DNA from: Kosakonia sp. BYX6
GTDB taxonomy: Bacteria; Pseudomonadota; Gammaproteobacteria; Enterobacterales; Enterobacteriaceae
DNA length: 64,000 bases
Assembly (NCBI RefSeq): GCF_038449125.1
Contig: NZ_CP151800.1
Coordinates: 3,444,406-3,508,405 of the forward strand
Direction of reading: 5' to 3'
A model generated the notes under the pieces. The model did not search any database and was not told the DNA's origin. It was given only the letters and a program-made list of their open reading frames with translations. The first letter of the stretch is position 1. Each line of letters begins with the position of its first letter. Below are positions 1 through 64,000 of this stretch, piece after piece. A program made the position numbers and the translations under genes.

Positions 1-196
1 GAATATTGATTCCGTCGGGTCGTGCATCACGCGTCTGCGTCTGGAAGTGACGAAGAGCGACATGGTGGATAAAGATGGCCTGAACAGCTTAGGCGCGCGC
101 GGCGTCGTGTTTGTTGGCGATAGCGGCATCCAGGTTATTTTTGGCGCGAGGGCACAGTTTATCGCGCAGACCATGTCCACCATGATCGGCAAATAA
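1..196 (+). CDS. PTS EIIBC component, glucose/NagE/MalX family, C-terminal EIIB end (partial)
   Basis: Only the last 64 codons lie in the window; reading starts at base 2 and ends at TAA 194-196, followed directly by a second TAA. The fragment holds the EIIB core of the glucose superfamily: Cys in the context SCITRLRLEV (the phosphorylated cysteine), then a GARGVV turn and the Q-V-I-F-G motif near the C-terminus. In this family the EIIB domain takes phosphate from EIIA-Glc and passes it to the sugar bound by the membrane EIIC domain, so this should be a sugar permease subunit of the inner membrane. The LacI-type gene 60 bp downstream on the same strand resembles MalI, which suggests a MalX-type permease. 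Substrate unknown. Confidence 0.85.
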   Translation, partial: NIDSVGSCITRLRLEVTKSDMVDKDGLNSLGARGVVFVGDSGIQVIFGARAQFIAQTMSTMIGK

Positions 197-256
197 TAAG
201 ATACCAGGTTGGCGCGTCGAACAGGCGCGCCGTTTCAGGGATCTCAGGGAGCAGCA

Positions 257-1273
257 TTGAAGAAAGTCAGCATCATTGATGTCGCAAAACAGGCGGGTGT
301 CTCGGTTTCCACCGTCTCGCTGGTGCTACGCCAGAAAGGGAAAATTTCCGATGCGACCATCGAGAGAGTCCACGCGGCAATCACGGCGCTCGGTTATGTC
401 CACAATGTCGCCGCCGCCAACCTGCGCGCCAACACCTCGAACCTTATCGGTCTTATCCTGCGCGATTTCAGCGACAGCTTCTCCATCAAAGTGATGGCGA
501 GCATCGTGCTGGAGCTGGAAAAACAGGGCTATATGGTGTTCCTCGGCCAGCCGCTGAACGATGGCGAACATCTGGAACGCTGCCTGTTGTCGTTTAAACA
601 GCAGGGCGTGGCGGGCGTGATTTACCTTTCCTCAGACACGCGCAGCGTCAGTTTGCCCGCGCAAATTCGCCAGTGTCCGCTGCCGTTAGTCGTGGTGTCG
701 CAATCGTTGCTGGACGAGCAATGCAATCTGGTGATGCGCGATAACCGCCAGGCGGCGAACCTCGCAACCCGCTATTTGATTGAACGTGGCCATCGCAATA
801 TCGCCTATATTGGCGGCATCGAAGGGGATTTGATTCGCCAGCAGCGGCTGCTCGGTTTTCGCAGCGCGATGACGCAATACGGCCTGGCGTTGCGGGAAGA
901 GTTCACCCCGGCCTGTAGCGGCGACACCGAAGCGGCAAGTTATGCCACCCGACAACTACTGGAAAAGAACAACACCATTACCGCCCTGCTGTGCCACTCT
1001 CCCGATGCGATGATTGGCTCAATTGCCGGGATCCATCACACCGGGCGCACCGTCGGCAAAGATGTGTTTCTCTCGCAGCAGGTCGCGCTGATCGGCTTTG
1101 AAGATATGCTGCACGTCAATCTCACCTCCCCGTCGTTCACCTATGTCTCTTCCGCCAGTGAAGAAACCGGGCGCCAGGCCGCCGGGTTGATGATTCGCAA
1201 ACTGAAAGATCCCGAGTTGCAAACCCAGCGCATTACTCTTTCCGGGCAGCTTATCGCGCGTGAATCCGCGTAA
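257..1273 (+). CDS. LacI-family transcriptional regulator, MalI-like
   Basis: A 338-residue regulator. The N-terminus (KKVSIIDVAKQAGVSVSTVS) is the LacI helix-turn-helix, followed by the hinge helix (AAANLRA, about residues 48-54) and a periplasmic-binding-protein-like effector domain (IGLILRDFSDSF onward). I chose TTG at 257 because AGGGAG lies at 246-251 with ordinary spacing; an in-frame TTG at 209 would add 16 residues with no family resemblance. By wording it is closest to MalI of E. coli. The PTS gene just upstream fits a sugar-responsive repressor of its neighbour, although E. coli malI and malX are divergent and here both are on the plus strand. Effector not predictable. Confidence 0.82.
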   Translation: MKKVSIIDVAKQAGVSVSTVSLVLRQKGKISDATIERVHAAITALGYVHNVAAANLRANTSNLIGLILRDFSDSFSIKVMASIVLELEKQGYMVFLGQPLNDGEHLERCLLSFKQQGVAGVIYLSSDTRSVSLPAQIRQCPLPLVVVSQSLLDEQCNLVMRDNRQAANLATRYLIERGHRNIAYIGGIEGDLIRQQRLLGFRSAMTQYGLALREEFTPACSGDTEAASYATRQLLEKNNTITALLCHSPDAMIGSIAGIHHTGRTVGKDVFLSQQVALIGFEDMLHVNLTSPSFTYVSSASEETGRQAAGLMIRKLKDPELQTQRITLSGQLIARESA

Positions 1274-2017
1274 TTAACCGCGCCCGACGAAGGGCATGCC
1301 GTTCGCCATAATCGTCATTTCCAGCACATTGGTTGTTACCGGCATGGCGGCAATCATGGCGATGGCCTGCGCGACATCCGCCACATCCATCATCTCTTCC
1401 GCCTGAATCGAGCCATCCGCCTGATAAACGCCTTTGCGCATGCGCCCGGACATTTCGGTTTCCGCATTGCCAATGTTGATTTGCCCGCAGGCGATATTGA
1501 ATTTGCGGCAATCGAGAGAGATGGATTTTGTCAGGCCGGAAATGGCATGTTTCGAGGCGGTGTAAGCCGCGCTATATAAACGCGGGGTCATGGCGGATAT
1601 CGACGCGTTATTGATAATGCGCCCGCCCATTGGCTGCTGATTTTTCATGATTTTGATCGCCTCTTGCGCGCACAAAAAGCTGGCGTGGACGTTGACATTA
1701 AACACCCGCAGCCACTCCTCAAAAGGGATCTCTTCAATGGATTTGGCCGGGCTATTGTTACCCGCGTTATTGAATAACACATCCAAGCGACCGGCATCTT
1801 TGCGAATGCGGGCAAAAAGCTGTTGTACCGCGTCCGGATCGGCAACGTCGGCCACCACCGGAATAAAGCGTTCAGGAGCAAAGCCCTCCGCACACGCTTT
1901 CAGTTGTTCTTCGTTGCGGGCTGCGACAAACACCATATACCCCATTTGATACAGCGCTTTCGCGGCTGCCAGACCGATGCCTTTGCTTCCACCCGTAACC
2001 AGTGCAACGTTTGCCAT
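1274..2017 (-). CDS. Short-chain dehydrogenase/reductase (SDR)
   Basis: A 247-residue classical SDR. It has the nucleotide-binding TGGSKGIG motif at residues 8-15, NNAG at 83-86, and the catalytic Ser139, Tyr152 and Lys156 (NNASI ... AYTASK). The start at 2017 is preceded by AGGAG with 8-nt spacing; upstream codons are not family-like. It should catalyse an NAD(P)(H)-dependent alcohol/ketone interconversion in the cytosol; substrate unknown. Its stop lies directly against the stop of the LacI-type gene (convergent, no gap). It is not part of the E. coli order near ybcI, so it belongs to the accessory left edge. Confidence 0.85.
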   Translation of the reverse strand: MANVALVTGGSKGIGLAAAKALYQMGYMVFVAARNEEQLKACAEGFAPERFIPVVADVADPDAVQQLFARIRKDAGRLDVLFNNAGNNSPAKSIEEIPFEEWLRVFNVNVHASFLCAQEAIKIMKNQQPMGGRIINNASISAMTPRLYSAAYTASKHAISGLTKSISLDCRKFNIACGQINIGNAETEMSGRMRKGVYQADGSIQAEEMMDVADVAQAIAMIAAMPVTTNVLEMTIMANGMPFVGRG

Positions 2018-2222
2018 TCTCTTCGCTCCTGATAGTTGATTTGCACGCAAAATCAGCGTGTTTAGCAAACTACACCGTTGTCGGCTGATGTAAATTGTCA
2101 TCGGCCTAAAAAGCGGCGCGAAAATTCAGGCGTTCTGCCGACGACAACAGTTTCAGATAACAGAGCAGTTCTTCGCGTTTACGCTACGTTTATAATTTCT
2201 TTTTTCACCAGAGACATACGTC

Positions 2223-2744
2223 ATGCCAACGATTGTTACTCATGCCGCCGTGCCCCTTTGTCTGGGGCTGGGTCTTGGCAGCAAAGTTATCCCAAAAGGT
2301 TTGTTGCTGGCGGGGATGGGCTTAGCCATGCTGCCGGACGCCGATGTGCTGGCGTTTAAATTTGGCGTTGCCTACGGCAATATTTTCGGCCATCGCGGGT
2401 TTACCCATTCGCTGCTGTTCGCCTTTGTGGTGCCGCTGTTGGTTACCTGGCTTGGGCGCAAGAAGTTCAAGGCGAGCCTGACGCGCTGTTGGGTGTTTTT
2501 AACGGTTTCGCTGTTGTCGCACAGTTTGCTGGATTCGGTGACCACCGGCGGCAAAGGGGTTGGCTGGTTATGGCCGTGGTCGGATGAGCGCTTTTTTGCT
2601 CCGTGGCAGGTGATCAAGGTCGCGCCCTTCGCGCTGTCGCGCTATACCACGCCGTACGGGCACCAGGTGATCATTTCAGAGTTAATGTGGGTGTGGTTGC
2701 CAGGGGTGATTGTGATGGGGTTATTGTGGTGGCGCAGGCGTTAA
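2223..2744 (+). CDS. ybcI: YbcI, membrane-bound metal-dependent hydrolase family (DUF457/YdjM-like)
   Basis: A 173-residue inner-membrane protein, nearly identical to E. coli YbcI along its length as I remember it. Conserved His and Asp residues that define this putative metal-dependent hydrolase family are visible: THAAVP at the N-terminus, MLPDADVL near residue 40, GHRGFTHS near 58 and SHSLLDSVTTGG near 100. Several hydrophobic segments predict four or so membrane spans. The reaction is unknown; the LexA-regulated paralogue YdjM is related. It sits next to cysS as in E. coli, here convergent with it and separated by a REP pair. Confidence 0.9.
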   Translation: MPTIVTHAAVPLCLGLGLGSKVIPKGLLLAGMGLAMLPDADVLAFKFGVAYGNIFGHRGFTHSLLFAFVVPLLVTWLGRKKFKASLTRCWVFLTVSLLSHSLLDSVTTGGKGVGWLWPWSDERFFAPWQVIKVAPFALSRYTTPYGHQVIISELMWVWLPGVIVMGLLWWRRR

Positions 2745-2760
2745 CCGCCACGTGGTTGAT

Positions 2761-2856
2761 TGCCGGATCGCGCTGAACGCTTATCCGGCCTACCTGGCTC
2801 ACGTGGAATGATAGGCCAGGAGTAGGCCGGATAAGGCGAAGCCGCCATCCGGCGAA
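2761..2856. repeat. REP/BIME element (two opposed REP units)
   Basis: Two palindromic REP units in opposite orientation: one ending in the TTATCCGGCCTAC core at about 2780-2793 and one beginning GTAGGCCGGATAAGGCG at about 2823, closing with GCCATCCGGCG. The arrangement is a BIME between the convergent ybcI and cysS genes, the usual place for such elements. It may stabilise transcripts or bind gyrase or IHF (family knowledge). Confidence 0.85.
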
Positions 2857-2897
2857 CGTATACGGTATACGATTAACCCGTAGCCGTTTTTATGCTG

Positions 2898-4283
2898 TTA
2901 CTTACGACGCCAGGTTGTGCCCTGCGGGCCATCTTCCAGCACAATTCCCATCTCATTGAGACGATCGCGCGCCGCATCGGCTGCCGCCCAATCCTTCGCT
3001 TTACGTGCGTCCAGACGTTGTTGGATCAGCTGCTCGATCTCCACGACTTCACCGTCATCCGCCTGCGCGCCGCTTTGCAAGAACAGATCCGGATCCTGCT
3101 CCAACAAACCCAGCACACCCGCCAGTTTGCGCATATGTGACGCCAGCGCATTCGCCGCGTGGGCATCTTCCGTTTTCAGGCGGTTCACTTCGCGCGCCAT
3201 ATCAAACAGCGCCGAGTAAGCTTCCGGCGTATTGAAGTCATCGTTCATCGCGTCGACAAAACGCGCTTCAAACGCTTCGCCACCTTCTGCGGGCACCGAC
3301 GCATCCGTCCCGCGCAGCGCGGTGTACAAGCGCTCCAGCGCGGAACGCGCCTGTTTGAGGTTTTCCTCGCTGTAGTTCAGTTGGCTGCGATAGTGACCAG
3401 ACATCAAGAAGTAACGGATGGTTTCCGCGTCGTAATACTTCAGCACGTCGCGCACGGTAAAGAAGTTGCCGAGGGATTTTGACATCTTCTCGCGGTCAAC
3501 CATCACCATGCCGGAGTGCATCCAGTAATTGACGTATTCGCCATCGTGCGCGCAAGTGGACTGGGCAATTTCGTTTTCATGGTGCGGGAACATCAAATCC
3601 GAGCCGCCGCCGTGAATATCAAAATGCGAACCCAGTTGTTTGCAGTTCATCGCCGAGCACTCAATGTGCCAGCCAGGACGCCCTTCACCCCACGGCGATT
3701 GCCAGCTCGGTTCGCCCGGCTTGGACATTTTCCACAACACGAAATCCATCGGATTACGCTTCACTTCGGCAACTTCAACACGCGCACCGGCTTGCAATTG
3801 ATCCAGATCCTGGCGCGAAAGCTGGCCGTAAGTCGGATCCGTCGGCACGGAGAACATCACATCGCCGTTTTCCGCCACGTAAGCGTGACCGCGTTCCAAA
3901 AGACGTTCAGTGAGTTCAATAATTTCGTGAATATGGTGTGTGGCGCGCGGTTCGTTGTCCGGGCGCAGGATATTGAGCGCGTCAAAATCCTTATGCATCT
4001 CAACGATCATCCGGTCGACCAGCGCGACAAAGCTTTCGCCGTTTTCATTAGCGCGCTTAATGATTTTGTCGTCGATATCGGTGATGTTGCGCACGTATTT
4101 CAGCTTATAGCCAAGAAAACGCAGATAACGGGATACCACATCGAAAGCGACAAACGTACGGCCATGACCAATATGACAGAGATCGTAGACAGTGATACCA
4201 CACACGTACATGCCGACTTCCCCGGCATGGATAGGTTTGAATTCCTCTTTTTGGCGCGTCAGTGTATTAAAGATTTTTAACAT
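2898..4283 (-). CDS. cysS: Cysteinyl-tRNA synthetase
   Basis: 461 residues, the E. coli length. Class I synthetase signatures are present: CxxCxxxHIGHGR-type region near residues 28-42 (the first cysteine coordinates the active-site zinc) and KMSKS followed by LGN near residue 270. Zinc ligands continue with HIECSAM and [15 protein letters not shown]. It charges tRNA-Cys in the cytosol. The ATG start is followed by [14 protein letters not shown] as in enterobacterial homologues. It is divergent from ppiB across a 173-bp gap, as in E. coli. Confidence 0.97.
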
Positions 4284-4456
4284 CGAAGATTCCGTGTAGA
4301 CGTGTGTGGAATGAAAACCGCTTATATTACCTGTAATTCAAACCCGAAGCAGCACACTTTGCAAGGTGATCCAGCCTCGCGGTTATGCTATAACAGGCGA
4401 CTATCTCTGGCCCACATCCGGGTCGCAGCACCACACTATCAGAACAGGATGCAATA

Positions 4457-4951
4457 ATGGTCACTTTCCACACTAATCACGGCGACATCGTAATCAAAAC
4501 CTTCGATGACAAAGCGCCTGAAACAGTTAAAAACTTCCTGGACTATTGCCGTGAAGGTTTCTACAACAACACCATTTTCCACCGTGTCATTAACGGTTTT
4601 ATGATTCAGGGCGGCGGTTTTGAACCGGGCATGAATCAGAAAGTCACCAAAGATCCAATCCAAAACGAAGCCAACAACGGCCTGAAAAACACCCGTGGTA
4701 CGCTGGCAATGGCCCGTACTCAGGCGCCGCACTCCGCCACCGCGCAGTTCTTCATTAACGTCGCTGACAACGACTTCCTGAACTTCAGCGGCGAGAACCT
4801 GCAAGGTTGGGGTTACTGCGTGTTCGCAGAAGTGGTTGAAGGGATGGACGTGGTCGACAAAATCAAAGCGGTGTCCACCGGCCGCAGCGGTATGCATCAA
4901 GACGTACCGAAAGAAGACGTTACCATCGAAAGCGTGGACGTCAGCGAGTAA
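4457..4951 (+). CDS. ppiB: Peptidyl-prolyl cis-trans isomerase B (cytosolic cyclophilin)
   Basis: 164 residues without a signal peptide, matching cytosolic PpiB. The cyclophilin core is intact: [14 protein letters not shown] near residues 40-53, the active-site Arg in [19 protein letters not shown] near 87-102, and the WGYC segment near residue 120. It catalyses isomerisation of Xaa-Pro peptide bonds. ppiB ends three bases before the GTG start of lpxH, so the two are probably co-transcribed and translationally coupled, as in E. coli. Confidence 0.97.
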
Positions 4952-4954
4952 TTC

Positions 4955-5677
4955 GTGGCGACACTCTTTATCGCAGACCTGCATCTGCACACAGAAGAAC
5001 CGGCAATCACCGCCGGTTTTCTGCGCTTTTTAGCGAGCACCGCGCGCGAAGCGGATGCGCTCTATATTCTGGGCGATCTGTTTGAAGCGTGGATTGGCGA
5101 CGACGATCCCAACCCGCTGCACCAGCAAATCGCCGAAGCGATCAAATCCCTCGTCGACAACGGTGTGCCTTGCTATTTCATTCATGGCAACCGCGATTTT
5201 CTGCTCGGCAAACGCTTCGCCCGCGCCAGCGGTATGCAATTACTGCCGCAAGAGCAGGTGCTTGATCTTTATGGTCGCAAGGTGCTGATTATGCACGGCG
5301 ACACGCTCTGTACAGACGATGTGGACTACCAGGCGTTACGCGCCAGAGTGCATCAGCCGTGGCTGCAAACCCTGTTTCTCGCCCTGCCGCTGTTTATTCG
5401 CCATCGCGTGGCCGCGAAAATGCGTGCCGGAAGCAGCGCCTCGAATAACAGCAAGACGCTGGAAATGATGGATGTGACTCAACAGGCGGTGGTTGACGCC
5501 ATGGAAAAACATCACGTTCAGTGGCTGATCCACGGTCACACCCATCGCCCGGCCGTGCATGAACTCACCGCGAATCACGCCCCGGCGTACCGCGTAGTAT
5601 TAGGGGCGTGGCACAGCGAAGGGTCAATGGTGCGCGTCAGCGAAACCGACGTTGAGCTGATCCCTTTTCCCTTCTGA
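4955..5677 (+). CDS. lpxH: UDP-2,3-diacylglucosamine diphosphatase LpxH
   Basis: 240 residues from a GTG start. The calcineurin-like metallophosphoesterase motifs are complete: ADLHLH (residues 7-12), [11 protein letters not shown] (about 40-50), HGNRDF (about 78-83), [10 protein letters not shown] (about 113-122) and GHTHRPAVH (about 195-203). These place two Mn ions in the active site. LpxH hydrolyses UDP-2,3-diacylglucosamine to lipid X at the inner membrane, the fourth step of lipid A synthesis. The last 54 bases overlap, tail to tail, the 3' end of the ABC transporter gene on the other strand. Confidence 0.97.
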
Positions 5678-7396
5678 CAGCGTTCGCTCTTGCTCCTGCG
5701 CCTGCCATAAACGGGCGTAAAGCCCGCCCTTCGCCAGCAAGTGCGTATGCGTGCCTCGTTCCACAATCCGGCCATTCTCCAGCACTAAAATCTGCGACGC
5801 GAATTCAACGGTGCGCAGACGATGGGCGATCATCAATACCGTTTTCCCACGCGCCAGCTTGCTGAGCGCCATTTGCACCTGCGCCTGAGAAAGCGGGTCC
5901 AGCAGGGCTGTGGCTTCGTCGAGAATGATGATCGCCGGATCTTTTAACATCATCCGCGCAATCGACAGCCGCTGACGCTCACCGCCGGAAAGCCGCTGCG
6001 CACCCTCGCCCAATCGCGTGTGGTAACCCTGTGGCAGCCGCTCGATGAATTCCTGGCACCAGGCCTGGCGGCAGGCTTCAATTATCTGTTCATCATTGGC
6101 CTGCGGGTTGCCAATGCGCACATTGTCCAGCACCGAGCCATCAAACAGCTGCACATCCTGCATCACATACCCCATACGCTGGTGCAGTTCGCGCGCGCCG
6201 AGTTTCGCCAACGCAACACCGCCGAGCGATATTTCACCCTGCTGCGGCGACCAGAAACCGCCCAACAAATGCAGCAACGTGCTTTTGCCGCTGCCGGAGG
6301 GCCCCACCAGCGCCGTCACGCTACCTTCCGGGGCAGTGAAGGAGATATCGCTGACCACCGGCTGACTATCGTAGGCGAAACTCACCTTCTCAAAACGAAC
6401 GCTGTTCCCTTGCGTGGTGGAACCATTGCCCTCCTCCGGCTGCGTGGGTTCGGCCATTAACGCGTCCAGTTTTGCCGCTGATTGCCGCATCACCCGCAGC
6501 AACGTAAACCACGCCGCCGCGTCCAGCAGCGGGCTAATCACTTTGTACCCCACCAGCACAAACAGCAGCCATGTCGCTGGCGGTAGCGCGTCTTGCTGCC
6601 ACAGTGCGGCGGCGGTGATAAACATCACTACTAACCCGCTTTCTGCCAGCAGGCGAAACAGCAGCACACCGCCACCTCCCCAGGCTTCCATCCCCATACT
6701 CGCACGGCGGATATCGGCAAATGTCTCATCGAGGCGCACCAGCATCTGTTGATGGCGGTTAAACAAACGCAGGGTTTTGATACCGCTAACAAACTCGACC
6801 AGCAAGCCGGAGGCGATGGCAAACCGCTGCCCCTGCTCACACGCGCCGCGCAGCAGGAAATGGGTCATCAGCCACAGCAGCAACGCGCCAGGAATCACGG
6901 TGGCAAACAGCGCCAGCGTGAGCCACGGGTCGACCAGCATTAGCAGCATTGCAAACAGTAGCGGCGTGACCAGCCCCAGCACCACTTCCGGCAGCATATG
7001 CGAGAAAATCTCTTCCACCCGTTTCACTTGGTCGGTCAGCAGCGCCGAGGTTGAACCAACCCGATGCCGCTGAAACCAGCCGAGCGGCAAACGCCGTAAA
7101 TGCTCGGCCAGCGCCTGACGGTACTGGCTCATCAACGCGTAGCTGCCAAGAAAACAGTCCAGTTGACCAAAATGGGAGAACACCAGTTGCGCCAGCAGGC
7201 AAATGCCCAGCCCGGCAGCGAGCCAGCTCCACTGGCTCCAGCCCCCGCCGCCCCACTGCAAATCGCCAAGGGCAAGCCAGGCGATAAAAAACGGCAACAC
7301 CGTAAACAACTGCGCCAGCGTGCGCAGCGCAATGCCGCGTAAAAACTGGCGACGCCCCTGTTGTGAATAACGTAATAACCCGCTAAGCCCTTGCAC
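5624..7396 (-). CDS. ABC transporter, fused membrane and ATPase domains, second half-transporter of the pair
   Basis: 590 residues from a GTG start at 7396. The start is set by AGGAGG seven bases upstream and it overlaps the upstream ABC gene by 14 bp; the open frame continues to 7579 but that extension looks like out-of-frame translation of the neighbour. An exporter-fold membrane domain (about residues 20-300, five or six hydrophobic segments) is followed by an ATPase domain with Walker A GPSGSGKS near 365, signature LSGGERQR and Walker B IIILDEAT. It should form a heterodimer with the product of the upstream gene. The layout recalls YbtP/YbtQ and IrtA/IrtB, which have the exporter fold but import ferric siderophores. 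Its 3' end overlaps lpxH by 54 bp. Substrate unproven. Confidence 0.85.
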
Positions 7397-9119
7397 CCGC
7401 TGCCTCCTGTTGTTGATCACGAATATGCCACTGCTGTAAGCGAAACTGGCTGTGCCACAAATCCCGATACAGCGGGCTGTCGCGCAATAACGCCGGATGG
7501 TCGCCAAGCGCGACCAGTTCACCGTTATCGAGCAGCAAAATAGCCTCGGCGTGCTGCACGGCGAAGAGCCGGTGGGCAATGGCCACCACGGTCATCGCAG
7601 GCCAGGTCTTGCGCAGAGCGAGATAAAACGCGTTTTCGGTCAGCGCATCGGCGAACGCCGTGGCTTCATCGAGAATGAGTATTGTCGGTTGCGCCAGTAG
7701 CGCTCGCGCAATGGCAATCCGCTGACGTTCGCCGCCTGAAAGGCTCACGCCCCGCTCGCCAACCAGGGTTTGCAGGCCTTGCGGTAGCGCCGCAACAAAC
7801 GCCTGTGCCTGTGCAACACCCAGCGCCTGCCAGATTTGCTCATCGCTGGCCGACGGGCAGCCAAGCCGCAGGTTTTCCGCCAACGTGCCGCGAAAAATAA
7901 ACACCTCCTGGCTGACCATCCCCAGCAACTGCGCGCGGCGAGCATCAGAAAGGCGGTCAACCGCCACGCCGCCCAGCGTGATTTCGCCTTTGTCGGGCGA
8001 CAATAGACCGGCCATCAACCAGGCGAGGGTCGATTTCCCCGCGCCGGACGGCCCCACCAGCGCGTAAAACCCGCCCGGCGAAAGGGTAAAAGAGAGATCG
8101 TTGAGAATGGGGCTGCCGGGGTAGCCAAAATACACATGGCTAACCTGCAAGCGGAGGTCGGCAGGCGTCGGATCGTCATTGCTTGCGGCAGGTTGCAAAA
8201 AGACAGCGATGCGCGCCACGCCCGCCAGCATTTCGCGGATCAGAGAGGCCATAAACGTTACGCGCAATAGCGGCTGAATCAGCCCGCTCCCGAGCAGTAA
8301 AATCAGGATTAACTGCGCCACCGTCAGGCCGCCGTGGCTTACCCGCCAGATCCCCAGCGGCAGCAAAATAAAGATGCTGGCATTGAGCAGCACCGTAAAC
8401 AGCGACCAACCGGGCACCGCACTGTGCGTAAAACGGGTGATCAGCGCGCGGTACTGTTCGAGGCTATCGTTCAGCAGGCGAAAGGCGCGACTGCTCTGGC
8501 AAAACGCCTTCATCACCGGAATGCCGCGCACATATTCCACAATCGCGGCGTTCAGCTTACTGGTCGCCGCGTTATATTCCGCGACCCGCTCAGCCATGCC
8601 GCGCATGGCGATTTTCTGCGCCAACAACGCCAGCGGAACCGTTGCCAGCGCAGCCAGCGCCATTTGCCAGTCGCTCCAGAAGAGAAACGCAGCGGCCACT
8701 AACGGGCTGAGTAATGCGGCGGTGAAATCCACCGTATGGTGAGCGATAAACCCTTCCAGCCGTTCGACATCGTTGATCACGATATTGCGCAAACTGCCGG
8801 AAGCGTAGGTCGAAAGCTGGCTTAAGGGCAGGCGCGTCAGCCCGCGCGCGACAGCCATGCGCACATCGTAAAGTACGCGAAACGCCGCCCGATGGCTAAA
8901 CCACCCGGCGATCGCCAACAGCAGATATTTCACCCCCAGCGCCAGCGCTAACCAGGCGGCCAACTCCAGCAAATTTTCCGGGTGCTGAACGGCTTGCCAG
9001 AGCAAATACCAGGGCAGCAATTCACTGATAACCGACAGCGCCGCCAACAACATCGCGGCGATTAGCCCGGCGCGCTGCCCGGCAATCAGCGTCAGTAAAA
9101 GGTGAGACGGCGAGTTCAT
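7383..9119 (-). CDS. ABC transporter, fused membrane and ATPase domains, first half-transporter of the pair
   Basis: 578 residues if it starts at ATG 9119, which has GGAGG seven bases upstream; an alternative ATG at 9164 with a weaker AGGGA would add 15 residues. Exporter-type membrane domain over about residues 15-290, then ATPase domain with Walker A GPSGAGKS near 355, signature LSGGERQR, Walker B ILILDEAT and a downstream AHRL switch histidine. No export signal, no peptidase or cyclase domain. Overlapping translation with the next gene indicates a two-gene operon and a heterodimeric transporter. The divergent-side neighbour is an AraC regulator with a Fur-like box, so iron-chelate transport is my leading guess. 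Drug export is the main alternative. Confidence 0.85.
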   Translation of the reverse strand: MNSPSHLLLTLIAGQRAGLIAAMLLAALSVISELLPWYLLWQAVQHPENLLELAAWLALALGVKYLLLAIAGWFSHRAAFRVLYDVRMAVARGLTRLPLSQLSTYASGSLRNIVINDVERLEGFIAHHTVDFTAALLSPLVAAAFLFWSDWQMALAALATVPLALLAQKIAMRGMAERVAEYNAATSKLNAAIVEYVRGIPVMKAFCQSSRAFRLLNDSLEQYRALITRFTHSAVPGWSLFTVLLNASIFILLPLGIWRVSHGGLTVAQLILILLLGSGLIQPLLRVTFMASLIREMLAGVARIAVFLQPAASNDDPTPADLRLQVSHVYFGYPGSPILNDLSFTLSPGGFYALVGPSGAGKSTLAWLMAGLLSPDKGEITLGGVAVDRLSDARRAQLLGMVSQEVFIFRGTLAENLRLGCPSASDEQIWQALGVAQAQAFVAALPQGLQTLVGERGVSLSGGERQRIAIARALLAQPTILILDEATAFADALTENAFYLALRKTWPAMTVVAIAHRLFAVQHAEAILLLDNGELVALGDHPALLRDSPLYRDLWHSQFRLQQWHIRDQQQEAAGARA

Positions 9120-9215
9120 GGCGGTTCCTCCCGTGGGAACGGAAGGAGGACTAACGTGTGACATCTGGCGTTCCCTGTTATGAAAAAAAGCGGGCGACGC
9201 CGTGCGTTTTGCGCG

Positions 9216-10085
9216 TCACCCGGCGGGAGGCGCGTGGTTTTTACGGTACGCTCCCGGCGTCATACCAAATTGCTGGCGGAAAAAACGGTTTAAGTGGCTG
9301 GCGTGGCTAAAGCCGCTCTGGACAGCAACCTCTTGCAGCGAAAGCCGATCTCCCAGCAGATGACGGGCATGTTCCAGCCGCCTTTGGATCACGTAGTTCC
9401 ATAGCGTGATGCCAAACATCGCTGGAAAGCCGCGCTTGAGAGCCATCAAACTGAGCCCACAAATCTGGGCGATTTCCCCCATCGACTGCACCTGCGTAGC
9501 ATGCTCGCGCACATAATCGCGTGCCGCGATCAGCCGCCTTCGGTCACGGCTTTGCAACTCCCGCGTCGGCGCCGGGCTGGCGGCGAACAAATCAACACCG
9601 CGCAGTGCTTCCCATAAAGCACCGAGCGCCAGGCTTTCCAGCCGTAACGTCCCCAGCGCACTTTCGTCATTCCACGCCAGCAATATCTGGCGCAATTGTT
9701 CCTGCAATGCGTGATTCAGCGCCGCGCTAAACACGCGCCCGCCCTCTTCCGGCAGCGGTAACGCAGCGGCATAGAGCGTATTGAGCAGCGCGGGTTCAAA
9801 GTCGACGATCAGCAGATCGTAAAAGTGGTTGCGGGGGAAAAAATCGAACCCGCTGCATGACACTGCCGAACAGGAGATCAGCAGTGTGTTGGCGCCGAAC
9901 TGCTGCACCTTTTGCTGGTTAAGCTGGAAAGTGCCTGCCCCTTCACGCATCAGCACCAGCGAGAAATGCGCCGGAAAATCGCCGCGCACCACTTTGTCAT
10001 TGCTGAGCGTCGTGCAAATCGCCGTCAGGCGAATGCGCGGCGACAGCACCCTGCATCGCATGCCGGGCATTGTACGTTGATTCAT
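9216..10085 (-). CDS. AraC-family transcriptional regulator
   Basis: 289 residues from ATG 10085, preceded by AAGGA at good spacing. The frame is open to 10352 but the extension would run through the purE promoter and lacks family resemblance. The C-terminal 100 residues form the double helix-turn-helix AraC DNA-binding domain: SMGEIAQICGLSLMALKRGF for the first helix-turn-helix and VAVQSGFSHASHLNRFFRQQFG for the second. The N-terminal part (about 1-180) is an unassigned effector-binding domain, suggestive of YbtA/PchR-type regulators that sense siderophores. It lies 96 bp upstream of the ABC pair on the same strand and probably activates it. Confidence 0.85.
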   Translation of the reverse strand: MNQRTMPGMRCRVLSPRIRLTAICTTLSNDKVVRGDFPAHFSLVLMREGAGTFQLNQQKVQQFGANTLLISCSAVSCSGFDFFPRNHFYDLLIVDFEPALLNTLYAAALPLPEEGGRVFSAALNHALQEQLRQILLAWNDESALGTLRLESLALGALWEALRGVDLFAASPAPTRELQSRDRRRLIAARDYVREHATQVQSMGEIAQICGLSLMALKRGFPAMFGITLWNYVIQRRLEHARHLLGDRLSLQEVAVQSGFSHASHLNRFFRQQFGMTPGAYRKNHAPPAG

Positions 10086-10109
10086 CGCGGTTCCTTGCGC
10101 CACAAAGAT

Positions 10110-10128
10110 GATAATGGTTGTTATTAAG
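10110..10128 (-). promoter_or_regulatory. Candidate Fur box upstream of the AraC gene
   Basis: GATAATGGTTGTTATTAAG on the plus strand matches the 19-bp Fur consensus at 13 positions by my hand count, with the left heptamer GATAATG exact. It lies 25 bp upstream of the AraC start codon, where a bound repressor would block that gene. I cannot score it against background. Confidence 0.45.
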
Positions 10129-10254
10129 CCGGATGATGCAATAGCGAACCCGAACGTGCAATCGCGAAGGGCAGTGCGCCAGGCGATGACGTCGTAAAGA
10201 AGCGGTGAATTTTGGACACCTTCTGCGTAGCGAATTTCGCCAGCGAACATCGCT

Positions 10255-10270
10255 ACGCAACCGTTTTCCT
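10255..10270 (+). promoter_or_regulatory. PurR operator of purEK
   Basis: ACGCAACCGTTTTCCT matches the PurR box ACGCAAACGTTTNCNT except at one clear position. It is 73 bp upstream of the purE start, the same setting as the known E. coli purEK operator, so hypoxanthine/guanine-dependent repression is expected. Confidence 0.85.
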
Positions 10271-10342
10271 TGCCGGTATTCCGTGCTATTCTCTGTGCCC
10301 TCTTACGTAGTCTGAAGCACACCCACAGGAGTTTTGAGACGC

Positions 10343-10852
10343 ATGTCTTCAAGCAACCAACCGGCGCGCATCGCCATTGTTATGGGCTCGAAAAGCGATT
10401 GGGCCACCATGCAATTCGCCGCAGAAATCCTCGATACCCTGAATGTCCCGCACCATGTTGAAATCGTCTCCGCACACCGCACTCCGGACAAACTTTTTAG
10501 CTTCGCCGAAAGCGCTGAGCAAAAGGGTTTTCAGGTGATTATTGCCGGTGCCGGCGGCGCGGCGCATCTGCCGGGCATGATTGCCGCCAAAACGCTGGTA
10601 CCAGTGCTGGGTGTGCCGGTACAAAGCGCCGCATTAAGCGGTGTCGACAGTCTTTATTCCATTGTGCAAATGCCGCGCGGTATTCCGGTCGGTACGCTGG
10701 CGATTGGCAAAGCGGGCGCGGCAAACGCGGCGCTGCTGGCCGCGCAAATCCTCGCCCAGCACGATGCCGCGCTGCATCAGCGCCTGGCGAACTGGCGCAA
10801 AGCGCAGACCGATGATGTGCTGGATAACCCGGACCCACGGGGTGCGGCATGA
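10343..10852 (+). CDS. purE: N5-carboxyaminoimidazole ribonucleotide mutase PurE
   Basis: 169 residues, as in E. coli. The start at ATG 10343 gives the expected N-terminus [21 protein letters not shown] is at 10327. Class I PurE motifs are visible: GSKSDW near residue 16, SAHRTP near 43 (with the catalytic His) and [11 protein letters not shown] near 70. It converts N5-CAIR to CAIR in purine synthesis, acting on the product of PurK. The final ATGA overlaps the purK start, so translation is coupled. Expression is probably controlled by the PurR box upstream. Confidence 0.97.
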
Positions 10853-11913
10853 AACAAGTTTGTGTATTAGGCAACGGTCAGCTTGGCCGCATGCTGCGCC
10901 AGGCCGGTGAGCCGCTGAGCATCGCAGTTTGGCCGGTAGGGCTGGATGAAGCGCCAGAAGCGGTGCCCTTTCAGCAGAGTGTGATCACCGCAGAAATTGA
11001 ACGCTGGCCGGAAACGGCATTAACCCGCGAACTGGCGCGCCATCCGGCGTTTGTTAACCGCGATGTGTTCCCGGTGATCGCCGATCGTCTGACGCAAAAA
11101 CAGCTGTTCGATAAGCTGGAATTAGCCACCGCGCCGTGGCAGTTGCTGGCGGATAAAAGCGAATGGCCGGCGGTATTTTCCCGCCTTGGCGATCTCGCCA
11201 TCGTGAAGCGCCGCGTCGGCGGCTACGATGGTCGCGGGCAGTGGCGTTTGCGCACCGCCGATACCGATCAGCTACCGGATGAGTGCTACGGCGAATGTAT
11301 CGTCGAGCAAGGCATCAATTTCTCAGGCGAAGTTTCTCTGGTCGGCGCACGCGCCCACGACGGCAGCACCGTGTTTTATCCGCTGACCCACAACCTGCAT
11401 CAGGATGGCATTCTGCGCGCCAGCGTGGTGTTCCCGCTGCCGAATGCACAACAGCAGAAGCAGGCGGAAACGATGCTGTCGGCGATCATGCACGAGTTGA
11501 ATTATGTGGGCGTGATGGCGATGGAGTGTTTCATCACCCCGGCCGGGCTGCTGATTAACGAACTGGCGCCGCGCGTGCATAACAGCGGGCACTGGACGCA
11601 AAACGGCGCGTCGATCAGCCAGTTTGAGCTGCATCTGCGCGCGGTAGTGGATTTGCCGCTGCCGCAACCGGTGGTCAACAGCCCGTCGGTGATGATCAAC
11701 CTGATTGGTACCGATTTAAACTACAACTGGCTGAAGTTGCCGCTGGTGCATCTGCACTGGTACGACAAAGACGTGCGTGCGGGGCGCAAAGTCGGCCATC
11801 TGAACCTGAATGATGACGATAACGCACGCCTGAGGGCGACGCTGGAAGCATTAGTTCCGCTGCTGCCGCCGGAGTACGCCAGCGGCATCGCCTGGGCGCA
11901 ATCGAAGTTGTAG
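10849..11913 (+). CDS. purK: N5-carboxyaminoimidazole ribonucleotide synthase PurK
   Basis: 354 residues, ATP-grasp family. Begins [23 protein letters not shown] as in enterobacterial PurK; downstream are the ATP-grasp lysine region ([16 protein letters not shown] near 118-133) and the metal-binding stretch [25 protein letters not shown]. It makes N5-CAIR from AIR, bicarbonate and ATP. The start overlaps the purE stop by four bases. A REP cluster follows immediately, with no intrinsic terminator that I can see. Confidence 0.97.
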
Positions 11914-11917
11914 CCGC

Positions 11918-12088
11918 TATGCCCGGTGGCGCTTCGCTTACCGGGCCTACAAAACCGAGCCCAAAGCCAAATCAGCGTTTGTCCCGTAGGCCGGATAAGG
12001 CGCAGCCGCCATCCGGCAAAACCGCACCACCATTCACAAAACCAGCGTTCGTTCGTAGGCCGGATAAGGCATCGCCGCCATCCGGCGA
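11918..12088. repeat. REP cluster of three units
   Basis: Three REP palindromes: 11918-11950 (a variant with GCCCGGTGGCGCTTCGC and CCGGGCCTAC), 11985-12018 and 12055-12088 (both starting GTAGGCCGGATAAGGC). They fill most of the purK-mnmH gap. Read as protein they produce the false N-terminal extension of the mnmH frame. Confidence 0.85.
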
Positions 12089-12176
12089 AATCCCCTCAGA
12101 GCCGTCGGCAAAACGCACCTTTGTTCTCCCCTTTTGCGGGCGTAAAATCTGTACCCGCTTTTGCAGAGGACGCCAC

Positions 12177-13250
12177 ATGAACAACGCCACGGATTATCTT
12201 GCCATCCTGCGGGATGACATCCCCCTTATTGATGTACGCGCGCCGGTTGAATTCGCGAAGGGCGCGATGCCCTCCGCCCTCAACCTGCCGTTAATGAACG
12301 ACAGCGAACGCGCGGCGGTAGGCACGTGTTACAAACGCGAAGGCGCGCAAGCTGCATTGCGACTCGGCCACCAATTAGTAAACGGTGAATTACGCGAACA
12401 GCGAATCGAGGCGTGGCTGCAAGCCTGTGCGCAACATCCGCAGGGGTATCTTTGTTGTGCGCGCGGCGGCCAGCGTTCGCATATTGCACAGCAGTGGTTG
12501 CGCGAGCGGCAGGTGGATTACCCCCTGGTGGTCGGCGGTTATAAAGCGCTGCGCCAGGCCGCCATTGAGGCGACCCACCAGCGCATACAGCGCCCGCTGC
12601 TACTGGTTGGCGGCTGTACCGGCAGCGGCAAAACGTTGCTGGTTCGCGCACAAACAAATGGGATTGATTTGGAAGGGCTTGCCCGCCATCGAGGGTCGTC
12701 GTTTGGCCGCACAGTGCAGCCGCAGCGTTCACAGGCCAGTTTTGAAAATCATCTGGCGGCGGCGCTGCTGAAAATCACCCCGGATTTTTGGCTGTTGGAA
12801 GATGAAGGGCACGCGATCGGCGCCAATCATTTGCCCGACATTGTGCGTGAGCGGATGGCGCAATCGCCGCTGGTAGTGGTGGATGAACCGTTTGCGCGAC
12901 GCCTTGAACGCTTGCGCGAGGAGTATTTTGTGCAGACGTTGCGGGCGTACATCGAACGCGATGGCGAAGAAACCGGCTGGCGCGCTTACGCCGAGTATCT
13001 GCGCCACGGGCTGTTTGCGATTCGCCGCAGGCTGGGGTTACAGCGCTTCGAGCAGCTCAGTGTGCGGCTGGAATCCGCCTTAAGCGAGCAACAGCGCAGC
13101 GGCAAGAGTGAAGCGCATTTCGCCTGGCTCGCACCGTTGTTGGAGGAGTATTACGATCCGATGTATCGCTACCAGCTTGAGAAACGCGCGCCAGCCATTC
13201 GTTTTCGCGGCACGTTCGAGGACGTATCCGCATGGTTGGCGGCGTTGTAA
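12177..13250 (+). CDS. mnmH: tRNA 2-selenouridine synthase (MnmH/SelU)
   Basis: 357 residues from ATG 12177 (AGAGGA eight bases upstream). The N-terminal rhodanese domain has the catalytic cysteine in the CCARGGQRS loop near residue 85; a P-loop GGCTGSGKT follows near 142-150. The enzyme exchanges sulfur of 2-thiouridine at tRNA position 34 for selenium using selenophosphate, by way of a geranylated intermediate in E. coli. The open frame extends upstream to 11919, but that part is translated REP sequence. Its presence implies the cell makes selenophosphate (SelD). Confidence 0.95.
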
Positions 13251-13251
13251 T

Positions 13252-13334
13252 CGCCGGATGGCGGCTGCGCCTTATCCGGCCTACATTGGGGTGGGTAATC
13301 CGTAGACCGGATAAGCGTTTAGCGCCATCCGGCA
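13252..13334. repeat. REP/BIME element (two units)
   Basis: Two opposed REP units, 13252-13284 (GCCGGATGGCGGC ... TTATCCGGCCTAC) and 13301-13334 (GTAGACCGGATAAGCG ... GCCATCCGGC), between the convergent mnmH and MetI-like genes. Confidence 0.85.
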
Positions 13335-13353
13335 AACATCAGCCCACAAGACA

Positions 13354-14013
13354 TCAATGCCGGTCGCGTTTATCGGCGCGTTTCGCCAGCCAGTCGCCCA
13401 ACATCTGCACCACCTGCACCAGCACAATCAGCGCCACCACCGTTACGATCATCACCTGCGTTTCATAACGGTAATAACCGTAGCGAATCGCCAGGTCACC
13501 GACCCCGCCGCCGCCCACAATCCCGGCCATTGCCGAATAACCGATCAGGCTCACCAGCGTAATGGTCAACCCGCGCAGCAGACCCGCGCTGGCTTCCGGC
13601 AACAGCACCGTACAAATAATGCGTAACGGGCTGGCACCAAAGGCTTCCGCCGCTTCAATAATCCCTTTATCCACTTCGCGCAGCGCGCTATCCACCAGCC
13701 GGGCGTAGAAAGCAATTGCGGCGACAGATAACGGCACCGACGCGGCAATCGGCCCGATGGTATTGCCCAGCAGCCACTGCGTCAGCGGCAACAACAGCAC
13801 CAGCAGAATCACGAACGGCACGGAACGAATGATGTTCACCAGCACCGAGCTAATCAGGTAAACCGCGCGGTTTTGCCAGAACAGGTGTCTATCGGTAACG
13901 AAAATCAGAAAACCCAGCGGTAAGCCGCCGACAATCGCCAGCACCGTTGAGATGCTGAGCATCTGGAATGTTTCGCCAAACGCCAGGCTCAGGTCAGCCA
14001 ATAAATCATCCAC
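13354..14013 (-). CDS. MetI-type ABC permease (NlpA/MetQ-dependent importer, SfbC/MetI-like)
   Basis: 219 residues with about five membrane spans. The cytoplasmic EAA loop that docks on the ATPase is visible as IIEAAEAFGASPLRI near residue 139, and the MetI-type tail [24 protein letters not shown] follows. It should form the inner-membrane channel of an importer with the two genes upstream on the same strand. Its start overlaps the end of the ATPase gene by eight bases, so the three genes form one operon (binding protein, ATPase, permease). The system is like MetNIQ and like the Salmonella SfbABC transporter. Substrate unknown; methionine is only one option. Confidence 0.9.
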   Translation of the reverse strand: MDDLLADLSLAFGETFQMLSISTVLAIVGGLPLGFLIFVTDRHLFWQNRAVYLISSVLVNIIRSVPFVILLVLLLPLTQWLLGNTIGPIAASVPLSVAAIAFYARLVDSALREVDKGIIEAAEAFGASPLRIICTVLLPEASAGLLRGLTITLVSLIGYSAMAGIVGGGGVGDLAIRYGYYRYETQVMIVTVVALIVLVQVVQMLGDWLAKRADKRDRH

Positions 14014-15028
14014 GGATCACCTCCACCTGCGCGGTCCGGTTGCGAATATAGTCCACGGCGTCGCTCACCGCCGCAGGGTTATCTGCGGCGGTCAGTTGCA
14101 CCACCAGGATCCCCAGCGCCCGCTCGCCGATGTACTCGATTTTGCCGTGCAGAATATTCACCGCCACGCCAAATTTCACCGCCGCGTCAGAGAGCACCGG
14201 TTGTTCGGCGGAATCGCCAATAAACAGCACCTTCAACAACTGGCCCGGCAAATGCTGCTGCAAGCGATCCGGCAACGTCAGGTTGAGGGTATGCGACACC
14301 AGTTGCTGCGTAAACGCATGCTGCGGATGGGCAAAAACATCAAATACTGCGCCCTCTTCCACCACTTTGCCGGCGGACATCACCGCCACCCGATCGCAGA
14401 TCGATTTGATCACATTCATCTCGTGTGTGATCAGCACAATGGTGATGCCCATCTGCTCGTTGATCTGTTTTAACAGCGCGAGAATGGTGGCGGATGTTTC
14501 CAGATCCAGTGCAGATGTCGGTTCGTCGCACAGCAACACATCCGGATGATTGGCGATGGCGCGCGCAATACCGACGCGTTGTTTTTGGCCGCCGCTGAGC
14601 TGCACCGGGTAGCGGTTCGCTTTATCGCTTAAGCCGACTAACGCCAGGATCTCCGCCACGCGCGGCGCGATTTTGCTGCGTTCCCAACCGGCGGCTTTCA
14701 GGCTGAAAGCGACGTTTTGCGCCACGGTGCGGGTGTGCATCAAATTAAAGTGCTGAAAAATCATACCAATACGCTGGCGAGCCTGGCGCAGCGTAACGCC
14801 TTCCAGCGCGGATATCGCCACGCCGTTGATGTTGACGCTGCCCTGGCTTGGGCGTTGCAGCGCATTCAGCGTGCGCAGCAGCGTGCTTTTGCCCGCACCG
14901 CTGGTGCCGACAATGCCGAAAATCTCCCCGGCGGCAATGCGTAACGAAACATCTTCTACCGCGCGGGTCGCGTTACTGCTGCCGCGACCGGCGGGAAAAT
15001 CCACGCACACGTTTTCTATTTCAATCAT
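14006..15028 (-). CDS. MetN-type ABC ATPase with C-terminal NIL domain
   Basis: 340 residues from ATG 15028 (GAGG five bases upstream); a longer start at 15046 is less likely. ATPase core: Walker A GTSGAGKST near residue 38, Q-loop FQHFNL, signature LSGGQKQR near 140 and Walker B VLLCDEPTSALD near 160. About 75 residues at the C-terminus (from roughly 265) match the NIL domain, which in MetN binds methionine and shuts transport off. That makes methionine or a close analogue more likely for this system than for the second one at 62123-62914, which lacks this domain. Confidence 0.92.
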   Translation of the reverse strand: MIEIENVCVDFPAGRGSSNATRAVEDVSLRIAAGEIFGIVGTSGAGKSTLLRTLNALQRPSQGSVNINGVAISALEGVTLRQARQRIGMIFQHFNLMHTRTVAQNVAFSLKAAGWERSKIAPRVAEILALVGLSDKANRYPVQLSGGQKQRVGIARAIANHPDVLLCDEPTSALDLETSATILALLKQINEQMGITIVLITHEMNVIKSICDRVAVMSAGKVVEEGAVFDVFAHPQHAFTQQLVSHTLNLTLPDRLQQHLPGQLLKVLFIGDSAEQPVLSDAAVKFGVAVNILHGKIEYIGERALGILVVQLTAADNPAAVSDAVDYIRNRTAQVEVIRG

Positions 15029-15085
15029 GCAAACCTCAAACGGCAAAAGGCAGGCCGCAGCCTGCCTGTTAAATCAGCCGGATTA

Positions 15086-15922
15086 TTACTGCTTATCCGC
15101 GCTCTGCATCCAGTCTGGTTTCTGGAAAGCGGTAAATACGTTTTTTGGATCGTCGATCACCGCGCGATAAGCGGGCGATTTCACCACGTCGACAATATCT
15201 TTGGCGAACGGCTTATCTGCATCTTCGGTACGTACGGCGATGATATTTTTTAGATTCTCATCCAGGTGCTCTTGTTTGAGCGCGCTGTTGAGATCCATAC
15301 CGGCGGCAATGGCAAAGTTGCCGTTAACCAGCGCGGCGGTAACGCCATCCAACGTGCGCGGCAATTGCGCGGCTTCCAGCGGCTTAAACACCAGCCCTTT
15401 CGGGTTGCTGGCGATATCACGCTCGGAGGCTTTGGTCGGATCGATGGAATCTTTGATGGTGATGAGGTTCAGCGATTGCAGGAAACGCAGCCCGCGCGCC
15501 AGGTTGGTCGGATCATTGGAGAGCGTCACAATGTCGCCCTTTTTCAGCTCATCAAGGCTTTTGATTTTATGGGAATAAAAACCCATTCCCGCCGTGGGAA
15601 CCGAGAGCAGTTTGGTTAATTTCAGGCCTTTGTCGGCGGTGAATTTATCGAAATAGAGGCTGTGCTGGAACAGGTTGGCATCGATGCTACCGTTCGCCAG
15701 CGCCATGTTTGGCTGCACGTAATCGCTGAATTCGCGCACCACAACTTTGTAGCCTTTCTCTTTTAGCGACGGCGCAATGGCCTGTTTCACCATGTCGCCG
15801 TAAGGGCCAGGTGCAACGCCGAAAATGATGGTGTGCGGATCGCTGCTGGCGTGCGCGAACGGTAAACCACAAACCAGAAGCAGCGCGCCGAAGGCCGCGC
15901 GTAAGCTGAGACGACGTCCCAT
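15086..15922 (-). CDS. Periplasmic substrate-binding protein, NlpA/MetQ family
   Basis: 278 residues. Cleavable signal peptide (RLSLRAAFGALLLVCGLPFAHA, about residues 4-25) ending in AHA-S; the only cysteine there is not in a lipobox, so the protein is probably soluble in the periplasm, unlike E. coli MetQ, which is a lipoprotein. The mature part follows the family: GVAPGPYGDMV, LANGSIDANLFQH near residue 82, SNDPTNLARGL near 136 and ALVNGNFAIAAGM near 190. First gene of the three-gene importer operon. Its 5' region is the 384-bp gap up to the porin. Confidence 0.92.
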   Translation of the reverse strand: MGRRLSLRAAFGALLLVCGLPFAHASSDPHTIIFGVAPGPYGDMVKQAIAPSLKEKGYKVVVREFSDYVQPNMALANGSIDANLFQHSLYFDKFTADKGLKLTKLLSVPTAGMGFYSHKIKSLDELKKGDIVTLSNDPTNLARGLRFLQSLNLITIKDSIDPTKASERDIASNPKGLVFKPLEAAQLPRTLDGVTAALVNGNFAIAAGMDLNSALKQEHLDENLKNIIAVRTEDADKPFAKDIVDVVKSPAYRAVIDDPKNVFTAFQKPDWMQSADKQ

Positions 15923-16112
15923 AAAATCTCCCTAATGAAGTTGGTGTGCTGTGTGACGCGCCGTGCAGTGCGGCACGTTCAATTGTCACCTGATAAATAA
16001 GGCTGGGGAATAAGATGGCACAAACGCAGCGCAGCGGTAATTGAAAAAAATTCAACTTGCTGTGAACTATGTCACTGAATGGCGGGAAGATCTTATGCGT
16101 GTAACGCGATGA

Positions 16113-16169
16113 AGCATAACGAAAAGCCCTGCCCGCAACGGGGGTTTGGTCGATTCGTTATGCTTTTTA
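16113..16169 (+). terminator. Orphan intrinsic terminator-like hairpin, plus strand
   Basis: Perfect 11-bp arms AGCATAACGAA (16113-16123) and TTCGTTATGCT (16154-16164) enclose an inner, partly paired AAGCCC/GGGTTT segment and are followed by TTTTATT. The T-run is on the plus strand only, yet the flanking genes are both on the minus strand. Confidence 0.55.
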
Positions 16170-16207
16170 TTGCTAAGCATGGGTGGATTTGTGCTTAACC
16201 CTTGCCG

Positions 16208-16289
16208 ATACGCTGGATGGCGGCTCACGCCTTATCCGGCCTACCGGTTGCTAGCTTTGTAGGCCCGGTAAGCGAAGCGCCACCGGGCG
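16208..16289. repeat. REP/BIME element (two units)
   Basis: One unit at about 16208-16244 (GGATGGCGGC ... CTTATCCGGCCTAC) and a variant unit at 16259-16289 (GTAGGCCCGGTAAGCGAAGCGCC ending ACCGGGCG in the same style as the one after purK). They lie just downstream of the porin gene. Confidence 0.8.
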
Positions 16290-16306
16290 TTTAGCCGCGT
16301 TGCTGA

Positions 16307-17452
16307 TTAGAAATCGTAACGCAGACGCACCAGGTTCATATCGCCCAGGTTGTCGGTGCTGGAGGTGAATACGTGTTCGTAATCAACGCGGAAACCGTAA
16401 TCCAGCTGGAAGGTGACACCTACGCCGTTATCGATACGCTGGTAGTTGCGGCCGTTGGCGAATTCCAGGCGGTCACCCATAAAGTACGGTTGGATGTATT
16501 TAACCGCGTACTGAGCAATCGGGAATTTGTAACCGGCATAGTATTCAACACCCCACGCATCGCCCGCGAAGTAGTCATGCACGTCTTTTTTCTTGGTCAG
16601 CATGTAGTTCTGATACCAGCCGCCGCCAACGGAGAAAGTCCAGTTGTCCGGCGTCCAGCTCAACGCGGTACCGAGGATGGTTTGATCATAGGTTTTGCTG
16701 TCGCCGGTGGACGGTTGACGCATATCCGCACGGGTATAGTTCCACGCCGCGCCCCAGGTCAACGTATTGGTCAGGTGATAATCCAGGCCGAGTGAACCGC
16801 CGCCTTTACGTTTGTAACGGTTGCCGTCGGTTGCCAGGTAAGAATCATCGTTGAACAGATACGCTGCGTAAAGATCCGCATCGCCGACAGTTTTCTTATA
16901 TTTCAGCATCTTGCGTGAACGATAAGAACCGTCGTAATCGCCTTTAATACCGTTACCCGGCGCCTGGGCTAACATATCGTAGTCCCAGATATCGGTTTTC
17001 GCGCCGACCACATCATAGTAAACGCTGTTTTGTTGACCGAAGGTCAGCGTACCCCAGGTCTTACTTTTCAGACCGGTGTACAGCATACGGCGCGTCGTGT
17101 TGGTCGCGGTGTCAGCGTGGTGGTTATCCCAGTCGAACAGTTTCGGGATGTCCACGCCCAGCTCGTAGTAGCTGACCCAGCTAATGTCATCAAACAGGTA
17201 GTAATCCGCCGCGAAACGGAAACGGGTGCCGCCATCAAAGCCATTACGTTTGTAAGAGCCTTTATCGCCATCACCGGTGAAGTTGTTGAACTGCGGACGG
17301 ATAGAACCACCGACGGTGAAGTTCAGGCGGCTCAGCGGATCGCCCGCCTGCGGATCCTGCTTCAGAACGGTGATTTCTGCTTGTGCAGCGAAAGACGCCA
17401 ATGCCACTGCTGCGCCAATGGCTGTCGCCAGGGCGCTTGTTTTTATTTTCAT
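16307..17452 (-). CDS. Outer-membrane porin (Gram-negative porin family)
   Basis: 381 residues with a Sec signal peptide (positions 1-25, ending FAAQA-EI). The mature chain shows alternating polar/aromatic strands, many Tyr and Trp residues typical of barrel girdles, and ends RLRYDF with the terminal Phe needed for BAM assembly. Length fits a 16-strand trimeric porin. It is not a close match to OmpC, OmpF or PhoE that I recognise, so I give no symbol. It lies next to the MetNIQ-like operon on the same strand, but the 384-bp gap with terminator-like structure makes co-transcription unlikely. Its 5' region has two inverted repeats, annotated separately. Confidence 0.85.
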   Translation of the reverse strand: MKIKTSALATAIGAAVALASFAAQAEITVLKQDPQAGDPLSRLNFTVGGSIRPQFNNFTGDGDKGSYKRNGFDGGTRFRFAADYYLFDDISWVSYYELGVDIPKLFDWDNHHADTATNTTRRMLYTGLKSKTWGTLTFGQQNSVYYDVVGAKTDIWDYDMLAQAPGNGIKGDYDGSYRSRKMLKYKKTVGDADLYAAYLFNDDSYLATDGNRYKRKGGGSLGLDYHLTNTLTWGAAWNYTRADMRQPSTGDSKTYDQTILGTALSWTPDNWTFSVGGGWYQNYMLTKKKDVHDYFAGDAWGVEYYAGYKFPIAQYAVKYIQPYFMGDRLEFANGRNYQRIDNGVGVTFQLDYGFRVDYEHVFTSSTDNLGDMNLVRLRYDF

Positions 17453-17473
17453 GGTTTTTCCTTGGGGATAGAC

Positions 17474-17496
17474 ACAGCTAATTCATTATTAGCTGT
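17474..17496 (-). promoter_or_regulatory. Inverted repeat in the porin 5' untranslated region
   Basis: Nine-bp perfect arms ACAGCTAAT (17474-17482) and ATTAGCTGT (17488-17496) around a 5-nt loop, 22 bp before the porin start codon and just upstream of its AAGGAAA ribosome site. In RNA it would be a hairpin next to the ribosome-binding site; in DNA it could be an operator. Confidence 0.45.
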
Positions 17497-17555
17497 CGAA
17501 TAATATCCGTTATAAGCCTCCATTTGGTGGGGTTTTTTTAATGTTTTGTGCTGGG

Positions 17556-17578
17556 AAACATTTACCAGGCAAATGTTT
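17556..17578. promoter_or_regulatory. Candidate operator upstream of the porin
   Basis: Eight-bp perfect arms AAACATTT and AAATGTTT with a 7-nt centre, about 105 bp upstream of the porin start. A TATAAC hexamer on the minus strand at about 17511-17516 could be the -10 element, with no good -35, so activation from this dyad is possible. Confidence 0.4.
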
Positions 17579-17594
17579 ACACGTTGAAATAGAA

Positions 17595-17620
17595 ACACAC
17601 CGGTGGAATTACCGGTGTGT
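17595..17620 (-). terminator. Terminator downstream of ybbP
   Basis: Perfect 10-bp arms ACACACCGGT and ACCGGTGTGT with a 6-nt loop, followed on the minus strand by the T-rich TTCTATTTC. Placed 14 bp after the ybbP stop codon. Confidence 0.8.
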
Positions 17621-17634
17621 CATTTGAGACAGGA

Positions 17635-20049
17635 TTAACCACTAAACTGGCGAAACAGCGCTTTACCTTTTAATAGACGGGTGCCTAACCAGCCGCCGCA
17701 CAGGGAGAGCAGCAGCGCGCCGCACAGCGGCAAGGTGATCCACAGCCGCCAGTCCGCTTGCCATGGGAAATCAAACACGCGGGTTTGCAGCACCGCCAGC
17801 GCGGTTTCCGCGCCGATCGCCGCCACCAGGCCGGAGACAAATCCCAGCAGGGCAAATTCACACCATAATGTGGTGCGCAACAGCCGTTTACCCGCGCCGA
17901 GCGTGCGGTAAACCACCAGCTCCTGATGACGTTGGCGCATGCCGACCTGCACCTGCGCCAAAAGCAGCAGTACGCCACAGGCAGTCACCAGCACCACCAT
18001 CACTTCCAGCGCCCGGCTCACCTGCTCCAGCACCTGGCCGACCTGTTTTAAAATCGCGCCAATATCGAGCAGGCTAATGGTCGGGAATTCGCGGTTAAGC
18101 TGCGTCAACATGCCGTTGCCATTCTGCCAGCGGAAGCTGGTGAGCCAACTTTGCGGCTGGCCGTCGAGCGCACCTGACGGGAAAATAAAGAAGAAGTTCG
18201 GCCGCAAGCTTTCCCAATCCACTTTGCGCAGGCTGGTGATTTTGGCGCTGAACTCCTGGGTATCGCCCATAAAACTCACGGTGTCGCCAAGCTTCAGCCC
18301 AAGACGCTCCGCCAGCCCCTCGTCAACGGAAACTTCGCCGGCTTTTGGCGGCCAGCTTCCGGCGGTGATCGGGTTGTGATCCGGGCGCTGTTGTTGCCAG
18401 GTCAGGTTCAATTCACGGTTCAACGCCTCATCCGGGTTGCCCTCCGTCGACTGGCCGTTAATCTGCGTCATCCTTGCCCGTACAATCGGGTAGAAGGATT
18501 CCGGGATCACCTGGTGTTCAGAGAGAAACGCTTTCAGCGGCGCGACCTGTTCCGGCGCGATATTAATCAGGAAGTAGTTCGGGCTTTCCGGCGGCAATTG
18601 CTGCTGCCAGCGATCCAACAGATCGCCGCGCAACACCAGCAACATCGCTAACAACATAAACGAGAGCGAAAACGCGGAGAGCTGGCTGAGGGTCGACCAC
18701 GGCTGGCGCAACAGGCGGTTCACCGCCAGGCGCAGCGGCAGCGCTTTCAGCGTCAGCCGTTTCAGCACATTAAGCAGCAGCCAGCCGACCACACCGCAGA
18801 GAAACGCCAGTACCACCGCGCCCGCCAACACTGCCCACAACAGCATGCTGCCGCCCATCAACCAGGCCAGCAGCAAGACGGTGACCACGCAAATCAGCGG
18901 GATATAAAATTTCAGCGGCCAGACGTTGGCCACCGCATCGCGGCGCAGCACACGCAGCGGCTGTGTAGCCAGCAACAAACGGTACGGACGCAGTCCCACC
19001 AACAGTGAAATCACCACCATCGCGCCGACCGCCCAAATCCACGGCCACCCACTGGCGGGTGGCAAGGCGGCAGGTAGCACCGGTTTGAGCAGCACCATTA
19101 ATACCTTTTCAAACGCCAGCCCTAACACGCCGCCCGTCACCACCGCCAACGCCAGTACCATCAACCACTGGCCGACAATCAACTTGCGCAGCTGCGCCCG
19201 TCCGGCGCCAAGGGTTTTGAGAATCGCCACCAGATCGTAACGGCTACGGCAATAATGCCCCATCGCGACCGCCACGGCGGCAACCGCCAGCAGCAACGTT
19301 AATAGCGCCGACAACAGCAGGAATTGCTGCGAACGTTGCAGGGATTTGCCGAGCGCCCCTTCGTCCTGCTCCAGCCCGTACCAGCGATGTTCCGGTTTTA
19401 GCTGCGGCAACAACCATTTTTCATAAGCGTCGAGTTGCTCGGCTGTACCGCCAAATTTCACCCGCCAGGTGACGCGGCTGCCCGGTTGCACCGCGCCGGT
19501 TTTCGCCACGTCCGCCGTGTTCATCAACAAACGCGGGGCCATCTGGAAGGGGTTAAAACCGGAATCTGGCTCCTGAACCACTTCCCCCGCGATGCGCAGC
19601 GTGGCGTCGCCAACATCAATCGTATCCCCGGTTTTCAAATTCAGCAGCGCCATTAAGCGCGGCGCCAGCAACACCGTGCCAACCTGCGGTTTTAGCCCGG
19701 TCGGGCTGGTTTGCAGATCGCCGTACATCGGGTAGACATCATCCACGGCTTTCACATTCGCCAACTGCGGCGTGTCACCCGCGAAGGTCATGGTGTTAAA
19801 ACTGATCTGCTCGCTGACCTTAAGGCCGGTTTTTCGCGCCTCATCAAGCCAGGCTTGCGGAACCTCGCGCGAACTGCGCAGCGCCCGGTCACCGGCCATA
19901 AATTCCCGGCTCTGCTGGCTAAGCCCTTTTTCCATGCGATCGCTGATATTGCCGAGCGCCAGCACGCAAGCGACCGCCAGGCTCAGCGCCATCCAGACAA
20001 TCAGCAGCGAGGGCGATCGCCACTCGCGCCAGAACCAACGGGCAATCAT
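17635..20049 (-). CDS. ybbP: YbbP, FtsX/MacB-type ABC permease
   Basis: 804 residues, as in E. coli. N-terminal membrane span (about 15-35), a large periplasmic part, four membrane segments around residues 240-440 and another FtsX-like set near the C-terminus (about 670-800). This duplicated FtsX-domain layout defines the family. It pairs with YbbA, whose stop overlaps this start by four bases. The complex is of the mechanotransmission type rather than a classical importer. In E. coli YbbAP has been linked to TesA in handling hydrophobic compounds, and tesA is divergent from ybbA here too. Confidence 0.93.
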   Translation of the reverse strand: MIARWFWREWRSPSLLIVWMALSLAVACVLALGNISDRMEKGLSQQSREFMAGDRALRSSREVPQAWLDEARKTGLKVSEQISFNTMTFAGDTPQLANVKAVDDVYPMYGDLQTSPTGLKPQVGTVLLAPRLMALLNLKTGDTIDVGDATLRIAGEVVQEPDSGFNPFQMAPRLLMNTADVAKTGAVQPGSRVTWRVKFGGTAEQLDAYEKWLLPQLKPEHRWYGLEQDEGALGKSLQRSQQFLLLSALLTLLLAVAAVAVAMGHYCRSRYDLVAILKTLGAGRAQLRKLIVGQWLMVLALAVVTGGVLGLAFEKVLMVLLKPVLPAALPPASGWPWIWAVGAMVVISLLVGLRPYRLLLATQPLRVLRRDAVANVWPLKFYIPLICVVTVLLLAWLMGGSMLLWAVLAGAVVLAFLCGVVGWLLLNVLKRLTLKALPLRLAVNRLLRQPWSTLSQLSAFSLSFMLLAMLLVLRGDLLDRWQQQLPPESPNYFLINIAPEQVAPLKAFLSEHQVIPESFYPIVRARMTQINGQSTEGNPDEALNRELNLTWQQQRPDHNPITAGSWPPKAGEVSVDEGLAERLGLKLGDTVSFMGDTQEFSAKITSLRKVDWESLRPNFFFIFPSGALDGQPQSWLTSFRWQNGNGMLTQLNREFPTISLLDIGAILKQVGQVLEQVSRALEVMVVLVTACGVLLLLAQVQVGMRQRHQELVVYRTLGAGKRLLRTTLWCEFALLGFVSGLVAAIGAETALAVLQTRVFDFPWQADWRLWITLPLCGALLLSLCGGWLGTRLLKGKALFRQFSG

Positions 20050-20732
20050 GCTTCCTCCCGCAGTTCACCATTGACCAGACGCAAACGCCTGTCGCAACGC
20101 GCGGCCAGTTGCGGGTCGTGAGTGACCAGCAGCAGCGTGGTGCCATAGTGTTGGTTCATGGAAAACAGCAGATCGGCAATTTTGTCGCCGGTTTGCCTGT
20201 CGAGATTACCGGTCGGTTCATCGGCAAACAGTATTGCCGGGCGGCCGTTAAACGCGCGGGCCAGCGCCACACGCTGCTGTTCACCGCCCGAAAGCTGGGC
20301 GGGTAAATGATCGAGACGTTTACCCAACCCCAGTTCTTCAAGCAGGGCTTTCGCGCTGTTGCGGCTTTCACCGCCGTTTTCACCACGCAAAAGCGCCGGA
20401 AGCTCAACGTTTTCCAGCGCGTTCAAGGTGGGAATCAACATAAAGGATTGAAAGACAAAACCGATATTCTGCGCGCGTAATTGCGCACGCGCCTCTTCAT
20501 CCATCGCATGCAGTGGCTTGCCGAGCAGGTTCACTTCCCCGCTGCTGCCGTCATCTAACCCGGCGAGGATCGCCAGCAAGGTTGACTTGCCAGAGCCGGA
20601 TTCGCCAATCAGCGCGATGGTCTCGGCTGGTTTGACAACAAGCTCAACTCCGGTAAGGATGGAAAGCTCATGCTCCCCCTGACCGACGGACTTCTTAAGA
20701 TGATGAACTTCAACAATGTTTTCCGCTGGCAT
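20046..20732 (-). CDS. ybbA: YbbA, ABC ATPase partner of YbbP
   Basis: 228 residues of the LolD/MacB ATPase group: Walker [10 protein letters not shown] near residue 41, signature LSGGEQQR near 145 and Walker [13 protein letters not shown] near 165. The 5' end overlaps the tesA reading frame by 33 bp on the opposite strand, so the promoters of each gene lie within the other's coding sequence. It energises YbbP from the cytosolic side. Confidence 0.94.
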
Positions 20733-21326
20733 TTGCCCTTCCTGTTTTTGCTTTTGTTGACCTTTCGCGCCGCGGCGGCGGACACGTTATTGATTCTCGG
20801 CGACAGCCTGAGCGCCGGGTACCGCATGGCGGCGAATGCCGCCTGGCCTGCGCTGCTCAATAATAAGTGGCAGCAACAGCCGTCGGTGGTGAACGCCAGT
20901 ATCAGCGGCGACACCTCGCAGCAGGGGCTTTCGCGTTTGCCCGCGCTGCTAAAAGAGCACCAGCCGCGCTGGGTGCTGGTAGAACTGGGCGGCAACGACG
21001 GTCTGCGCGGTTTTGCACCGCAACAAACTGAACAAACCTTGCGCCAGGTAATAAAGGCGGTAAAAGCCGCCAATGCTGAACCCCTGCTGATGCAAATTCG
21101 GCTGCCCGCAAATTATGGCCGTCGCTATAATGAAGCGTTTAGCGCCATTTATCCCAAGCTTGCCAAAGAGTTGGATGTTCCTCTGCTGCCATTTTTTATG
21201 GAGGAGGTCTATCTGAAACCGCAGTGGATGCAAGATGATGGTATTCACCCCAATCGCGATGCCCAGCCGTTTATTGCCGACTGGATGGCAACGCGACTGG
21301 CTCCTTTAGTTAATCACGACTCCTGA
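20700..21326 (+). CDS. tesA: Thioesterase I / lysophospholipase L1 / protease I TesA
   Basis: 208 residues with two tandem ATG codons at 20700 and 20703; E. coli TesA starts with the same [14 protein letters not shown]. The signal peptide ends at RAAA-AD. The SGNH hydrolase blocks are present: GDSLSAGYR (nucleophile Ser), GGNDGLRG and DGIHPN (catalytic Asp and His). It hydrolyses acyl thioesters and lysophospholipids in the periplasm. The 5' end overlaps ybbA divergently. Confidence 0.96.
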   Translation: MMNFNNVFRWHLPFLFLLLLTFRAAAADTLLILGDSLSAGYRMAANAAWPALLNNKWQQQPSVVNASISGDTSQQGLSRLPALLKEHQPRWVLVELGGNDGLRGFAPQQTEQTLRQVIKAVKAANAEPLLMQIRLPANYGRRYNEAFSAIYPKLAKELDVPLLPFFMEEVYLKPQWMQDDGIHPNRDAQPFIADWMATRLAPLVNHDS

Positions 21327-21354
21327 ATGTTCAGGCGCGCCTCCAGGTAAAGTT

Positions 21355-22125
21355 ATGCAAAAAACGGTCTTAATTACAGGATGTTCCAGCGGTATTGGTT
21401 TGGAAAGCGCTTATGAACTGCAGCGGCAAGGTTTTCGCGTGCTGGCCGCCTGCCGCAAAAAAGACGATGTTGAACGCATGAATCGGGAAGGTTTTACCGG
21501 CATTGTGCTCGATCTTGACGACGCGGCGAGCGTGGATCGCGCGGCTGATGAAGTGATCGCGCTGACCGGCAATCGCCTGTACGGCCTTTTTAATAACGCC
21601 GGGTATGGGCTTTATGGCCCACTTAGCACCATCAACCGGGAACAACTGGAGCGGCAGTTTTCGAGCAATTTTTTCGGCACGCATCAACTGACTTTACGTT
21701 TGCTGCCCGCCATGTTGCCGCAGGGTGAAGGGCGCATTGTGATGACATCTTCGATCATGGGGTTGATCTCTTCGCCAGGACGTGGGGCTTACGCCGCCAG
21801 CAAATACGCACTGGAAGCCTGGTCTGACGCGCTGCGCATGGAGTTGCGCCATAGCGGGATCAAGGTGAGCTTGATTGAACCCGGCCCGATTCGCACGCGT
21901 TTTACCGAGAACGTTAATCAAATGGAAAGCGATAATCCGGTGAAAAATCCCGGCATTGCTGCACGTTTTACGCTCGGTCCAGAGGCAGTGGTCGCCAAAG
22001 TGCGCCATGCTTTCGAGAGTAACCATCCAAAATTGCGCTATCCGGTCACGCTGGTGACCAGGGTTGTCGGCCTGTTAAAACGGCTGCTGCCCGCGCGTTT
22101 GATGGATAAAATTTTGCACGGGTGA
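21355..22125 (+). CDS. ybbO: YbbO, NADP-dependent short-chain reductase
   Basis: 256 residues. SDR motifs: TGCSSGIG near residue 8, NNAGYG near 82, catalytic Ser in TSSIMG near 131 and YAASK near 145. E. coli YbbO is reported to reduce long-chain aldehydes using NADP(H), consistent with the fatty-acid theme of the adjacent tesA. It starts 28 bp after tesA on the same strand, probably one operon. The last 40 residues carry a hydrophobic, basic tail. Confidence 0.93.
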   Translation: MQKTVLITGCSSGIGLESAYELQRQGFRVLAACRKKDDVERMNREGFTGIVLDLDDAASVDRAADEVIALTGNRLYGLFNNAGYGLYGPLSTINREQLERQFSSNFFGTHQLTLRLLPAMLPQGEGRIVMTSSIMGLISSPGRGAYAASKYALEAWSDALRMELRHSGIKVSLIEPGPIRTRFTENVNQMESDNPVKNPGIAARFTLGPEAVVAKVRHAFESNHPKLRYPVTLVTRVVGLLKRLLPARLMDKILHG

Positions 22126-22184
22126 GTTGAAGGCGCAGCGCCTGTCCCCATCTAGTCCTAAACAGTAAAAATAGAGAATTCCAC

Positions 22185-23039
22185 ATGTCCGTACAGAATA
22201 TTGTCAATATTACCGAAGCGAACCTACAGCAGGTGCTTGAGCAATCCGTTGCCACGCCGGTGCTGTTTTATTTCTGGTCAGAGCGCAGCCAACACTGCCT
22301 GCAACTGACGCCGGTACTGGAAACCCTGGCCGCGCAGTACAACGGGCAGTTTATTCTGGCAAAAGTGGATTGCGACGCCGAGCAGATGGTCGCTTCACAG
22401 TTTGGTCTGCGCGCAATTCCAACCGTTTACTTATTCCAGAATGGTCAACCGGTTGACGGTTTCCAGGGACCACAGCCGGAAGAAGCGATTCGCGCACTGC
22501 TGGATAAAGTGCTGCCGCGCGAAGAAGAACTGAAAGCGCAGCAGGCGATGGAATTGATGCAGGAGGGCAAGCATACCGACGCGCTGCCGCTGCTGAAAGA
22601 CGCCTGGCAACTGTCGCAGCAAAACAGCGAAATCGGCCTGCTGCTGGCGGAAACGCTGATTGTCTTAAACCGCGCCGATGAAGCCGAAACCGTGCTGAAA
22701 ACCGTGCCGTTGCAGGATCAGGACACCCGCTACCAGGGGCTGGTCGCACAGATTGAGCTACTGAAAAAAGCCGCCGACACGCCGGAAATCCAGCAACTGC
22801 AAAAACAGGTTGCCGAAAATCCGCAAGACGCGCTGCTGGCAACGCAACTGGCGCTGCAATTACACCAGGTCGGGCGCAATGAAGAAGCGCTGGAACTGTT
22901 GTTCAGCCATCTGCGCAAAGATCTTTCCGCCGCCAACGGCGAAGCGCGCAAAATGCTGCAAGAGATCCTCGCCGCTCTCGGCACCGGCGATGTACTGGCT
23001 TCCAAATACCGCCGTCAGCTTTACTCCCTGCTTTACTAA
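22185..23039 (+). CDS. cnoX: CnoX (YbbN), chaperedoxin
   Basis: 284 residues: an N-terminal thioredoxin fold (1-110) and C-terminal tetratricopeptide-like helices (115-284). The redox site is SQHC instead of CxxC near residue 35, as in E. coli CnoX, so it does not act as a thioredoxin reductant. It holds unfolded proteins under bleach or oxidative stress and passes them to GroEL or DnaK. Starts 59 bp after ybbO. In E. coli ybbM and ybbL lie between this gene and qmcA; here they are missing and only a hairpin separates the two. Confidence 0.94.
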
Positions 23040-23051
23040 TCCCCCTGCTAA

Positions 23052-23083
23052 ATTTGGCGATCACGCTGTTTTGATCGCCAAAT
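23052..23083 (+). terminator. Strong stem-loop between cnoX and qmcA
   Basis: Twelve-bp perfect arms ATTTGGCGATCA and TGATCGCCAAAT around an 8-nt loop, 12 bp after the cnoX stop. There is no T-run after it, so it may be a weak terminator or an mRNA-stabilising hairpin rather than a full stop. Confidence 0.5.
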
Positions 23084-23123
23084 CGGGCTAAGATGGCAAC
23101 AAATTAAACAGGAGGTTTTTTTG

Positions 23124-24038
23124 ATGCCAATCGTCATTCTGGTTCTTATCTTTGTCGCGCTGGTTGTAGTTATCTCTGGCGTAAAAATCGTGCCGCAGGG
23201 CTTCCAGTGGACGGTGGAACGCTTCGGCCGTTTTACCCGAACACTGCAACCGGGCCTCAGCCTGGTGGTGCCGTTTATGGATCGTGTTGGTCGTAAGATC
23301 AACATGATGGAACAAGTTCTCGATATCCCTTCCCAGGAAGTTATTTCCAAAGACAACGCCAACGTCACTATCGACGCGGTGTGCTTTATTCAGGTGATCG
23401 ACGCGCCGAGAGCCGCGTATGAAGTCAGCAATCTGGAGCTGGCGATCATTAACCTGACGATGACCAATATTCGTACCGTGCTCGGTTCGATGGAACTGGA
23501 CGAAATGCTCTCCCAACGCGACAGCATTAACACTCGTCTGCTGCATATCGTCGATGAAGCCACCAACCCCTGGGGGATAAAAGTCACCCGTATTGAGATC
23601 CGCGATGTGCGCCCACCGGCGGAATTGATCGCCTCGATGAACGCGCAGATGAAAGCCGAACGAACCAAACGTGCTTATATTCTTGAAGCCGAAGGGGTAC
23701 GCCAGGCTGAGATCCTCAAAGCCGAGGGGGAAAAACAGTCGCAGATCCTGAAAGCGGAAGGCGAGCGTCAGTCGGCGTTCTTGCAAGCGGAAGCCCGTGA
23801 GCGTTCGGCGGAAGCGGAAGCCCGCGCAACGCAGATGGTTTCTGAAGCCATTGCCGCCGGGGATATTCAGGCGGTGAACTACTTCGTGGCGCAGAAATAC
23901 ACCGAAGCGCTGCAACAAATCGGCTCAGCCAATAACAGTAAAGTGGTGATGATGCCGCTGGATGCCAGCAGCCTGATGGGTGCGATCGGGGGTATTGCCG
24001 AGTTGGTGAAAGACAGTGCCAACGAGCGTAAAAAATGA
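23124..24038 (+). CDS. qmcA: QmcA, SPFH/band-7 membrane protein
   Basis: 304 residues from ATG 23124 (GGAGG at 23111; the frame's TTG three bases earlier is less likely). A single N-terminal membrane anchor (1-20) precedes the SPFH domain (about 20-180) and an alanine/glutamate-rich coiled coil with AEGE repeats (about 195-250). QmcA is a stomatin/prohibitin-like protein that forms cage-like assemblies on the inner membrane and affects FtsH. ybbJ overlaps its stop by four bases, the usual pairing with an NfeD-like partner. Confidence 0.95.
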
Positions 24039-24496
24039 TAGCCGCGCTACTGTTTGAACACACTTACCTTGCCTGGCTGACGCTTGGCGGGTTATTGCTC
24101 GCCGCTGAAATGCTCGGCGGCAACGGCTATTTACTGTGGAGCGGAATTGCGGCCGTAGTGACCGGCTTGCTGGCGTGGGCCATTCCGTTTAGCTGGGAAT
24201 GGCAAGGCGTGCTGTTTGCCGTGCTGACCCTGCTCGCCGCCTGGCTGTGGTGGCAGTGGTTGTCGCACCGGGTGAAACAGCAAAAACCCGCCGACGCCGC
24301 GCTCAATATGCGCGGTCAACAGCTAGTTGGACGCCGTTTTCAACTCGATAACGCACTGGTCAATGGTCGCGGGCATATGCGCGTGGGCGACAGTTCCTGG
24401 CCGGTCAGCGCCGACGAGGATCTCGCGGCAGGTACGCGCGTTGAAGTGATTTCCGTGGAAGGCATCACATTGCGCATTAAAGCCGTGAGCGAATAA
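24035..24496 (+). CDS. ybbJ: YbbJ, NfeD-like inner-membrane protein
   Basis: 153 residues: three membrane segments in the first 80 residues and a C-terminal OB-fold-like NfeD domain ([21 protein letters not shown] onward, about 90-153). Such proteins partner stomatin-family proteins, here QmcA, with which it overlaps by four bases. It ends three bases before the cueR stop on the opposite strand. Confidence 0.92.
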
Positions 24497-24499
24497 CGT

Positions 24500-24910
24500 T
24501 TAGCTTTTCGCGTGGTGGTGGCAGCAGCCGGAAAGGTTGTCGATAATCGGGCAATCGGCGCTGTCATCGCCGGGGCAAGAATCCGCCAGCGTGAGCAATT
24601 GCGCTTTCATCTGTTGCAATTCGCTGATGTGGCGTTCTATCTCCGCCACTTTTTGCAAGGTGCGCGCTTTCACATCCGCGCTATGGCGAGCTGGATCGTT
24701 AAACAGCGTCACCAATTCGCCGCATTCATCGAGGTTAAACCCCACCAGCCGCGCCTGGCGCAGCAGCGTTAATTCATTCAGATGCTGCTGGTTGTAACTG
24801 CGATAACCGTTTTCACTGCGCAGCGGCGGCGTTACCAGGCCTTTCTCTTCATAAAATCGAATCGCTTTGCTGGTTAAACCGGTCTTTTTTGCCACATCGC
24901 TGATATTCAT
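24500..24910 (-). CDS. cueR: CueR, copper-responsive MerR-family regulator
   Basis: 136 residues from ATG 24910; the frame runs to 24937 but CueR starts [12 protein letters not shown]. MerR-type winged helix at the N-terminus, dimerisation helix in the middle and the Cu(I)-binding loop CPGDDSADC near residues 112-120, with the two cysteines that bind Cu(I), then a His-rich tail (CCHHH). It twists the long-spacer promoters of copA and cueO open when copper is bound. The target copA promoter, with a dyad, is 575 bp away. Confidence 0.96.
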
Positions 24911-25117
24911 AACGTCCTCTTCACTGCTGCGTTGCACAGATTATAGAGAGTGAAACCTGCCCTCAAGCCAGGCAATCAATATAAGTTATCAATATGTCAC
25001 GCGGCAAATAGATACCCGCCGATGATAGGTTTTTTTATTTACGGCCCTCGCCGCTTCGCTATAACATGTCGGCGTTTTTTTTCGAAGAATGACAATAACT
25101 TACACACAGGAGTTCTT

Positions 25118-25414
25118 ATGAGTGATATGGCGTTTTGCCGTGGTTGCGGAAAGGAAATACATAAAGAAGCTATCGCTTGCCCAAGCTGTGGCGCGCCGCA
25201 GAACACGGCAGGCAAGAAAAGCCGCATTTCAGCTGCGTTGTTCGCATTCTTTTTAGGTGGCTTCGGCGCGCATAAATTTTATTTAGGAAAACCGATCCAA
25301 GGGATCCTTTATCTCCTGTTTTTCTGGACCTGTATTCCGGCGCTTATTGCGTTTATCGAATTTATTATTTATCTGTGCAATTCCGATCAGGAATTTGCCC
25401 GTAAATACGGTTAA
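25118..25414 (+). CDS. Small zinc-ribbon plus TM2-domain membrane protein
   Basis: 98 residues from ATG 25118 with CAGGAG upstream. The first 25 residues form a zinc ribbon (CRGCGKE ... CPSCG). The rest is a TM2 domain: two hydrophobic segments around residues 38-80 with the conserved GGFGAHKFYLGK motif between them. Such proteins occur widely in bacteria; function unknown. It stands between cueR and copA, where E. coli carries ybaT-glsA, and has its own terminator right after it. Confidence 0.85.
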   Translation: MSDMAFCRGCGKEIHKEAIACPSCGAPQNTAGKKSRISAALFAFFLGGFGAHKFYLGKPIQGILYLLFFWTCIPALIAFIEFIIYLCNSDQEFARKYG

Positions 25415-25436
25415 GTATTTCTCAGCGAAAGCTGCC

Positions 25437-25467
25437 AACCCCCGCATAATGTGGGGGTTTTTATTTT
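25437..25467 (+). terminator. Intrinsic terminator of the TM2 gene
   Basis: Stem AACCCCC (25437-25443) with GGGGGTT and a 9-nt loop, followed by TTTATTTT on the plus strand. It isolates copA from the TM2 gene. Confidence 0.85.
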
Positions 25468-25481
25468 AATAAGACAAAACC

Positions 25482-25512
25482 TTGACCTTCCCCTTGAGGG
25501 AAGGTTTAAGCT
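25482..25512 (+). promoter_or_regulatory. CueR-dependent copA promoter
   Basis: A -35 TTGACC (25482-25487) and a -10 TAAGCT (25507-25512) are 19 bp apart, the long spacing of MerR-type promoters. In between is a perfect dyad, ACCTTCCC (25485-25492) and GGGAAGGT (25498-25505) with a 5-nt centre, matching the CueR operator of E. coli copA. Confidence 0.92.
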
Positions 25513-25554
25513 TTATCACAGTTACTTCAAGCGTCACCCACAAGGAGATCACGT

Positions 25555-28053
25555 ATGTCTCATACCATAGCGCTCAACCTTGATGGCCTCACCTGCGGCC
25601 ATTGCGTTAAACGTGTTAAAGAGAGTCTGGAAAAACGTCCGGACGTAGAACAGGCAGATGTCACCCTCGAACGTGCGGAAGTCACGGGCAGCGCAAGCGC
25701 CGAGGCATTAATCGCCACCGTTGAAGAAGCCGGGTACGGTGCGAGCGTAAGCCACCCAAAGACTAAACCGCTGGCAGAGTCATCACTCCCGTCGGAAGCA
25801 CTGACAGCGGCCTCCCCTGAGCTTCCGGCAGCCAGCGACCTTGATGACAGCCAACAGCTGTTGATCAACGGCATGAGCTGCGCCAGTTGTGTCTCCCGGG
25901 TACAAAAAGCCTTACAGGCGGTGCCCGGCGTCACGCAGGCACGGGTTAACCTGGCGGAGCGCACCGCGCTGGTGATGGGCAGTGCGCCCGCCGCAGAATT
26001 AGTCAGCGCCGTTGAACAGGCGGGTTACGGCGCTGAAGCCATCGAAGATGACACCGAACGGCGCGAGCGCCAGCAGGAAACCGCGCTTGCCACCATGAAA
26101 CGTTTTCGCTGGCAGGCCATTGTCGCGCTGCTGGTCGGCGTGCCGATCATGCTTTGGGGGATGATCGGCGACAATATGATGGTCACCGAAACCAACCGTT
26201 CACTGTGGCTGTTTATCGGCCTTATCACCCTGGCGGTAATGATCGTTGCCGGTGGTCATTTCTACTCCAGCGCATGGAAAAGCCTGCGCAACGCCAGTGC
26301 CACCATGGACACACTGGTCGCACTCGGTACCGGCGCCGCCTGGCTCTATTCAATGAGCGTTAACATCTGGCCACAATGGTTCCCAATGGAAGCCCGCCAT
26401 CTTTATTACGAAGCCAGCGCGATGATTATTGGCCTGATTAACCTCGGCCATATGCTGGAAGCCCGCGCCCGCCAGCGTTCATCAAAGGCGCTGGAACGTT
26501 TGCTCGATTTAACCCCGCCGACGGCGCGCGTGGTCTCTGAAGATGGCGAAAAAAGCGTGCCGCTCGCCGAGGTGCAGCCGGGCATGACGCTGCGTCTGAC
26601 CACCGGCGATCGCGTGCCGGTAGACGGAGAGATCAGCCAGGGCGAAGGCTGGTTTGATGAAGCCATGCTGACCGGCGAACCAGTGCCGCAGGAAAAAAGC
26701 GCCGGTGACACTATTCACGCCGGGACGGTGGTGCAGGACGGCAGCGTGCTGTTTACCGCCAGCGCGGTAGGCAGCCATACCACGCTGTCGCGCATTATCC
26801 GCATGGTGCGCCAGGCGCAAAGCAGCAAACCGGAAATCGGCCAGCTGGCTGACCGGATTTCAGCCGTGTTTGTACCAGTAGTCGTCGCCATTGCGTTGCT
26901 GAGCGGGGCAATCTGGTTCTTCTTCGGCCCGGCACCGCAAATCGTCTATACGCTGGTCATCGCTACCACCGTGCTGATTATCGCCTGTCCTTGTGCGCTG
27001 GGTCTCGCCACGCCGATGTCGATTATTTCCGGCGTCGGTCGCGCTGCGGAATTCGGCGTATTGGTGCGGGATGCCGATGCGCTGCAACGCGCCAGCACGC
27101 TGGATACGATTGTGTTTGATAAAACCGGCACGCTGACGCTTGGCAAACCGGAAGTGGTGAGCGTTACTGCGCTGGATGGCGACGAAAGTGCAGCACTGCG
27201 TCTGGCGGCGGCGCTGGAGCAAGGTTCCAGCCATCCGCTGGCGCGGGCGATTCTGGAAAAAGCCGGCAACGACGCGCTGCCAACGGTAAATCAGTTCCGC
27301 ACCTTGCGTGGGCTGGGCGTCAGCGGTGAGATTGACGGGCGCAGCGTGCTGCTCGGCAATCAGGTATTGCTGGCGGAACAGCAGGTCGATACGCAGATGC
27401 TGGATGATGAAATCGCCGTGCAGGCCAGCCGTGGCGCCACACCTGTGCTGCTGGCGGTGGAGGGCAAGGCGCTGGCGCTGTTCGCTGTTCGCGATCCGCT
27501 ACGTGAAGATAGCGTCGAGGCGCTGCAACGCCTGCACCGCGCGGGCTACCGCCTGGTGATGCTGACTGGCGATAACCCGACCACCGCCAATGCGATTGCC
27601 AAAGAAGCCGGTATCGATGAAGTGATTGCCGGGGTTCTGCCGGACGGCAAAGCTGAGGTGATTAAAAATCTGCAACAGCAAGGTCGCCAGGTGGCGATGG
27701 TCGGCGACGGGATTAACGATGCCCCGGCGCTGGCGCAAGCAGATGTGGGTATTGCGATGGGCGGTGGCAGCGATGTGGCGATTGAAACCGCCGCCATCAC
27801 GCTGATGCGCCATAGCCTGTTGGGCGTGGCCGATGCGCTGGCGATTGCCAAAGCAACACTGCGCAATATGAAACAAAACCTGCTGGGCGCGTTTGTTTAT
27901 AACGCGTTAGGCATTCCGATCGCGGCGGGTATTCTCTGGCCGCTTACCGGCACGCTGCTCAACCCGGTGGTAGCTGGCGCGGCGATGGCGCTCTCTTCGA
28001 TCACCGTGGTAAGTAACGCCAACCGCTTACTGCGTTTCACGCCCCGCGACTAA
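25555..28053 (+). CDS. copA: CopA, Cu(I)-exporting P-type ATPase
   Basis: 832 residues. Two N-terminal heavy-metal-associated domains carry GLTCGHC (near 12-17) and GMSCASC (near 105-111). The membrane domain has the copper-binding CPC motif (ACPCALG near 480), and the cytoplasmic part has the phosphorylated DKTGTLT (near 522) and the hinge GDGINDAP (near 720). It pumps Cu(I) from the cytosol to the periplasm and is induced by CueR. A conserved frameshift site after the first metal domain should also give a 70-residue CopZ-like chaperone (separate entry). Confidence 0.97.
25755..25766 (+). promoter_or_regulatory. Programmed -1 frameshift site in copA (CopA(Z) chaperone)
   Basis: The slippery heptamer CCCAAAG (25755-25761) spans codons 67-69 in the arrangement C-CCA-AAG. 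After a -1 slip the next codon is GAC and then TAA at 25764-25766. The product would be 70 residues, the length described for E. coli CopA(Z). Confidence 0.75.
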
Positions 28054-28060
28054 CCCTTCC

Positions 28061-28088
28061 CCCCGCCGTTTCTTCGGCGGGGTTTGCA
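28061..28088 (+). terminator. Intrinsic terminator of copA
   Basis: Eight-bp perfect arms CCCCGCCG and CGGCGGGG with a 6-nt loop TTTCTT, then TTT. It lies just after the copA stop at 28053. Confidence 0.8.
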
Positions 28089-28138
28089 CCTGCCAGCCAT
28101 GCGCGTTAGCATGAGTTTTTTCTTCTCAGGAAGCGCGT

Positions 28139-28948
28139 ATGAGCCTGTTTCAACGATTGAAAACCTTTTTTTACGCGCTACGTGTGCGCCACTATCGGTG
28201 GCCCGCGCTGGATATTATGTTGCCCGGTAACCGGCAGCTTCATCTGGTCGGCAGCATCCATATGGGCACGTACGGTATGGCGCCGCTACCGGGCGCACTG
28301 CTGCAAAAGGTACGCGACGCCGATGCCTTGATTGTTGAGGCGGATATCGCCGGTTCAGACTCCCCCTTCGACAACCTTCCCCTCGCCGAGCCGTTAGAAC
28401 ATCGGCTTAGCCCCGAACTGCTTCACGAACTGGATCAAACCCTGCAAACCCTGTCGCTCACCCGCGAAGAGTTCGAACAACGCCCCGCCTGGCACATCGC
28501 GCTGGTGTTACAAGCCACCCAAGCCCAGCGCCTGGGGTTACGTCCTGAATATGGCATCGACTATCAATTGTTACAGGCGGCGCAGCGGTTCCATGTTGAT
28601 GTGTTGGAGCTGGAAGGCACCACCAGCCAACTGGATATTCTGCGTCAATTGCCGGATGAGGGTAACGAGTTGCTGCAGGACACCTTAACGCACTGGCATG
28701 AAAATGCCCGACTGCTGCAGGTGATGATGAGCTGGTGGCTGGAAAACCCGCCCGGCGAAGATCATCTGACGCTACCGTCCACATTTAGCCAGCCGCTGCA
28801 TGATGTGCTGATGCATCAGCGTAATCAGGCGTGGTGTGAGCGCTTATTCGCGCTGCCGCCGGGGCGTTATGTGGTAGCCGCTGGCGCATTACATCTGTAT
28901 GGCGACGGCAATTTACCCTCGTTGCTGCGCCACAAAATGGCCGATTAG
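28139..28948 (+). CDS. ybaP: YbaP, TraB/GumN-family protein
   Basis: 269 residues, close to E. coli YbaP. Motifs: LVGSIHMGTYGMAP near residue 36-49, an EADI segment near 66, ATQAQRLGLRPEYGIDYQLL near 125-145 and the C-terminal AAGALHLYGDGNL. The family resembles the catalytic fold of the TIKI and haem-uptake-linked ChaN proteins, but no reaction is proven for YbaP. RBS AGGAAG. In E. coli ybaQ lies between copA and ybaP; it is absent here. Confidence 0.9.
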   Translation: MSLFQRLKTFFYALRVRHYRWPALDIMLPGNRQLHLVGSIHMGTYGMAPLPGALLQKVRDADALIVEADIAGSDSPFDNLPLAEPLEHRLSPELLHELDQTLQTLSLTREEFEQRPAWHIALVLQATQAQRLGLRPEYGIDYQLLQAAQRFHVDVLELEGTTSQLDILRQLPDEGNELLQDTLTHWHENARLLQVMMSWWLENPPGEDHLTLPSTFSQPLHDVLMHQRNQAWCERLFALPPGRYVVAAGALHLYGDGNLPSLLRHKMAD

Positions 28949-28991
28949 CAAGATGGTACTATTTTGCCGAGTCTGCAAAGGCGTATGCTAG

Positions 28992-29504
<513 letters not shown>

Positions 29505-29508
29505 AGGC

Positions 29509-31161
29509 TTACTGCCAGCTCACCTCACCTTTCGGTTCGTAAGTATTCACATCCAGCGGTGAATTTTTCTGGATGAACTCTTTCAGCACTTCTGCGTCAA
29601 TAAAGCCGGTGTTCACATAGCCGGCCTTATCATCGAGACGCGGATAGCCATCGCCGCCGGTGGCATTAAAGCTTAGCGTCGCCAGGCGATAGGTTTTCGC
29701 CTCATCAATCGGTTCACCTTTGATTTTCACCTCATTCAGCTTGCCGCCTTTGGCGACAAAACTGACATTGGCGAACTGCGGGTAAGCGCCGGAATCGGGC
29801 TTCATCTGCGCAACGGCGGTCAGATATTCCGTCAGCGCTTTACCGGTAAGATCGGCATACACCACCGTGTTGCCAAACGGCTGCACTTTCAGCACATCTT
29901 TATACGTAATGTCCCCTTCTTCGATAGAGTCGCGTACGCCTCCACCGCTCATTACCGCCAGATCGGCACCGGTGCGCGCCATTTGCGCGGCAAGAATCAC
30001 CCGCGCGAGGTTGGTTTGCACAAAGCGCACTTTGCTGCGATCGCCTTCAAGGTGGCCGTTGGTGTTGCCGATTTTCACCTCTAACTGCGCTTTGCCTCGG
30101 TTCTGGAACGGCGTCAGCAGGGAGAGCATCTGCGCGTTTTCGGTAATTTCTGGCGTGTAGAGTACGCGCTCACTTTTGCCGTTATCGTAGGTGACCTTTT
30201 TCTTCAGGTTGACCGGGATAAGCTGATAGCGCACCAGCTTCATCTCGCCGTTACGGAACTGGAAATCCGCACGGCCAACATATTTGCCCCACTCATGCGC
30301 CTGCACAATCCAGATGCCATTTTGCTGATCCGGCGCGCACGGTGTGCCCGGCACGTAATCCACCTGCTTTTTGTTCTCGGACGCCATGCAAACAGGATCT
30401 TGTGAGTGACCACCCACAATCATCGCCAGCGCACCTTTTGGCAGGCTGCGCGCCATTTCCACATCGCCCGGCGCGTTTGAACCGTGTTCGCCATTGTCGT
30501 AATGGCCCATATGAGTAGTGGCGATAATCACATCCGGTTTTTCGTTTTGATTGAGTTCTTCAATCACCAGCTTCGCTTCTTCTGCCGGTTTGCGAAATTC
30601 GATATCGGTGAAAAACTCCGGGTTGCCGATTTTGGCGGTATCGTCGGTGGTCAAACCGATGACGGCGACTTTCAGCCCCTGGCGATTGAAGATCATCCAC
30701 GGTTTAAACAGGCGCTCGCCGGTGCTTTTTTGATAAATGTTGGCGGATAAAAATGGGAATTTCGCCCATTTTTCCTGCTGACGCAGCACCGTGAGGGGGT
30801 TGTCGAATTCATGGTTGCCGACCGCCATCGCGTCGTAACCAATTAGGTTCATGCCGCGAAAATCCGGTTCCGCATCCTGCAAATCAGATTCCGGCACGCC
30901 GGTATTGATGTCACCGCCGGACAGCAACAGCACGCTGCCGCCTTCTGCGGCCACTTCTTTGCGAATACCGTCCACCAGCGTTTTTTGTGCCGACAGGCCA
31001 TATTCGCCATAGTCACTGCGCCAGAAATGGCCGTGATGATCGTTGGTATGCAGGATGGTGATGTTATAGGTTTTATCCTGCTCGTACGCCTGCACCTGAA
31101 GGCTGACCAACCCCATCGCCGCCAGCAGGCCCAGCGTAATGCTCTTCTTTAACAAGCTCAT
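29509..31161 (-). CDS. ushA: UshA, periplasmic UDP-sugar hydrolase / 5'-nucleotidase
   Basis: 550 residues. Signal peptide 1-25 (LLAAMGLVSLQVQA-YE). Metallophosphoesterase motifs: HTNDHHGHFW near 40-49, GGDINTG near 82, GNHEFDN near 117 and GGHSQDPVC near 252; the C-terminal specificity domain carries NLARVILAAQMARTGADLAVMSGGG. It degrades UDP-glucose and nucleotides in the periplasm for salvage. Divergent from fsr across about 170 bp. Confidence 0.97.
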   Translation of the reverse strand: MSLLKKSITLGLLAAMGLVSLQVQAYEQDKTYNITILHTNDHHGHFWRSDYGEYGLSAQKTLVDGIRKEVAAEGGSVLLLSGGDINTGVPESDLQDAEPDFRGMNLIGYDAMAVGNHEFDNPLTVLRQQEKWAKFPFLSANIYQKSTGERLFKPWMIFNRQGLKVAVIGLTTDDTAKIGNPEFFTDIEFRKPAEEAKLVIEELNQNEKPDVIIATTHMGHYDNGEHGSNAPGDVEMARSLPKGALAMIVGGHSQDPVCMASENKKQVDYVPGTPCAPDQQNGIWIVQAHEWGKYVGRADFQFRNGEMKLVRYQLIPVNLKKKVTYDNGKSERVLYTPEITENAQMLSLLTPFQNRGKAQLEVKIGNTNGHLEGDRSKVRFVQTNLARVILAAQMARTGADLAVMSGGGVRDSIEEGDITYKDVLKVQPFGNTVVYADLTGKALTEYLTAVAQMKPDSGAYPQFANVSFVAKGGKLNEVKIKGEPIDEAKTYRLATLSFNATGGDGYPRLDDKAGYVNTGFIDAEVLKEFIQKNSPLDVNTYEPKGEVSWQ

Positions 31162-31332
31162 GCTTCTCTCCCTGACCCATTAGTAAAAAGCGAAAGTACA
31201 GCGCTAAACAATAATAGACAAATAAGTTCTGGCCCTTGTAACTTCCTTCAAACATTCAACAACGGTATGTTAGCCAGGTAACTATTACTATCCTCACTAC
31301 TCTAAAGTCGTCTAACAATAAACGTGGTATTT

Positions 31333-32532
31333 ATGGCAATCAGTGAAACAACGCAGACATCGCCTGTCGCGCGCACATCGTTTGGTATTCTTGGCGCAAT
31401 CAGCCTCTCACACCTGCTTAACGATATGATCCAATCGCTCCTGCTGGCGATTTATCCGCTGTTGCAGGCCGATTTTTCCTTGTCGTTTGTGCAGATAGGC
31501 ATGATCACCCTCACCTTTCAAATCGCCTCGTCGCTGTTTCAGCCGGTTGTTGGCTACTGGACGGACAAACATCCGATGCCGTGGTCGCTGCCCATCGGCA
31601 TGTGTTTTACGCTCTGCGGATTGGTGCTGCTGGCCATGGCGGGAAGCTTTGCCACGGTGTTGATTGCCGCAGCGCTGGTCGGCACCGGTTCGTCGGTGTT
31701 TCATCCAGAATCGTCGCGCGTGGCGCGGATGGCCTCTGGCGGACGTCACGGGCTGGCACAATCTATCTTCCAGGTTGGCGGTAATTTCGGCTCGTCCCTT
31801 GGCCCGCTGCTGGCGGCGGTGATCATCGCGCCCTACGGCAAAGGTAACGTTGCCTGGTTTGTGCTCGCCGCCCTGCTGGCGATCATTGTGCTGCTACAAG
31901 TTAGCCGCTGGTACGCCGCGCAGCACCGGGTAAATAAAGGGAAAAAACCGCTGGCCATCATCAACCCGTTACCACGCAACAAAGTGGTGTTAGCGGTATG
32001 CGTCCTGCTGGTGCTGATTTTTTCCAAATACTTTTATATGGCGAGCATCAGCAGTTATTTCACTTTTTATCTGATGCAAAAATTCGCTTTATCGGTACAA
32101 AGCGCGCAGATGCACCTGTTTATCTTTCTGTTCGCGGTGGCGGCTGGCACGGTCATCGGCGGGCCGTTGGGCGATAAAATTGGGCGCAAATATGTGATTT
32201 GGGGTTCTATCCTCGGCGTTGCGCCTTTTACGCTGGTTTTACCCTACGCTAGCCTGTTCTGGACGGGAATATTGACCGTAATTATTGGTTTCGTGCTCGC
32301 CTCGGCGTTTTCCGCCATTTTGGTCTATGCCCAGGAGCTGTTACCTGGACGTATCGGCATGGTTTCCGGGCTGTTTTTCGGGTTCGCGTTTGGCATGGGC
32401 GGCCTTGGTGCGGCGGTGCTGGGGCTGGTTGCCGATTACACCAGTATCGAGTTGGTCTATAAAATATGTGCTTTCCTGCCGTTACTGGGGATTCTGACGA
32501 TATTCCTGCCCGATAACCGCCCAGAACATTGA
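31333..32532 (+). CDS. fsr: Fosmidomycin resistance protein Fsr (MFS exporter)
   Basis: 399 residues from ATG 31333; a GTG at 31324 would add three. Twelve membrane segments of an MFS transporter with the intact YWTDK motif (loop 2-3, near 78) and GDKIGRKYVIWGS (loop 8-9). The sequence ARTSFGILGAISLSHLLNDMIQ near the N-terminus is characteristic of Fsr. In E. coli overexpression gives fosmidomycin resistance. Ribosome site is weak. A perfect stem-loop lies eight bases after the stop. Confidence 0.94.
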   Translation: MAISETTQTSPVARTSFGILGAISLSHLLNDMIQSLLLAIYPLLQADFSLSFVQIGMITLTFQIASSLFQPVVGYWTDKHPMPWSLPIGMCFTLCGLVLLAMAGSFATVLIAAALVGTGSSVFHPESSRVARMASGGRHGLAQSIFQVGGNFGSSLGPLLAAVIIAPYGKGNVAWFVLAALLAIIVLLQVSRWYAAQHRVNKGKKPLAIINPLPRNKVVLAVCVLLVLIFSKYFYMASISSYFTFYLMQKFALSVQSAQMHLFIFLFAVAAGTVIGGPLGDKIGRKYVIWGSILGVAPFTLVLPYASLFWTGILTVIIGFVLASAFSAILVYAQELLPGRIGMVSGLFFGFAFGMGGLGAAVLGLVADYTSIELVYKICAFLPLLGILTIFLPDNRPEH

Positions 32533-32539
32533 TTTCTTT

Positions 32540-32564
32540 GCGGCCAAAGTCCTTCTTTGGCCGC
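32540..32564 (+). terminator. Stem-loop after fsr
   Basis: Perfect 10-bp arms GCGGCCAAAG and CTTTGGCCGC with a 5-nt loop. The downstream sequence is CCCTCTCTCC without a T-run, so it may act as a weak terminator or a processing block. Confidence 0.55.
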
Positions 32565-32761
32565 CCCTCTCTCCTGTGTAAATGCCCCCAACGCGTGATT
32601 TATGTTACGGATGACCCGGTTGGGGATTATTTTCATCCAGATTGTTGTTTTCTTCAAAATTCAACAATTATTCATAAACGTAATAGTAGAAATTGTCATA
32701 AACTGTAACCTGGCTACCGGTCATCGACCGTAGGATCCACGCATCAACGAAAGGAGACGGA

Positions 32762-34438
32762 ATGCATCACGCCACACCGCTTATCACCACCATTGTCGGC
32801 GGGCTTGTGCTCGCTTTTATCCTCGGCATGATTGCCAACAAACTGCGCATTTCTCCTCTGGTGGGCTACTTATTAGCAGGTGTGTTATCCGGGCCGTTTA
32901 CGCCGGGTTTTGTGGCGGATACCAAGCTCGCGCCGGAACTCGCCGAATTAGGCGTGATTTTGCTGATGTTTGGCGTTGGGCTGCATTTCTCTTTGAAGGA
33001 TTTGATGGCGGTAAAGGCCATCGCCATTCCCGGAGCGATAGCGCAAATCGCCGTCGCAACGCTACTGGGTATGGCGCTCTCCGCAATGCTGGGCTGGTCG
33101 CTAATGACCGGCATCGTCTTTGGGCTGTGTCTTTCCACCGCCAGTACCGTGGTGCTGTTGCGCGCGCTTGAAGAACGGCAACTGATTGATAGCCAGCGCG
33201 GGCAAATCGCCATCGGCTGGTTGATTGTTGAAGATCTGGTGATGGTATTGACGCTGGTGCTGCTGCCTGCGGTTGCCGGGATGCTGGAAAAAGGTAATGT
33301 CGGGCTGGCGTCGTTGGCGCTCGATATGGGCATCACCATCGGGAAAGTGGTGGCGTTTATCGCCATTATGATGCTGGTCGGCCGCCGCCTGGTGCCGTGG
33401 ATTATGGCGCGCAGCGCCGCGACCGGTTCGCGCGAGCTGTTTACCCTTTCAGTGCTGGCGCTGGCGCTCGGCATCGCCTTCGGCGCGGTTGAATTGTTCG
33501 ATGTCTCATTTGCCCTCGGCGCGTTCTTCGCTGGAATGGTGCTGAACGAATCCGAACTGAGCCACCGCGCGGCGCACGATACCCTGCCGCTGCGCGACGC
33601 GTTTGCAGTGCTGTTCTTTGTTTCCGTCGGCATGCTGTTCGATCCGTTGATTCTTATCGAGCAACCGCTGGCGGTACTGGGCACGCTGGCGATCATCATC
33701 TTTGGTAAATCACTGGCGGCGTTCTTGCTGGTGCGGATGTTCGGCCACTCGCCGCGAACGGCGCTGACCATTGCCGCCAGCCTGGCGCAGATTGGTGAAT
33801 TCGCCTTTATCCTCGCGGGCCTGGGTATGTCACTGGGGTTATTGCCGCAAACCGGGCAAAACCTGGTGCTCGCCGGGGCGATCCTGTCGATTATGCTCAA
33901 CCCGATCCTGTTTACTATTCTCGAAAAATACCTCGATAAAACCGAGACGTTGGAAGAGCAAACGCTGGAAGAGGCTATCGAAGAAGAGAAGCAGATTCCG
34001 GTGGATATCTGCAATCACGCCCTGTTGGTTGGTTTTGGCCGCGTCGGCAGCCTGTTGGGTGAAAAATTGCTGGCCCAAGGCATTCCGCTGGTGGTGATTG
34101 AAACCTCGCGCACCCGCGTGGACGAACTGCGCGAGCGCGGTATTCGCGCGGTATTGGGCAATGCCGCCAATGAAGAGATTATGAATCTGGCGCATCTGGA
34201 CTGCGCCCGCTGGCTGTTGCTCACCATCCCCAACGGCTACGAAGCCGGGGAGATTGTCGCCACCGCCCGAGAGAAATGCCCGAATATTGAGATTATCGCC
34301 CGTGCGCATTACGACGATGAGGTGGATTACATCACCGAACGCGGCGCGAATCAGGTTGTGATGGGCGAACGCGAAATCGCCAATACCATGCTGACGCTGC
34401 TGGAGAAACCGCCAGTAGAAGAGGCGGTGACGGGGTGA
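32762..34438 (+). CDS. ybaL: YbaL, CPA2-family cation/proton antiporter with TrkA-N domain
   Basis: 558 residues with RBS AAGGAG. About 12-13 membrane segments over residues 5-385 (Na+/H+ exchanger, KefB/KefC-like), then a cytoplasmic TrkA-N/RCK domain starting at NHALLVGFGRVGSLLGEKLL near 420. The GFGRVGS glycine motif implies NAD(H) or nucleotide binding. It probably exports potassium or another monovalent cation in exchange for protons. It ends with a bidirectional terminator shared with hipA. Confidence 0.92.
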   Translation: MHHATPLITTIVGGLVLAFILGMIANKLRISPLVGYLLAGVLSGPFTPGFVADTKLAPELAELGVILLMFGVGLHFSLKDLMAVKAIAIPGAIAQIAVATLLGMALSAMLGWSLMTGIVFGLCLSTASTVVLLRALEERQLIDSQRGQIAIGWLIVEDLVMVLTLVLLPAVAGMLEKGNVGLASLALDMGITIGKVVAFIAIMMLVGRRLVPWIMARSAATGSRELFTLSVLALALGIAFGAVELFDVSFALGAFFAGMVLNESELSHRAAHDTLPLRDAFAVLFFVSVGMLFDPLILIEQPLAVLGTLAIIIFGKSLAAFLLVRMFGHSPRTALTIAASLAQIGEFAFILAGLGMSLGLLPQTGQNLVLAGAILSIMLNPILFTILEKYLDKTETLEEQTLEEAIEEEKQIPVDICNHALLVGFGRVGSLLGEKLLAQGIPLVVIETSRTRVDELRERGIRAVLGNAANEEIMNLAHLDCARWLLLTIPNGYEAGEIVATAREKCPNIEIIARAHYDDEVDYITERGANQVVMGEREIANTMLTLLEKPPVEEAVTG

Positions 34439-34445
34439 GAAATAC

Positions 34446-34470
34446 AAAGCAGGCTCCGCCTGCTTTTTTA
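34446..34470 (+). terminator. Bidirectional terminator between ybaL and hipA
   Basis: Nine-bp arms AAAGCAGGC and GCCTGCTTT with a 3-nt loop, followed by more T on the plus strand; the A-run on the other side gives T on the minus strand. It serves ybaL and probably hipA. Confidence 0.88.
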
Positions 34471-35781
34471 TGGTGCCAGCCGACGGGCCGCCCGTTGCAC
34501 ACCGTCAAAAATGGCGTCGCTAATATGTACTGGAAATCCTGCGGGCAACCGCTGGCGTGCTTCGGCAATCACGGCGGGCGTTTTGTCGTGAAACTCGGTT
34601 AACAACGCTGCCATTCGCTCTTCGCTGAACCCACACTCTCGCGCCGTTGCCAGAAAGTTACGGGGGTAAATCATGTCCCAGTCATATTTTTTTCCACCTC
34701 TTCCGGTGGAACGTAGCGCCATCGCCATTTTAATCTCTTGCCTCGCCAGCCCTTGACCGCCAATCATAGGATAACAAGAGAGAATATCGTAAAGCGGTGT
34801 CAGGCAGTATCCACCGTTTGGTCGGATAAAAACGGAATAGTTTTTAGCATGCCCATCGCTAGCGGCAAGGAGCCAGAACAGAATATGTGAACGCATAAAA
34901 GTTTCTCTATCTTCATCAGCGTAATCTGACCCCAGCAAAAAATGCATGATCTCAACAATGCTCGGCCCGCCATCGCTCTCATATTTTTTCGTTGAAGGGT
35001 AACCAAGTGCCTGACACATATCTTCTTGTGGAAGACGGGCAATCCACCGGCCACCGTCAACGAAACGACGGTCAAAGCGTGTAACAGCCAAGGCGCGAGT
35101 ATGGGACGTAGAGATAATTTCACACGTAGGCACGGCCATCCCATAAAGGTCAGCCAGCAGCATACTCAGCCACTCATTCTCAACGCTTTCACGGAGATCC
35201 AGCTTGTAGCTATGGCTTTGGATCTCCCCCACAGGCAGTTTGAAAATATGCGTGGTAGGCGTAACGCCCGTTGGGATCTGCCAGCAGTCGTGATAACGAA
35301 GTAGCGCGGTCTTTTCCTGCGCACCAGCAATGGAAATACGAAAGTCCCTGCTCTCCTGTTGCAGATAACGGGAAGTACTCATGTAACCTGCCAGAATCTC
35401 TCCCAACTGCTCATCATTCAGCGCTTCACTTGATATCTGTTTGATGTTCTTTATCGCCTCTTCCGGCGGCTGAAGAATCAATGCGCCGACACAATCACGG
35501 CCGATTTCATATAACAGATCAAACGGCTGCAGTGAGTTCGCCTGATAGCGACGGGCAACCCTTTCGCGAATTTCGCGGTTATCCGGCAACAGATTATCGA
35601 AAAAATTGAATACGACTTCGCCTGAATATTCTATTTCACGCAGTGGCATAGAGAGCGATATAGGGCGCGCGCCTGCGGTTTGTAGCCACGTCTGGTGATA
35701 TTGAAAGATATTTGCGCCGCTATTTTGCTGCACTAATGACCCGACCAGAAAACCATTCATATATACGGACAGGCCTCTCAT
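34468..35781 (-). CDS. hipA: HipA-type serine/threonine kinase toxin
   Basis: 437 residues (E. coli HipA has 440). The key residues fall at the same numbers: Ser150 in the autophosphorylation loop FRISIAGAQEK and Asp309 in SDGHAKNYS, the catalytic/metal site. HipA phosphorylates glutamyl-tRNA synthetase (GltX) and halts growth, giving drug tolerance; the partner HipB neutralises it. The ATG follows the hipB stop codon with no gap, as expected for a coupled toxin-antitoxin pair. The locus is inserted between ybaL and gsk, which are neighbours in E. coli. Target of this homologue not tested. Confidence 0.92.
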   Translation of the reverse strand: MRGLSVYMNGFLVGSLVQQNSGANIFQYHQTWLQTAGARPISLSMPLREIEYSGEVVFNFFDNLLPDNREIRERVARRYQANSLQPFDLLYEIGRDCVGALILQPPEEAIKNIKQISSEALNDEQLGEILAGYMSTSRYLQQESRDFRISIAGAQEKTALLRYHDCWQIPTGVTPTTHIFKLPVGEIQSHSYKLDLRESVENEWLSMLLADLYGMAVPTCEIISTSHTRALAVTRFDRRFVDGGRWIARLPQEDMCQALGYPSTKKYESDGGPSIVEIMHFLLGSDYADEDRETFMRSHILFWLLAASDGHAKNYSVFIRPNGGYCLTPLYDILSCYPMIGGQGLARQEIKMAMALRSTGRGGKKYDWDMIYPRNFLATARECGFSEERMAALLTEFHDKTPAVIAEARQRLPAGFPVHISDAIFDGVQRAARRLAP

Positions 35782-36030
35782 TTACCACTCCTCCGTCCAG
35801 CCTTGCGTGGCTGTTTTTTCGCCTCTCTTTTCCACATGCAACTCCATATTCATTGCCGACAGGATTTTGAACAGGGTTTCGATCTGGGTTTTGGCCGGGC
35901 TATTTTCAAATTTAGAGAGCGTCTCTTGGCGTAACCCCACTTTTTCCGCCAATTGCTTTTGCGCTAATTTCTCTTGTTTTCGCACATCTTTTAAAAAAAT
36001 AGCTAGCTGTTCCGGGGACGTAATCTTCAA
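35782..36030 (-). CDS. hipB: HipB-type antitoxin, XRE helix-turn-helix
   Basis: 82 residues. Helix-turn-helix around residues 24-45 (QKQLAEKVGLRQETLSKFEN), then a C-terminal tail ending TQGWTEEW with Trp residues, the flexible tail that in E. coli HipB is a degradation signal for Lon. It binds DNA, represses its own operon and holds HipA inactive. Four dyad operators at 28-bp spacing precede its start, annotated separately. Confidence 0.92.
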   Translation of the reverse strand: MKITSPEQLAIFLKDVRKQEKLAQKQLAEKVGLRQETLSKFENSPAKTQIETLFKILSAMNMELHVEKRGEKTATQGWTEEW

Positions 36031-36044
36031 GGTTCTCTCTCCAT

Positions 36045-36152
36045 TTTTATGGTCACTAGCGCATAAAAATCAGTTTATGCGCGATTACGCATAAAATCAA
36101 TTTTATGGTCATTCGCTCATAAAATGTATTTTATGGTCGAATGCGCATAAAA
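36045..36152. promoter_or_regulatory. Array of four HipB operators with exact 28-bp period
   Basis: Four 24-bp dyads, each TTTTATG (or GTTTATG) plus 10 nt plus CATAAAA, start at 36045, 36073, 36101 and 36129. The period is exactly 28 bp, leaving 4 bp between dyads. Inner bases add partial symmetry (GCGC or GGTC beside the arm). The first begins 14 bp upstream of the hipB start codon, so it covers the promoter. HipB is the obvious ligand; the E. coli operators are four as well but have a different core (TATCC-N8-GGATA). Confidence 0.88.
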
Positions 36153-36182
36153 AAGCCGATACCTCTTGCTGTACCGGCTTTT
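36148..36182 (-). terminator. Intrinsic terminator of gsk
   Basis: Arms AAAAGCCG (36151-36158) and CGGCTTTT (36175-36182), further paired inside by GTAC/GTA bases, with a run of T on the minus strand. It lies 22 bp after the gsk stop codon and shares its T-run with the last hip operator. Confidence 0.85.
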
Positions 36183-36203
36183 AATCTGACCGCCCCGGAA
36201 AAA

Positions 36204-37508
36204 TCAACGCTCCCAGTAGGATTCTTCGAGGCTATCTTCCCGCTCCGGCAGGCCACGGGTTAAGCGCGGTGAATGCTGGTTCAACACTTGATAACTTACG
36301 CGGTTGGCGTATTTACATACCTGCGCCAGCGACGAGTAGGTGAGCCAATTGTATTTATGTTTGCTGGAGTTCGGCACATTGGTGCGGTGATAGTTATTGG
36401 CGGTAATGTCGTGCAGCAACGCGGCCAGTGCGCCATCGCCCGCGCCGTTGGTGTTCATGATCTTTTCCGGCCCGCCCATGTATGGCGCAATGTGCGAGTA
36501 AATGCGCAGCGGGTTTTCACACTCTTTGTGGCGCAACGCGCGGCTGAATTCGAATTGATTAAACTCGGCAATCGCGCCGGGCAGCAGCGGATGCTGGGTT
36601 TTACGCTTCGCGTCGTCTTCGGTAAACCCTGCCATATACAACCCTACCGGGCCTGCGGTGCACAGCACCAAATCCACCCAGTCCAACGCTTTATCTGCCG
36701 CCAGTAGCGGATCGCTTTCGCCGGTCAACGCGTGGCCTTCCTCTTCGTTCATCGCCAAAATCGACACGTTCTCTTTGAGGAAATCACGCCACCACTGCAC
36801 GTTATCGGCGATCACGTATTTGGTGCCTAGCGTCAAAACGACCGGCACATTGTGTTTTTTGGCATACGCCACCGCCTGCATGGTTGCATCCGGCATCGGC
36901 TCGCCGGGTTTGCAACGCACCAGATAGGAAGAGAGCACCAGCGCAGACGCACCGGCAATCACCGCTTCCGGGATGCTTTCAGCGCGTAACTGGTTCATAT
37001 GACCAGGGCTGATGGCGAATGTACGCTCGCCGCTGTCGCTGATCAGCGTAAAGCAGCGGCCAATCGCGCCATCAACACCTTGCAGGTAGTTCAAATCGGT
37101 GCGGCTGGAGGTATTGCACAAATAGCGGTAGGCGTAGCTGCCAATCTGCACGTTGTCACACATCACGCCGAGCAATACTGAGCGATCGTCAGCCAACACC
37201 GAGTAGTTGTGCAGCGTGTTGCCAATGGTGCCACCGGCAAACTGATGGGTGATTAAGTTCTCGCGAACCAGTTCCTGATACAGCGCTTCGGCAACGTCAT
37301 CCGCAATCACCAGCGAGTGCCCGGCACTCAGCCCATAACGCGCGACAAACGCATCGTCCACCTTCGCTTCAATGTCCACCAACGTCTGATCGATACCGAC
37401 CACCCAGCAGGCGCTGATCTCACTTTCTGGTTGGATTTGTTGCAATAACGGATCGCGGGCGTCGACGGGGAAATAGTGTTTGGATTTACGTTTACCGGGA
37501 AATTTCAT
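36204..37508 (-). CDS. gsk: Inosine-guanosine kinase
   Basis: 434 residues from ATG 37508 (MKFPGKRKSKHYFPV as in E. coli); the frame runs six codons further. PfkB/ribokinase-family fold with the anion-hole and catalytic motif NTNGAGDGALAALLHD near residue 350 (Asp is the base). It phosphorylates inosine and guanosine in purine salvage. No strong Shine-Dalgarno precedes the start, so the longer MARISIMKF form remains possible. hemH is 63 bp upstream on the same strand. Confidence 0.95.
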   Translation of the reverse strand: MKFPGKRKSKHYFPVDARDPLLQQIQPESEISACWVVGIDQTLVDIEAKVDDAFVARYGLSAGHSLVIADDVAEALYQELVRENLITHQFAGGTIGNTLHNYSVLADDRSVLLGVMCDNVQIGSYAYRYLCNTSSRTDLNYLQGVDGAIGRCFTLISDSGERTFAISPGHMNQLRAESIPEAVIAGASALVLSSYLVRCKPGEPMPDATMQAVAYAKKHNVPVVLTLGTKYVIADNVQWWRDFLKENVSILAMNEEEGHALTGESDPLLAADKALDWVDLVLCTAGPVGLYMAGFTEDDAKRKTQHPLLPGAIAEFNQFEFSRALRHKECENPLRIYSHIAPYMGGPEKIMNTNGAGDGALAALLHDITANNYHRTNVPNSSKHKYNWLTYSSLAQVCKYANRVSYQVLNQHSPRLTRGLPEREDSLEESYWER

Positions 37509-37571
37509 GATTGAGATACGTGCCATACATACGGGCTGTGAATGTTAACACATTCTCAGCCCAGGCGGCGA

Positions 37572-38534
37572 TCAGCGATATTTCGCCGTCAGGTTGGCCA
37601 TCATGTCGATATGTTCAGGGGCATCGTTCAGCGCGGGAATGTATTCGTATTTCTCGCCACCCGCTTCGAGGAAGAACTCGCGGTTTTGCACGGCGATCTC
37701 CTCCAGCGTTTCCAGGCAGTCCGCCGCAAAACCGGGCGACATCACCTGAATATGTTTCACGCCTTTTTCGCCGAGCATTTTCAACGTTTCGTCAGTGTAA
37801 GGCGTTAACCACGGCTCGCGCCCAAAGCGAGACTGGAAAGTCATCATCACTTTTTCCGGCGGCAAATCGAGGGCGGAAACCAGTTCGCGCGTGGTATCGC
37901 GGCAGCGTTGCGGGTAATCATCACCTTCCGCCGCATAACGTTGCGGAATGCCGTGATAAGAGAGCAGCAGCAGATCCGGCTCGCCATGCTCGGCAAAGGA
38001 TGTGCGCACGCGGTTCGTCAGCGCAGCGATGTAATCCGCGTCGTCAGCGTAATCACGAATAAAGGAGATACCGGGGATATGGCGTTTTTTCGCCAGGATG
38101 CGCGCCAGCTCATCCCACACCGCCGCCACTGTCGAACAGGAGTATTGCGGATAGAGCGCCAGCACGACGATATGTTCGACATCCTGCGACAATAATTCAT
38201 CCACTGCGCTTTCTAGCGACGGCGAACCGTAGCTCATGCCGAGTACTACAGGCACATCCGGCAGCCGCGCCGCCAGCGCCTGCTGCTGCCTGCGGCTGTA
38301 AACCATCAGGGGCGAACCCTCTTCCATCCACACGGAGTGATAGAGTTTTGCCACACGTGGCGAACGAACAGGCAGGATCACACCGCGTAATAGCGGCCAC
38401 CACAGCAAACGAGGGGTATCCACCACACGTTTATCGCTTAAAAATTGCCGTAAATAACGTTTAACGGCCTGGGGGGTGGGTGCATCTGGGGTGCCGAGAT
38501 TGGCCAACAAAATGCCCGTTTTCGCCTGACTCAT
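37572..38534 (-). CDS. hemH: Ferrochelatase HemH
   Basis: 320 residues, the E. coli length. Ferrochelatase blocks: [13 protein letters not shown] at the N-terminus, the conserved His in [13 protein letters not shown] near residue 194 and [19 protein letters not shown] near 235. It inserts iron into protoporphyrin IX at the membrane, the last step of haem synthesis. It lies between adk and gsk in the order of E. coli. Confidence 0.97.
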
Positions 38535-38616
38535 TCGCGCCTCTTAATCATTTAAGTGGTTGATGATTGTAGCTGAAATGTGCGTAAACGGAACCAATCG
38601 TAGTGATTGATAGAGA

Positions 38617-38640
38617 CTCCCCCGGCAGAACGCCGGGGAG
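38617..38640 (-). terminator. Terminator of adk
   Basis: Stem CTCCCCCGGC (38617-38626) with GCCGGGGAG (38632-38640) and a 5-nt loop, eight bases from the adk stop. The minus-strand trailer TCTCTATC is only moderately T-rich. Confidence 0.7.
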
Positions 38641-38647
38641 AGAAGGA

Positions 38648-39325
<678 letters not shown>

Positions 39326-39424
39326 TCAAAAAGCGCTAAAAGATACCACCAGAACGAGTATGGCTCAAGGAAGGCGCGCCCGCTGAAACGGTTAATGGTC
39401 TGTTTTCTTATTTGAGAAAGGGCA

Positions 39425-39452
39425 CAAAAAAAGGGAGGCGTGAATGCCTCCC
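39425..39452 (-). terminator. Terminator of htpG
   Basis: Seven-bp perfect arms GGGAGGC and GCCTCCC with a 6-nt loop, followed on the minus strand by TTTTTTT. Ten bases from the htpG stop. Confidence 0.92.
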
Positions 39453-39461
39453 TGTGCGTGT

Positions 39462-41336
39462 TTACGAAACCAATAACTGATTCATACGGCGAATGAACTG
39501 GTTAGGATCTTCCAGCGTACCGCGCTCGGCAAACAGCGCCTGATCGAGCAGCAGCTCAACCCATTCGTTGAACTGCGCTTCGTCCTGAGTCTCCGCTGCG
39601 CGTTTTACCAGCGCGTGATCCGGGTTCAGTTCGAAGATATACTTCACTTCCGGCGCGCTCTGGCCTGCGGCAGCAAACAACTTCGCCATTTGTGTGCTCA
39701 TTTCGTCGGCATCGGTCACCACCACCGCCGGAGTATCGGTCAGACGATGCGTCAAACGCACCTCTTTCACGCGCTCGCCGAGCAGGTTTTTCACGCGCTC
39801 AACAAACGGCTCCAGCGCTTTTTCGGCTTCTTTTGTGCTTTCGTCTACTTCGTCCGCCAGCTTGTCCAGCGACGCATCGGCTTTCGCAACAGACTGGAAC
39901 GGCTTACCGTCGAACTCGGTCAGGTAGCTCATCATCCACTCATCAATGCGATCGGAAAGCAACAGCACTTCGATGCCTTTCTTACGCAGCAGCTCCAGAT
40001 GCGGGCTGCTCTTCGCCGCGGCGTAGCTGTCGGCGGTGATGAAGTAGATCTTCTCCTGCCCTTCTTTCATGCGCGACACGTACTCGTCCAGCGACACGGT
40101 TTGCGCAGAAGAGTCATTGTGCGTTGACGCGAAACGCAGCAGTTTGGCAATGGTTTCCAGGTTGGCGCTGTCTTCGCCGGTCCCCTCTTTCAGCACCAGG
40201 CCAAACTGTTGCCAGAAGGTCTGGTATTTTTCCGCGTCGTCTTTCGCCAGTTTTTCCAGCATTTGCAGCACGCGTTTGGTCAACGCGGTGCGCAGGCTGC
40301 GGGTAACACTGCTGTCTTGCAGGATTTCACGGGAGACGTTGAGCGGCAGATCGTTGGAATCCACCAGGCCACGCACGAAGCGCAGATAGTTCGGCATAAA
40401 CTGTTCAGCTTCGTCCATGATAAACACGCGCTGCACGTAGAGTTTCAGGCCGTGCTTGTGATCGCGGTTCCACATATCCCACGGCGCCTGCGACGGGATA
40501 TAAAGCAGGCTGGTGTACTCCTGCTTCCCTTCCACACGGTTGTGGCTCCAGATCAGCGGGTCGGTAAAGTCGTGGGAAATGTGTTTGTAAAACTCGTTGT
40601 ACTCGTCGTCTTTGATTTCCGACTTGTTGCGCGTCCACAGCGCCTGCGCTTTGTTGATCTTTTCCCAGGAAACGACGGTTTCGCCGTCTTTCTCTTCCTG
40701 TTTTTCGATCTCAACCGGCAGGGCGATATGGTCGGAATATTTGCTGATGATGGAACGCACACGCCAGTCGTTGAGGAAATCATCTTCCCCTTCGCGCAGA
40801 TGCAGGGTGATTTCAGTACCGCGATCGGCTTTGGTGATGTCGGCGACGGTATATTCGCCCGCGCCTTCCGATTCCCAGAACACGCCGTTTTCCGCACCTT
40901 CGCCCGCCGCACGGGTACGCACGGTCACTTTATCGGCAACAATAAACGCGGAATAGAAACCAACGCCGAACTGACCAATCAGCTGGCTGTCTTTCGCCTG
41001 GTCGGAACCCATTGATTCGAGGAACGCTTTGGTGCCGGATTTGGCAATCGTCCCCAGATGGTCAATGACTTCATCGCGCGTCATACCAATGCCGTTGTCG
41101 GCGATGGTCAGCGTGCGGTTCTCTTTATCAAAGGAGACACGCACGTGCAGATCGCCGTCGCCTTCGTATAGTTCAGGTTTGGAGAGCGCGCGGAAACGCA
41201 GTTTGTCCGCCGCATCAGAGGCGTTGGAGATAAGCTCACGCAGGAAGATTTCTTTGTTGGAATAAAGAGAGTGGATCATCAAATGCAGAAGCTGTTTGAC
41301 CTCTGACTGGAAACCACGAGTTTCTTGTCCTTTCAT
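39462..41336 (-). CDS. htpG: HtpG, bacterial Hsp90 chaperone
   Basis: 624 residues. N-terminal GHKL ATPase with [15 protein letters not shown] near 34-48, DNGIGM near 80 and [11 protein letters not shown] near 120; middle domain with the catalytic Arg in [11 protein letters not shown] near 332; C-terminal dimerisation domain. Dimeric ATP-driven chaperone acting on folding intermediates with DnaK. A sigma-32-type promoter is visible upstream. Confidence 0.98.
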
Positions 41337-41387
41337 TGGGAAAACCTCAACAATGCCATTTACAAGGTGAAAAAAGCGTTGAGGGAG

Positions 41388-41416
41388 AAGTGGGGGTAGG
41401 AGAGGTAATTTTCAAG
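41388..41416 (-). promoter_or_regulatory. Sigma-32 (heat-shock) promoter of htpG
   Basis: On the minus strand a -35 CTTGAAA (plus 41410-41416) and a -10 CCCCACTT (plus 41388-41395) are separated by 14 bp. This matches the RpoH consensus CTTGAAA/CCCCATNT with one mismatch, 52 bp upstream of the htpG start. Confidence 0.88.
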
Positions 41417-41440
41417 CGGAGGCAAAAATTTCTGCCTCCG
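41417..41440 (-). terminator. Terminator of recR
   Basis: Eight-bp arms CGGAGGCA and TGCCTCCG on either side of an 8-nt A/T-rich loop, directly after recR and directly before the htpG -35 element. Confidence 0.65.
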
Positions 41441-41445
41441 TTTGG

Positions 41446-42050
41446 TTAAAAACGAATCTTGTGACGCCCGGCTAACGAGTGCGACAACGTCGTACCGTCG
41501 ACCATTTCCAGTTCGCCGCCCACCGGCACACCGTGCGCGATACGGCTGGCTTCCACGCCATATTGCGCGCACAGCTCCGCAATATAGTTGGCCGTCGCCT
41601 CTCCTTCCACCGTGGGGTTGGTGGCGAGGATCACTTCCTGGATTTTTTCAGACTCAAGACGCTGCTCCAGCCTGTCGAGGCCGATATCATCAGGCCCGAT
41701 ACCGTCCAGCGGCGACAGATGCCCCATGAGCACAAAGTAGCGGCCAGAGAACTGCCCGGTTTGCTCAATGGCGTAGATATCCGCCGGGCTTTCCACCACG
41801 CAGATTTGACCGTTTTCCTGGCGACGAGGGTTGCTGCAAATATTGCAGATCTCTTGCTCGGTAAACGTTCGGCAATCGCTACAGTGACCGATTTCCGACA
41901 TCGCCCGGGTGAGCGACTGCGCAAGACGCATACCGCCGCTGCGATCCCGCTGCAACAGCGTAAACGCCATGCGCTGCGCCGACTTCGGGCCAACGCCCGG
42001 CAGGCAGCGCAGGGCTTCCATAAGCTGCGTTAACAGCGGACTGGTTTGCA

Positions 42051-42051
<1 letters not shown>
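41446..42051 (-). CDS. recR: Recombination mediator RecR
   Basis: 201 residues. N-terminal helix-hairpin-helix ([17 protein letters not shown] near 12-28), zinc finger (CSDC ... CNIC near 57-72) and Toprim domain ([14 protein letters not shown] near 81 onward). With RecO and RecF it loads RecA at gapped DNA. The ATG overlaps the ybaB stop by one base, so it is co-translated with ybaB, in the operon dnaX-ybaB-recR. Confidence 0.98.
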
Positions 42052-42392
<341 letters not shown>

Positions 42393-42461
42393 TTAGCTGT
42401 GGTGACTGACCAGAGTGATAAGTCACATTCAGGGTTGAAAACGGGTTGCGCCAGCAGCCCG

Positions 42462-44393
42462 TCAAAGGGGGCGGATACTCTCTTCATCCAGATCCGCATC
42501 GAAAAACCGTTGCAGGGTCTGGATATTGTTATCCGCGATAATCGACTCACGCGCCTGCGCGAGTTTCTCTTCATAGATTGCCTGACGCCACTCCAGCGGC
42601 GTACGCTCCGCCGGATTATCATCTTCAATAATCGTCAGTTCAACCGCAGAACCGTGCAATTCGCTCAGCGCGTCACTCAATGCTTTCTGCGCCGCCGGGG
42701 AATTAAGATGGCGCTGTGAACTGCGCAAATGCAGGCACCAACGCTCACCGTCTTGCTCTTTCCAGGCATTCAATGCGACCTGTTCCACTAGTTTTGGCAG
42801 CTTAAGCTGGCTGACTTCGTTGGCCCAGGCGTCACGCTCAATGGCCTCTTCCGCCAGCTTTTTCGCCAGCTCCGGCGTTTTTTCATGCTCCAGCGCTTTT
42901 TTCAGCGCTTTCGGCGTGGCGACCACTTCTTTGACTTCTTCAACGATAGTGGTCGCTTTCCAGCGATAGGCTTCTTTCTTCGCAGGCATCTGTTCAAGCG
43001 CCGACGGCGCCGGGCGTGATTGCACGCGCTCGGTCACCGATGCCAGTCTCTCCAGCGCGGCATTGTTCACCGGCCGCGCGCGGGTTGCGGCTGCCGGTTC
43101 ACTCTTTTTTGCTTTGTCTGCTCCCTGCGCACGTTGCAGTTGTCTGCGCGCCGCCAACACTTGGCTGGTCGACTCCGGCAAGGGAACATCCGGTTGTGGC
43201 GCGTGCTGCGCCTGCGGTGCGGGTGCCACCTGTTGCGGCGAAATCACCGCCGTTGGGGCGACGGGCGCGAAAGATTGTTGCTGAACTTCCGGCGCGGGCA
43301 ACGGCATACGCGGATGAAACGCCAGCGCGCGCAGCAGCGTCATTTCAACGCCCATCCGCCGGTCCGGCGCGAACGGCAGCTCTTTACGGCCAATCAGCAG
43401 TGTCTGGTAATAAAGCTGCACGTCGGTTGGCGGCACGGTGCGCGCTAGCTCACGCAGGCGATGTTCAACCGGCGCCATATCGCTGCCGAGCGCGGCGGGC
43501 GTCAATTGAACCATAGCGATACGGTGCAACAGGGTTTGCATCTCCAGCAGCAGAGCATCCCACTCAATACCACGGGAGGCGGCGTCATTGACCAGCGCCA
43601 TTGCGCGTTCGCCGTTGGCGGCCACCACGGCTTCAACCAGCAACAGCGCCTGATCGTCATTTAATGTACCGAGCATTGAACTGACAACGGCGGCAGAAAG
43701 TTGACCGTTACCGCTGGCAATCGCCTGATCGGTCAGGCTCAGCGCATCGCGCAGGCTGCCATCGGCCGCGCGGGCGAGCAGTTGCAGGGCGCGCGGTTCA
43801 GATTCGATCTTCTCGTCGGCGAGAATATGTTCAAGCTGGGTGCGGATCTGGTCGACATCCAGCGCTTTGAGATGGAACTGCAGGCAACGGGAAAGAATGG
43901 TCACCGGCAGTTTTTGCGGATCGGTGGTCGCCAGCAGGAATTTGACGTGCGCGGGCGGCTCTTCAAGCGTTTTTAACAGCGCGTTAAAGCTGTGACGCGA
44001 GAGCATATGCACTTCATCGATCAGATAAACTTTGAAGCGGCCGCGCGCCGGGGCGTACTGCACGTTGTCCAGCAGGTCGCGGGTGTCTTCGACTTTGGTG
44101 CGCGAGGCGGCGTCGATTTCAATCAAATCGACAAAACGTCCCTGCTCGATTTCACGGCAGTTATCACAGACGCCGCACGGCGTGGCGGTGATGCCGGTTT
44201 CGCAGTTCAGCCCCTTCGCCAGCAAACGGGCAATAGAGGTTTTCCCGACGCCACGGGTGCCGGAGAACAGATACGCATGATGAATGCGTCCTGATGTTAA
44301 GCCGTTCGCCAGTGCGGTCAGCACATGCTCCTGGCCGACGACGTCAGCAAAAGTTTGTGGTCGCCATTTTCGGGCTAAGACCTGATAACTCAT
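42462..44393 (-). CDS. dnaX: DNA polymerase III tau (and gamma) subunit DnaX
   Basis: 643 residues, the E. coli tau length. AAA+ clamp-loader domain with Walker A GTRGVGKTS near 45-53, zinc cysteines (CETGITATPCGVCDNC near 64-79), Walker B LIDEVHML near 125 and the SRC motif LSRC near 167. The C-terminal part (about 380-643) is tau-specific and binds the polymerase and DnaB helicase. Shorter gamma comes from a -1 frameshift at codon 430 (separate entry). Confidence 0.98.
   Translation of the reverse strand: MSYQVLARKWRPQTFADVVGQEHVLTALANGLTSGRIHHAYLFSGTRGVGKTSIARLLAKGLNCETGITATPCGVCDNCREIEQGRFVDLIEIDAASRTKVEDTRDLLDNVQYAPARGRFKVYLIDEVHMLSRHSFNALLKTLEEPPAHVKFLLATTDPQKLPVTILSRCLQFHLKALDVDQIRTQLEHILADEKIESEPRALQLLARAADGSLRDALSLTDQAIASGNGQLSAAVVSSMLGTLNDDQALLLVEAVVAANGERAMALVNDAASRGIEWDALLLEMQTLLHRIAMVQLTPAALGSDMAPVEHRLRELARTVPPTDVQLYYQTLLIGRKELPFAPDRRMGVEMTLLRALAFHPRMPLPAPEVQQQSFAPVAPTAVISPQQVAPAPQAQHAPQPDVPLPESTSQVLAARRQLQRAQGADKAKKSEPAAATRARPVNNAALERLASVTERVQSRPAPSALEQMPAKKEAYRWKATTIVEEVKEVVATPKALKKALEHEKTPELAKKLAEEAIERDAWANEVSQLKLPKLVEQVALNAWKEQDGERWCLHLRSSQRHLNSPAAQKALSDALSELHGSAVELTIIEDDNPAERTPLEWRQAIYEEKLAQARESIIADNNIQTLQRFFDADLDEESIRPL
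43099..43110 (-). promoter_or_regulatory. Programmed -1 frameshift site of dnaX
   Basis: On the minus strand the slippery A-AAA-AAG (plus 43104-43110) is codons 429-430; after the slip, GAG and a TGA stop (plus 43099-43101) give a 431-residue gamma subunit, exactly the E. coli length. AGGGAG sits 10 nt upstream as the stimulatory Shine-Dalgarno-like site. Confidence 0.9.
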
Positions 44394-44463
44394 TGGCAGG
44401 CTCTGAAACGCTGGAAGGTGGATTCACGAAGGGATAATGCTAACACAGCAACGGCTGTGAATG

Positions 44464-44495
44464 CACTTCATCCCTCAGGCGTGAGAGATGAAGTG
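44464..44495 (-). terminator. Terminator-like hairpin after apt
   Basis: A 14-bp stem with one mismatch: CACTTCATC-C-CTCA against TGAG-A-GATGAAGTG, with a 4-nt loop. Located 20 bp after the apt stop, before the dnaX promoter. T-run poor. Confidence 0.65.
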
Positions 44496-44515
44496 TGTTT
44501 GCGTGGGCCGCAGGA

Positions 44516-45067
44516 TCAATGCCCCGGGAACGGCACCAGGCTGTAGCTGGTAACACCTTGTTTTTCAAGGCGATTCTCGCCACCGAGGTCGAACAGATTA
44601 ATGATGAATGCCGCGTCGGTCACTTCGCCACCCAAGCGGCGGATCAACTTGACTGTCGCTTCGATGGTACCGCCGGTCGCCAGCAGATCATCCACCACCA
44701 GCACTTTGTCGCCCGCTTCGATTGCATCGACGTGGATCTCTAACTGATCGGTGCCGTATTCCAGCTCGTAGCTTTCGGCGATGGTTTCACGCGGCAGTTT
44801 ACGCGGCTTGCGCACCGGCACGAAGCCAACGCCCAGACCCAGCGCAACCGGTGCGCCAAACAGGAAGCCACGCGCTTCGGTACCGACAACTTTGGTGATC
44901 CCGGCGTTTTTGTAACGCTCAACCAGCAATTCGATGCTGAGAGCGTACGCTTTCGGGTCTTCCAGCAAACTGGTGACATCACGGAACAGGATGCCCGGCT
45001 TTGGGTAATCCTGAATGCTTTTGATGCTGTTTTTGAGAAATTCAAGCTGCTGCGCAGTCGCTGTCAT
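44516..45067 (-). CDS. apt: Adenine phosphoribosyltransferase
   Basis: 183 residues. Type I PRTase with the PRPP loop [13 protein letters not shown] near residues 120-132 and [17 protein letters not shown] near 62-78. It makes AMP from adenine and PRPP. It is followed by a hairpin and then dnaX, the E. coli order. Confidence 0.97.
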
Positions 45068-45220
45068 GGATTTTTTGCCTGATAGAAACGGTATTACTCA
45101 CGGTACATGCGATTGAAGGCTTATGTAACCACTGATTAACATTTAACCAGCCGCACCCGTGCTCGAAAACGCTCGAATTTACTGGCTGCGCACGACAATT
45201 GCAACAGCCATTGCTGCGCT

Positions 45221-45598
45221 TTATGGTTTTTGTTGCTTTGCATCAATCACAGGAATGCGCCACATAAAAATCAGCAGGCAGGCCAAAATGATCAACAGCA
45301 GAATGCGCACCCACAACATGTGCACGAAATACAACGAAATGGCGAAGGTCACCAGCGTCACGGCGATAGCACGCGGCTTCGCGCCGGGCGGCATCGCGCG
45401 GTATTGCTGCCAGTGACGCAAATAGCCGCCGAACCAGGAACGGTAAAGCAGCCATTGATGAAACCGCGGCGATGAGCGCGCAAAACACCACGCGGCCAAT
45501 AAAATGAAAGGGGTGGTCGGTAAAAGAGGCAATACGACGCCGAGAGTGCCGAGCACTACCGCCAGCCAGCCAATGATGATTAAAATAGTGCGTTGCAT
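45221..45598 (-). CDS. ybaN: YbaN, DUF454 inner-membrane protein
   Basis: 125 residues from ATG 45598 (start MQRTILIIIGWLAVVLG, as in E. coli). Two or three hydrophobic segments (about 4-35, 80-110) and a conserved cytosolic PTTPFILLAAWCFARSSPRFH stretch of the DUF454 family. Function unknown. Divergent from priC. Confidence 0.92.
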   Translation of the reverse strand: MQRTILIIIGWLAVVLGTLGVVLPLLPTTPFILLAAWCFARSSPRFHQWLLYRSWFGGYLRHWQQYRAMPPGAKPRAIAVTLVTFAISLYFVHMLWVRILLLIILACLLIFMWRIPVIDAKQQKP

Positions 45599-45665
45599 AA
45601 TGCGAATCGTTACCGGGATGAGCGGGTAATGTAACATAATCACCGCGATTTACAGGGGGAGAGGC

Positions 45666-46193
45666 ATGAAAAGCGACGCGCTTTTACAGACGCTGGAACG
45701 ACAACTGACGGTACTGCGCCAACAGGCCGCGCCGCTGGCGCAACATACCACGGTCAGCCCGCGCTTTGATCGACATCTTTTTCAGACTCGCAACACGCTG
45801 ATGCAATCCTATCTGGATGAAACCGCCGCAAACCTGGCGGCATTGCGCCACGCGGTGAATGGCAATCATTTGCCGCAGGTGACCTGGCTTGCCGAACACT
45901 TAACGGCGCAAATCGCGGCCTTAACGCGTGAAAGCGCGGTCTGGTCGCTGCGCGCATGGGACAATTCGTCTCCCGGCATTACCCGCTGGCAACGCCGACG
46001 TTTGCAGCATCAGGAGTATGAACGCCGTTTGCTGGCGATGAAGCGCGAACGCGAACAACGTTTAACAACGGTCACAACGCTGATTGAGCAGCAGCAATTG
46101 CATAAAGAAGTCGAGGCACTGAGCGCACGGCTCGCGCGCTGTCGCAATGCGCTGGACAATATTGAGAGCGTGCTGGCGCGCTTAACCCGTTAA
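45666..46193 (+). CDS. priC: Primosomal replication protein PriC
   Basis: 175 residues, all helical in appearance, with many Arg and Gln. Starts [20 protein letters not shown]. PriC recognises stalled forks and SSB and loads DnaB during restart. It is followed after 14 bp by the small gene ybaM, probably co-transcribed. Confidence 0.94.
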
Positions 46194-46207
46194 CCCGAGG
46201 AAAAATC

Positions 46208-46363
46208 ATGTCACTGGAAAATGCCCCGGATGAGGTCAAGCTGGCTGTGGATTTGATTATGTTGCTGGAACAGCATGAGATCGCGCCAGAAGTGGTGTTA
46301 AAGGCGCTGGAAATTGTGAAGCGGGATTTCGAGAAGAAGCAATTATCGGCCCCCCTCCCCTAA
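46208..46363 (+). CDS. ybaM: YbaM, small conserved protein
   Basis: 51 residues: [18 protein letters not shown] at the start, then helical LLEQHEI and a basic VKRDFEKKQ tail. It matches E. coli YbaM (53 residues) through most of its length. Start is 14 bp after the priC stop with AGGAAA upstream. Function unknown. It ends 17 bp before the mscK stop on the other strand. Confidence 0.92.
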
Positions 46364-46380
46364 GGAAGAGGGGCACGCGT

Positions 46381-49300
46381 TTAGTTCATCGTGGCAGGCG
46401 TTGGATCGTCGCCTTTTAGCTCGCGTTTCACCTCTGTCACTTCCTCACCATTGCCATTGCGCAGGTGAACTTCCAACTGATTGAAAGCGATGTTGATGTC
46501 GTTCTCGCGGCACAGCTGATCGATAGTGCGGTTGAGCTCGTCCACGGTATAGCTGCGATCGCGCAGTTCACGCACATACAGACGCAATTCGTGATCCAGC
46601 GTGCTCGGCCCAAAGGTGGTGAAAAACACCGAGGGTTCGGGATCGTGCATTACTTTCGGGTGTTCCATCGCCGCTTTCAGCAGCACTTTTTTCACTTTAT
46701 CCAGATCCGAACCGTAGGCCACGCCAAGGCGGATCACCACGCGGGTGATGGTATCGGACAGCGACCAGTTGATCAGGCGCTCGGTAACGAACGCTTTGTT
46801 CGGGATAATCACCTCTTTACGGTCAAAGTCGGTGATGGTGGTGGCACGAATGCGGATTTTGCTGACCGTGCCAGAGAAGGTACCGATAGTGACGGTATCG
46901 CCGATGCGCACCGGGCGCTCGAACAGAATGATCAGACCGGAGACAAAGTTACCGAAGATCTCCTGCAAGCCAAACCCGAGGCCGACCGACAGTGCCGCCG
47001 CCAGCCATTGCAATTTGTCCCACGACACGCCTAACGAACCGAAGACCGTCAACGCCCCGACCGCGATAATGATGTAATTCAAAATCGTGGTGACGGCGTA
47101 CGATGACCCCTGGCGCATATTGAGCCTTGAGAGCACCAACACTTCCAGCAAACCGGGCAAGTTACGAATCAGCGCCCAGGCCACCACAAACACAATCACT
47201 GCAAATAACAGGCTGCCGAGCGTGACGCTTTTCACCACTGCCGCACCGGCTTCGGTACCGTTGTAATGCCACAGCGTGATGCTGTCGAGATAGGCGAACA
47301 CGGTGATCAAATCCGACCAAATGGCCCAGAACACCACGCCAAACAGCGCCACCATCACCAGCATGGTGATTCGCAGTGTTTGCTGGTTAACCTGCTCCAG
47401 CGCAATGGTCGGTTCTTCCGGTGGTTCCGCGCCTTCGGCCCCCTCTTTCACCATATTCTGACGACGCGCCAGCGCACGGCGATAGGCAATACGGCGCGCC
47501 GCCACGCTCAAACCGCGCAGGACCGTCTGGTAAAGCAGGTTCCAGATGATCACCAGATAAACGGTTTCAATCCAGCGCCCGGAAAGGCGCAGCGTAGTGT
47601 AGAAGTAACCGGTCGCGGTCAGCACCATCAAAGCAATCGGCACAATCGCCAGCACGGTAACCGTCACCAGACGCATGCCATGTGACTCTTTATCGCGCCA
47701 GCTTTCGCGGAACATCGGCCAGACCAAGCCGGTGATGACCAGCAAGTTCAGCAGAATCACAAACTGCCCGAGCACATCATCCATCAGATGCAACGGGGAA
47801 AGCTCCGACACTACTGACCAGAAATGCAGCGGCAGTAAGGCCAGGCTGACGCGCACGATCTGCCGACGCCAGTGGCTGGTCAGTTGTTCGGGCATATTAA
47901 AGTGGTTCACCGCGACGCCGTCTTTTTCCAGCACTTTCCAGCACAGGCCAAATACCAGCCAGAATAGCGCCAGTTTTTTACTGAACGCCCATAGCAGTTC
48001 ACTGATATTCAGCTGCATAGTGAGCAGGATCAGGCCGACGGCCAGAATCAGCAGACATACCGGCAACGCGCGGATCAGATCGATGAGAATCGCTTTGGGC
48101 GTATGCAACTGGCTGTCACTGCGTAATTGCCCGACTTGCGCAGCGAGTTTCGCCTGGTAACTTTTCAGCCAGCGCAAACGCCAGCGGATCAGCCCGGCAA
48201 TCAGTAAAAGCGGCAAACCGGCCAGGAACGCGATGGCGACTGCAGGCCAGGCTTTTTCCCAGTTAACTGTGATTTTGGTGCCTTTTATCTGGTCGTGCAG
48301 CGCTTTCGGGAAGGATTTGATCCAGTCCCAGTCCATCGGTTTATTGCTGTTTACCCAGAAGATTTGCTGCGTCAGGATCTCTTGCAAGCTCTTCGACACA
48401 CTCATCAACTGCTGCTGATTGACCTGCAAGTTAATCGCCATCATCAGTTGGTTGCCCAGTTGCTTGTTCAACTGATCGAGCAGTTCGCGGCGCATATCAA
48501 CCACTTGCAGCAATGCGTCGTGAACTTCATCGTTCACCTCGCTTTGATGGCCCTCTTCGAGCCTGGCGACAAAGTTTTCATTCTGAAACAGCGCGTCACG
48601 CTGCTGGTTGATGTCGAACTGCTCAAGACGCAAATCCGCGATGCGGTTGGTCATGTCTTCCAGCTCATCCGCCGACGGCAGCGTTTGTTGTTGCTGATAA
48701 AGAATACGCGACAGCAGCAGGCTGCCTTTCAGCACGGAAATTTGTTCTTTAATATTGCGTTCGGATTGCAGTGCGCGATCGAGCCAGTTTTTCACTTTGA
48801 TATTCTGCTGCACCAGTGCGTTTCCGCTTTCGGTGGCAGAAATCAGTTTCTGGCTAAGCTGGTGGTTGATATCCAGTTCCTGTTTCACCAGCGGATTTGC
48901 CTGAATACGCGCCGTTTCATCCGGCGTGACGGCTTCCTGCGCAGTTTTTTCCGTCAGCGTCAAACGCTTGCTGTTCACCGCTTCCTGCAACAACTGCAAC
49001 TGGTGTTCGAGACGATTACTGTTCGCCGTCACGTAATCACGTTGCTTTTGCAGGGTGTCCTGCAATGTCGTGTTGCCTTCAAGGCTTTTACGCAGTTGTT
49101 CGATTTGCGCATTGAGCAACGCCTGCTGCGCCTGCAACAGCGTTTGCTGCGTTGGACGCAATGCGCCCTCGCCCGCGACAGTGCCGTTCAGGCGGTTGCG
49201 AATTTGCTGTAACTGTTGCGAGGCGGCGTACATTGCGCTTTGTACGCGTTCCGGCTGCGTCTGTAATGAGACCAGTTGGCTGTTGTAATTGGATAAGTCA

Positions 49301-49737
49301 TTCTGCGCGGTTTGCAGATCTTCGAGCAGTTGCGAAACGCGCGATTCAAGTTGGCGCAGAGAGAGCGTGGCGAGCGTTTTACGTGTTTCGTCGTCGTTGT
49401 CTTTATCGCTGAGCGCGTTGAGCGCATCGGTTGCCTGGCGCAGTTTTTCCGGTGCCTGCGCGACTTTTTGCTTCAGCAGCGCGGTTTCCTGCTTCACGCG
49501 ATCGATTTTATCGAGCGTTTCCAGCGTTTCGGTCAGATCCTGGATAACCAGTTTGTCCTGCGCCGAATGATTTTTTTGCTTATTCAGCGTGTCGAGTTGG
49601 CTTTGCACATCGTTGCGGGAGGGCAAATCACTGGTTGTCTGCGCCAAAGCGACGTTACTCACCAGGCTTAAAAAGACAAGAAACAGTGCGGTGGCAAAAG
49701 CTGCGAATGTGTTTTGCGTGCGATTGTTGTGCAACAT
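46381..49737 (-). CDS. mscK: MscK (KefA), potassium-dependent mechanosensitive channel
   Basis: 1118 residues from the chosen ATG 49737 (an upstream ATG at 49785 would add 16). Signal-like N-terminus ending ALAQ-TT, a long periplasmic coiled-coil region (about 30-460), several membrane segments (about 480-900) and the C-terminal MscS domain with the pore helix LQWLAAALSVGLGFGLQEI and the beta domain ERPVRIGDTVTIG. It releases solutes during osmotic downshock and depends on K+. Start codon not certain because ribosome sites are weak. Confidence 0.94.
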   Translation of the reverse strand: MLHNNRTQNTFAAFATALFLVFLSLVSNVALAQTTSDLPSRNDVQSQLDTLNKQKNHSAQDKLVIQDLTETLETLDKIDRVKQETALLKQKVAQAPEKLRQATDALNALSDKDNDDETRKTLATLSLRQLESRVSQLLEDLQTAQNDLSNYNSQLVSLQTQPERVQSAMYAASQQLQQIRNRLNGTVAGEGALRPTQQTLLQAQQALLNAQIEQLRKSLEGNTTLQDTLQKQRDYVTANSNRLEHQLQLLQEAVNSKRLTLTEKTAQEAVTPDETARIQANPLVKQELDINHQLSQKLISATESGNALVQQNIKVKNWLDRALQSERNIKEQISVLKGSLLLSRILYQQQQTLPSADELEDMTNRIADLRLEQFDINQQRDALFQNENFVARLEEGHQSEVNDEVHDALLQVVDMRRELLDQLNKQLGNQLMMAINLQVNQQQLMSVSKSLQEILTQQIFWVNSNKPMDWDWIKSFPKALHDQIKGTKITVNWEKAWPAVAIAFLAGLPLLLIAGLIRWRLRWLKSYQAKLAAQVGQLRSDSQLHTPKAILIDLIRALPVCLLILAVGLILLTMQLNISELLWAFSKKLALFWLVFGLCWKVLEKDGVAVNHFNMPEQLTSHWRRQIVRVSLALLPLHFWSVVSELSPLHLMDDVLGQFVILLNLLVITGLVWPMFRESWRDKESHGMRLVTVTVLAIVPIALMVLTATGYFYTTLRLSGRWIETVYLVIIWNLLYQTVLRGLSVAARRIAYRRALARRQNMVKEGAEGAEPPEEPTIALEQVNQQTLRITMLVMVALFGVVFWAIWSDLITVFAYLDSITLWHYNGTEAGAAVVKSVTLGSLLFAVIVFVVAWALIRNLPGLLEVLVLSRLNMRQGSSYAVTTILNYIIIAVGALTVFGSLGVSWDKLQWLAAALSVGLGFGLQEIFGNFVSGLIILFERPVRIGDTVTIGTFSGTVSKIRIRATTITDFDRKEVIIPNKAFVTERLINWSLSDTITRVVIRLGVAYGSDLDKVKKVLLKAAMEHPKVMHDPEPSVFFTTFGPSTLDHELRLYVRELRDRSYTVDELNRTIDQLCRENDINIAFNQLEVHLRNGNGEEVTEVKRELKGDDPTPATMN

Positions 49738-49864
49738 AATTTGAGCGATCGTTTTCTGTACGGGAAAGGCGGCCGGAATAGCCACGCGCGAAGAATATCA
49801 CGCAGTTAGATAACTACCTAGAAGAGTGAGAAGCCTCCAGGAGAAATCCTGGCGGCTGGAGGAA

Positions 49865-50518
49865 TCACGCGCTGAGGGAAGGTTCGCCGTTGCGTAGCGT
49901 GGGGCAAAACTGGCACATTTCCAACAGGATCGCCACATAGTCACGGGCTTCTTTTTTAAGATCAAAAGATTGTGGCGCGAACAGCCAGTTTTCCATAATC
50001 CCGGAAACATACGCGCGCATTAACACCGCGACGCGGCGCGTGAGTAAATTAGCGGGCAGCGATTTTGCCTGAATGCATTCGTTCAACGTCGCTTCAATGC
50101 GATCATAGCTTTCGAGGCATAAATCCCGCTGCGCTTCTTGCACCACCGCCATTTCGCCGACAAACTCGCATTTGTGGAAAATGATTTCCATCATCAAGCG
50201 ACGGCGCTCTTCAACAACCGTTGCTTCAAGGATATAAACCAATATTTCTCTTAACACTGAGAGTGGATCGCCAGGGAATTTTGCCCGATACTCAATCTCT
50301 AAATCGCCAATACTGGACTCTGACAGTTCCCAAATTTCACTAAACAAATCTGACTTATTTTTGAAATGCCAGTAAATCGCGCCGCGAGTCACGCCTGCCG
50401 CCTGCGCAATTTCAGCCAGCGAAGTAGAAGAAACGCCCTGTTGGGAAAACAACCGCATGGCGACATCAAGAATATGCTGTCGTGTCTCAAGCGCCTGTTG
50501 TTTGGTTTTTCGTGCCAT
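49865..50518 (-). CDS. acrR: AcrR, TetR-family repressor of acrAB
   Basis: 217 residues (E. coli 215). TetR helix-turn-helix at residues 25-55 ([25 protein letters not shown]), then a ligand-binding domain open to many drugs. Divergent from acrA; the operator lies between them. Confidence 0.96.
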
Positions 50519-50546
50519 ATGTTGGTGAATTTACAGGAGTTAGATT

Positions 50547-50570
50547 TACATACATTTATGAATGTTTGTA
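50547..50570. promoter_or_regulatory. AcrR operator between acrR and acrA
   Basis: A 24-bp dyad: TACATACATT and AATGTTTGTA around a 4-nt centre. It differs by only a few bases from the E. coli AcrR operator as I remember it. It begins 29 bp upstream of the acrR start and 97 bp from that of acrA. Confidence 0.93.
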
Positions 50571-50666
50571 CCATAGCACGACCATAATATAAACGCAGCA
50601 ATGGGTTTTTGGACCTTTGATCCATTGATCAATTTGAAATTGAAATCGGACACTCGAGGTTTACAT

Positions 50667-51860
50667 ATGAACAAAAACAGAGGGTTAACGCCTCTGGCGG
50701 TCGTTCTGATGCTTTCGGGCAGCTTAGCGCTTACAGGATGTGATGAAAAACCTGCGCAGCAGGGAGCAGGCCAGGCGCCTGAAGTAGGTGTCGTAACGGT
50801 CAAAGCGGAACCTCTGCAAATCACTACCGAACTCCCGGGCCGTACCAGCGCGTTTCGCATTGCCGAAGTTCGTCCGCAGGTCAGCGGCATTATTTTAAAA
50901 CGCAACTTCACCGAAGGCAGTGACGTCGAAGCTGGTGTCTCGCTCTATCAGATTGATCCGGCAACTTATCAAGCCGCTTACGACAGCGCGAAAGGTGATT
51001 TGGCCAAAGCGCAAGCCGCGGCGAATATCGCCCAAATGACCGTCAATCGTTATAAAAAACTGTTAGGCACTAAATACATCAGCCAACAGGATTACGACAC
51101 GGCGCAGGCAGACGCTCAACAGGCGAACGCCTCGCTTGTCGCAGCAAAAGCCGCGGTCGAAACCGCGCGTATCAATCTTGCATACACTAAAGTTACTTCT
51201 CCTATCAGCGGTCGTAGCGGTACCTCAACCGTAACGGAAGGCGCACTGGTGCAGAGTGGGCAAACGACTGCGCTGACCACCGTGCAGCAGCTTGACCCGA
51301 TCTACGTTGACGTCACCCAGTCCAGCAACGATTTCCTGCGTTTGAAACAAGAACTGGCGAACGGAACCCTGAAACAGGAAAACGGCAAAGCGAAAGTGGA
51401 GCTGGTCACCAATGACGGCGTTCAGTATCCGCAAGCGGGCACCCTTGAAGTTTCCGGCGTGACGGTTGACCAGACTACCGGTTCTATCACGCTGCGCGCG
51501 GTGTTCCCGAACCCGGATCACTTCTTACTGCCGGGCATGTTTGTTCGCGCCAAGCTGGAAGAAGGGGTTAACCCGAACGCACTGCTGGTTCCACAGCAAG
51601 GTGTGACCCGCACGCCGCGCGGCGACGCGACGGTGATGGTCGTGGGCGAAGGCGACAAAGTTGAAGTCCGTAATATTACCGCGGGCCAGGCCATTGGCGA
51701 TAAATGGCTGGTTACCGACGGTCTGAAAAGCGGCGATCGCGTAATCATTGAAGGGTTACAAAAAGTCAAACCTGGCGCGCAGGTGAAAGCCCAGGAAGTG
51801 ACATCTGACAATAAACAGCAAGCTCAGGCCGGCGGTCAGTCAGAGAAACCGAAGTCTTAA
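50667..51860 (+). CDS. acrA: AcrA, membrane-fusion subunit of the AcrAB-TolC pump
   Basis: 397 residues. Starts at ATG 50667; frame open from 50601. Lipoprotein signal with the lipobox LALTG-C near residue 25. Beta-barrel, lipoyl and alpha-hairpin domains follow: RTSAFRIAEVRPQVSG near 53-68, a coiled hairpin 100-170 and YTKVTSPISGRSGTS. It links AcrB to TolC in the periplasm. acrB begins 22 bp after its stop. Confidence 0.97.
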   Translation: MNKNRGLTPLAVVLMLSGSLALTGCDEKPAQQGAGQAPEVGVVTVKAEPLQITTELPGRTSAFRIAEVRPQVSGIILKRNFTEGSDVEAGVSLYQIDPATYQAAYDSAKGDLAKAQAAANIAQMTVNRYKKLLGTKYISQQDYDTAQADAQQANASLVAAKAAVETARINLAYTKVTSPISGRSGTSTVTEGALVQSGQTTALTTVQQLDPIYVDVTQSSNDFLRLKQELANGTLKQENGKAKVELVTNDGVQYPQAGTLEVSGVTVDQTTGSITLRAVFPNPDHFLLPGMFVRAKLEEGVNPNALLVPQQGVTRTPRGDATVMVVGEGDKVEVRNITAGQAIGDKWLVTDGLKSGDRVIIEGLQKVKPGAQVKAQEVTSDNKQQAQAGGQSEKPKS

Positions 51861-51882
51861 CTTAAACAGGAGCCGTTAAGAC

Positions 51883-54800
51883 ATGGCTAAGTTTTTTATC
51901 GATCGCCCCATATTTGCGTGGGTTATCGCGATCATCATCATGCTGGCAGGGGCGCTATCGATCCTCAAACTGCCGGTAGCGCAATATCCAACGATTGCGC
52001 CGCCAGCCGTTCAGATCACAGCAACCTACCCTGGTGCTGATGCGAAAACGGTGCAGGATACCGTGACGCAGGTTATCGAACAGAACATGAACGGTATCGA
52101 TAACCTGCTGTACATGTCCTCCAACAGTGATTCCTCTGGTACGGTTCAGATAACCATCACCTTTGATTCCGGTACGGATGCGGATATCGCGCAGGTTCAG
52201 GTGCAGAACAAGCTGCAACTGGCCATGCCGCTTTTACCGCAGGAAGTACAGCAACAAGGCGTGAGTGTTGAAAAATCATCCAGTAGCTTCCTGATGGTTC
52301 TCGGTATGATCAGTACCGATAACTCAATGACGCAGGAAGATATTGCCGACTATGTTGGCGCGACCATCAAAGATCCGGTCAGCCGTACTGCGGGCGTGGG
52401 TGACGTTCAGCTGTTTGGTGCGCAGTATGCAATGCGTATCTGGATGGATCCGAACAAGCTGAATAACTTCCAACTGACGCCCGTTGACGTTATTTCAGCT
52501 ATCACTGCGCAGAACGCCCAAGTGGCAGCCGGTCAGTTGGGCGGTACGCCGCCGGTGAAAGGGCAGCAGTTGAACGCCTCAATCATCGCGCAGACCCGTC
52601 TGACGTCGACAGAAGAGTTCGGCAAAATTCTGCTGAAAGTGAACAGCGACGGTTCGCAGGTTCGTCTGCGCGATGTCGCGAAGATCGAACTGGGTGGTGA
52701 AAACTACGACATTATCGCGCGTTACAACGGCCAGCCGGCAGCCGGTTTGGGTATCAAACTGGCGACGGGCGCGAACGCGCTGGATACCGCAGCCGCAGTA
52801 CGCGACACCATTGCCAAGCTGCAACCGTTCTTCCCACACGGTTTGAAAGTGGTGTATCCGTACGACACCACACCGTTCGTTAAGATCTCTATTAACGAAG
52901 TGGTGAAAACGCTGGTCGAAGCGATCGTGCTGGTGTTCCTGGTAATGTATCTGTTCCTGCAAAACTTCCGCGCGACGTTGATTCCAACCATCGCGGTACC
53001 GGTGGTTTTGCTTGGGACGTTCGCGATACTCGCCGCGTTCGGTTACTCCATAAACACCCTCACCATGTTCGGTATGGTGCTGGCGATAGGCCTGTTGGTG
53101 GATGACGCCATTGTGGTGGTGGAGAACGTCGAACGTGTGATGATGGAAGAAGGCCTGCCGCCGAAAGAAGCGACGCGGCGCTCAATGGAACAGATCCAGA
53201 GCGCGCTGGTCGGTATTGCGCTGGTGCTGTCGGCGGTATTCGTACCGATGGCCTTCTTCGGTGGCTCTACCGGTGCTATCTATCGTCAGTTCTCCATTAC
53301 CATTGTTTCCGCGATGGTACTGTCGGTGCTGGTTGCGTTGATCCTAACGCCCGCGCTGTGCGCCACCATGCTGAAGCCGATTGCGAAAGGCGATCACGGA
53401 GAAGGTAAAAAAGGCTTCTTCGGCTGGTTCAACCGCATGTTTGAGAAGAGCACGCACCACTACACCGACAGCGTGGGCAACATCCTGCGCAGCACCGGTC
53501 GTTATCTGCTGCTCTATATCATCATCGTTGCGGGCATGGCGGTGCTGTTTGTCCGTCTGCCAAGTTCGTTCCTGCCTGACGAAGACCAGGGCGTATTTCT
53601 GACCATGGCCCAGTTGCCTGCGGGCGCGACGCAAGAGCGTACGCAGAAAGTGCTGGACGAAGTGACGAATTACTATCTGGAAAACGAGAAAGCCAACGTT
53701 AACTCCGTCTTTACCGTTAACGGCTTCGGTTTCTCGGGTCGCGGTCAGAACACTGGTCTGGCATTCGTGTCGCTGAAAAACTGGGAAGAGCGTTCGGGTG
53801 ACGAGAACAAAGTGCCAGCCATTGCGGGTCGCGCAAGCGCTCACTTTGCACAGATTAAAGATGCGATGGTGTTCGCCTTTAACCTCCCCGCGATTGTTGA
53901 ACTGGGTACGGCAACCGGCTTTGACTTCCAACTGATCGACCAAGCCAACCTGGGTCACGACAAATTGACCCAGGCGCGTAACCAGTTGTTCGGCGAAATC
54001 GCGCAGCACGCCGATCTGCTGGTGGGCGTACGTCCGAACGGTCTGGAAGATACGCCGCAGTTTAAGATCGACATCGATCAGGAAAAAGCGCAGGCGCTGG
54101 GTGTGTCGATTAGCGACATCAACACTACACTGGGCGCAGCCTGGGGCGGCAGCTACGTCAACGACTTTATCGACCGCGGTCGCGTGAAGAAAGTGTACGT
54201 AATGTCGCAGGCGAAATACCGTATGTTGCCAAGCGATATCGGTACCTGGTATGTCCGTGCCAGCGATGGTCAGATGGTGCCGTTCTCCGCGTTCTCTACA
54301 ACACACTGGGAATATGGTTCGCCGCGTCTGGAACGTTACAACGGTCTGCCGTCAATGGAACTCCTTGGTCAGGCAGCGCCTGGTAAGAGTACCGGTGAAG
54401 CGATGGCGATGATGGAAGAACTGGCTAGCAAGTTGCCAACCGGTATCGGTTACGACTGGACGGGCATGTCCTATCAGGAACGTCTCTCCGGCAACCAGGC
54501 ACCGGCGCTGTATGCCATCTCGCTGATTGTGGTCTTCCTCTGTCTGGCGGCGTTGTATGAGAGTTGGTCGATTCCGTTCTCGGTCATGCTGGTGGTGCCG
54601 TTAGGGGTTGTGGGTGCGTTGCTCGCCGCGACATTCCGCGGGCTCAGTAACGACGTTTACTTCCAGGTGGGCCTGCTGACAACCATTGGCTTGTCGGCGA
54701 AGAACGCGATACTTATCGTCGAATTCGCCAAAGATCTAATGGATAAAGAAGGTAAAGGCCTGGTGGAAGCCACGCTCGAAGCCGTGCGTATGCGTCTGCG

Positions 54801-55032
54801 TCCAATCCTGATGACGTCGCTGGCGTTCATCCTCGGGGTTCTGCCGCTGGTTATCAGTACTGGCGCGGGTTCCGGCGCGCAGAACGCAGTAGGTACAGGC
54901 GTTATGGGCGGGATGATCACCGCAACCGTGCTGGCTATCTTCTTCGTTCCGGTGTTCTTTGTGGTGGTTCGCCGCCGCTTTAGTCGCCGCAGCGAGGATA
55001 TTGAGCACAGCCATAGGGTTGAACAGCACTGA
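51883..55032 (+). CDS. acrB: AcrB, RND multidrug efflux transporter
   Basis: 1049 residues, the length of E. coli AcrB. Proton-relay Asp407-Asp408 lie in [18 protein letters not shown] of TM4; twelve membrane segments in two halves with two large periplasmic loops. It pumps detergents, dyes, bile salts and drugs through TolC. Followed by a strong terminator. Confidence 0.98.
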
Positions 55033-55053
55033 TTTATTTCAGTTCTATATTAG

Positions 55054-55084
55054 AAAAAGGCCGCGCTAAGCGGCCTTTTTCTTT
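55054..55084 (+). terminator. Intrinsic terminator of acrAB
   Basis: Perfect 11-bp arms AAAAAGGCCGC and GCGGCCTTTTT with a 5-nt loop, then CTTTT. Active in both directions by base composition. Confidence 0.95.
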
Positions 55085-55548
55085 TCAACTCATCCGATGA
55101 TTAAACCATTTATTGTTAATTCGTTTAATTTATGCTGTCGATATAAGGCATATAATCTCTGTGTATTTGGAATGCATCTTTGATTCCAGGTAATATTCTT
55201 AATTTGCACTTATCATCTGTTTAAGTCAGAAAAATCCTGGCCTCAAAATATTCCCCAAACAAGAATAATCTATACTATGCTAACTTAATGAATCATAAGG
55301 CTACGCGCACAGTAATGGACGTAAATGAGACGCTTCGCATCCTTACATTTGACTGCTTATTCGTCCATTTTCGACAGGAAAAGATATTATTTGTAATTTT
55401 TCGTGATAGCTCAATGAAATCCCTTTGAGACTGGCATATAGTTATATCACCGAACGTAAACCAGCATATGTCTCTGGTCAGAGCAGAAGTTCCCATCCTG
55501 AATCAGCCTTTGGTTAGTAAAAAATTACCACTCAGAAGGGGATGCGTT
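55081..55548. other. AT-rich 468-bp intergenic region upstream of tomB-hha
   Basis: No credible protein gene. The region is markedly AT-rich compared with its neighbours. A TATACT hexamer at about 55271-55276 could be a -10 element of the tomB-hha promoter. An extended, partly nested inverted repeat lies at 55314-55379: outer arms AATGGACG and CGTCCATT, inner AAATG/CATTT. It would fold in the long leader RNA. Confidence 0.6.
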
Positions 55549-55923
55549 ATGGACGAATACTCGCCGAAAAGGCATGATATTGCGCAGCTCAAATTTCTCT
55601 GCGAAACGTTGCACCATGACTGCCTCGTTAATCTTGAAGAGAGCCATCATGGGTGGGTCAACGATCCGACTTCAGCAATCAATTTGCAGTTAAACGAGCT
55701 GATAGAACACATAGCGACTTTCGCGCTGAATTATAAAATTAAGTACAATGAAGATAATAAGCTGATTGAACTGATAGACGAATACCTCGACGACACGTTT
55801 ATGTTGTTCAGTAGCTATGGCATTAATACACACGACTTACAGAAATGGCGTAAAACAGGTAACAAACTGTTCCGCAGTTTCGTCAATGTAAGCAAGGCTA
55901 ATCCAGTAAGCCACTCTTGTTAA
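55549..55923 (+). CDS. tomB: TomB, Hha toxicity modulator
   Basis: 124 residues from ATG 55549; the frame is open from 55468 but E. coli TomB starts MDEYSPKRHDIAQLKFLCE. It contains the conserved Cys18 in LKFLCETL and a second cysteine near the end. TomB counteracts Hha, described as an antitoxin that inactivates it through oxidation of an Hha cysteine. hha follows after 23 bp. Confidence 0.95.
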   Translation: MDEYSPKRHDIAQLKFLCETLHHDCLVNLEESHHGWVNDPTSAINLQLNELIEHIATFALNYKIKYNEDNKLIELIDEYLDDTFMLFSSYGINTHDLQKWRKTGNKLFRSFVNVSKANPVSHSC

Positions 55924-55946
55924 TTTTTCAACACTAAGGTGAAGGT

Positions 55947-56165
55947 ATGTCCGAAAAACCATTAACAAAAATTGATTATTTGATGCGTTTAAGACGCTGT
56001 CAGACAATTGATACCCTCGAACGCGTAATTGAAAAAAATAAATATGAACTTCCTGATGAGGAACTTGCGGTGTTTTATTCAGCAGCCGATCATCGCCTGG
56101 CAGAACTCACCATGAATAAGCTCTATGACAAAATCCCCTCCTCCGTGTGGAAATTTGTTCGCTAA
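55947..56165 (+). CDS. hha: Hha, H-NS-associated haemolysin-expression modulator
   Basis: 72 residues, [21 protein letters not shown] at the start with the conserved Cys18. Four short helices; it binds the H-NS dimerisation region and modifies silencing of horizontally acquired genes. Pair with tomB as a toxin-antitoxin-like unit. Confidence 0.97.
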
Positions 56166-56239
56166 TTATTCTGAAACTCTATTTACGTTTTTTCTGAACA
56201 GTATGCCGTTCAACCTCCGTGCCAGGTGCCCCCGAACCA

Positions 56240-56803
56240 ATGAATGATGAAAAACAAAAAATGATTGCCGGTCTGCCCTATCGCCCAGCAGATGAAACGC
56301 TGCGTGCCGATCGTCTGCGCGCCCGACAATTGCTTCATCGTTACAACCATTCGAGCCCGGAGGAAAAAGCCGAACGCAGCGCGATCCTCGCTGAACTCCT
56401 CGGTCAAAGCGAAGGCGCGTATATCGAACCCAGTTTCCGCTGTGATTACGGCTACAATATTGTGCTCGGCAAAGCGTTCTACGCGAATTTTGATTGCGTG
56501 ATGCTTGATGTCTGTCCCATCAATATTGGTGATAATTGCATGCTCGCGCCGGGCGTACATATTTACACCGCAACCCACCCTGTTGATGCCGCCGAAAGGA
56601 TTAGCGGTGTTGAATATGGCAAGCCGGTCACTATTGGTCACAATGTGTGGATCGGCGGACGCGCCGTGATTAATCCCGGCGTGACCATTGGCGATAATGT
56701 GGTGGTGGCCTCCGGCGCTGTCGTCGTCAAAGATGTACCGGCCAATGTGGTCGTCGGTGGCAATCCGGCGCAGATCATCAAAACCCTGCCCACCGCTGTG
56801 TAG
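56240..56803 (+). CDS. maa: Maltose O-acetyltransferase
   Basis: 187 residues from ATG 56240; frame open from GTG 56219. Left-handed beta-helix hexapeptide repeats ([53 protein letters not shown]), catalytic His in TATHP near 115. Transfers acetyl from CoA to maltose and other sugars, perhaps to discard excess sugar. Between hha and ylaC as in E. coli. Ribosome site weak. Confidence 0.94.
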
Positions 56804-56907
56804 TAACTGTTATCTTTTTTTGTGGCAGAACTGTTACTTTTTTCACACAAAGTAGCAACTTAAAATAGCCTGTCCACCTGCAATAACAGCATCAGTAAAG
56901 GCCTAAG

Positions 56908-57387
56908 ATGACAGAGATACAGCGGCTGCTCACCGAAACGATTGAAGAGATAAACCAACGCGAAAAACGGGATAACCGACCGCGCTTCAGCATCAGTTTT
57001 ATCCGCAAACATCCCGGCCTATTTGTCGGCATGTATCTGGCCTGGCTTGCCACGCTTGCGGTCATGCTGCAATCCGAAACACTCTCCGGCTCCGTGTGGC
57101 TGCTGGTGGTGCTTTTCGTCGTGCTCAACGCCTTTTTCTTTTTTGATGTTTACCCCCGTTACCACTACGAGGACATCGACGTACTCGATTTCCGCGTCTG
57201 TTATAACGGCGAATGGTACAACACGCGGTTTGTGCCTTCAGGCTTGATCAACGCCATCCTTCACTCTCCGCACGTTGATACCGAGCACAAGTCTCAGTTG
57301 CAAAAAATGATTGAGCGCAAAGGCGAGCTGTCGTTTTACGACGTCTTTACGCTTACTCGCCCCGCTGCTGTGCAATCAGCCGGTTAA
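56908..57387 (+). CDS. ylaC: YlaC, inner-membrane protein
   Basis: 159 residues. Begins [21 protein letters not shown]; two membrane segments near residues 38-58 and 62-82, then a cytosolic domain. Unknown function, conserved next to maa. The last 35 bases overlap the end of the MocR gene on the opposite strand. Confidence 0.92.
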
Positions 57388-58804
57388 GGGTACGCACCGC
57401 CGCCGGAAAACGCGCGGCGGACGTGTTTCCATAACCTAATACCAGGCCACTGGATGCCGCCTCTTTTTGCAGCCAAAAACGGCTCAGTGCATGAGGTGCA
57501 AGCTGAAGTTTGCGCGCTTCACGCACCACGGTTTCATCATCAATTCCCGGTATCGACAGCGTTAAATGCAGCCCACCGCCGTCACCATACACCTGGTGCG
57601 CAACCTGCATTTCATTGTGTAATGCTTCCAGTAAACTGCCCTGTCGCTTGCGATACAGACGGCGCATCGCCGCCAGATGGCGCGCGTAATGCCCCTCTTC
57701 GATAAAACGCGCCAGGGTCAACTGTTCAACCCGATGCCCACCGCGCAAGAGGCTGCTGATCGCTGGCCTGGCCGCCAGCGCCAACGCGGGCGGCATGACC
57801 AAAAACCCAATGCGCAGCGACGGAAACAACGTTTTACTGAACGTCCCGATATACACCACCGGCGGGTTGGCGAGCATCCCGCGCATTGCCGGAATCGGTT
57901 CGGCGCGGTGGCGAAATTCACTGTCGTAATCATCCTCAACAATCCAACAACCCGTGCGCTGCGCGTAATCCAGCAGCGCAAGCCGCCGCGTCGCGCTCAT
58001 CACCTGGCCGAGCGGATATTGGTGTGACGGCGTGGTGTAGATCATCTTCGGCGGCGTCGCCGCAACATCCAGCACCATCCCTTCGTTATCCAGCGGCATG
58101 CCAGAAACCTGTAACCCCGCCGCCAAAAAAGCGCTTTTCGCCCCGCCAAAACCCGGCTCTTCCACCCAGGCGTGATCGCCCGCGTCGCTGAGCAGATGCA
58201 CACAGAGCATTAACGCTTCCTGCGCGCCTTCGGTAATCACAATCTGTTCCGCTTCACACTTAATCCCGCGGGAAATCGCCAGATGGCGGGCAATCGCCGC
58301 CCGCAAACGCGCTTCCCCGGCAGACTCGCCATAATTCAGCAACGCGTTTCCTTCATCGCGCCACACGCGCTCCATCAAGCGCCGCCAGACTGCCAGCGGG
58401 AAATAGTTGGTCGCCGGAATGCCGGGCGTCAGCGCCAGGGCGGGCGAATGACGTTGAACACCAATGGGCAAATGCTGAATGCGGCGGGCCAGCGTCACCG
58501 GTGGCGGTTCGTCATGCGCGCCTTCCACGCTTGCTAGTTTTGCCACCCGCGTGCCCTGCCGATCGCGCTGCACATACCCTTCAATCGCTAACTGTTCCAG
58601 CGCGGCATTCACAGTGTTGCGCGAAAGCAAGAGTTCCTGCGCCAGCACGCGCGAACCGGGCAACTGGCTGCCCGCTTTTAACGCCCCATCGCGTATGGCA
58701 TCGCGTAATGCCACATACAGCGTGCGCTGGCGCGTCGAATTTTCGCGTTCAGCCAGCGCCTGGCGCAGACGCGCGTATAACCCATCCTCAGGAATATTCA
58801 TCAT
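57353..58804 (-). CDS. MocR/GntR-type PLP-dependent transcriptional regulator
   Basis: 483 residues: GntR winged helix ([20 protein letters not shown] near 48-67, DNA-binding [11 protein letters not shown] near 75-86) fused to a class-I aminotransferase domain. The PLP-binding Lys is in [15 protein letters not shown] near residue 325. These regulators sense PLP together with an amine or amino acid. Two adjacent ATG codons at 58804 and 58801. The GNAT gene is divergent from it, 96 bp away, and is the likely target. Not PdxR with certainty, since no pdxST is in view. Confidence 0.9.
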
Positions 58805-58900
58805 CTATCTCAATCGTGGCCCTATCAGACTATATCTGCGTGGTGCTTTTTATGGAACCACTCCAGCGCTACGCTGCCAGCACACCCGTAAGGAGAAACC

Positions 58901-59602
58901 ATGAATCAGCTAAATGAATTTGAGCAACCTATCGGCGATGCGCTACCCGACTGGCAACCGCGCCCCTTCCCGGAACGCGTGGTACTTGATGGGCAGTATT
59001 GCCGCCTCGAACCACTGACTACCGATCACGCCGCGGCGCTTTTCCAGGCGCATCAGTTAGCAGGCGACAGCCGCAGTTGGACTTGGTTAATGCGAGAGCC
59101 AGAACGCAATGAAACCGAGTTTCGCGCGTGGGTGGCAAGCGTTAGCACTTTGCGCGATCCGCTGCATTTCGCGGTGATTGATAAGCGCAGCAACGCGCCG
59201 GTCGGCAGTTTGTCGCTGATGCGCATTGATGAGAAAAACGGCGTGATGGAAGTGGGCAGTGTGCATTTCTCGCCACTGCTGACCCGCACGCCAGCCTCAA
59301 CCGAAGCGCAGTGGTTACTCATGCGCTACGCCTTTGAAACGCTGGGTTACCGCCGCTACGAGTGGAAGTGCAATAGCCTGAATGAACCGTCACGCCAGGC
59401 GGCGCTCCGTTTAGGTTTTCAGTATGAAGGCCGTTTTCGCCAGGCGCTGGTCTGCAAAGGTCATAACCGTGACACGGACTGGTTTTCGATTATTGATAGC
59501 GAGTGGCCGCAGGTTGATCGCGCGCTGCAACGCTGGCTTGCCGCCGATAATTTCACCACCGACGGCAAGCAGCGCCATGCCCTTTCTTCCCTGCGGGCTT
59601 AA
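58901..59602 (+). CDS. GNAT acetyltransferase, RimJ/RimL-like
   Basis: 233 residues with AAGGAG upstream of the ATG. RimJ/RimL-type GNAT fold: [19 protein letters not shown] near 100-118, the pantetheine site [16 protein letters not shown] near 145-160 and [14 protein letters not shown] near 165-178. It acetylates an N-terminus or small amine with acetyl-CoA; substrate unknown. Faces the MocR gene. Its stop overlaps the rpmJ2 stop by four bases. Confidence 0.88.
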
Positions 59603-59739
59603 CGTTTTTTCTTTCTGCCCTGCACCGCTTTAAAACGCGGGTTGGATTTACAGATCACATATAAACGCCCCTTGCGCTTAACGATTTGGCAGTCAGGGTG
59701 GCGTTGTTTCGCGCTACGCAGTGAATTCAGTACCTGCAT
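59599..59739 (-). CDS. rpmJ2: Ribosomal protein L36 paralogue, zinc-independent type (RpmJ2/YkgO)
   Basis: 46 residues: starts [20 protein letters not shown], ends AVQGRKKKR. Only Cys17 and Cys30 remain of the CCCH zinc knuckle of normal L36, so it is the zinc-free paralogue. It follows rpmE2 by three bases on the same strand, one operon, behind a Zur-like box. Too short to be found by usual size limits. Confidence 0.95.
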
Positions 59740-59742
59740 GAT

Positions 59743-60003
59743 TTAGTCCTTTTTGTCACTGAAAAAGCGGCCATAACGCTGCTGGAAACGCGCCGCGCTG
59801 CCTTCGTTGGAGATCACTTTCTGCTTGCCGGTGTAATACGGGTGCGAAGCGGAAGAAACTTCAAGGGTGACATAGGGATACGTCACGCCTTCCAGTTCGA
59901 TTTCACGATCCGTTTTGATGGTCGAACCAACTTTGAAATATTCGTTCGCGCTGGTGTCGTGAAACACCACGGTGCGGTAATGCGGGTGGATATCGGGTCT
60001 CAT
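59743..60003 (-). CDS. rpmE2: Ribosomal protein L31 type B, zinc-independent (RpmE2/YkgM)
   Basis: 86 residues without any cysteine, [22 protein letters not shown] ... GRFFSDKKD. It replaces zinc-bound L31 on the ribosome when zinc is scarce, freeing zinc. Co-transcribed with rpmJ2. A Zur-like dyad lies 15 bp upstream of the ATG. Confidence 0.96.
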
Positions 60004-60017
60004 GATTCACTCTTTTG

Positions 60018-60038
60018 TTTTGTTATAACATAACAAAA
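60018..60038 (-). promoter_or_regulatory. Zur box upstream of rpmE2-rpmJ2
   Basis: Nine-bp perfect arms TTTTGTTAT and ATAACAAAA with a 3-nt centre AAC. Family knowledge: Zur sites are AT-rich dyads with the core TGTTATA-N-TATAACA. Zinc-bound Zur would repress this operon. Confidence 0.8.
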
Positions 60039-60196
60039 GTCTATCGAAGTTGTTTCACCTTTTCAAGCCATCCGCGTTATGCGTTTTTTGCAAAAGCACA
60101 TAACCCTGCCCGGTCATAAATTAGAAAAGAACGTTATTGGTTGAATTGTTGCGCCTAAGGCAAGCTGTCACCACACCCAGCCGAGAGGAAAAGACC

Positions 60197-60322
60197 ATGC
60201 GTTGTTGTCGCTCCCAAACCCTGAGCCTGAACAGAGATTTTTCATCCACCGCTTGCGGAGAAAACAATGAACGCGACTACGCTGCCCATCCTCGATCTCG
60301 CCCGTTACACACAAGACGCTGA
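60197..60322 (+). CDS. Candidate Cys-containing leader peptide ORF upstream of the dioxygenase operon
   Basis: 41 codons, starting MRCCRSQ, with a strong ribosome site (GAGAGGAA seven bases upstream of ATG). Two adjacent Cys codons TGT TGT are codons 3 and 4; there is one more Cys at about codon 20. The frame runs on past the dioxygenase start (60267) and ends at TGA 60320-60322, so it overlaps by 56 bp and could couple translation. I recognise no family. I infer a regulatory leader, possibly cysteine-sensing. The reading frame could also be chance, but the ribosome site is better than that of many genes here. Confidence 0.5.
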   Translation: MRCCRSQTLSLNRDFSSTACGENNERDYAAHPRSRPLHTRR

Positions 60323-61295
60323 GCGCGACGCTTTTCTTGCCGAATTGCGCCATGCCGCGCGCGATATCGGTTTTTTCTACCTGGTAAATCACGGCGTCGA
60401 TGATGCATTGCAAACCGCCGTACAACGCGAAGCCCGCCACTTTTTTGCCCTTTCTGATACGCAAAAACAGCACGTGGCGATGATCCACTCCCCCCACTTT
60501 CGCGGCTACAACCGCGCAGCCTCGGAACTTACCCGCGGGCAGCCCGACTGGCGCGAACAGTTTGATATTGGCGCAGAACGCCCGGCGTTACAGCTGAGCG
60601 AGAGCGATCCCCGCTGGCAGCGCTTGCAAGGTCCAAACTTGTGGCCTGAAGCGTTGCCAACGTTGAAACCCGCCCTGCTCGCCTGGCAACGCGCGATGAC
60701 TTCCATGGCACTAACGTTGCTTCAGGCGTTTGCCGAAGCGTTGCATCTGCCCGCCGATGCCTTCGATGCGCTGTATGGCGAAAAACCGAACGAGCACATC
60801 AAGCTGATTCGCTATCCCGGTCAGCAAACCACGCAGAGTGCGCAAGGCGTTGGCGCGCATAAAGATTCCGGTTTTCTCAGTTTTCTGTTGCAGGACGAAC
60901 AAAAAGGTTTGCAGGTGGAAGTCGAACCAGGCCGCTGGATCGATGCGACACCGTTGGCGGGCAGTTTTGTCGTTAATATCGGCGAATTGCTGGAACTGGC
61001 GACCAATGGCTATTTACGCGCCACGGTTCATCGCGTGGTTTCGCCGCCGGCCAGCCAACAGCGTCTTTCCATCGCCTTTTTCCTCGGCGCGCAACTCGAT
61101 GCCATCGTCCCGCTGTACACCTTGCCGCCCGAGCTGGCGCAAGAAGCGCATGGGCCGGAGAGCGATCCGCAGAACCCGTTATTGCGCGATGTCGGCTGGA
61201 ATTACCTGAAAGGACGCCTGCGATCCCACCCGGATGTGGCGGAACGTTATTACCGCGATGTGCTGCGTGAGCGCACAGAACAACTGATCGTCTGA
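60267..61295 (+). CDS. 2-oxoglutarate/Fe(II)-dependent dioxygenase, isopenicillin-N-synthase-like
   Basis: 342 residues. IPNS-like N-terminal domain (LPILDLARYTQD near 6-17, DIGFFYLVNHGV near 33-44) and jelly-roll core with Fe ligands His198 and Asp200 (GAHKDSG) and His255 (TVHRVV). Arg266 and Ser268 (QRLS) form the usual 2-oxoglutarate site. It should hydroxylate or oxidise a small molecule in the cytosol. It opens an operon with a MetQ/MetN/MetI-like importer (25-bp gap to the next gene), so the imported substrate is probably what it oxidises. The layout parallels tauABCD, where TauD releases sulfite from taurine. Confidence 0.9.
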   Translation: MNATTLPILDLARYTQDAERDAFLAELRHAARDIGFFYLVNHGVDDALQTAVQREARHFFALSDTQKQHVAMIHSPHFRGYNRAASELTRGQPDWREQFDIGAERPALQLSESDPRWQRLQGPNLWPEALPTLKPALLAWQRAMTSMALTLLQAFAEALHLPADAFDALYGEKPNEHIKLIRYPGQQTTQSAQGVGAHKDSGFLSFLLQDEQKGLQVEVEPGRWIDATPLAGSFVVNIGELLELATNGYLRATVHRVVSPPASQQRLSIAFFLGAQLDAIVPLYTLPPELAQEAHGPESDPQNPLLRDVGWNYLKGRLRSHPDVAERYYRDVLRERTEQLIV

Positions 61296-61319
61296 CAATA
61301 ACAACACAGGAAAAACATC

Positions 61320-62126
61320 ATGAAACATGCCTTTTTTACGCTGGCAGGGGTAGCACTGTCTCTTTCACTGGCCTGGACGTCGGCGCAAGGCGCCGCCTTA
61401 CGCGTCGCTGCCGATCCGGTTCCGCACGCCGAAATTCTCAACTACATCAAGACGATCGATCCAAAACTGGATCTGCAAGTGGTGGAGCTGACCAGCGGCG
61501 CGAATGCCAATGAACTGCTGGCGAATGGCGATGTCGACGCCAACTATTTCCAGCATGTGCCCTACCTGAAGGATCAGGAAAAAGCGCTGGGCAAAACCTT
61601 CGCCGTGGCGGCAACGGTGCATATCGAACCGCTCGGCATCTATTCACGCAAACACAAAGATTTCACATCGCTGCCGGAGAACGCCACCGTGGCCGTGCCC
61701 AATAACATCACCAACCTGAGCCGCGCGTTGTTCCTGCTGCAAAGCCAGGGGTTGATTAAGCTCGACGGCAAATTCACCGATCCGGCGACCACGCAGGCGA
61801 CACCGAAAGATATCGCCGACAACCCGAAACACCTGAAGATCCTTGAGATCGAATCTCCGCAGATCCCGCGCTCGCTGGACGATGTGGATTTGGCGGTGAT
61901 CAACGGCAACTACGCGCTGGAAGCAGGCTTATCGCCTGCAAAAGACGCGCTGGGGCTGGAGAGCGCCAGCCATAATCCCTACGCCAATATTCTGGTGACC
62001 AACCCGCAGCTTGCTAACGATCCACGCATCAAGGAACTGGCGAAAGATCTGACGTCGCCGCAGGTCGCAGCGTTTATTCGCAAGCACTATAACGGCTCGG
62101 TGATCCCGGTCGCGCCGCAGTCATGA
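61320..62126 (+). CDS. Periplasmic substrate-binding protein, NlpA/MetQ family (second system)
   Basis: 268 residues. Signal peptide 1-25 ([21 protein letters not shown]), no lipobox cysteine. Family motifs: [28 protein letters not shown] near 59-85, [14 protein letters not shown] near 127-140 and [15 protein letters not shown] near 197. Its sequence is clearly different from the protein at 15086-15922. Stop overlaps the ATPase start by four bases. Expected to catch an amino acid or sulfur-containing analogue in the periplasm. Confidence 0.92.
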
Positions 62127-62914
62127 TCGAGATTGCAGGGCTGAGCAAAATCTACGCCGGAGCAGGCCGACCGGCGCTAAAAGAGGTGTCGTTGAGCGTA
62201 CCGAAAGGGGCGATTTACGGCATTCTCGGGCGCAGCGGTGCAGGGAAAAGCACGCTAATTCGCTGCCTTAACTTACTGGAGCGGCCCACAGCGGGCCGCA
62301 TTCTTGTGAACGGCACTGACATCACGCAACTGGATAAATCCGCCCTGCGCCAACACCGCCTGCGCAGCGGCATGATTTTTCAGCACTTCAATTTACTGCA
62401 TGCGCGCACGGTGGCGGACAACATTGCCGTGCCGCTAGAGATCGCCGGTCTGGCGAAAAACGCGCGTCAGGCGCGGGTGGAAGAGTTGTTGTGGCTGGTC
62501 GGTTTAAGCGAAAAAGCGCGGGCATTTCCGTCACAGCTTTCCGGCGGGCAAAAACAGCGTGTCGGCATTGCCCGAGCGCTGGCGACAAAACCGGATGTGC
62601 TGCTGTGCGATGAAGCGACCAGCGCTTTAGACCCGGAAACCACCGCCTCCGTGCTCGAACTGTTGGCCGATATCAACCAAAAGCTGCAACTCACTATCGT
62701 GCTGATCACTCACGAGCTGGACGTGGTGAAAACCCTCTGTGATCACGCCGCATTGCTGGAAAACGGCGAGTTGATTGAGAGCGGGAAGATCGCCGATTTG
62801 CTGGTGGCGCCCTGGTCGAAATTGCGTCAGGCGCTGTTACACGATCCGCACGTCGAGCAGGCATTTCTCGCCCGCCACGGGTTTAACGGGAGGCCATTAT
62901 GCGTGGTCGCATGA
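62123..62914 (+). CDS. MetN-like ABC ATPase lacking the NIL domain
   Basis: 263 residues. Walker [10 protein letters not shown] near 36, Q-loop FQHFNL near 85, signature LSGGQKQR near 140 and Walker [13 protein letters not shown] near 160. The chain stops after the ATPase core and a short tail, without the 75-residue NIL domain of MetN, so feedback by methionine binding is not expected. Overlaps the upstream gene by four and the downstream gene by 16 bases. Confidence 0.92.
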
Positions 62915-63570
62915 GCTGGGACGATCTTTGGCCGTTGCTGTTCAACGGCACGCTGGAAACACTGTATATGGTCGGGCTGGCGGCATTTTTTACGGTGCTG
63001 ATCGGTCTGCCGATCGGCGTGCTGCTGTTTATTTCTCGTGGCAACGGGCTGGCGCCGATGCCGAAACTCAACGCGCTGCTGGGAGCATTCATCAATTTTG
63101 GCCGTTCGCTGCCGTTTATCGTGCTGCTGATTGCGCTGATCCCTTTTACCCGGCTGCTGATTGGCACCACGCTCGGCAGCACCGCCGCCATCGTGCCGGT
63201 CACTATCGGCGCATTTCCCTTCTTCGCGCGGCTCACGGAAAACGCCCTCGACGAAGTGGATTACGGGCGCATCGAAGCCATTTTGTCGATGGGCGGCAAC
63301 TTGTGGCATGTGATCGGCAAAGCGCTGTTACCCGAAGCGCTTCCCTCGCTGCTGGCAAGTATTACTTTAACGGTGGTGATGCTGATTGGTTTCTCGTCGA
63401 TGGCGGGCGTGATTGGCGGCGGTGGTTTGGGGGATTTGGCGATTCGTTACGGTTACCAACGCTTTAACGATCAGGTGATGATCGGCACGGTGGTGATTCT
63501 GGTGGCGCTGGTTCAGGGCGTGCAAATGGTCGGCGATCGGCTGGTGCGCCGCCTGGCGCACCGCCGTTAA
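62899..63570 (+). CDS. MetI-like ABC permease (second system)
   Basis: 223 residues from ATG 62899, with GGGAGG five bases upstream. About five membrane spans; EAA loop near residue 133 ([30 protein letters not shown]) and the MetI-type tail [26 protein letters not shown]. Last gene of the operon. It ends one base before the stop of the convergent PTS gene. Confidence 0.93.
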
Positions 63571-63571
63571 C

Positions 63572-64000
63572 TTATTGCTGCGCCTCTTTCGCCACCAGCA
63601 AGGTAGTGAGAATAAATGACAGCACCAGCGAGATAACCACACCCGAAACCGCAAAAATAAAGTACGGGCCGATGTACGCCGGCAAGCTGAAAATGCTCGA
63701 CAAAATATAGCCATACAACCGCACGCCAAAGAAGGCGATAAACGCCGAGGCCAGGGAGCTGGCGACGGTGGCGGCGATAAACGCTTTTTTGTAGCGCGTC
63801 AGCACGCCAAACAGCGCCGGTTCCGTAATGCCGAGCAGCGCGGAGATGGCCGCCGACAGCGTGACGGTTTTATCCTGGCGGTTTTTGCTCATCCGCCAGA
63901 TGGCGAACGTTGCGCCAGCAATCGCCATATTCGCCATAAACATCATTGGCATCAGCATGTCGTAACCGCGCTCGCTGAAGTTTTGCAGCGCAATCGGCGT
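63572..64000 (-). CDS. PTS EIIBC component, beta-glucoside/trehalose/sucrose type, C-terminal end (partial)
   Basis: The last 143 codons of an EIIC domain; the gene continues past the window's right edge. The segment SALLGITEPALFGVLTRYKKAFIAA is the conserved ITEPALFG region of the glucose superfamily EIIC, here in the style of BglF, AscF and TreB. It ends LLVAKEAQQ with no EIIA domain, so it is an EIIBC without EIIA and would rely on EIIA-Glc or another partner. Sugar not predictable from this part. Confidence 0.88.
   Translation of the reverse strand, partial: TPIALQNFSERGYDMLMPMMFMANMAIAGATFAIWRMSKNRQDKTVTLSAAISALLGITEPALFGVLTRYKKAFIAATVASSLASAFIAFFGVRLYGYILSSIFSLPAYIGPYFIFAVSGVVISLVLSFILTTLLVAKEAQQ

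Follow-up and report, generated by a model that had tools for sequence, protein, structure and literature searches.

A four-gene operon at positions 60267–63570 of the window, the 64,000-nucleotide stretch of the Kosakonia sp. BYX6 genome that was analysed, is likely to be a cysteine-responsive sulfur-scavenging operon. It joins an Fe(II)/2-oxoglutarate (2OG)-type dioxygenase to homologues of MetQ, MetN and MetI, and it is preceded by a short open reading frame (ORF) with tandem Cys codons, which is read as a translational attenuator that responds to cysteine. The sequence evidence gives good support for a sulfur role: sulfur genes adjoin the operon's relatives, the dioxygenase is free of cysteine, and the leader is marked by Cys codons. 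The same observations lend support to the original prediction that a sulfur-containing or otherwise unusual amino acid would be taken up and oxidized.

Operon layout and the dioxygenase

All four ORFs lie on the forward strand. The dioxygenase gene (342 aa, 60267–61295) is separated by 24 nt from that of a periplasmic binding protein of the MetQ/NlpA family (268 aa, 61320–62126), which overlaps by 4 nt with the gene for a MetN-like ABC importer ATPase (263 aa, 62123–62914), and this in turn overlaps by 16 nt with the gene for a MetI-like permease (223 aa, 62899–63570). The Pfam domains are, in gene order, DIOX_N plus 2OG-FeII_Oxy, Lipoprotein_9 (NlpA/MetQ), ABC_tran and BPD_transp_1, all above the gathering score. 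ORFs, domains and spacing bear out the predicted set of close or overlapping genes for a dioxygenase, binding protein, ATPase and permease. The operon ends at metI, since the next gene, starting at 63572, is in convergent orientation.

The intact iron ligands predicted for the dioxygenase, His198, Asp200 and His255 of an HxD...H facial triad, are invariant, together with Arg266 and Ser268, in 19 of 19 aligned homologues, and the protein has the fold of the DIOX_N plus 2OG-FeII_Oxy family. Its closest solved structure is 9OVH, whose title names an ancestral ethylene-forming enzyme (E 9.7e-53), followed by 6JYV, an oxidoreductase of P. aeruginosa whose title says IPNS (E 3.6e-46). IPNS proper falls well behind both among solved structures (~5e-10), and the dioxygenase was rejected as IPNS itself; the earlier description "IPNS-like" holds at the level of the family but not for the closest homologue.

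Cysteine is absent from the dioxygenase in 78 of 80 loci, and its methionine content is 0.96%, compared with 0.82% Cys and 2.81% Met in the 18 other ORFs of the window. This low sulfur content is informative for the dioxygenase only, since the window MetN contains 1.5% Cys, MetI is Met-rich (3.9%), and MetI and MetQ of E. coli are comparably Cys-poor. The dioxygenase is also similar in sequence to thebaine O-demethylase, and the available portion of PMC7423160 proposes bacterial homologues, including a K. pneumoniae protein, as morphine demethylases on similarity alone. Both would suit an oxygenase of non-sulfur compounds such as plant alkaloids, beta-lactam-like molecules or secondary metabolites, but the sulfur-gene neighbours, the cysteine-free composition and the Cys leader make such a role highly improbable.

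Importer, gene neighbourhood and candidate substrates

Among 80 named relatives of the dioxygenase, orthologous metQNI genes lie behind it in 72, a different metQNI in three and none in five. Dioxygenase homologues standing mostly apart from such importers had been named beforehand as the outcome that would count against the original prediction; instead, metQNI follows the dioxygenase in 75 of the 80 loci, and the pairing is evidently no accident. Beside more distant relatives on plasmids there are importers of other kinds, or none, so importer and substrate may not be fixed across this wider group. For E. coli, none of 5,426 genomes carried 80% of the region, and the ten matches listed were metN. 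A class-wide search at a very strict cut-off, uninformative for distant relatives, recovered the own genome alone among 369.

The importer belongs to the same three families as MetNIQ and has in common with it the residues that bind amino and carboxyl groups. With methionine-site residues taken from PMC6739813, the Arg motif of the amino/carboxyl site was found in 72 of 72 MetQ homologues and the two Asn motifs in 72 and 71 of them, which would fit the predicted amino acid ligand. Three residues of the thioether site, Phe, His and Tyr, are likewise kept, but the Tyr that packs on the thioether is replaced by Gly in 72 of 72; this leaves the Tyr/Phe/His/Tyr cage incomplete at its first Tyr, and a ligand of the "unusual" kind first suggested would be in keeping with the change. 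Further differences from MetNIQ are the missing lipobox Cys of MetQ (no Cys among residues 11–35 in any of the 72), the absence by Pfam of a C-terminal NIL (C2) domain from the window MetN, and scores under the NCBIfam cut-offs for MetN, MetQ/NlpA and, barely, MetI. MetN is 262–264 aa long in 71 of 72 loci and 244 aa in one, as against 343 aa in E. coli. On the grounds of cage, NIL/C2 domain and lipobox, a methionine importer was rejected.

Genes neighbouring the relatives include those for cystathionine beta-synthase (CBS) and gamma-lyase (CGL), O-acetylhomoserine sulfhydrylase, SsuD, SfnB, and sulfate and taurine importers. CBS/CGL-like genes lie near the dioxygenase in eight of 80 loci, with a cysK/CBS-like gene directly upstream in two more, and the neighbours in Sodalis, Serratia and Brenneria point to sulfur at the level of cysteine and homocysteine. 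Matches occurred in 209 plasmid records, of which ten were examined: sulfur genes (cysTW, ssuD, SfnB, tauA, O-acetylhomoserine sulfhydrylase) adjoin in five, and a sixth has metQNI plus an S/N-oxide-reductase-like gene beside the dioxygenase relative. Alpha-proteobacterial relatives adjoin genes for SsuD, tauA, and SsuA-type and sulfate importers. Within Kosakonia, a CBS-like gene is present in 13 of 15 genomes, two of the 13 with internal stops; the window genome's own copy has an internal stop.

The best guess at the substrate is a bulky thioether amino acid such as an S-substituted cysteine, and S-dealkylation of an S-substituted cysteine is put forward, tentatively, as a quite possible reaction of the dioxygenase. 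If the enzyme instead demethylated methionine (or D-Met) to homocysteine, with CBS and CGL leading on to cysteine, the locus would be a methionine-to-cysteine recycling branch. Klebsiella is said, after Seiflein and Lawrence, to turn methionine into cysteine by two or more routes, which would suit such a branch, as would the CBS/CGL-like genes close to the dioxygenase and the CBS-like gene of Kosakonia. A MetJ survey, in its available part, adds that the IPNS-like oxygenase gene pcbC forms clusters with megL, and that a few Shewanella show MetJ boxes there (PMC3228920). These clusters resemble the present locus, by description only, in placing an IPNS-like oxygenase beside a transsulfuration-family enzyme, and the same part of the survey mentions neither an importer nor a Cys leader (PMC3228920). 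Methionine is nevertheless an unlikely substrate: the side-chain pocket is unlike that of methionine binders in all 72 MetQ homologues, MetN lacks the Met-responsive NIL domain, and the window genome's own CBS copy carries its internal stop.

TauABCD is similar to the locus in coupling an importer to an Fe(II)/2OG-type oxygenase for sulfur supply, and the parallel drawn with it at the outset holds for this logic. It fails for the protein families, as oxygenase and importer both come from others; a taurine system was rejected, since the window oxygenase has DIOX_N and 2OG-FeII_Oxy only and no TauD domain. The shared logic would also accommodate a dioxygenase that frees sulfite from an amino-acid-like sulfonate (cysteate, homocysteate or a taurine-like compound) by TauD-type chemistry in another protein family. 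The SsuD, tauA, SsuA-type and sulfate importer genes beside the alpha-proteobacterial relatives are consistent with such a substrate, and sulfide derived from the sulfite would feed the adjacent O-acetylhomoserine sulfhydrylases. That MetQ retains Phe, His and Tyr in its thioether site, that a TauD domain is absent, and that the Sodalis, Serratia and Brenneria neighbours indicate Cys/homocysteine-level sulfur renders this a distinctly improbable reading.

The cysteine-codon leader

The Cys leader mentioned at the outset is real, lies mostly outside 60267–63570, and is conserved far beyond chance. In the window it spans 60197–60322 on the forward strand (MRCCRSQTLSLNRDFSSTACGENNERDYAAHPRSRPLHTRR, MRCCRSQ...) and overlaps the dioxygenase start by 56 nt. 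Its tandem Cys codons, TGT TGT (60203–60208, with codons at 60203 and 60206), are proposed to stall ribosomes and to pair with the region around the dioxygenase start; most relatives carry three tandem Cys codons, compared with two here. A Shine-Dalgarno (SD)-like sequence, GAGAGGAA, stands before its ATG at 60183–60190, and, judged by eye, purine-rich SD-like stretches precede the ATG of the relatives' listed leaders. The SD core of the dioxygenase, GGAG at 60257–60260, lies at a constant distance from the start codon in all 73 of the loci with a leader that were examined. Upstream of the leader, alignment of 23 upstream regions with MAFFT revealed a conserved block (CATAAATTAGAAAAGAACGTTATTGG..., 60113–60142) that is probably a promoter or activator site. 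The core of this block (60121–60140) has no other convincing copy in the genome; the pattern used gave six matches in all against 12 for its reversed control, and a genome-wide regulon site was rejected on that basis.

Of 96 distinct loci, 78 have a short ORF with clustered Cys codons ahead of the dioxygenase (73 of 91, plus five of five further loci), among them loci of Klebsiella, Raoultella, Kluyvera, Buttiauxella and Brenneria. Its frame relative to the dioxygenase is identical in 78 of 78, and its end lies 32–62 nt inside the gene in 76 of these. Of 73 loci, two have a stop in the leader frame between the Cys run and the gene start, compared with 56 and 39 loci for the other two frames, and at least 20 changes in leader length can be placed on a tree of the 73 dioxygenases, every one a multiple of three. 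The Cys codons comprise 188 TGT and 30 TGC. The ORF has the properties of a Cys-codon leader, being short, under coding-like constraint, and rich in clustered Cys codons upstream of a sulfur operon. Cys runs bind metals, and the ORF might be thought to act through its small peptide product, by binding metal or in some other way, and not as a cis-acting switch. Conservation of the peptide is poor, however, except in the Cys run and in those codons that lie over the ribosome-binding site, while frame and overlap are kept, and a functional peptide has very little probability.

No leader precedes the dioxygenase in 18 of the 80 named loci, so the enzyme can fulfil its role without one; natural losses are seen in Pseudescherichia and Pluralibacter. 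A simple scan for upstream ORFs in ten plasmid-borne relatives found no such leader and one unlike Cys-containing ORF (L169), with the gene start of the unannotated L176 being guessed.

The minimum-energy folds of 58 of 73 loci, and of 25 of 32 representatives, pair three or more nucleotides of the dioxygenase SD region with a segment made up of the Cys tract and a further 21 nt; dinucleotide shuffles give 16.2 and 7.2, respectively. Such pairing would be able to hide the downstream ribosome-binding site. The window leader falls outside the 58: in its fold the partner of the Cys codons is the start-codon region rather than the GGAG core, the SD being paired elsewhere. RNAalifold gave no consensus structure for 22 aligned leaders, so the hairpin appears to have no fixed register. 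A test of cognate versus swapped pairing was weak (p 0.02, with kinship ignored). With the common Cys tract as partner, one start that has no leader (L074) reached -23.2, a stronger pairing than the average of -14.1 for starts with a leader.

An Rfam scan of 59600–61000 returned no match up to E = 1. No intrinsic terminator was found between leader and dioxygenase, and a classical transcription attenuator was therefore rejected; one terminator-like match inside the dioxygenase (60344–60365) is at chance level, with 0.5 expected in shuffles. The leader could still act on transcription in another way, for instance through Rho, if fast leader translation exposed the dioxygenase mRNA and a stalled ribosome altered that exposure. 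The overlap does place the leader stop within the gene, and the available part of PMC1262725 proposes Rho for actinobacterial Cys leaders that have no terminators. Such a mechanism is rather unlikely, given the missing intrinsic terminator and a conserved frame and start-region pairing that favour control of translation initiation.

Proposed control and relation to known leaders

As a translational attenuator, the leader would govern a scavenging pathway in the following way. MetQ/N/I-type proteins would import a sulfur-carrying amino acid, and the dioxygenase would oxidize it next to the sulfur, so that the C–S bond breaks and a thiol is released; oxidative S-dealkylation of S-substituted cysteine (or a similar thioether) would yield cysteine plus an aldehyde. 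The short Cys-rich leader would be translated by ribosomes. With charged tRNA-Cys plentiful, these would pass the Cys codons and cross the dioxygenase start, and base pairing with the Cys-codon stretch could mask the ribosome-binding site or the start codon of the dioxygenase, keeping output low. When cysteine is short, a ribosome stalled on the Cys codons would occupy the hiding strand and keep leader ribosomes off the dioxygenase start, allowing translation of the dioxygenase and the genes behind it.

Within its own genome the leader does not appear to be part of a general cysteine regulon, because the patterns used found no second SD-led Cys leader, although two-Cys leaders like that of the window escape both patterns. 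The first pattern, ATGNNN plus three Cys codons, gave 21 matches at 20 loci; 18 of these lie across ORFs of at least 90 aa, and neither of the other two (L124 and L130) has a clear SD by eye. A pattern that included the SD gave 26 matches in seven genomes, six of them in the own genome. Its in-frame matches were the dioxygenase leader in four other Kosakonia genomes (L145, L149, L157 and L158) and five sites inside longer ORFs (L148, L150, L160, L162 and L163).

Mycobacterial polycysteine short-ORF attenuators, reportedly described by Canestrari et al. in 2020, are said to occlude a downstream ribosome-binding site until a stalled ribosome relieves it. The window leader is like them in placing consecutive Cys codons ahead of a sulfur operon and in the proposed occlusion relieved by stalling. 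It differs in coming from Enterobacterales, in its frame-locked overlap into the target gene (76 of 78 loci), in having the Cys codons themselves in the pairing strand, and in targeting a dioxygenase-importer operon; to judge by the SD-like sequence before its ATG, it may also be SD-led where the mycobacterial ORFs are leaderless. Tandem Cys codons in a short upstream ORF are also described, in the available parts of the respective papers, for the uORFC-8-2 motif upstream of cysS in Rhodobacterales (PMC8632094) and for actinobacterial leaders (PMC1262725). According to these same parts, uORFC-8-2 ends in an intrinsic terminator, unlike the window leader (PMC8632094), and the targets are cysS, cys or cbs genes rather than a dioxygenase operon (PMC8632094, PMC1262725). 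Among the matches listed in the open-access literature, neither the operon nor Cys leaders were described for Enterobacterales.

The fullest claim, doubtful as a whole, is of a new class: an SD-led, frame-locked Cys attenuator of Enterobacterales, whose own Cys codons mask the ribosome-binding site or start codon of the gene under its control. That gene would encode a new 2OG oxygenase, free of cysteine, which releases cysteine from imported S-substituted cysteines by oxidative dealkylation. Because of the frame-locked overlap the mechanism lends itself to a direct test, for which the leader losses in Pseudescherichia and Pluralibacter offer natural controls. Enterobacterial cysteine genes are textbook targets of CysB and Cbl; if the claim is true, an RNA-level cysteine sensor would be added in Enterobacterales beside that control. 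The oxygenase would give plant- and gut-associated bacteria a new way into the use of organosulfur compounds, and it may provide a route to cysteine that has yet to be assigned.

Linkage of the Dioxygenase to metQNI

The operon at 60267-63570 (+ strand) encodes an Fe(II)/2-oxoglutarate-type dioxygenase followed by MetQ, MetN, and MetI homologues. With a cut-off of E 1e-40, the dioxygenase occurs in 13 of 15 Kosakonia genomes and in 85 of 295 Enterobacteriaceae genomes, representing 46 of 154 genera. Among the 80 named loci (the best 80 of 318 encoded relatives), 72 possess an orthologous metQNI 3′ of the dioxygenase. Three Rouxiella loci (L106, L108, and L110) carry a divergent metQNI at the same place, with ~30% (MetQ), ~50% (MetN), and ~47% (MetI) identity to the window proteins, and five loci (L100, L105, L114, L118, and L119) have no metQNI behind the dioxygenase. 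Such replacement by another metQNI argues that the enzyme and its importer are functionally linked.

A Cys-Codon Leader in a Fixed Frame

A short, Cys-rich open reading frame (60197-60322, + strand; beginning MRCC(R)...) precedes and overlaps the dioxygenase start. Short ORFs with clustered Cys codons were found 5′ of the dioxygenase at 73 of 91 distinct loci, comprising 62 of the 80 named loci, the window, and ten others. Nineteen other loci yielded five more distinct sequences, each of which also has a leader in this frame, for a total of 78 of 96 distinct loci. The longest unbroken Cys-codon run in the 73 is three codons at 50 loci, two at 16, four at three, and one at four, and TGT (188) is far more common than TGC (30).

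The frame of the leader relative to the dioxygenase is identical in all 78 cases. In 76 of these, the leader ends 32-62 nt within the dioxygenase gene; in L091 and L095, it ends 22 nt short of it. At the latter two loci, a same-frame ATG after the leader stop reads across the dioxygenase start. Stops in the spacer occur in the leader frame at 2 of 73 loci, as compared to 56 and 39 for the other two frames. A tree of the 73 dioxygenases shows at least 20 changes in leader length, each a multiple of three; the spacing between Shine-Dalgarno (SD) sequence and start is constant on this tree, the start having been chosen with help of the SD. Because the peptide is poorly conserved except in its Cys run and in the codons that cover the ribosome-binding site, the conserved property is reading through the gene start.

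The leader is lacking at 18 loci, including those of Escherichia sp. ESNIH1/Pseudescherichia, Pluralibacter, Erwinia, Pantoea, Rouxiella, two Serratia, and Yokenella. In the Pseudescherichia-like and Pluralibacter loci (L053, L060, L074, and L083), the dioxygenase starts, as judged by eye, roughly at the leader's usual place, and these are natural leader losses. Yokenella L112 has a Cys-rich start ~200 nt upstream, out of place. Serratia L118 and L119 have a different short ORF (MLIIRLY...) from ~73 nt 5′ of the dioxygenase; in the same frame, it runs over the dioxygenase start to end 44 nt beyond the reference start. A strongly conserved block 5′ of the window leader (60113-60142), also present in L053, a locus without leader, and in part in L074, is a possible activator site. 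Divergent small genes farther upstream (59602-60003, - strand) resemble those of alternative ribosomal proteins L36 and L31.

A ribosome stalled at the Cys codons would free the dioxygenase start region; with flowing ribosomes, the start region would fold away and ribosomes would also run across the dioxygenase start. In minimum-energy folds, the SD region is paired to the Cys codons or to the 21 nt after them at 58 of 73 loci and in 25 of 32 representatives, versus dinucleotide-shuffle expectations of 16.2 and 7.2, respectively. The window leader falls outside the 58: the partner of its Cys codons is the start-codon region (9 nt of the stretch from SD to +12), and its SD pairs elsewhere. If the start region is counted too, 65 of 73 loci pair, a count without shuffle control. 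Two results count against the pairing model, namely that RNAalifold gave no consensus structure for 22 aligned sequences and that cognate strands have only a small pairing advantage over swapped ones (p 0.02). A slipping register of UGU repeats against an ACAACA-like partner would explain both.

Importer Specificity and Sulfur Context

In MetQ of N. meningitidis, the amino and carboxyl groups are bound by Arg156, Asn213, and Asn238, and the thioether by Tyr81, Phe98, His100, and Tyr103 (PMC6739813). Mapped through E. coli MetQ, six of these seven residues are kept in the window MetQ, and Gly replaces Tyr81, as in 72 of 72 orthologues. Non-orthologous MetQs (those of Rouxiella and the first set of Pantoea L168) have the same Gly, plus Met for Phe; in the window genome's three MetQ paralogues, the residue is Tyr. 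A second metQNI operon in the window (13354-15922, - strand) encodes a full-length MetN with the NIL domain and a MetQ with the pocket Tyr. MetN of the dioxygenase operon is without NIL, the L-Met trans-inhibition site (C2 domain) of E. coli MetNI (PMC12357092). Given the six residues kept, the Tyr81 substitution, and the missing NIL domain, the importer substrate is likely an amino acid, and less likely plain methionine.

Cystathionine beta-synthase (CBS)- and gamma-lyase-like genes occur within 8 kb of 8 of the 80 named loci and directly adjoin the dioxygenase in Sodalis L100 and Serratia L118 and L119, all three without the importer. A cysK/CBS-like gene lies immediately 5′ in Pantoea/Erwinia L115 and L116. 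All of these are called "-like" since they score under curated cut-offs. The window genome also has a CBS-like gene with an internal stop close to another metQ paralogue (G000:C1:953361-954320 and 956452-957231). Ten plasmid records were examined of 209 with dioxygenase relatives, and five (L169, L171, L173, L174, and L177) have sulfate/sulfonate/taurine genes, SfnB, or O-acetylhomoserine sulfhydrylases nearby. Others have an FMN reductase annotated msuE (Phyllobacterium L170), a methionine-synthase-II-like gene (Dietzia L175), or a rhodanese-like gene only (R. acidisoli L172); the region in Aeromonas L176 is without annotation. In L168 (Pantoea vagans pPag3), a single run at 44-10082 looks like a larger organosulfur island: metQNI, an S/N-oxide-reductase-like gene (bisC family, 924 bits against a cut-off of 1017), the dioxygenase, a second metQNI, an Fe-alcohol dehydrogenase, and an NAD(P)H oxidoreductase.

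Proteins made under sulfur starvation are known to spare sulfur. The dioxygenase has no Cys in 78 of 80 named loci and 0.96% Met, versus means of 0.82% Cys and 2.81% Met in 18 other ORFs hand-picked among the long ones of the window; eight of nine plasmid relatives are also Cys-free. MetQ and MetI lack Cys in 72/72 and 71/72 cases, respectively. Only the dioxygenase composition is telling, since E. coli MetI and MetQ are Cys-poor as well (zero and one Cys), MetI is rich in Met (3.87%), and MetN has ~1.5% Cys.

Known Leaders and a Proposed Mechanism

Cys-codon leaders have reportedly been described in mycobacteria by Canestrari et al. They are known in Actinobacteria (PMC1262725) and 5′ of cysS in Rhodobacterales (PMC8632094), and none was found for Enterobacterales among the literature matches listed. 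Earlier work noted that an IPNS-like oxygenase clusters with megL and that MetJ boxes accompany it in a few Shewanella (PMC3228920). Bacterial homologues, including a K. pneumoniae protein, have been proposed from similarity as morphine demethylases (PMC7423160); the K. pneumoniae protein may be a counterpart of the operon dioxygenase.

In the proposed mechanism, the operon would import a bulky or S-substituted thioether amino acid, and the dioxygenase would oxidize it beside the sulfur to release a thiol, ideally cysteine itself. The Pantoea S/N-oxide-reductase-like gene and Fe-alcohol dehydrogenase would be consistent with sulfoxides as substrates and an aldehyde as product. If the thiol were cysteine, the cysteine-sensing leader would provide product feedback.
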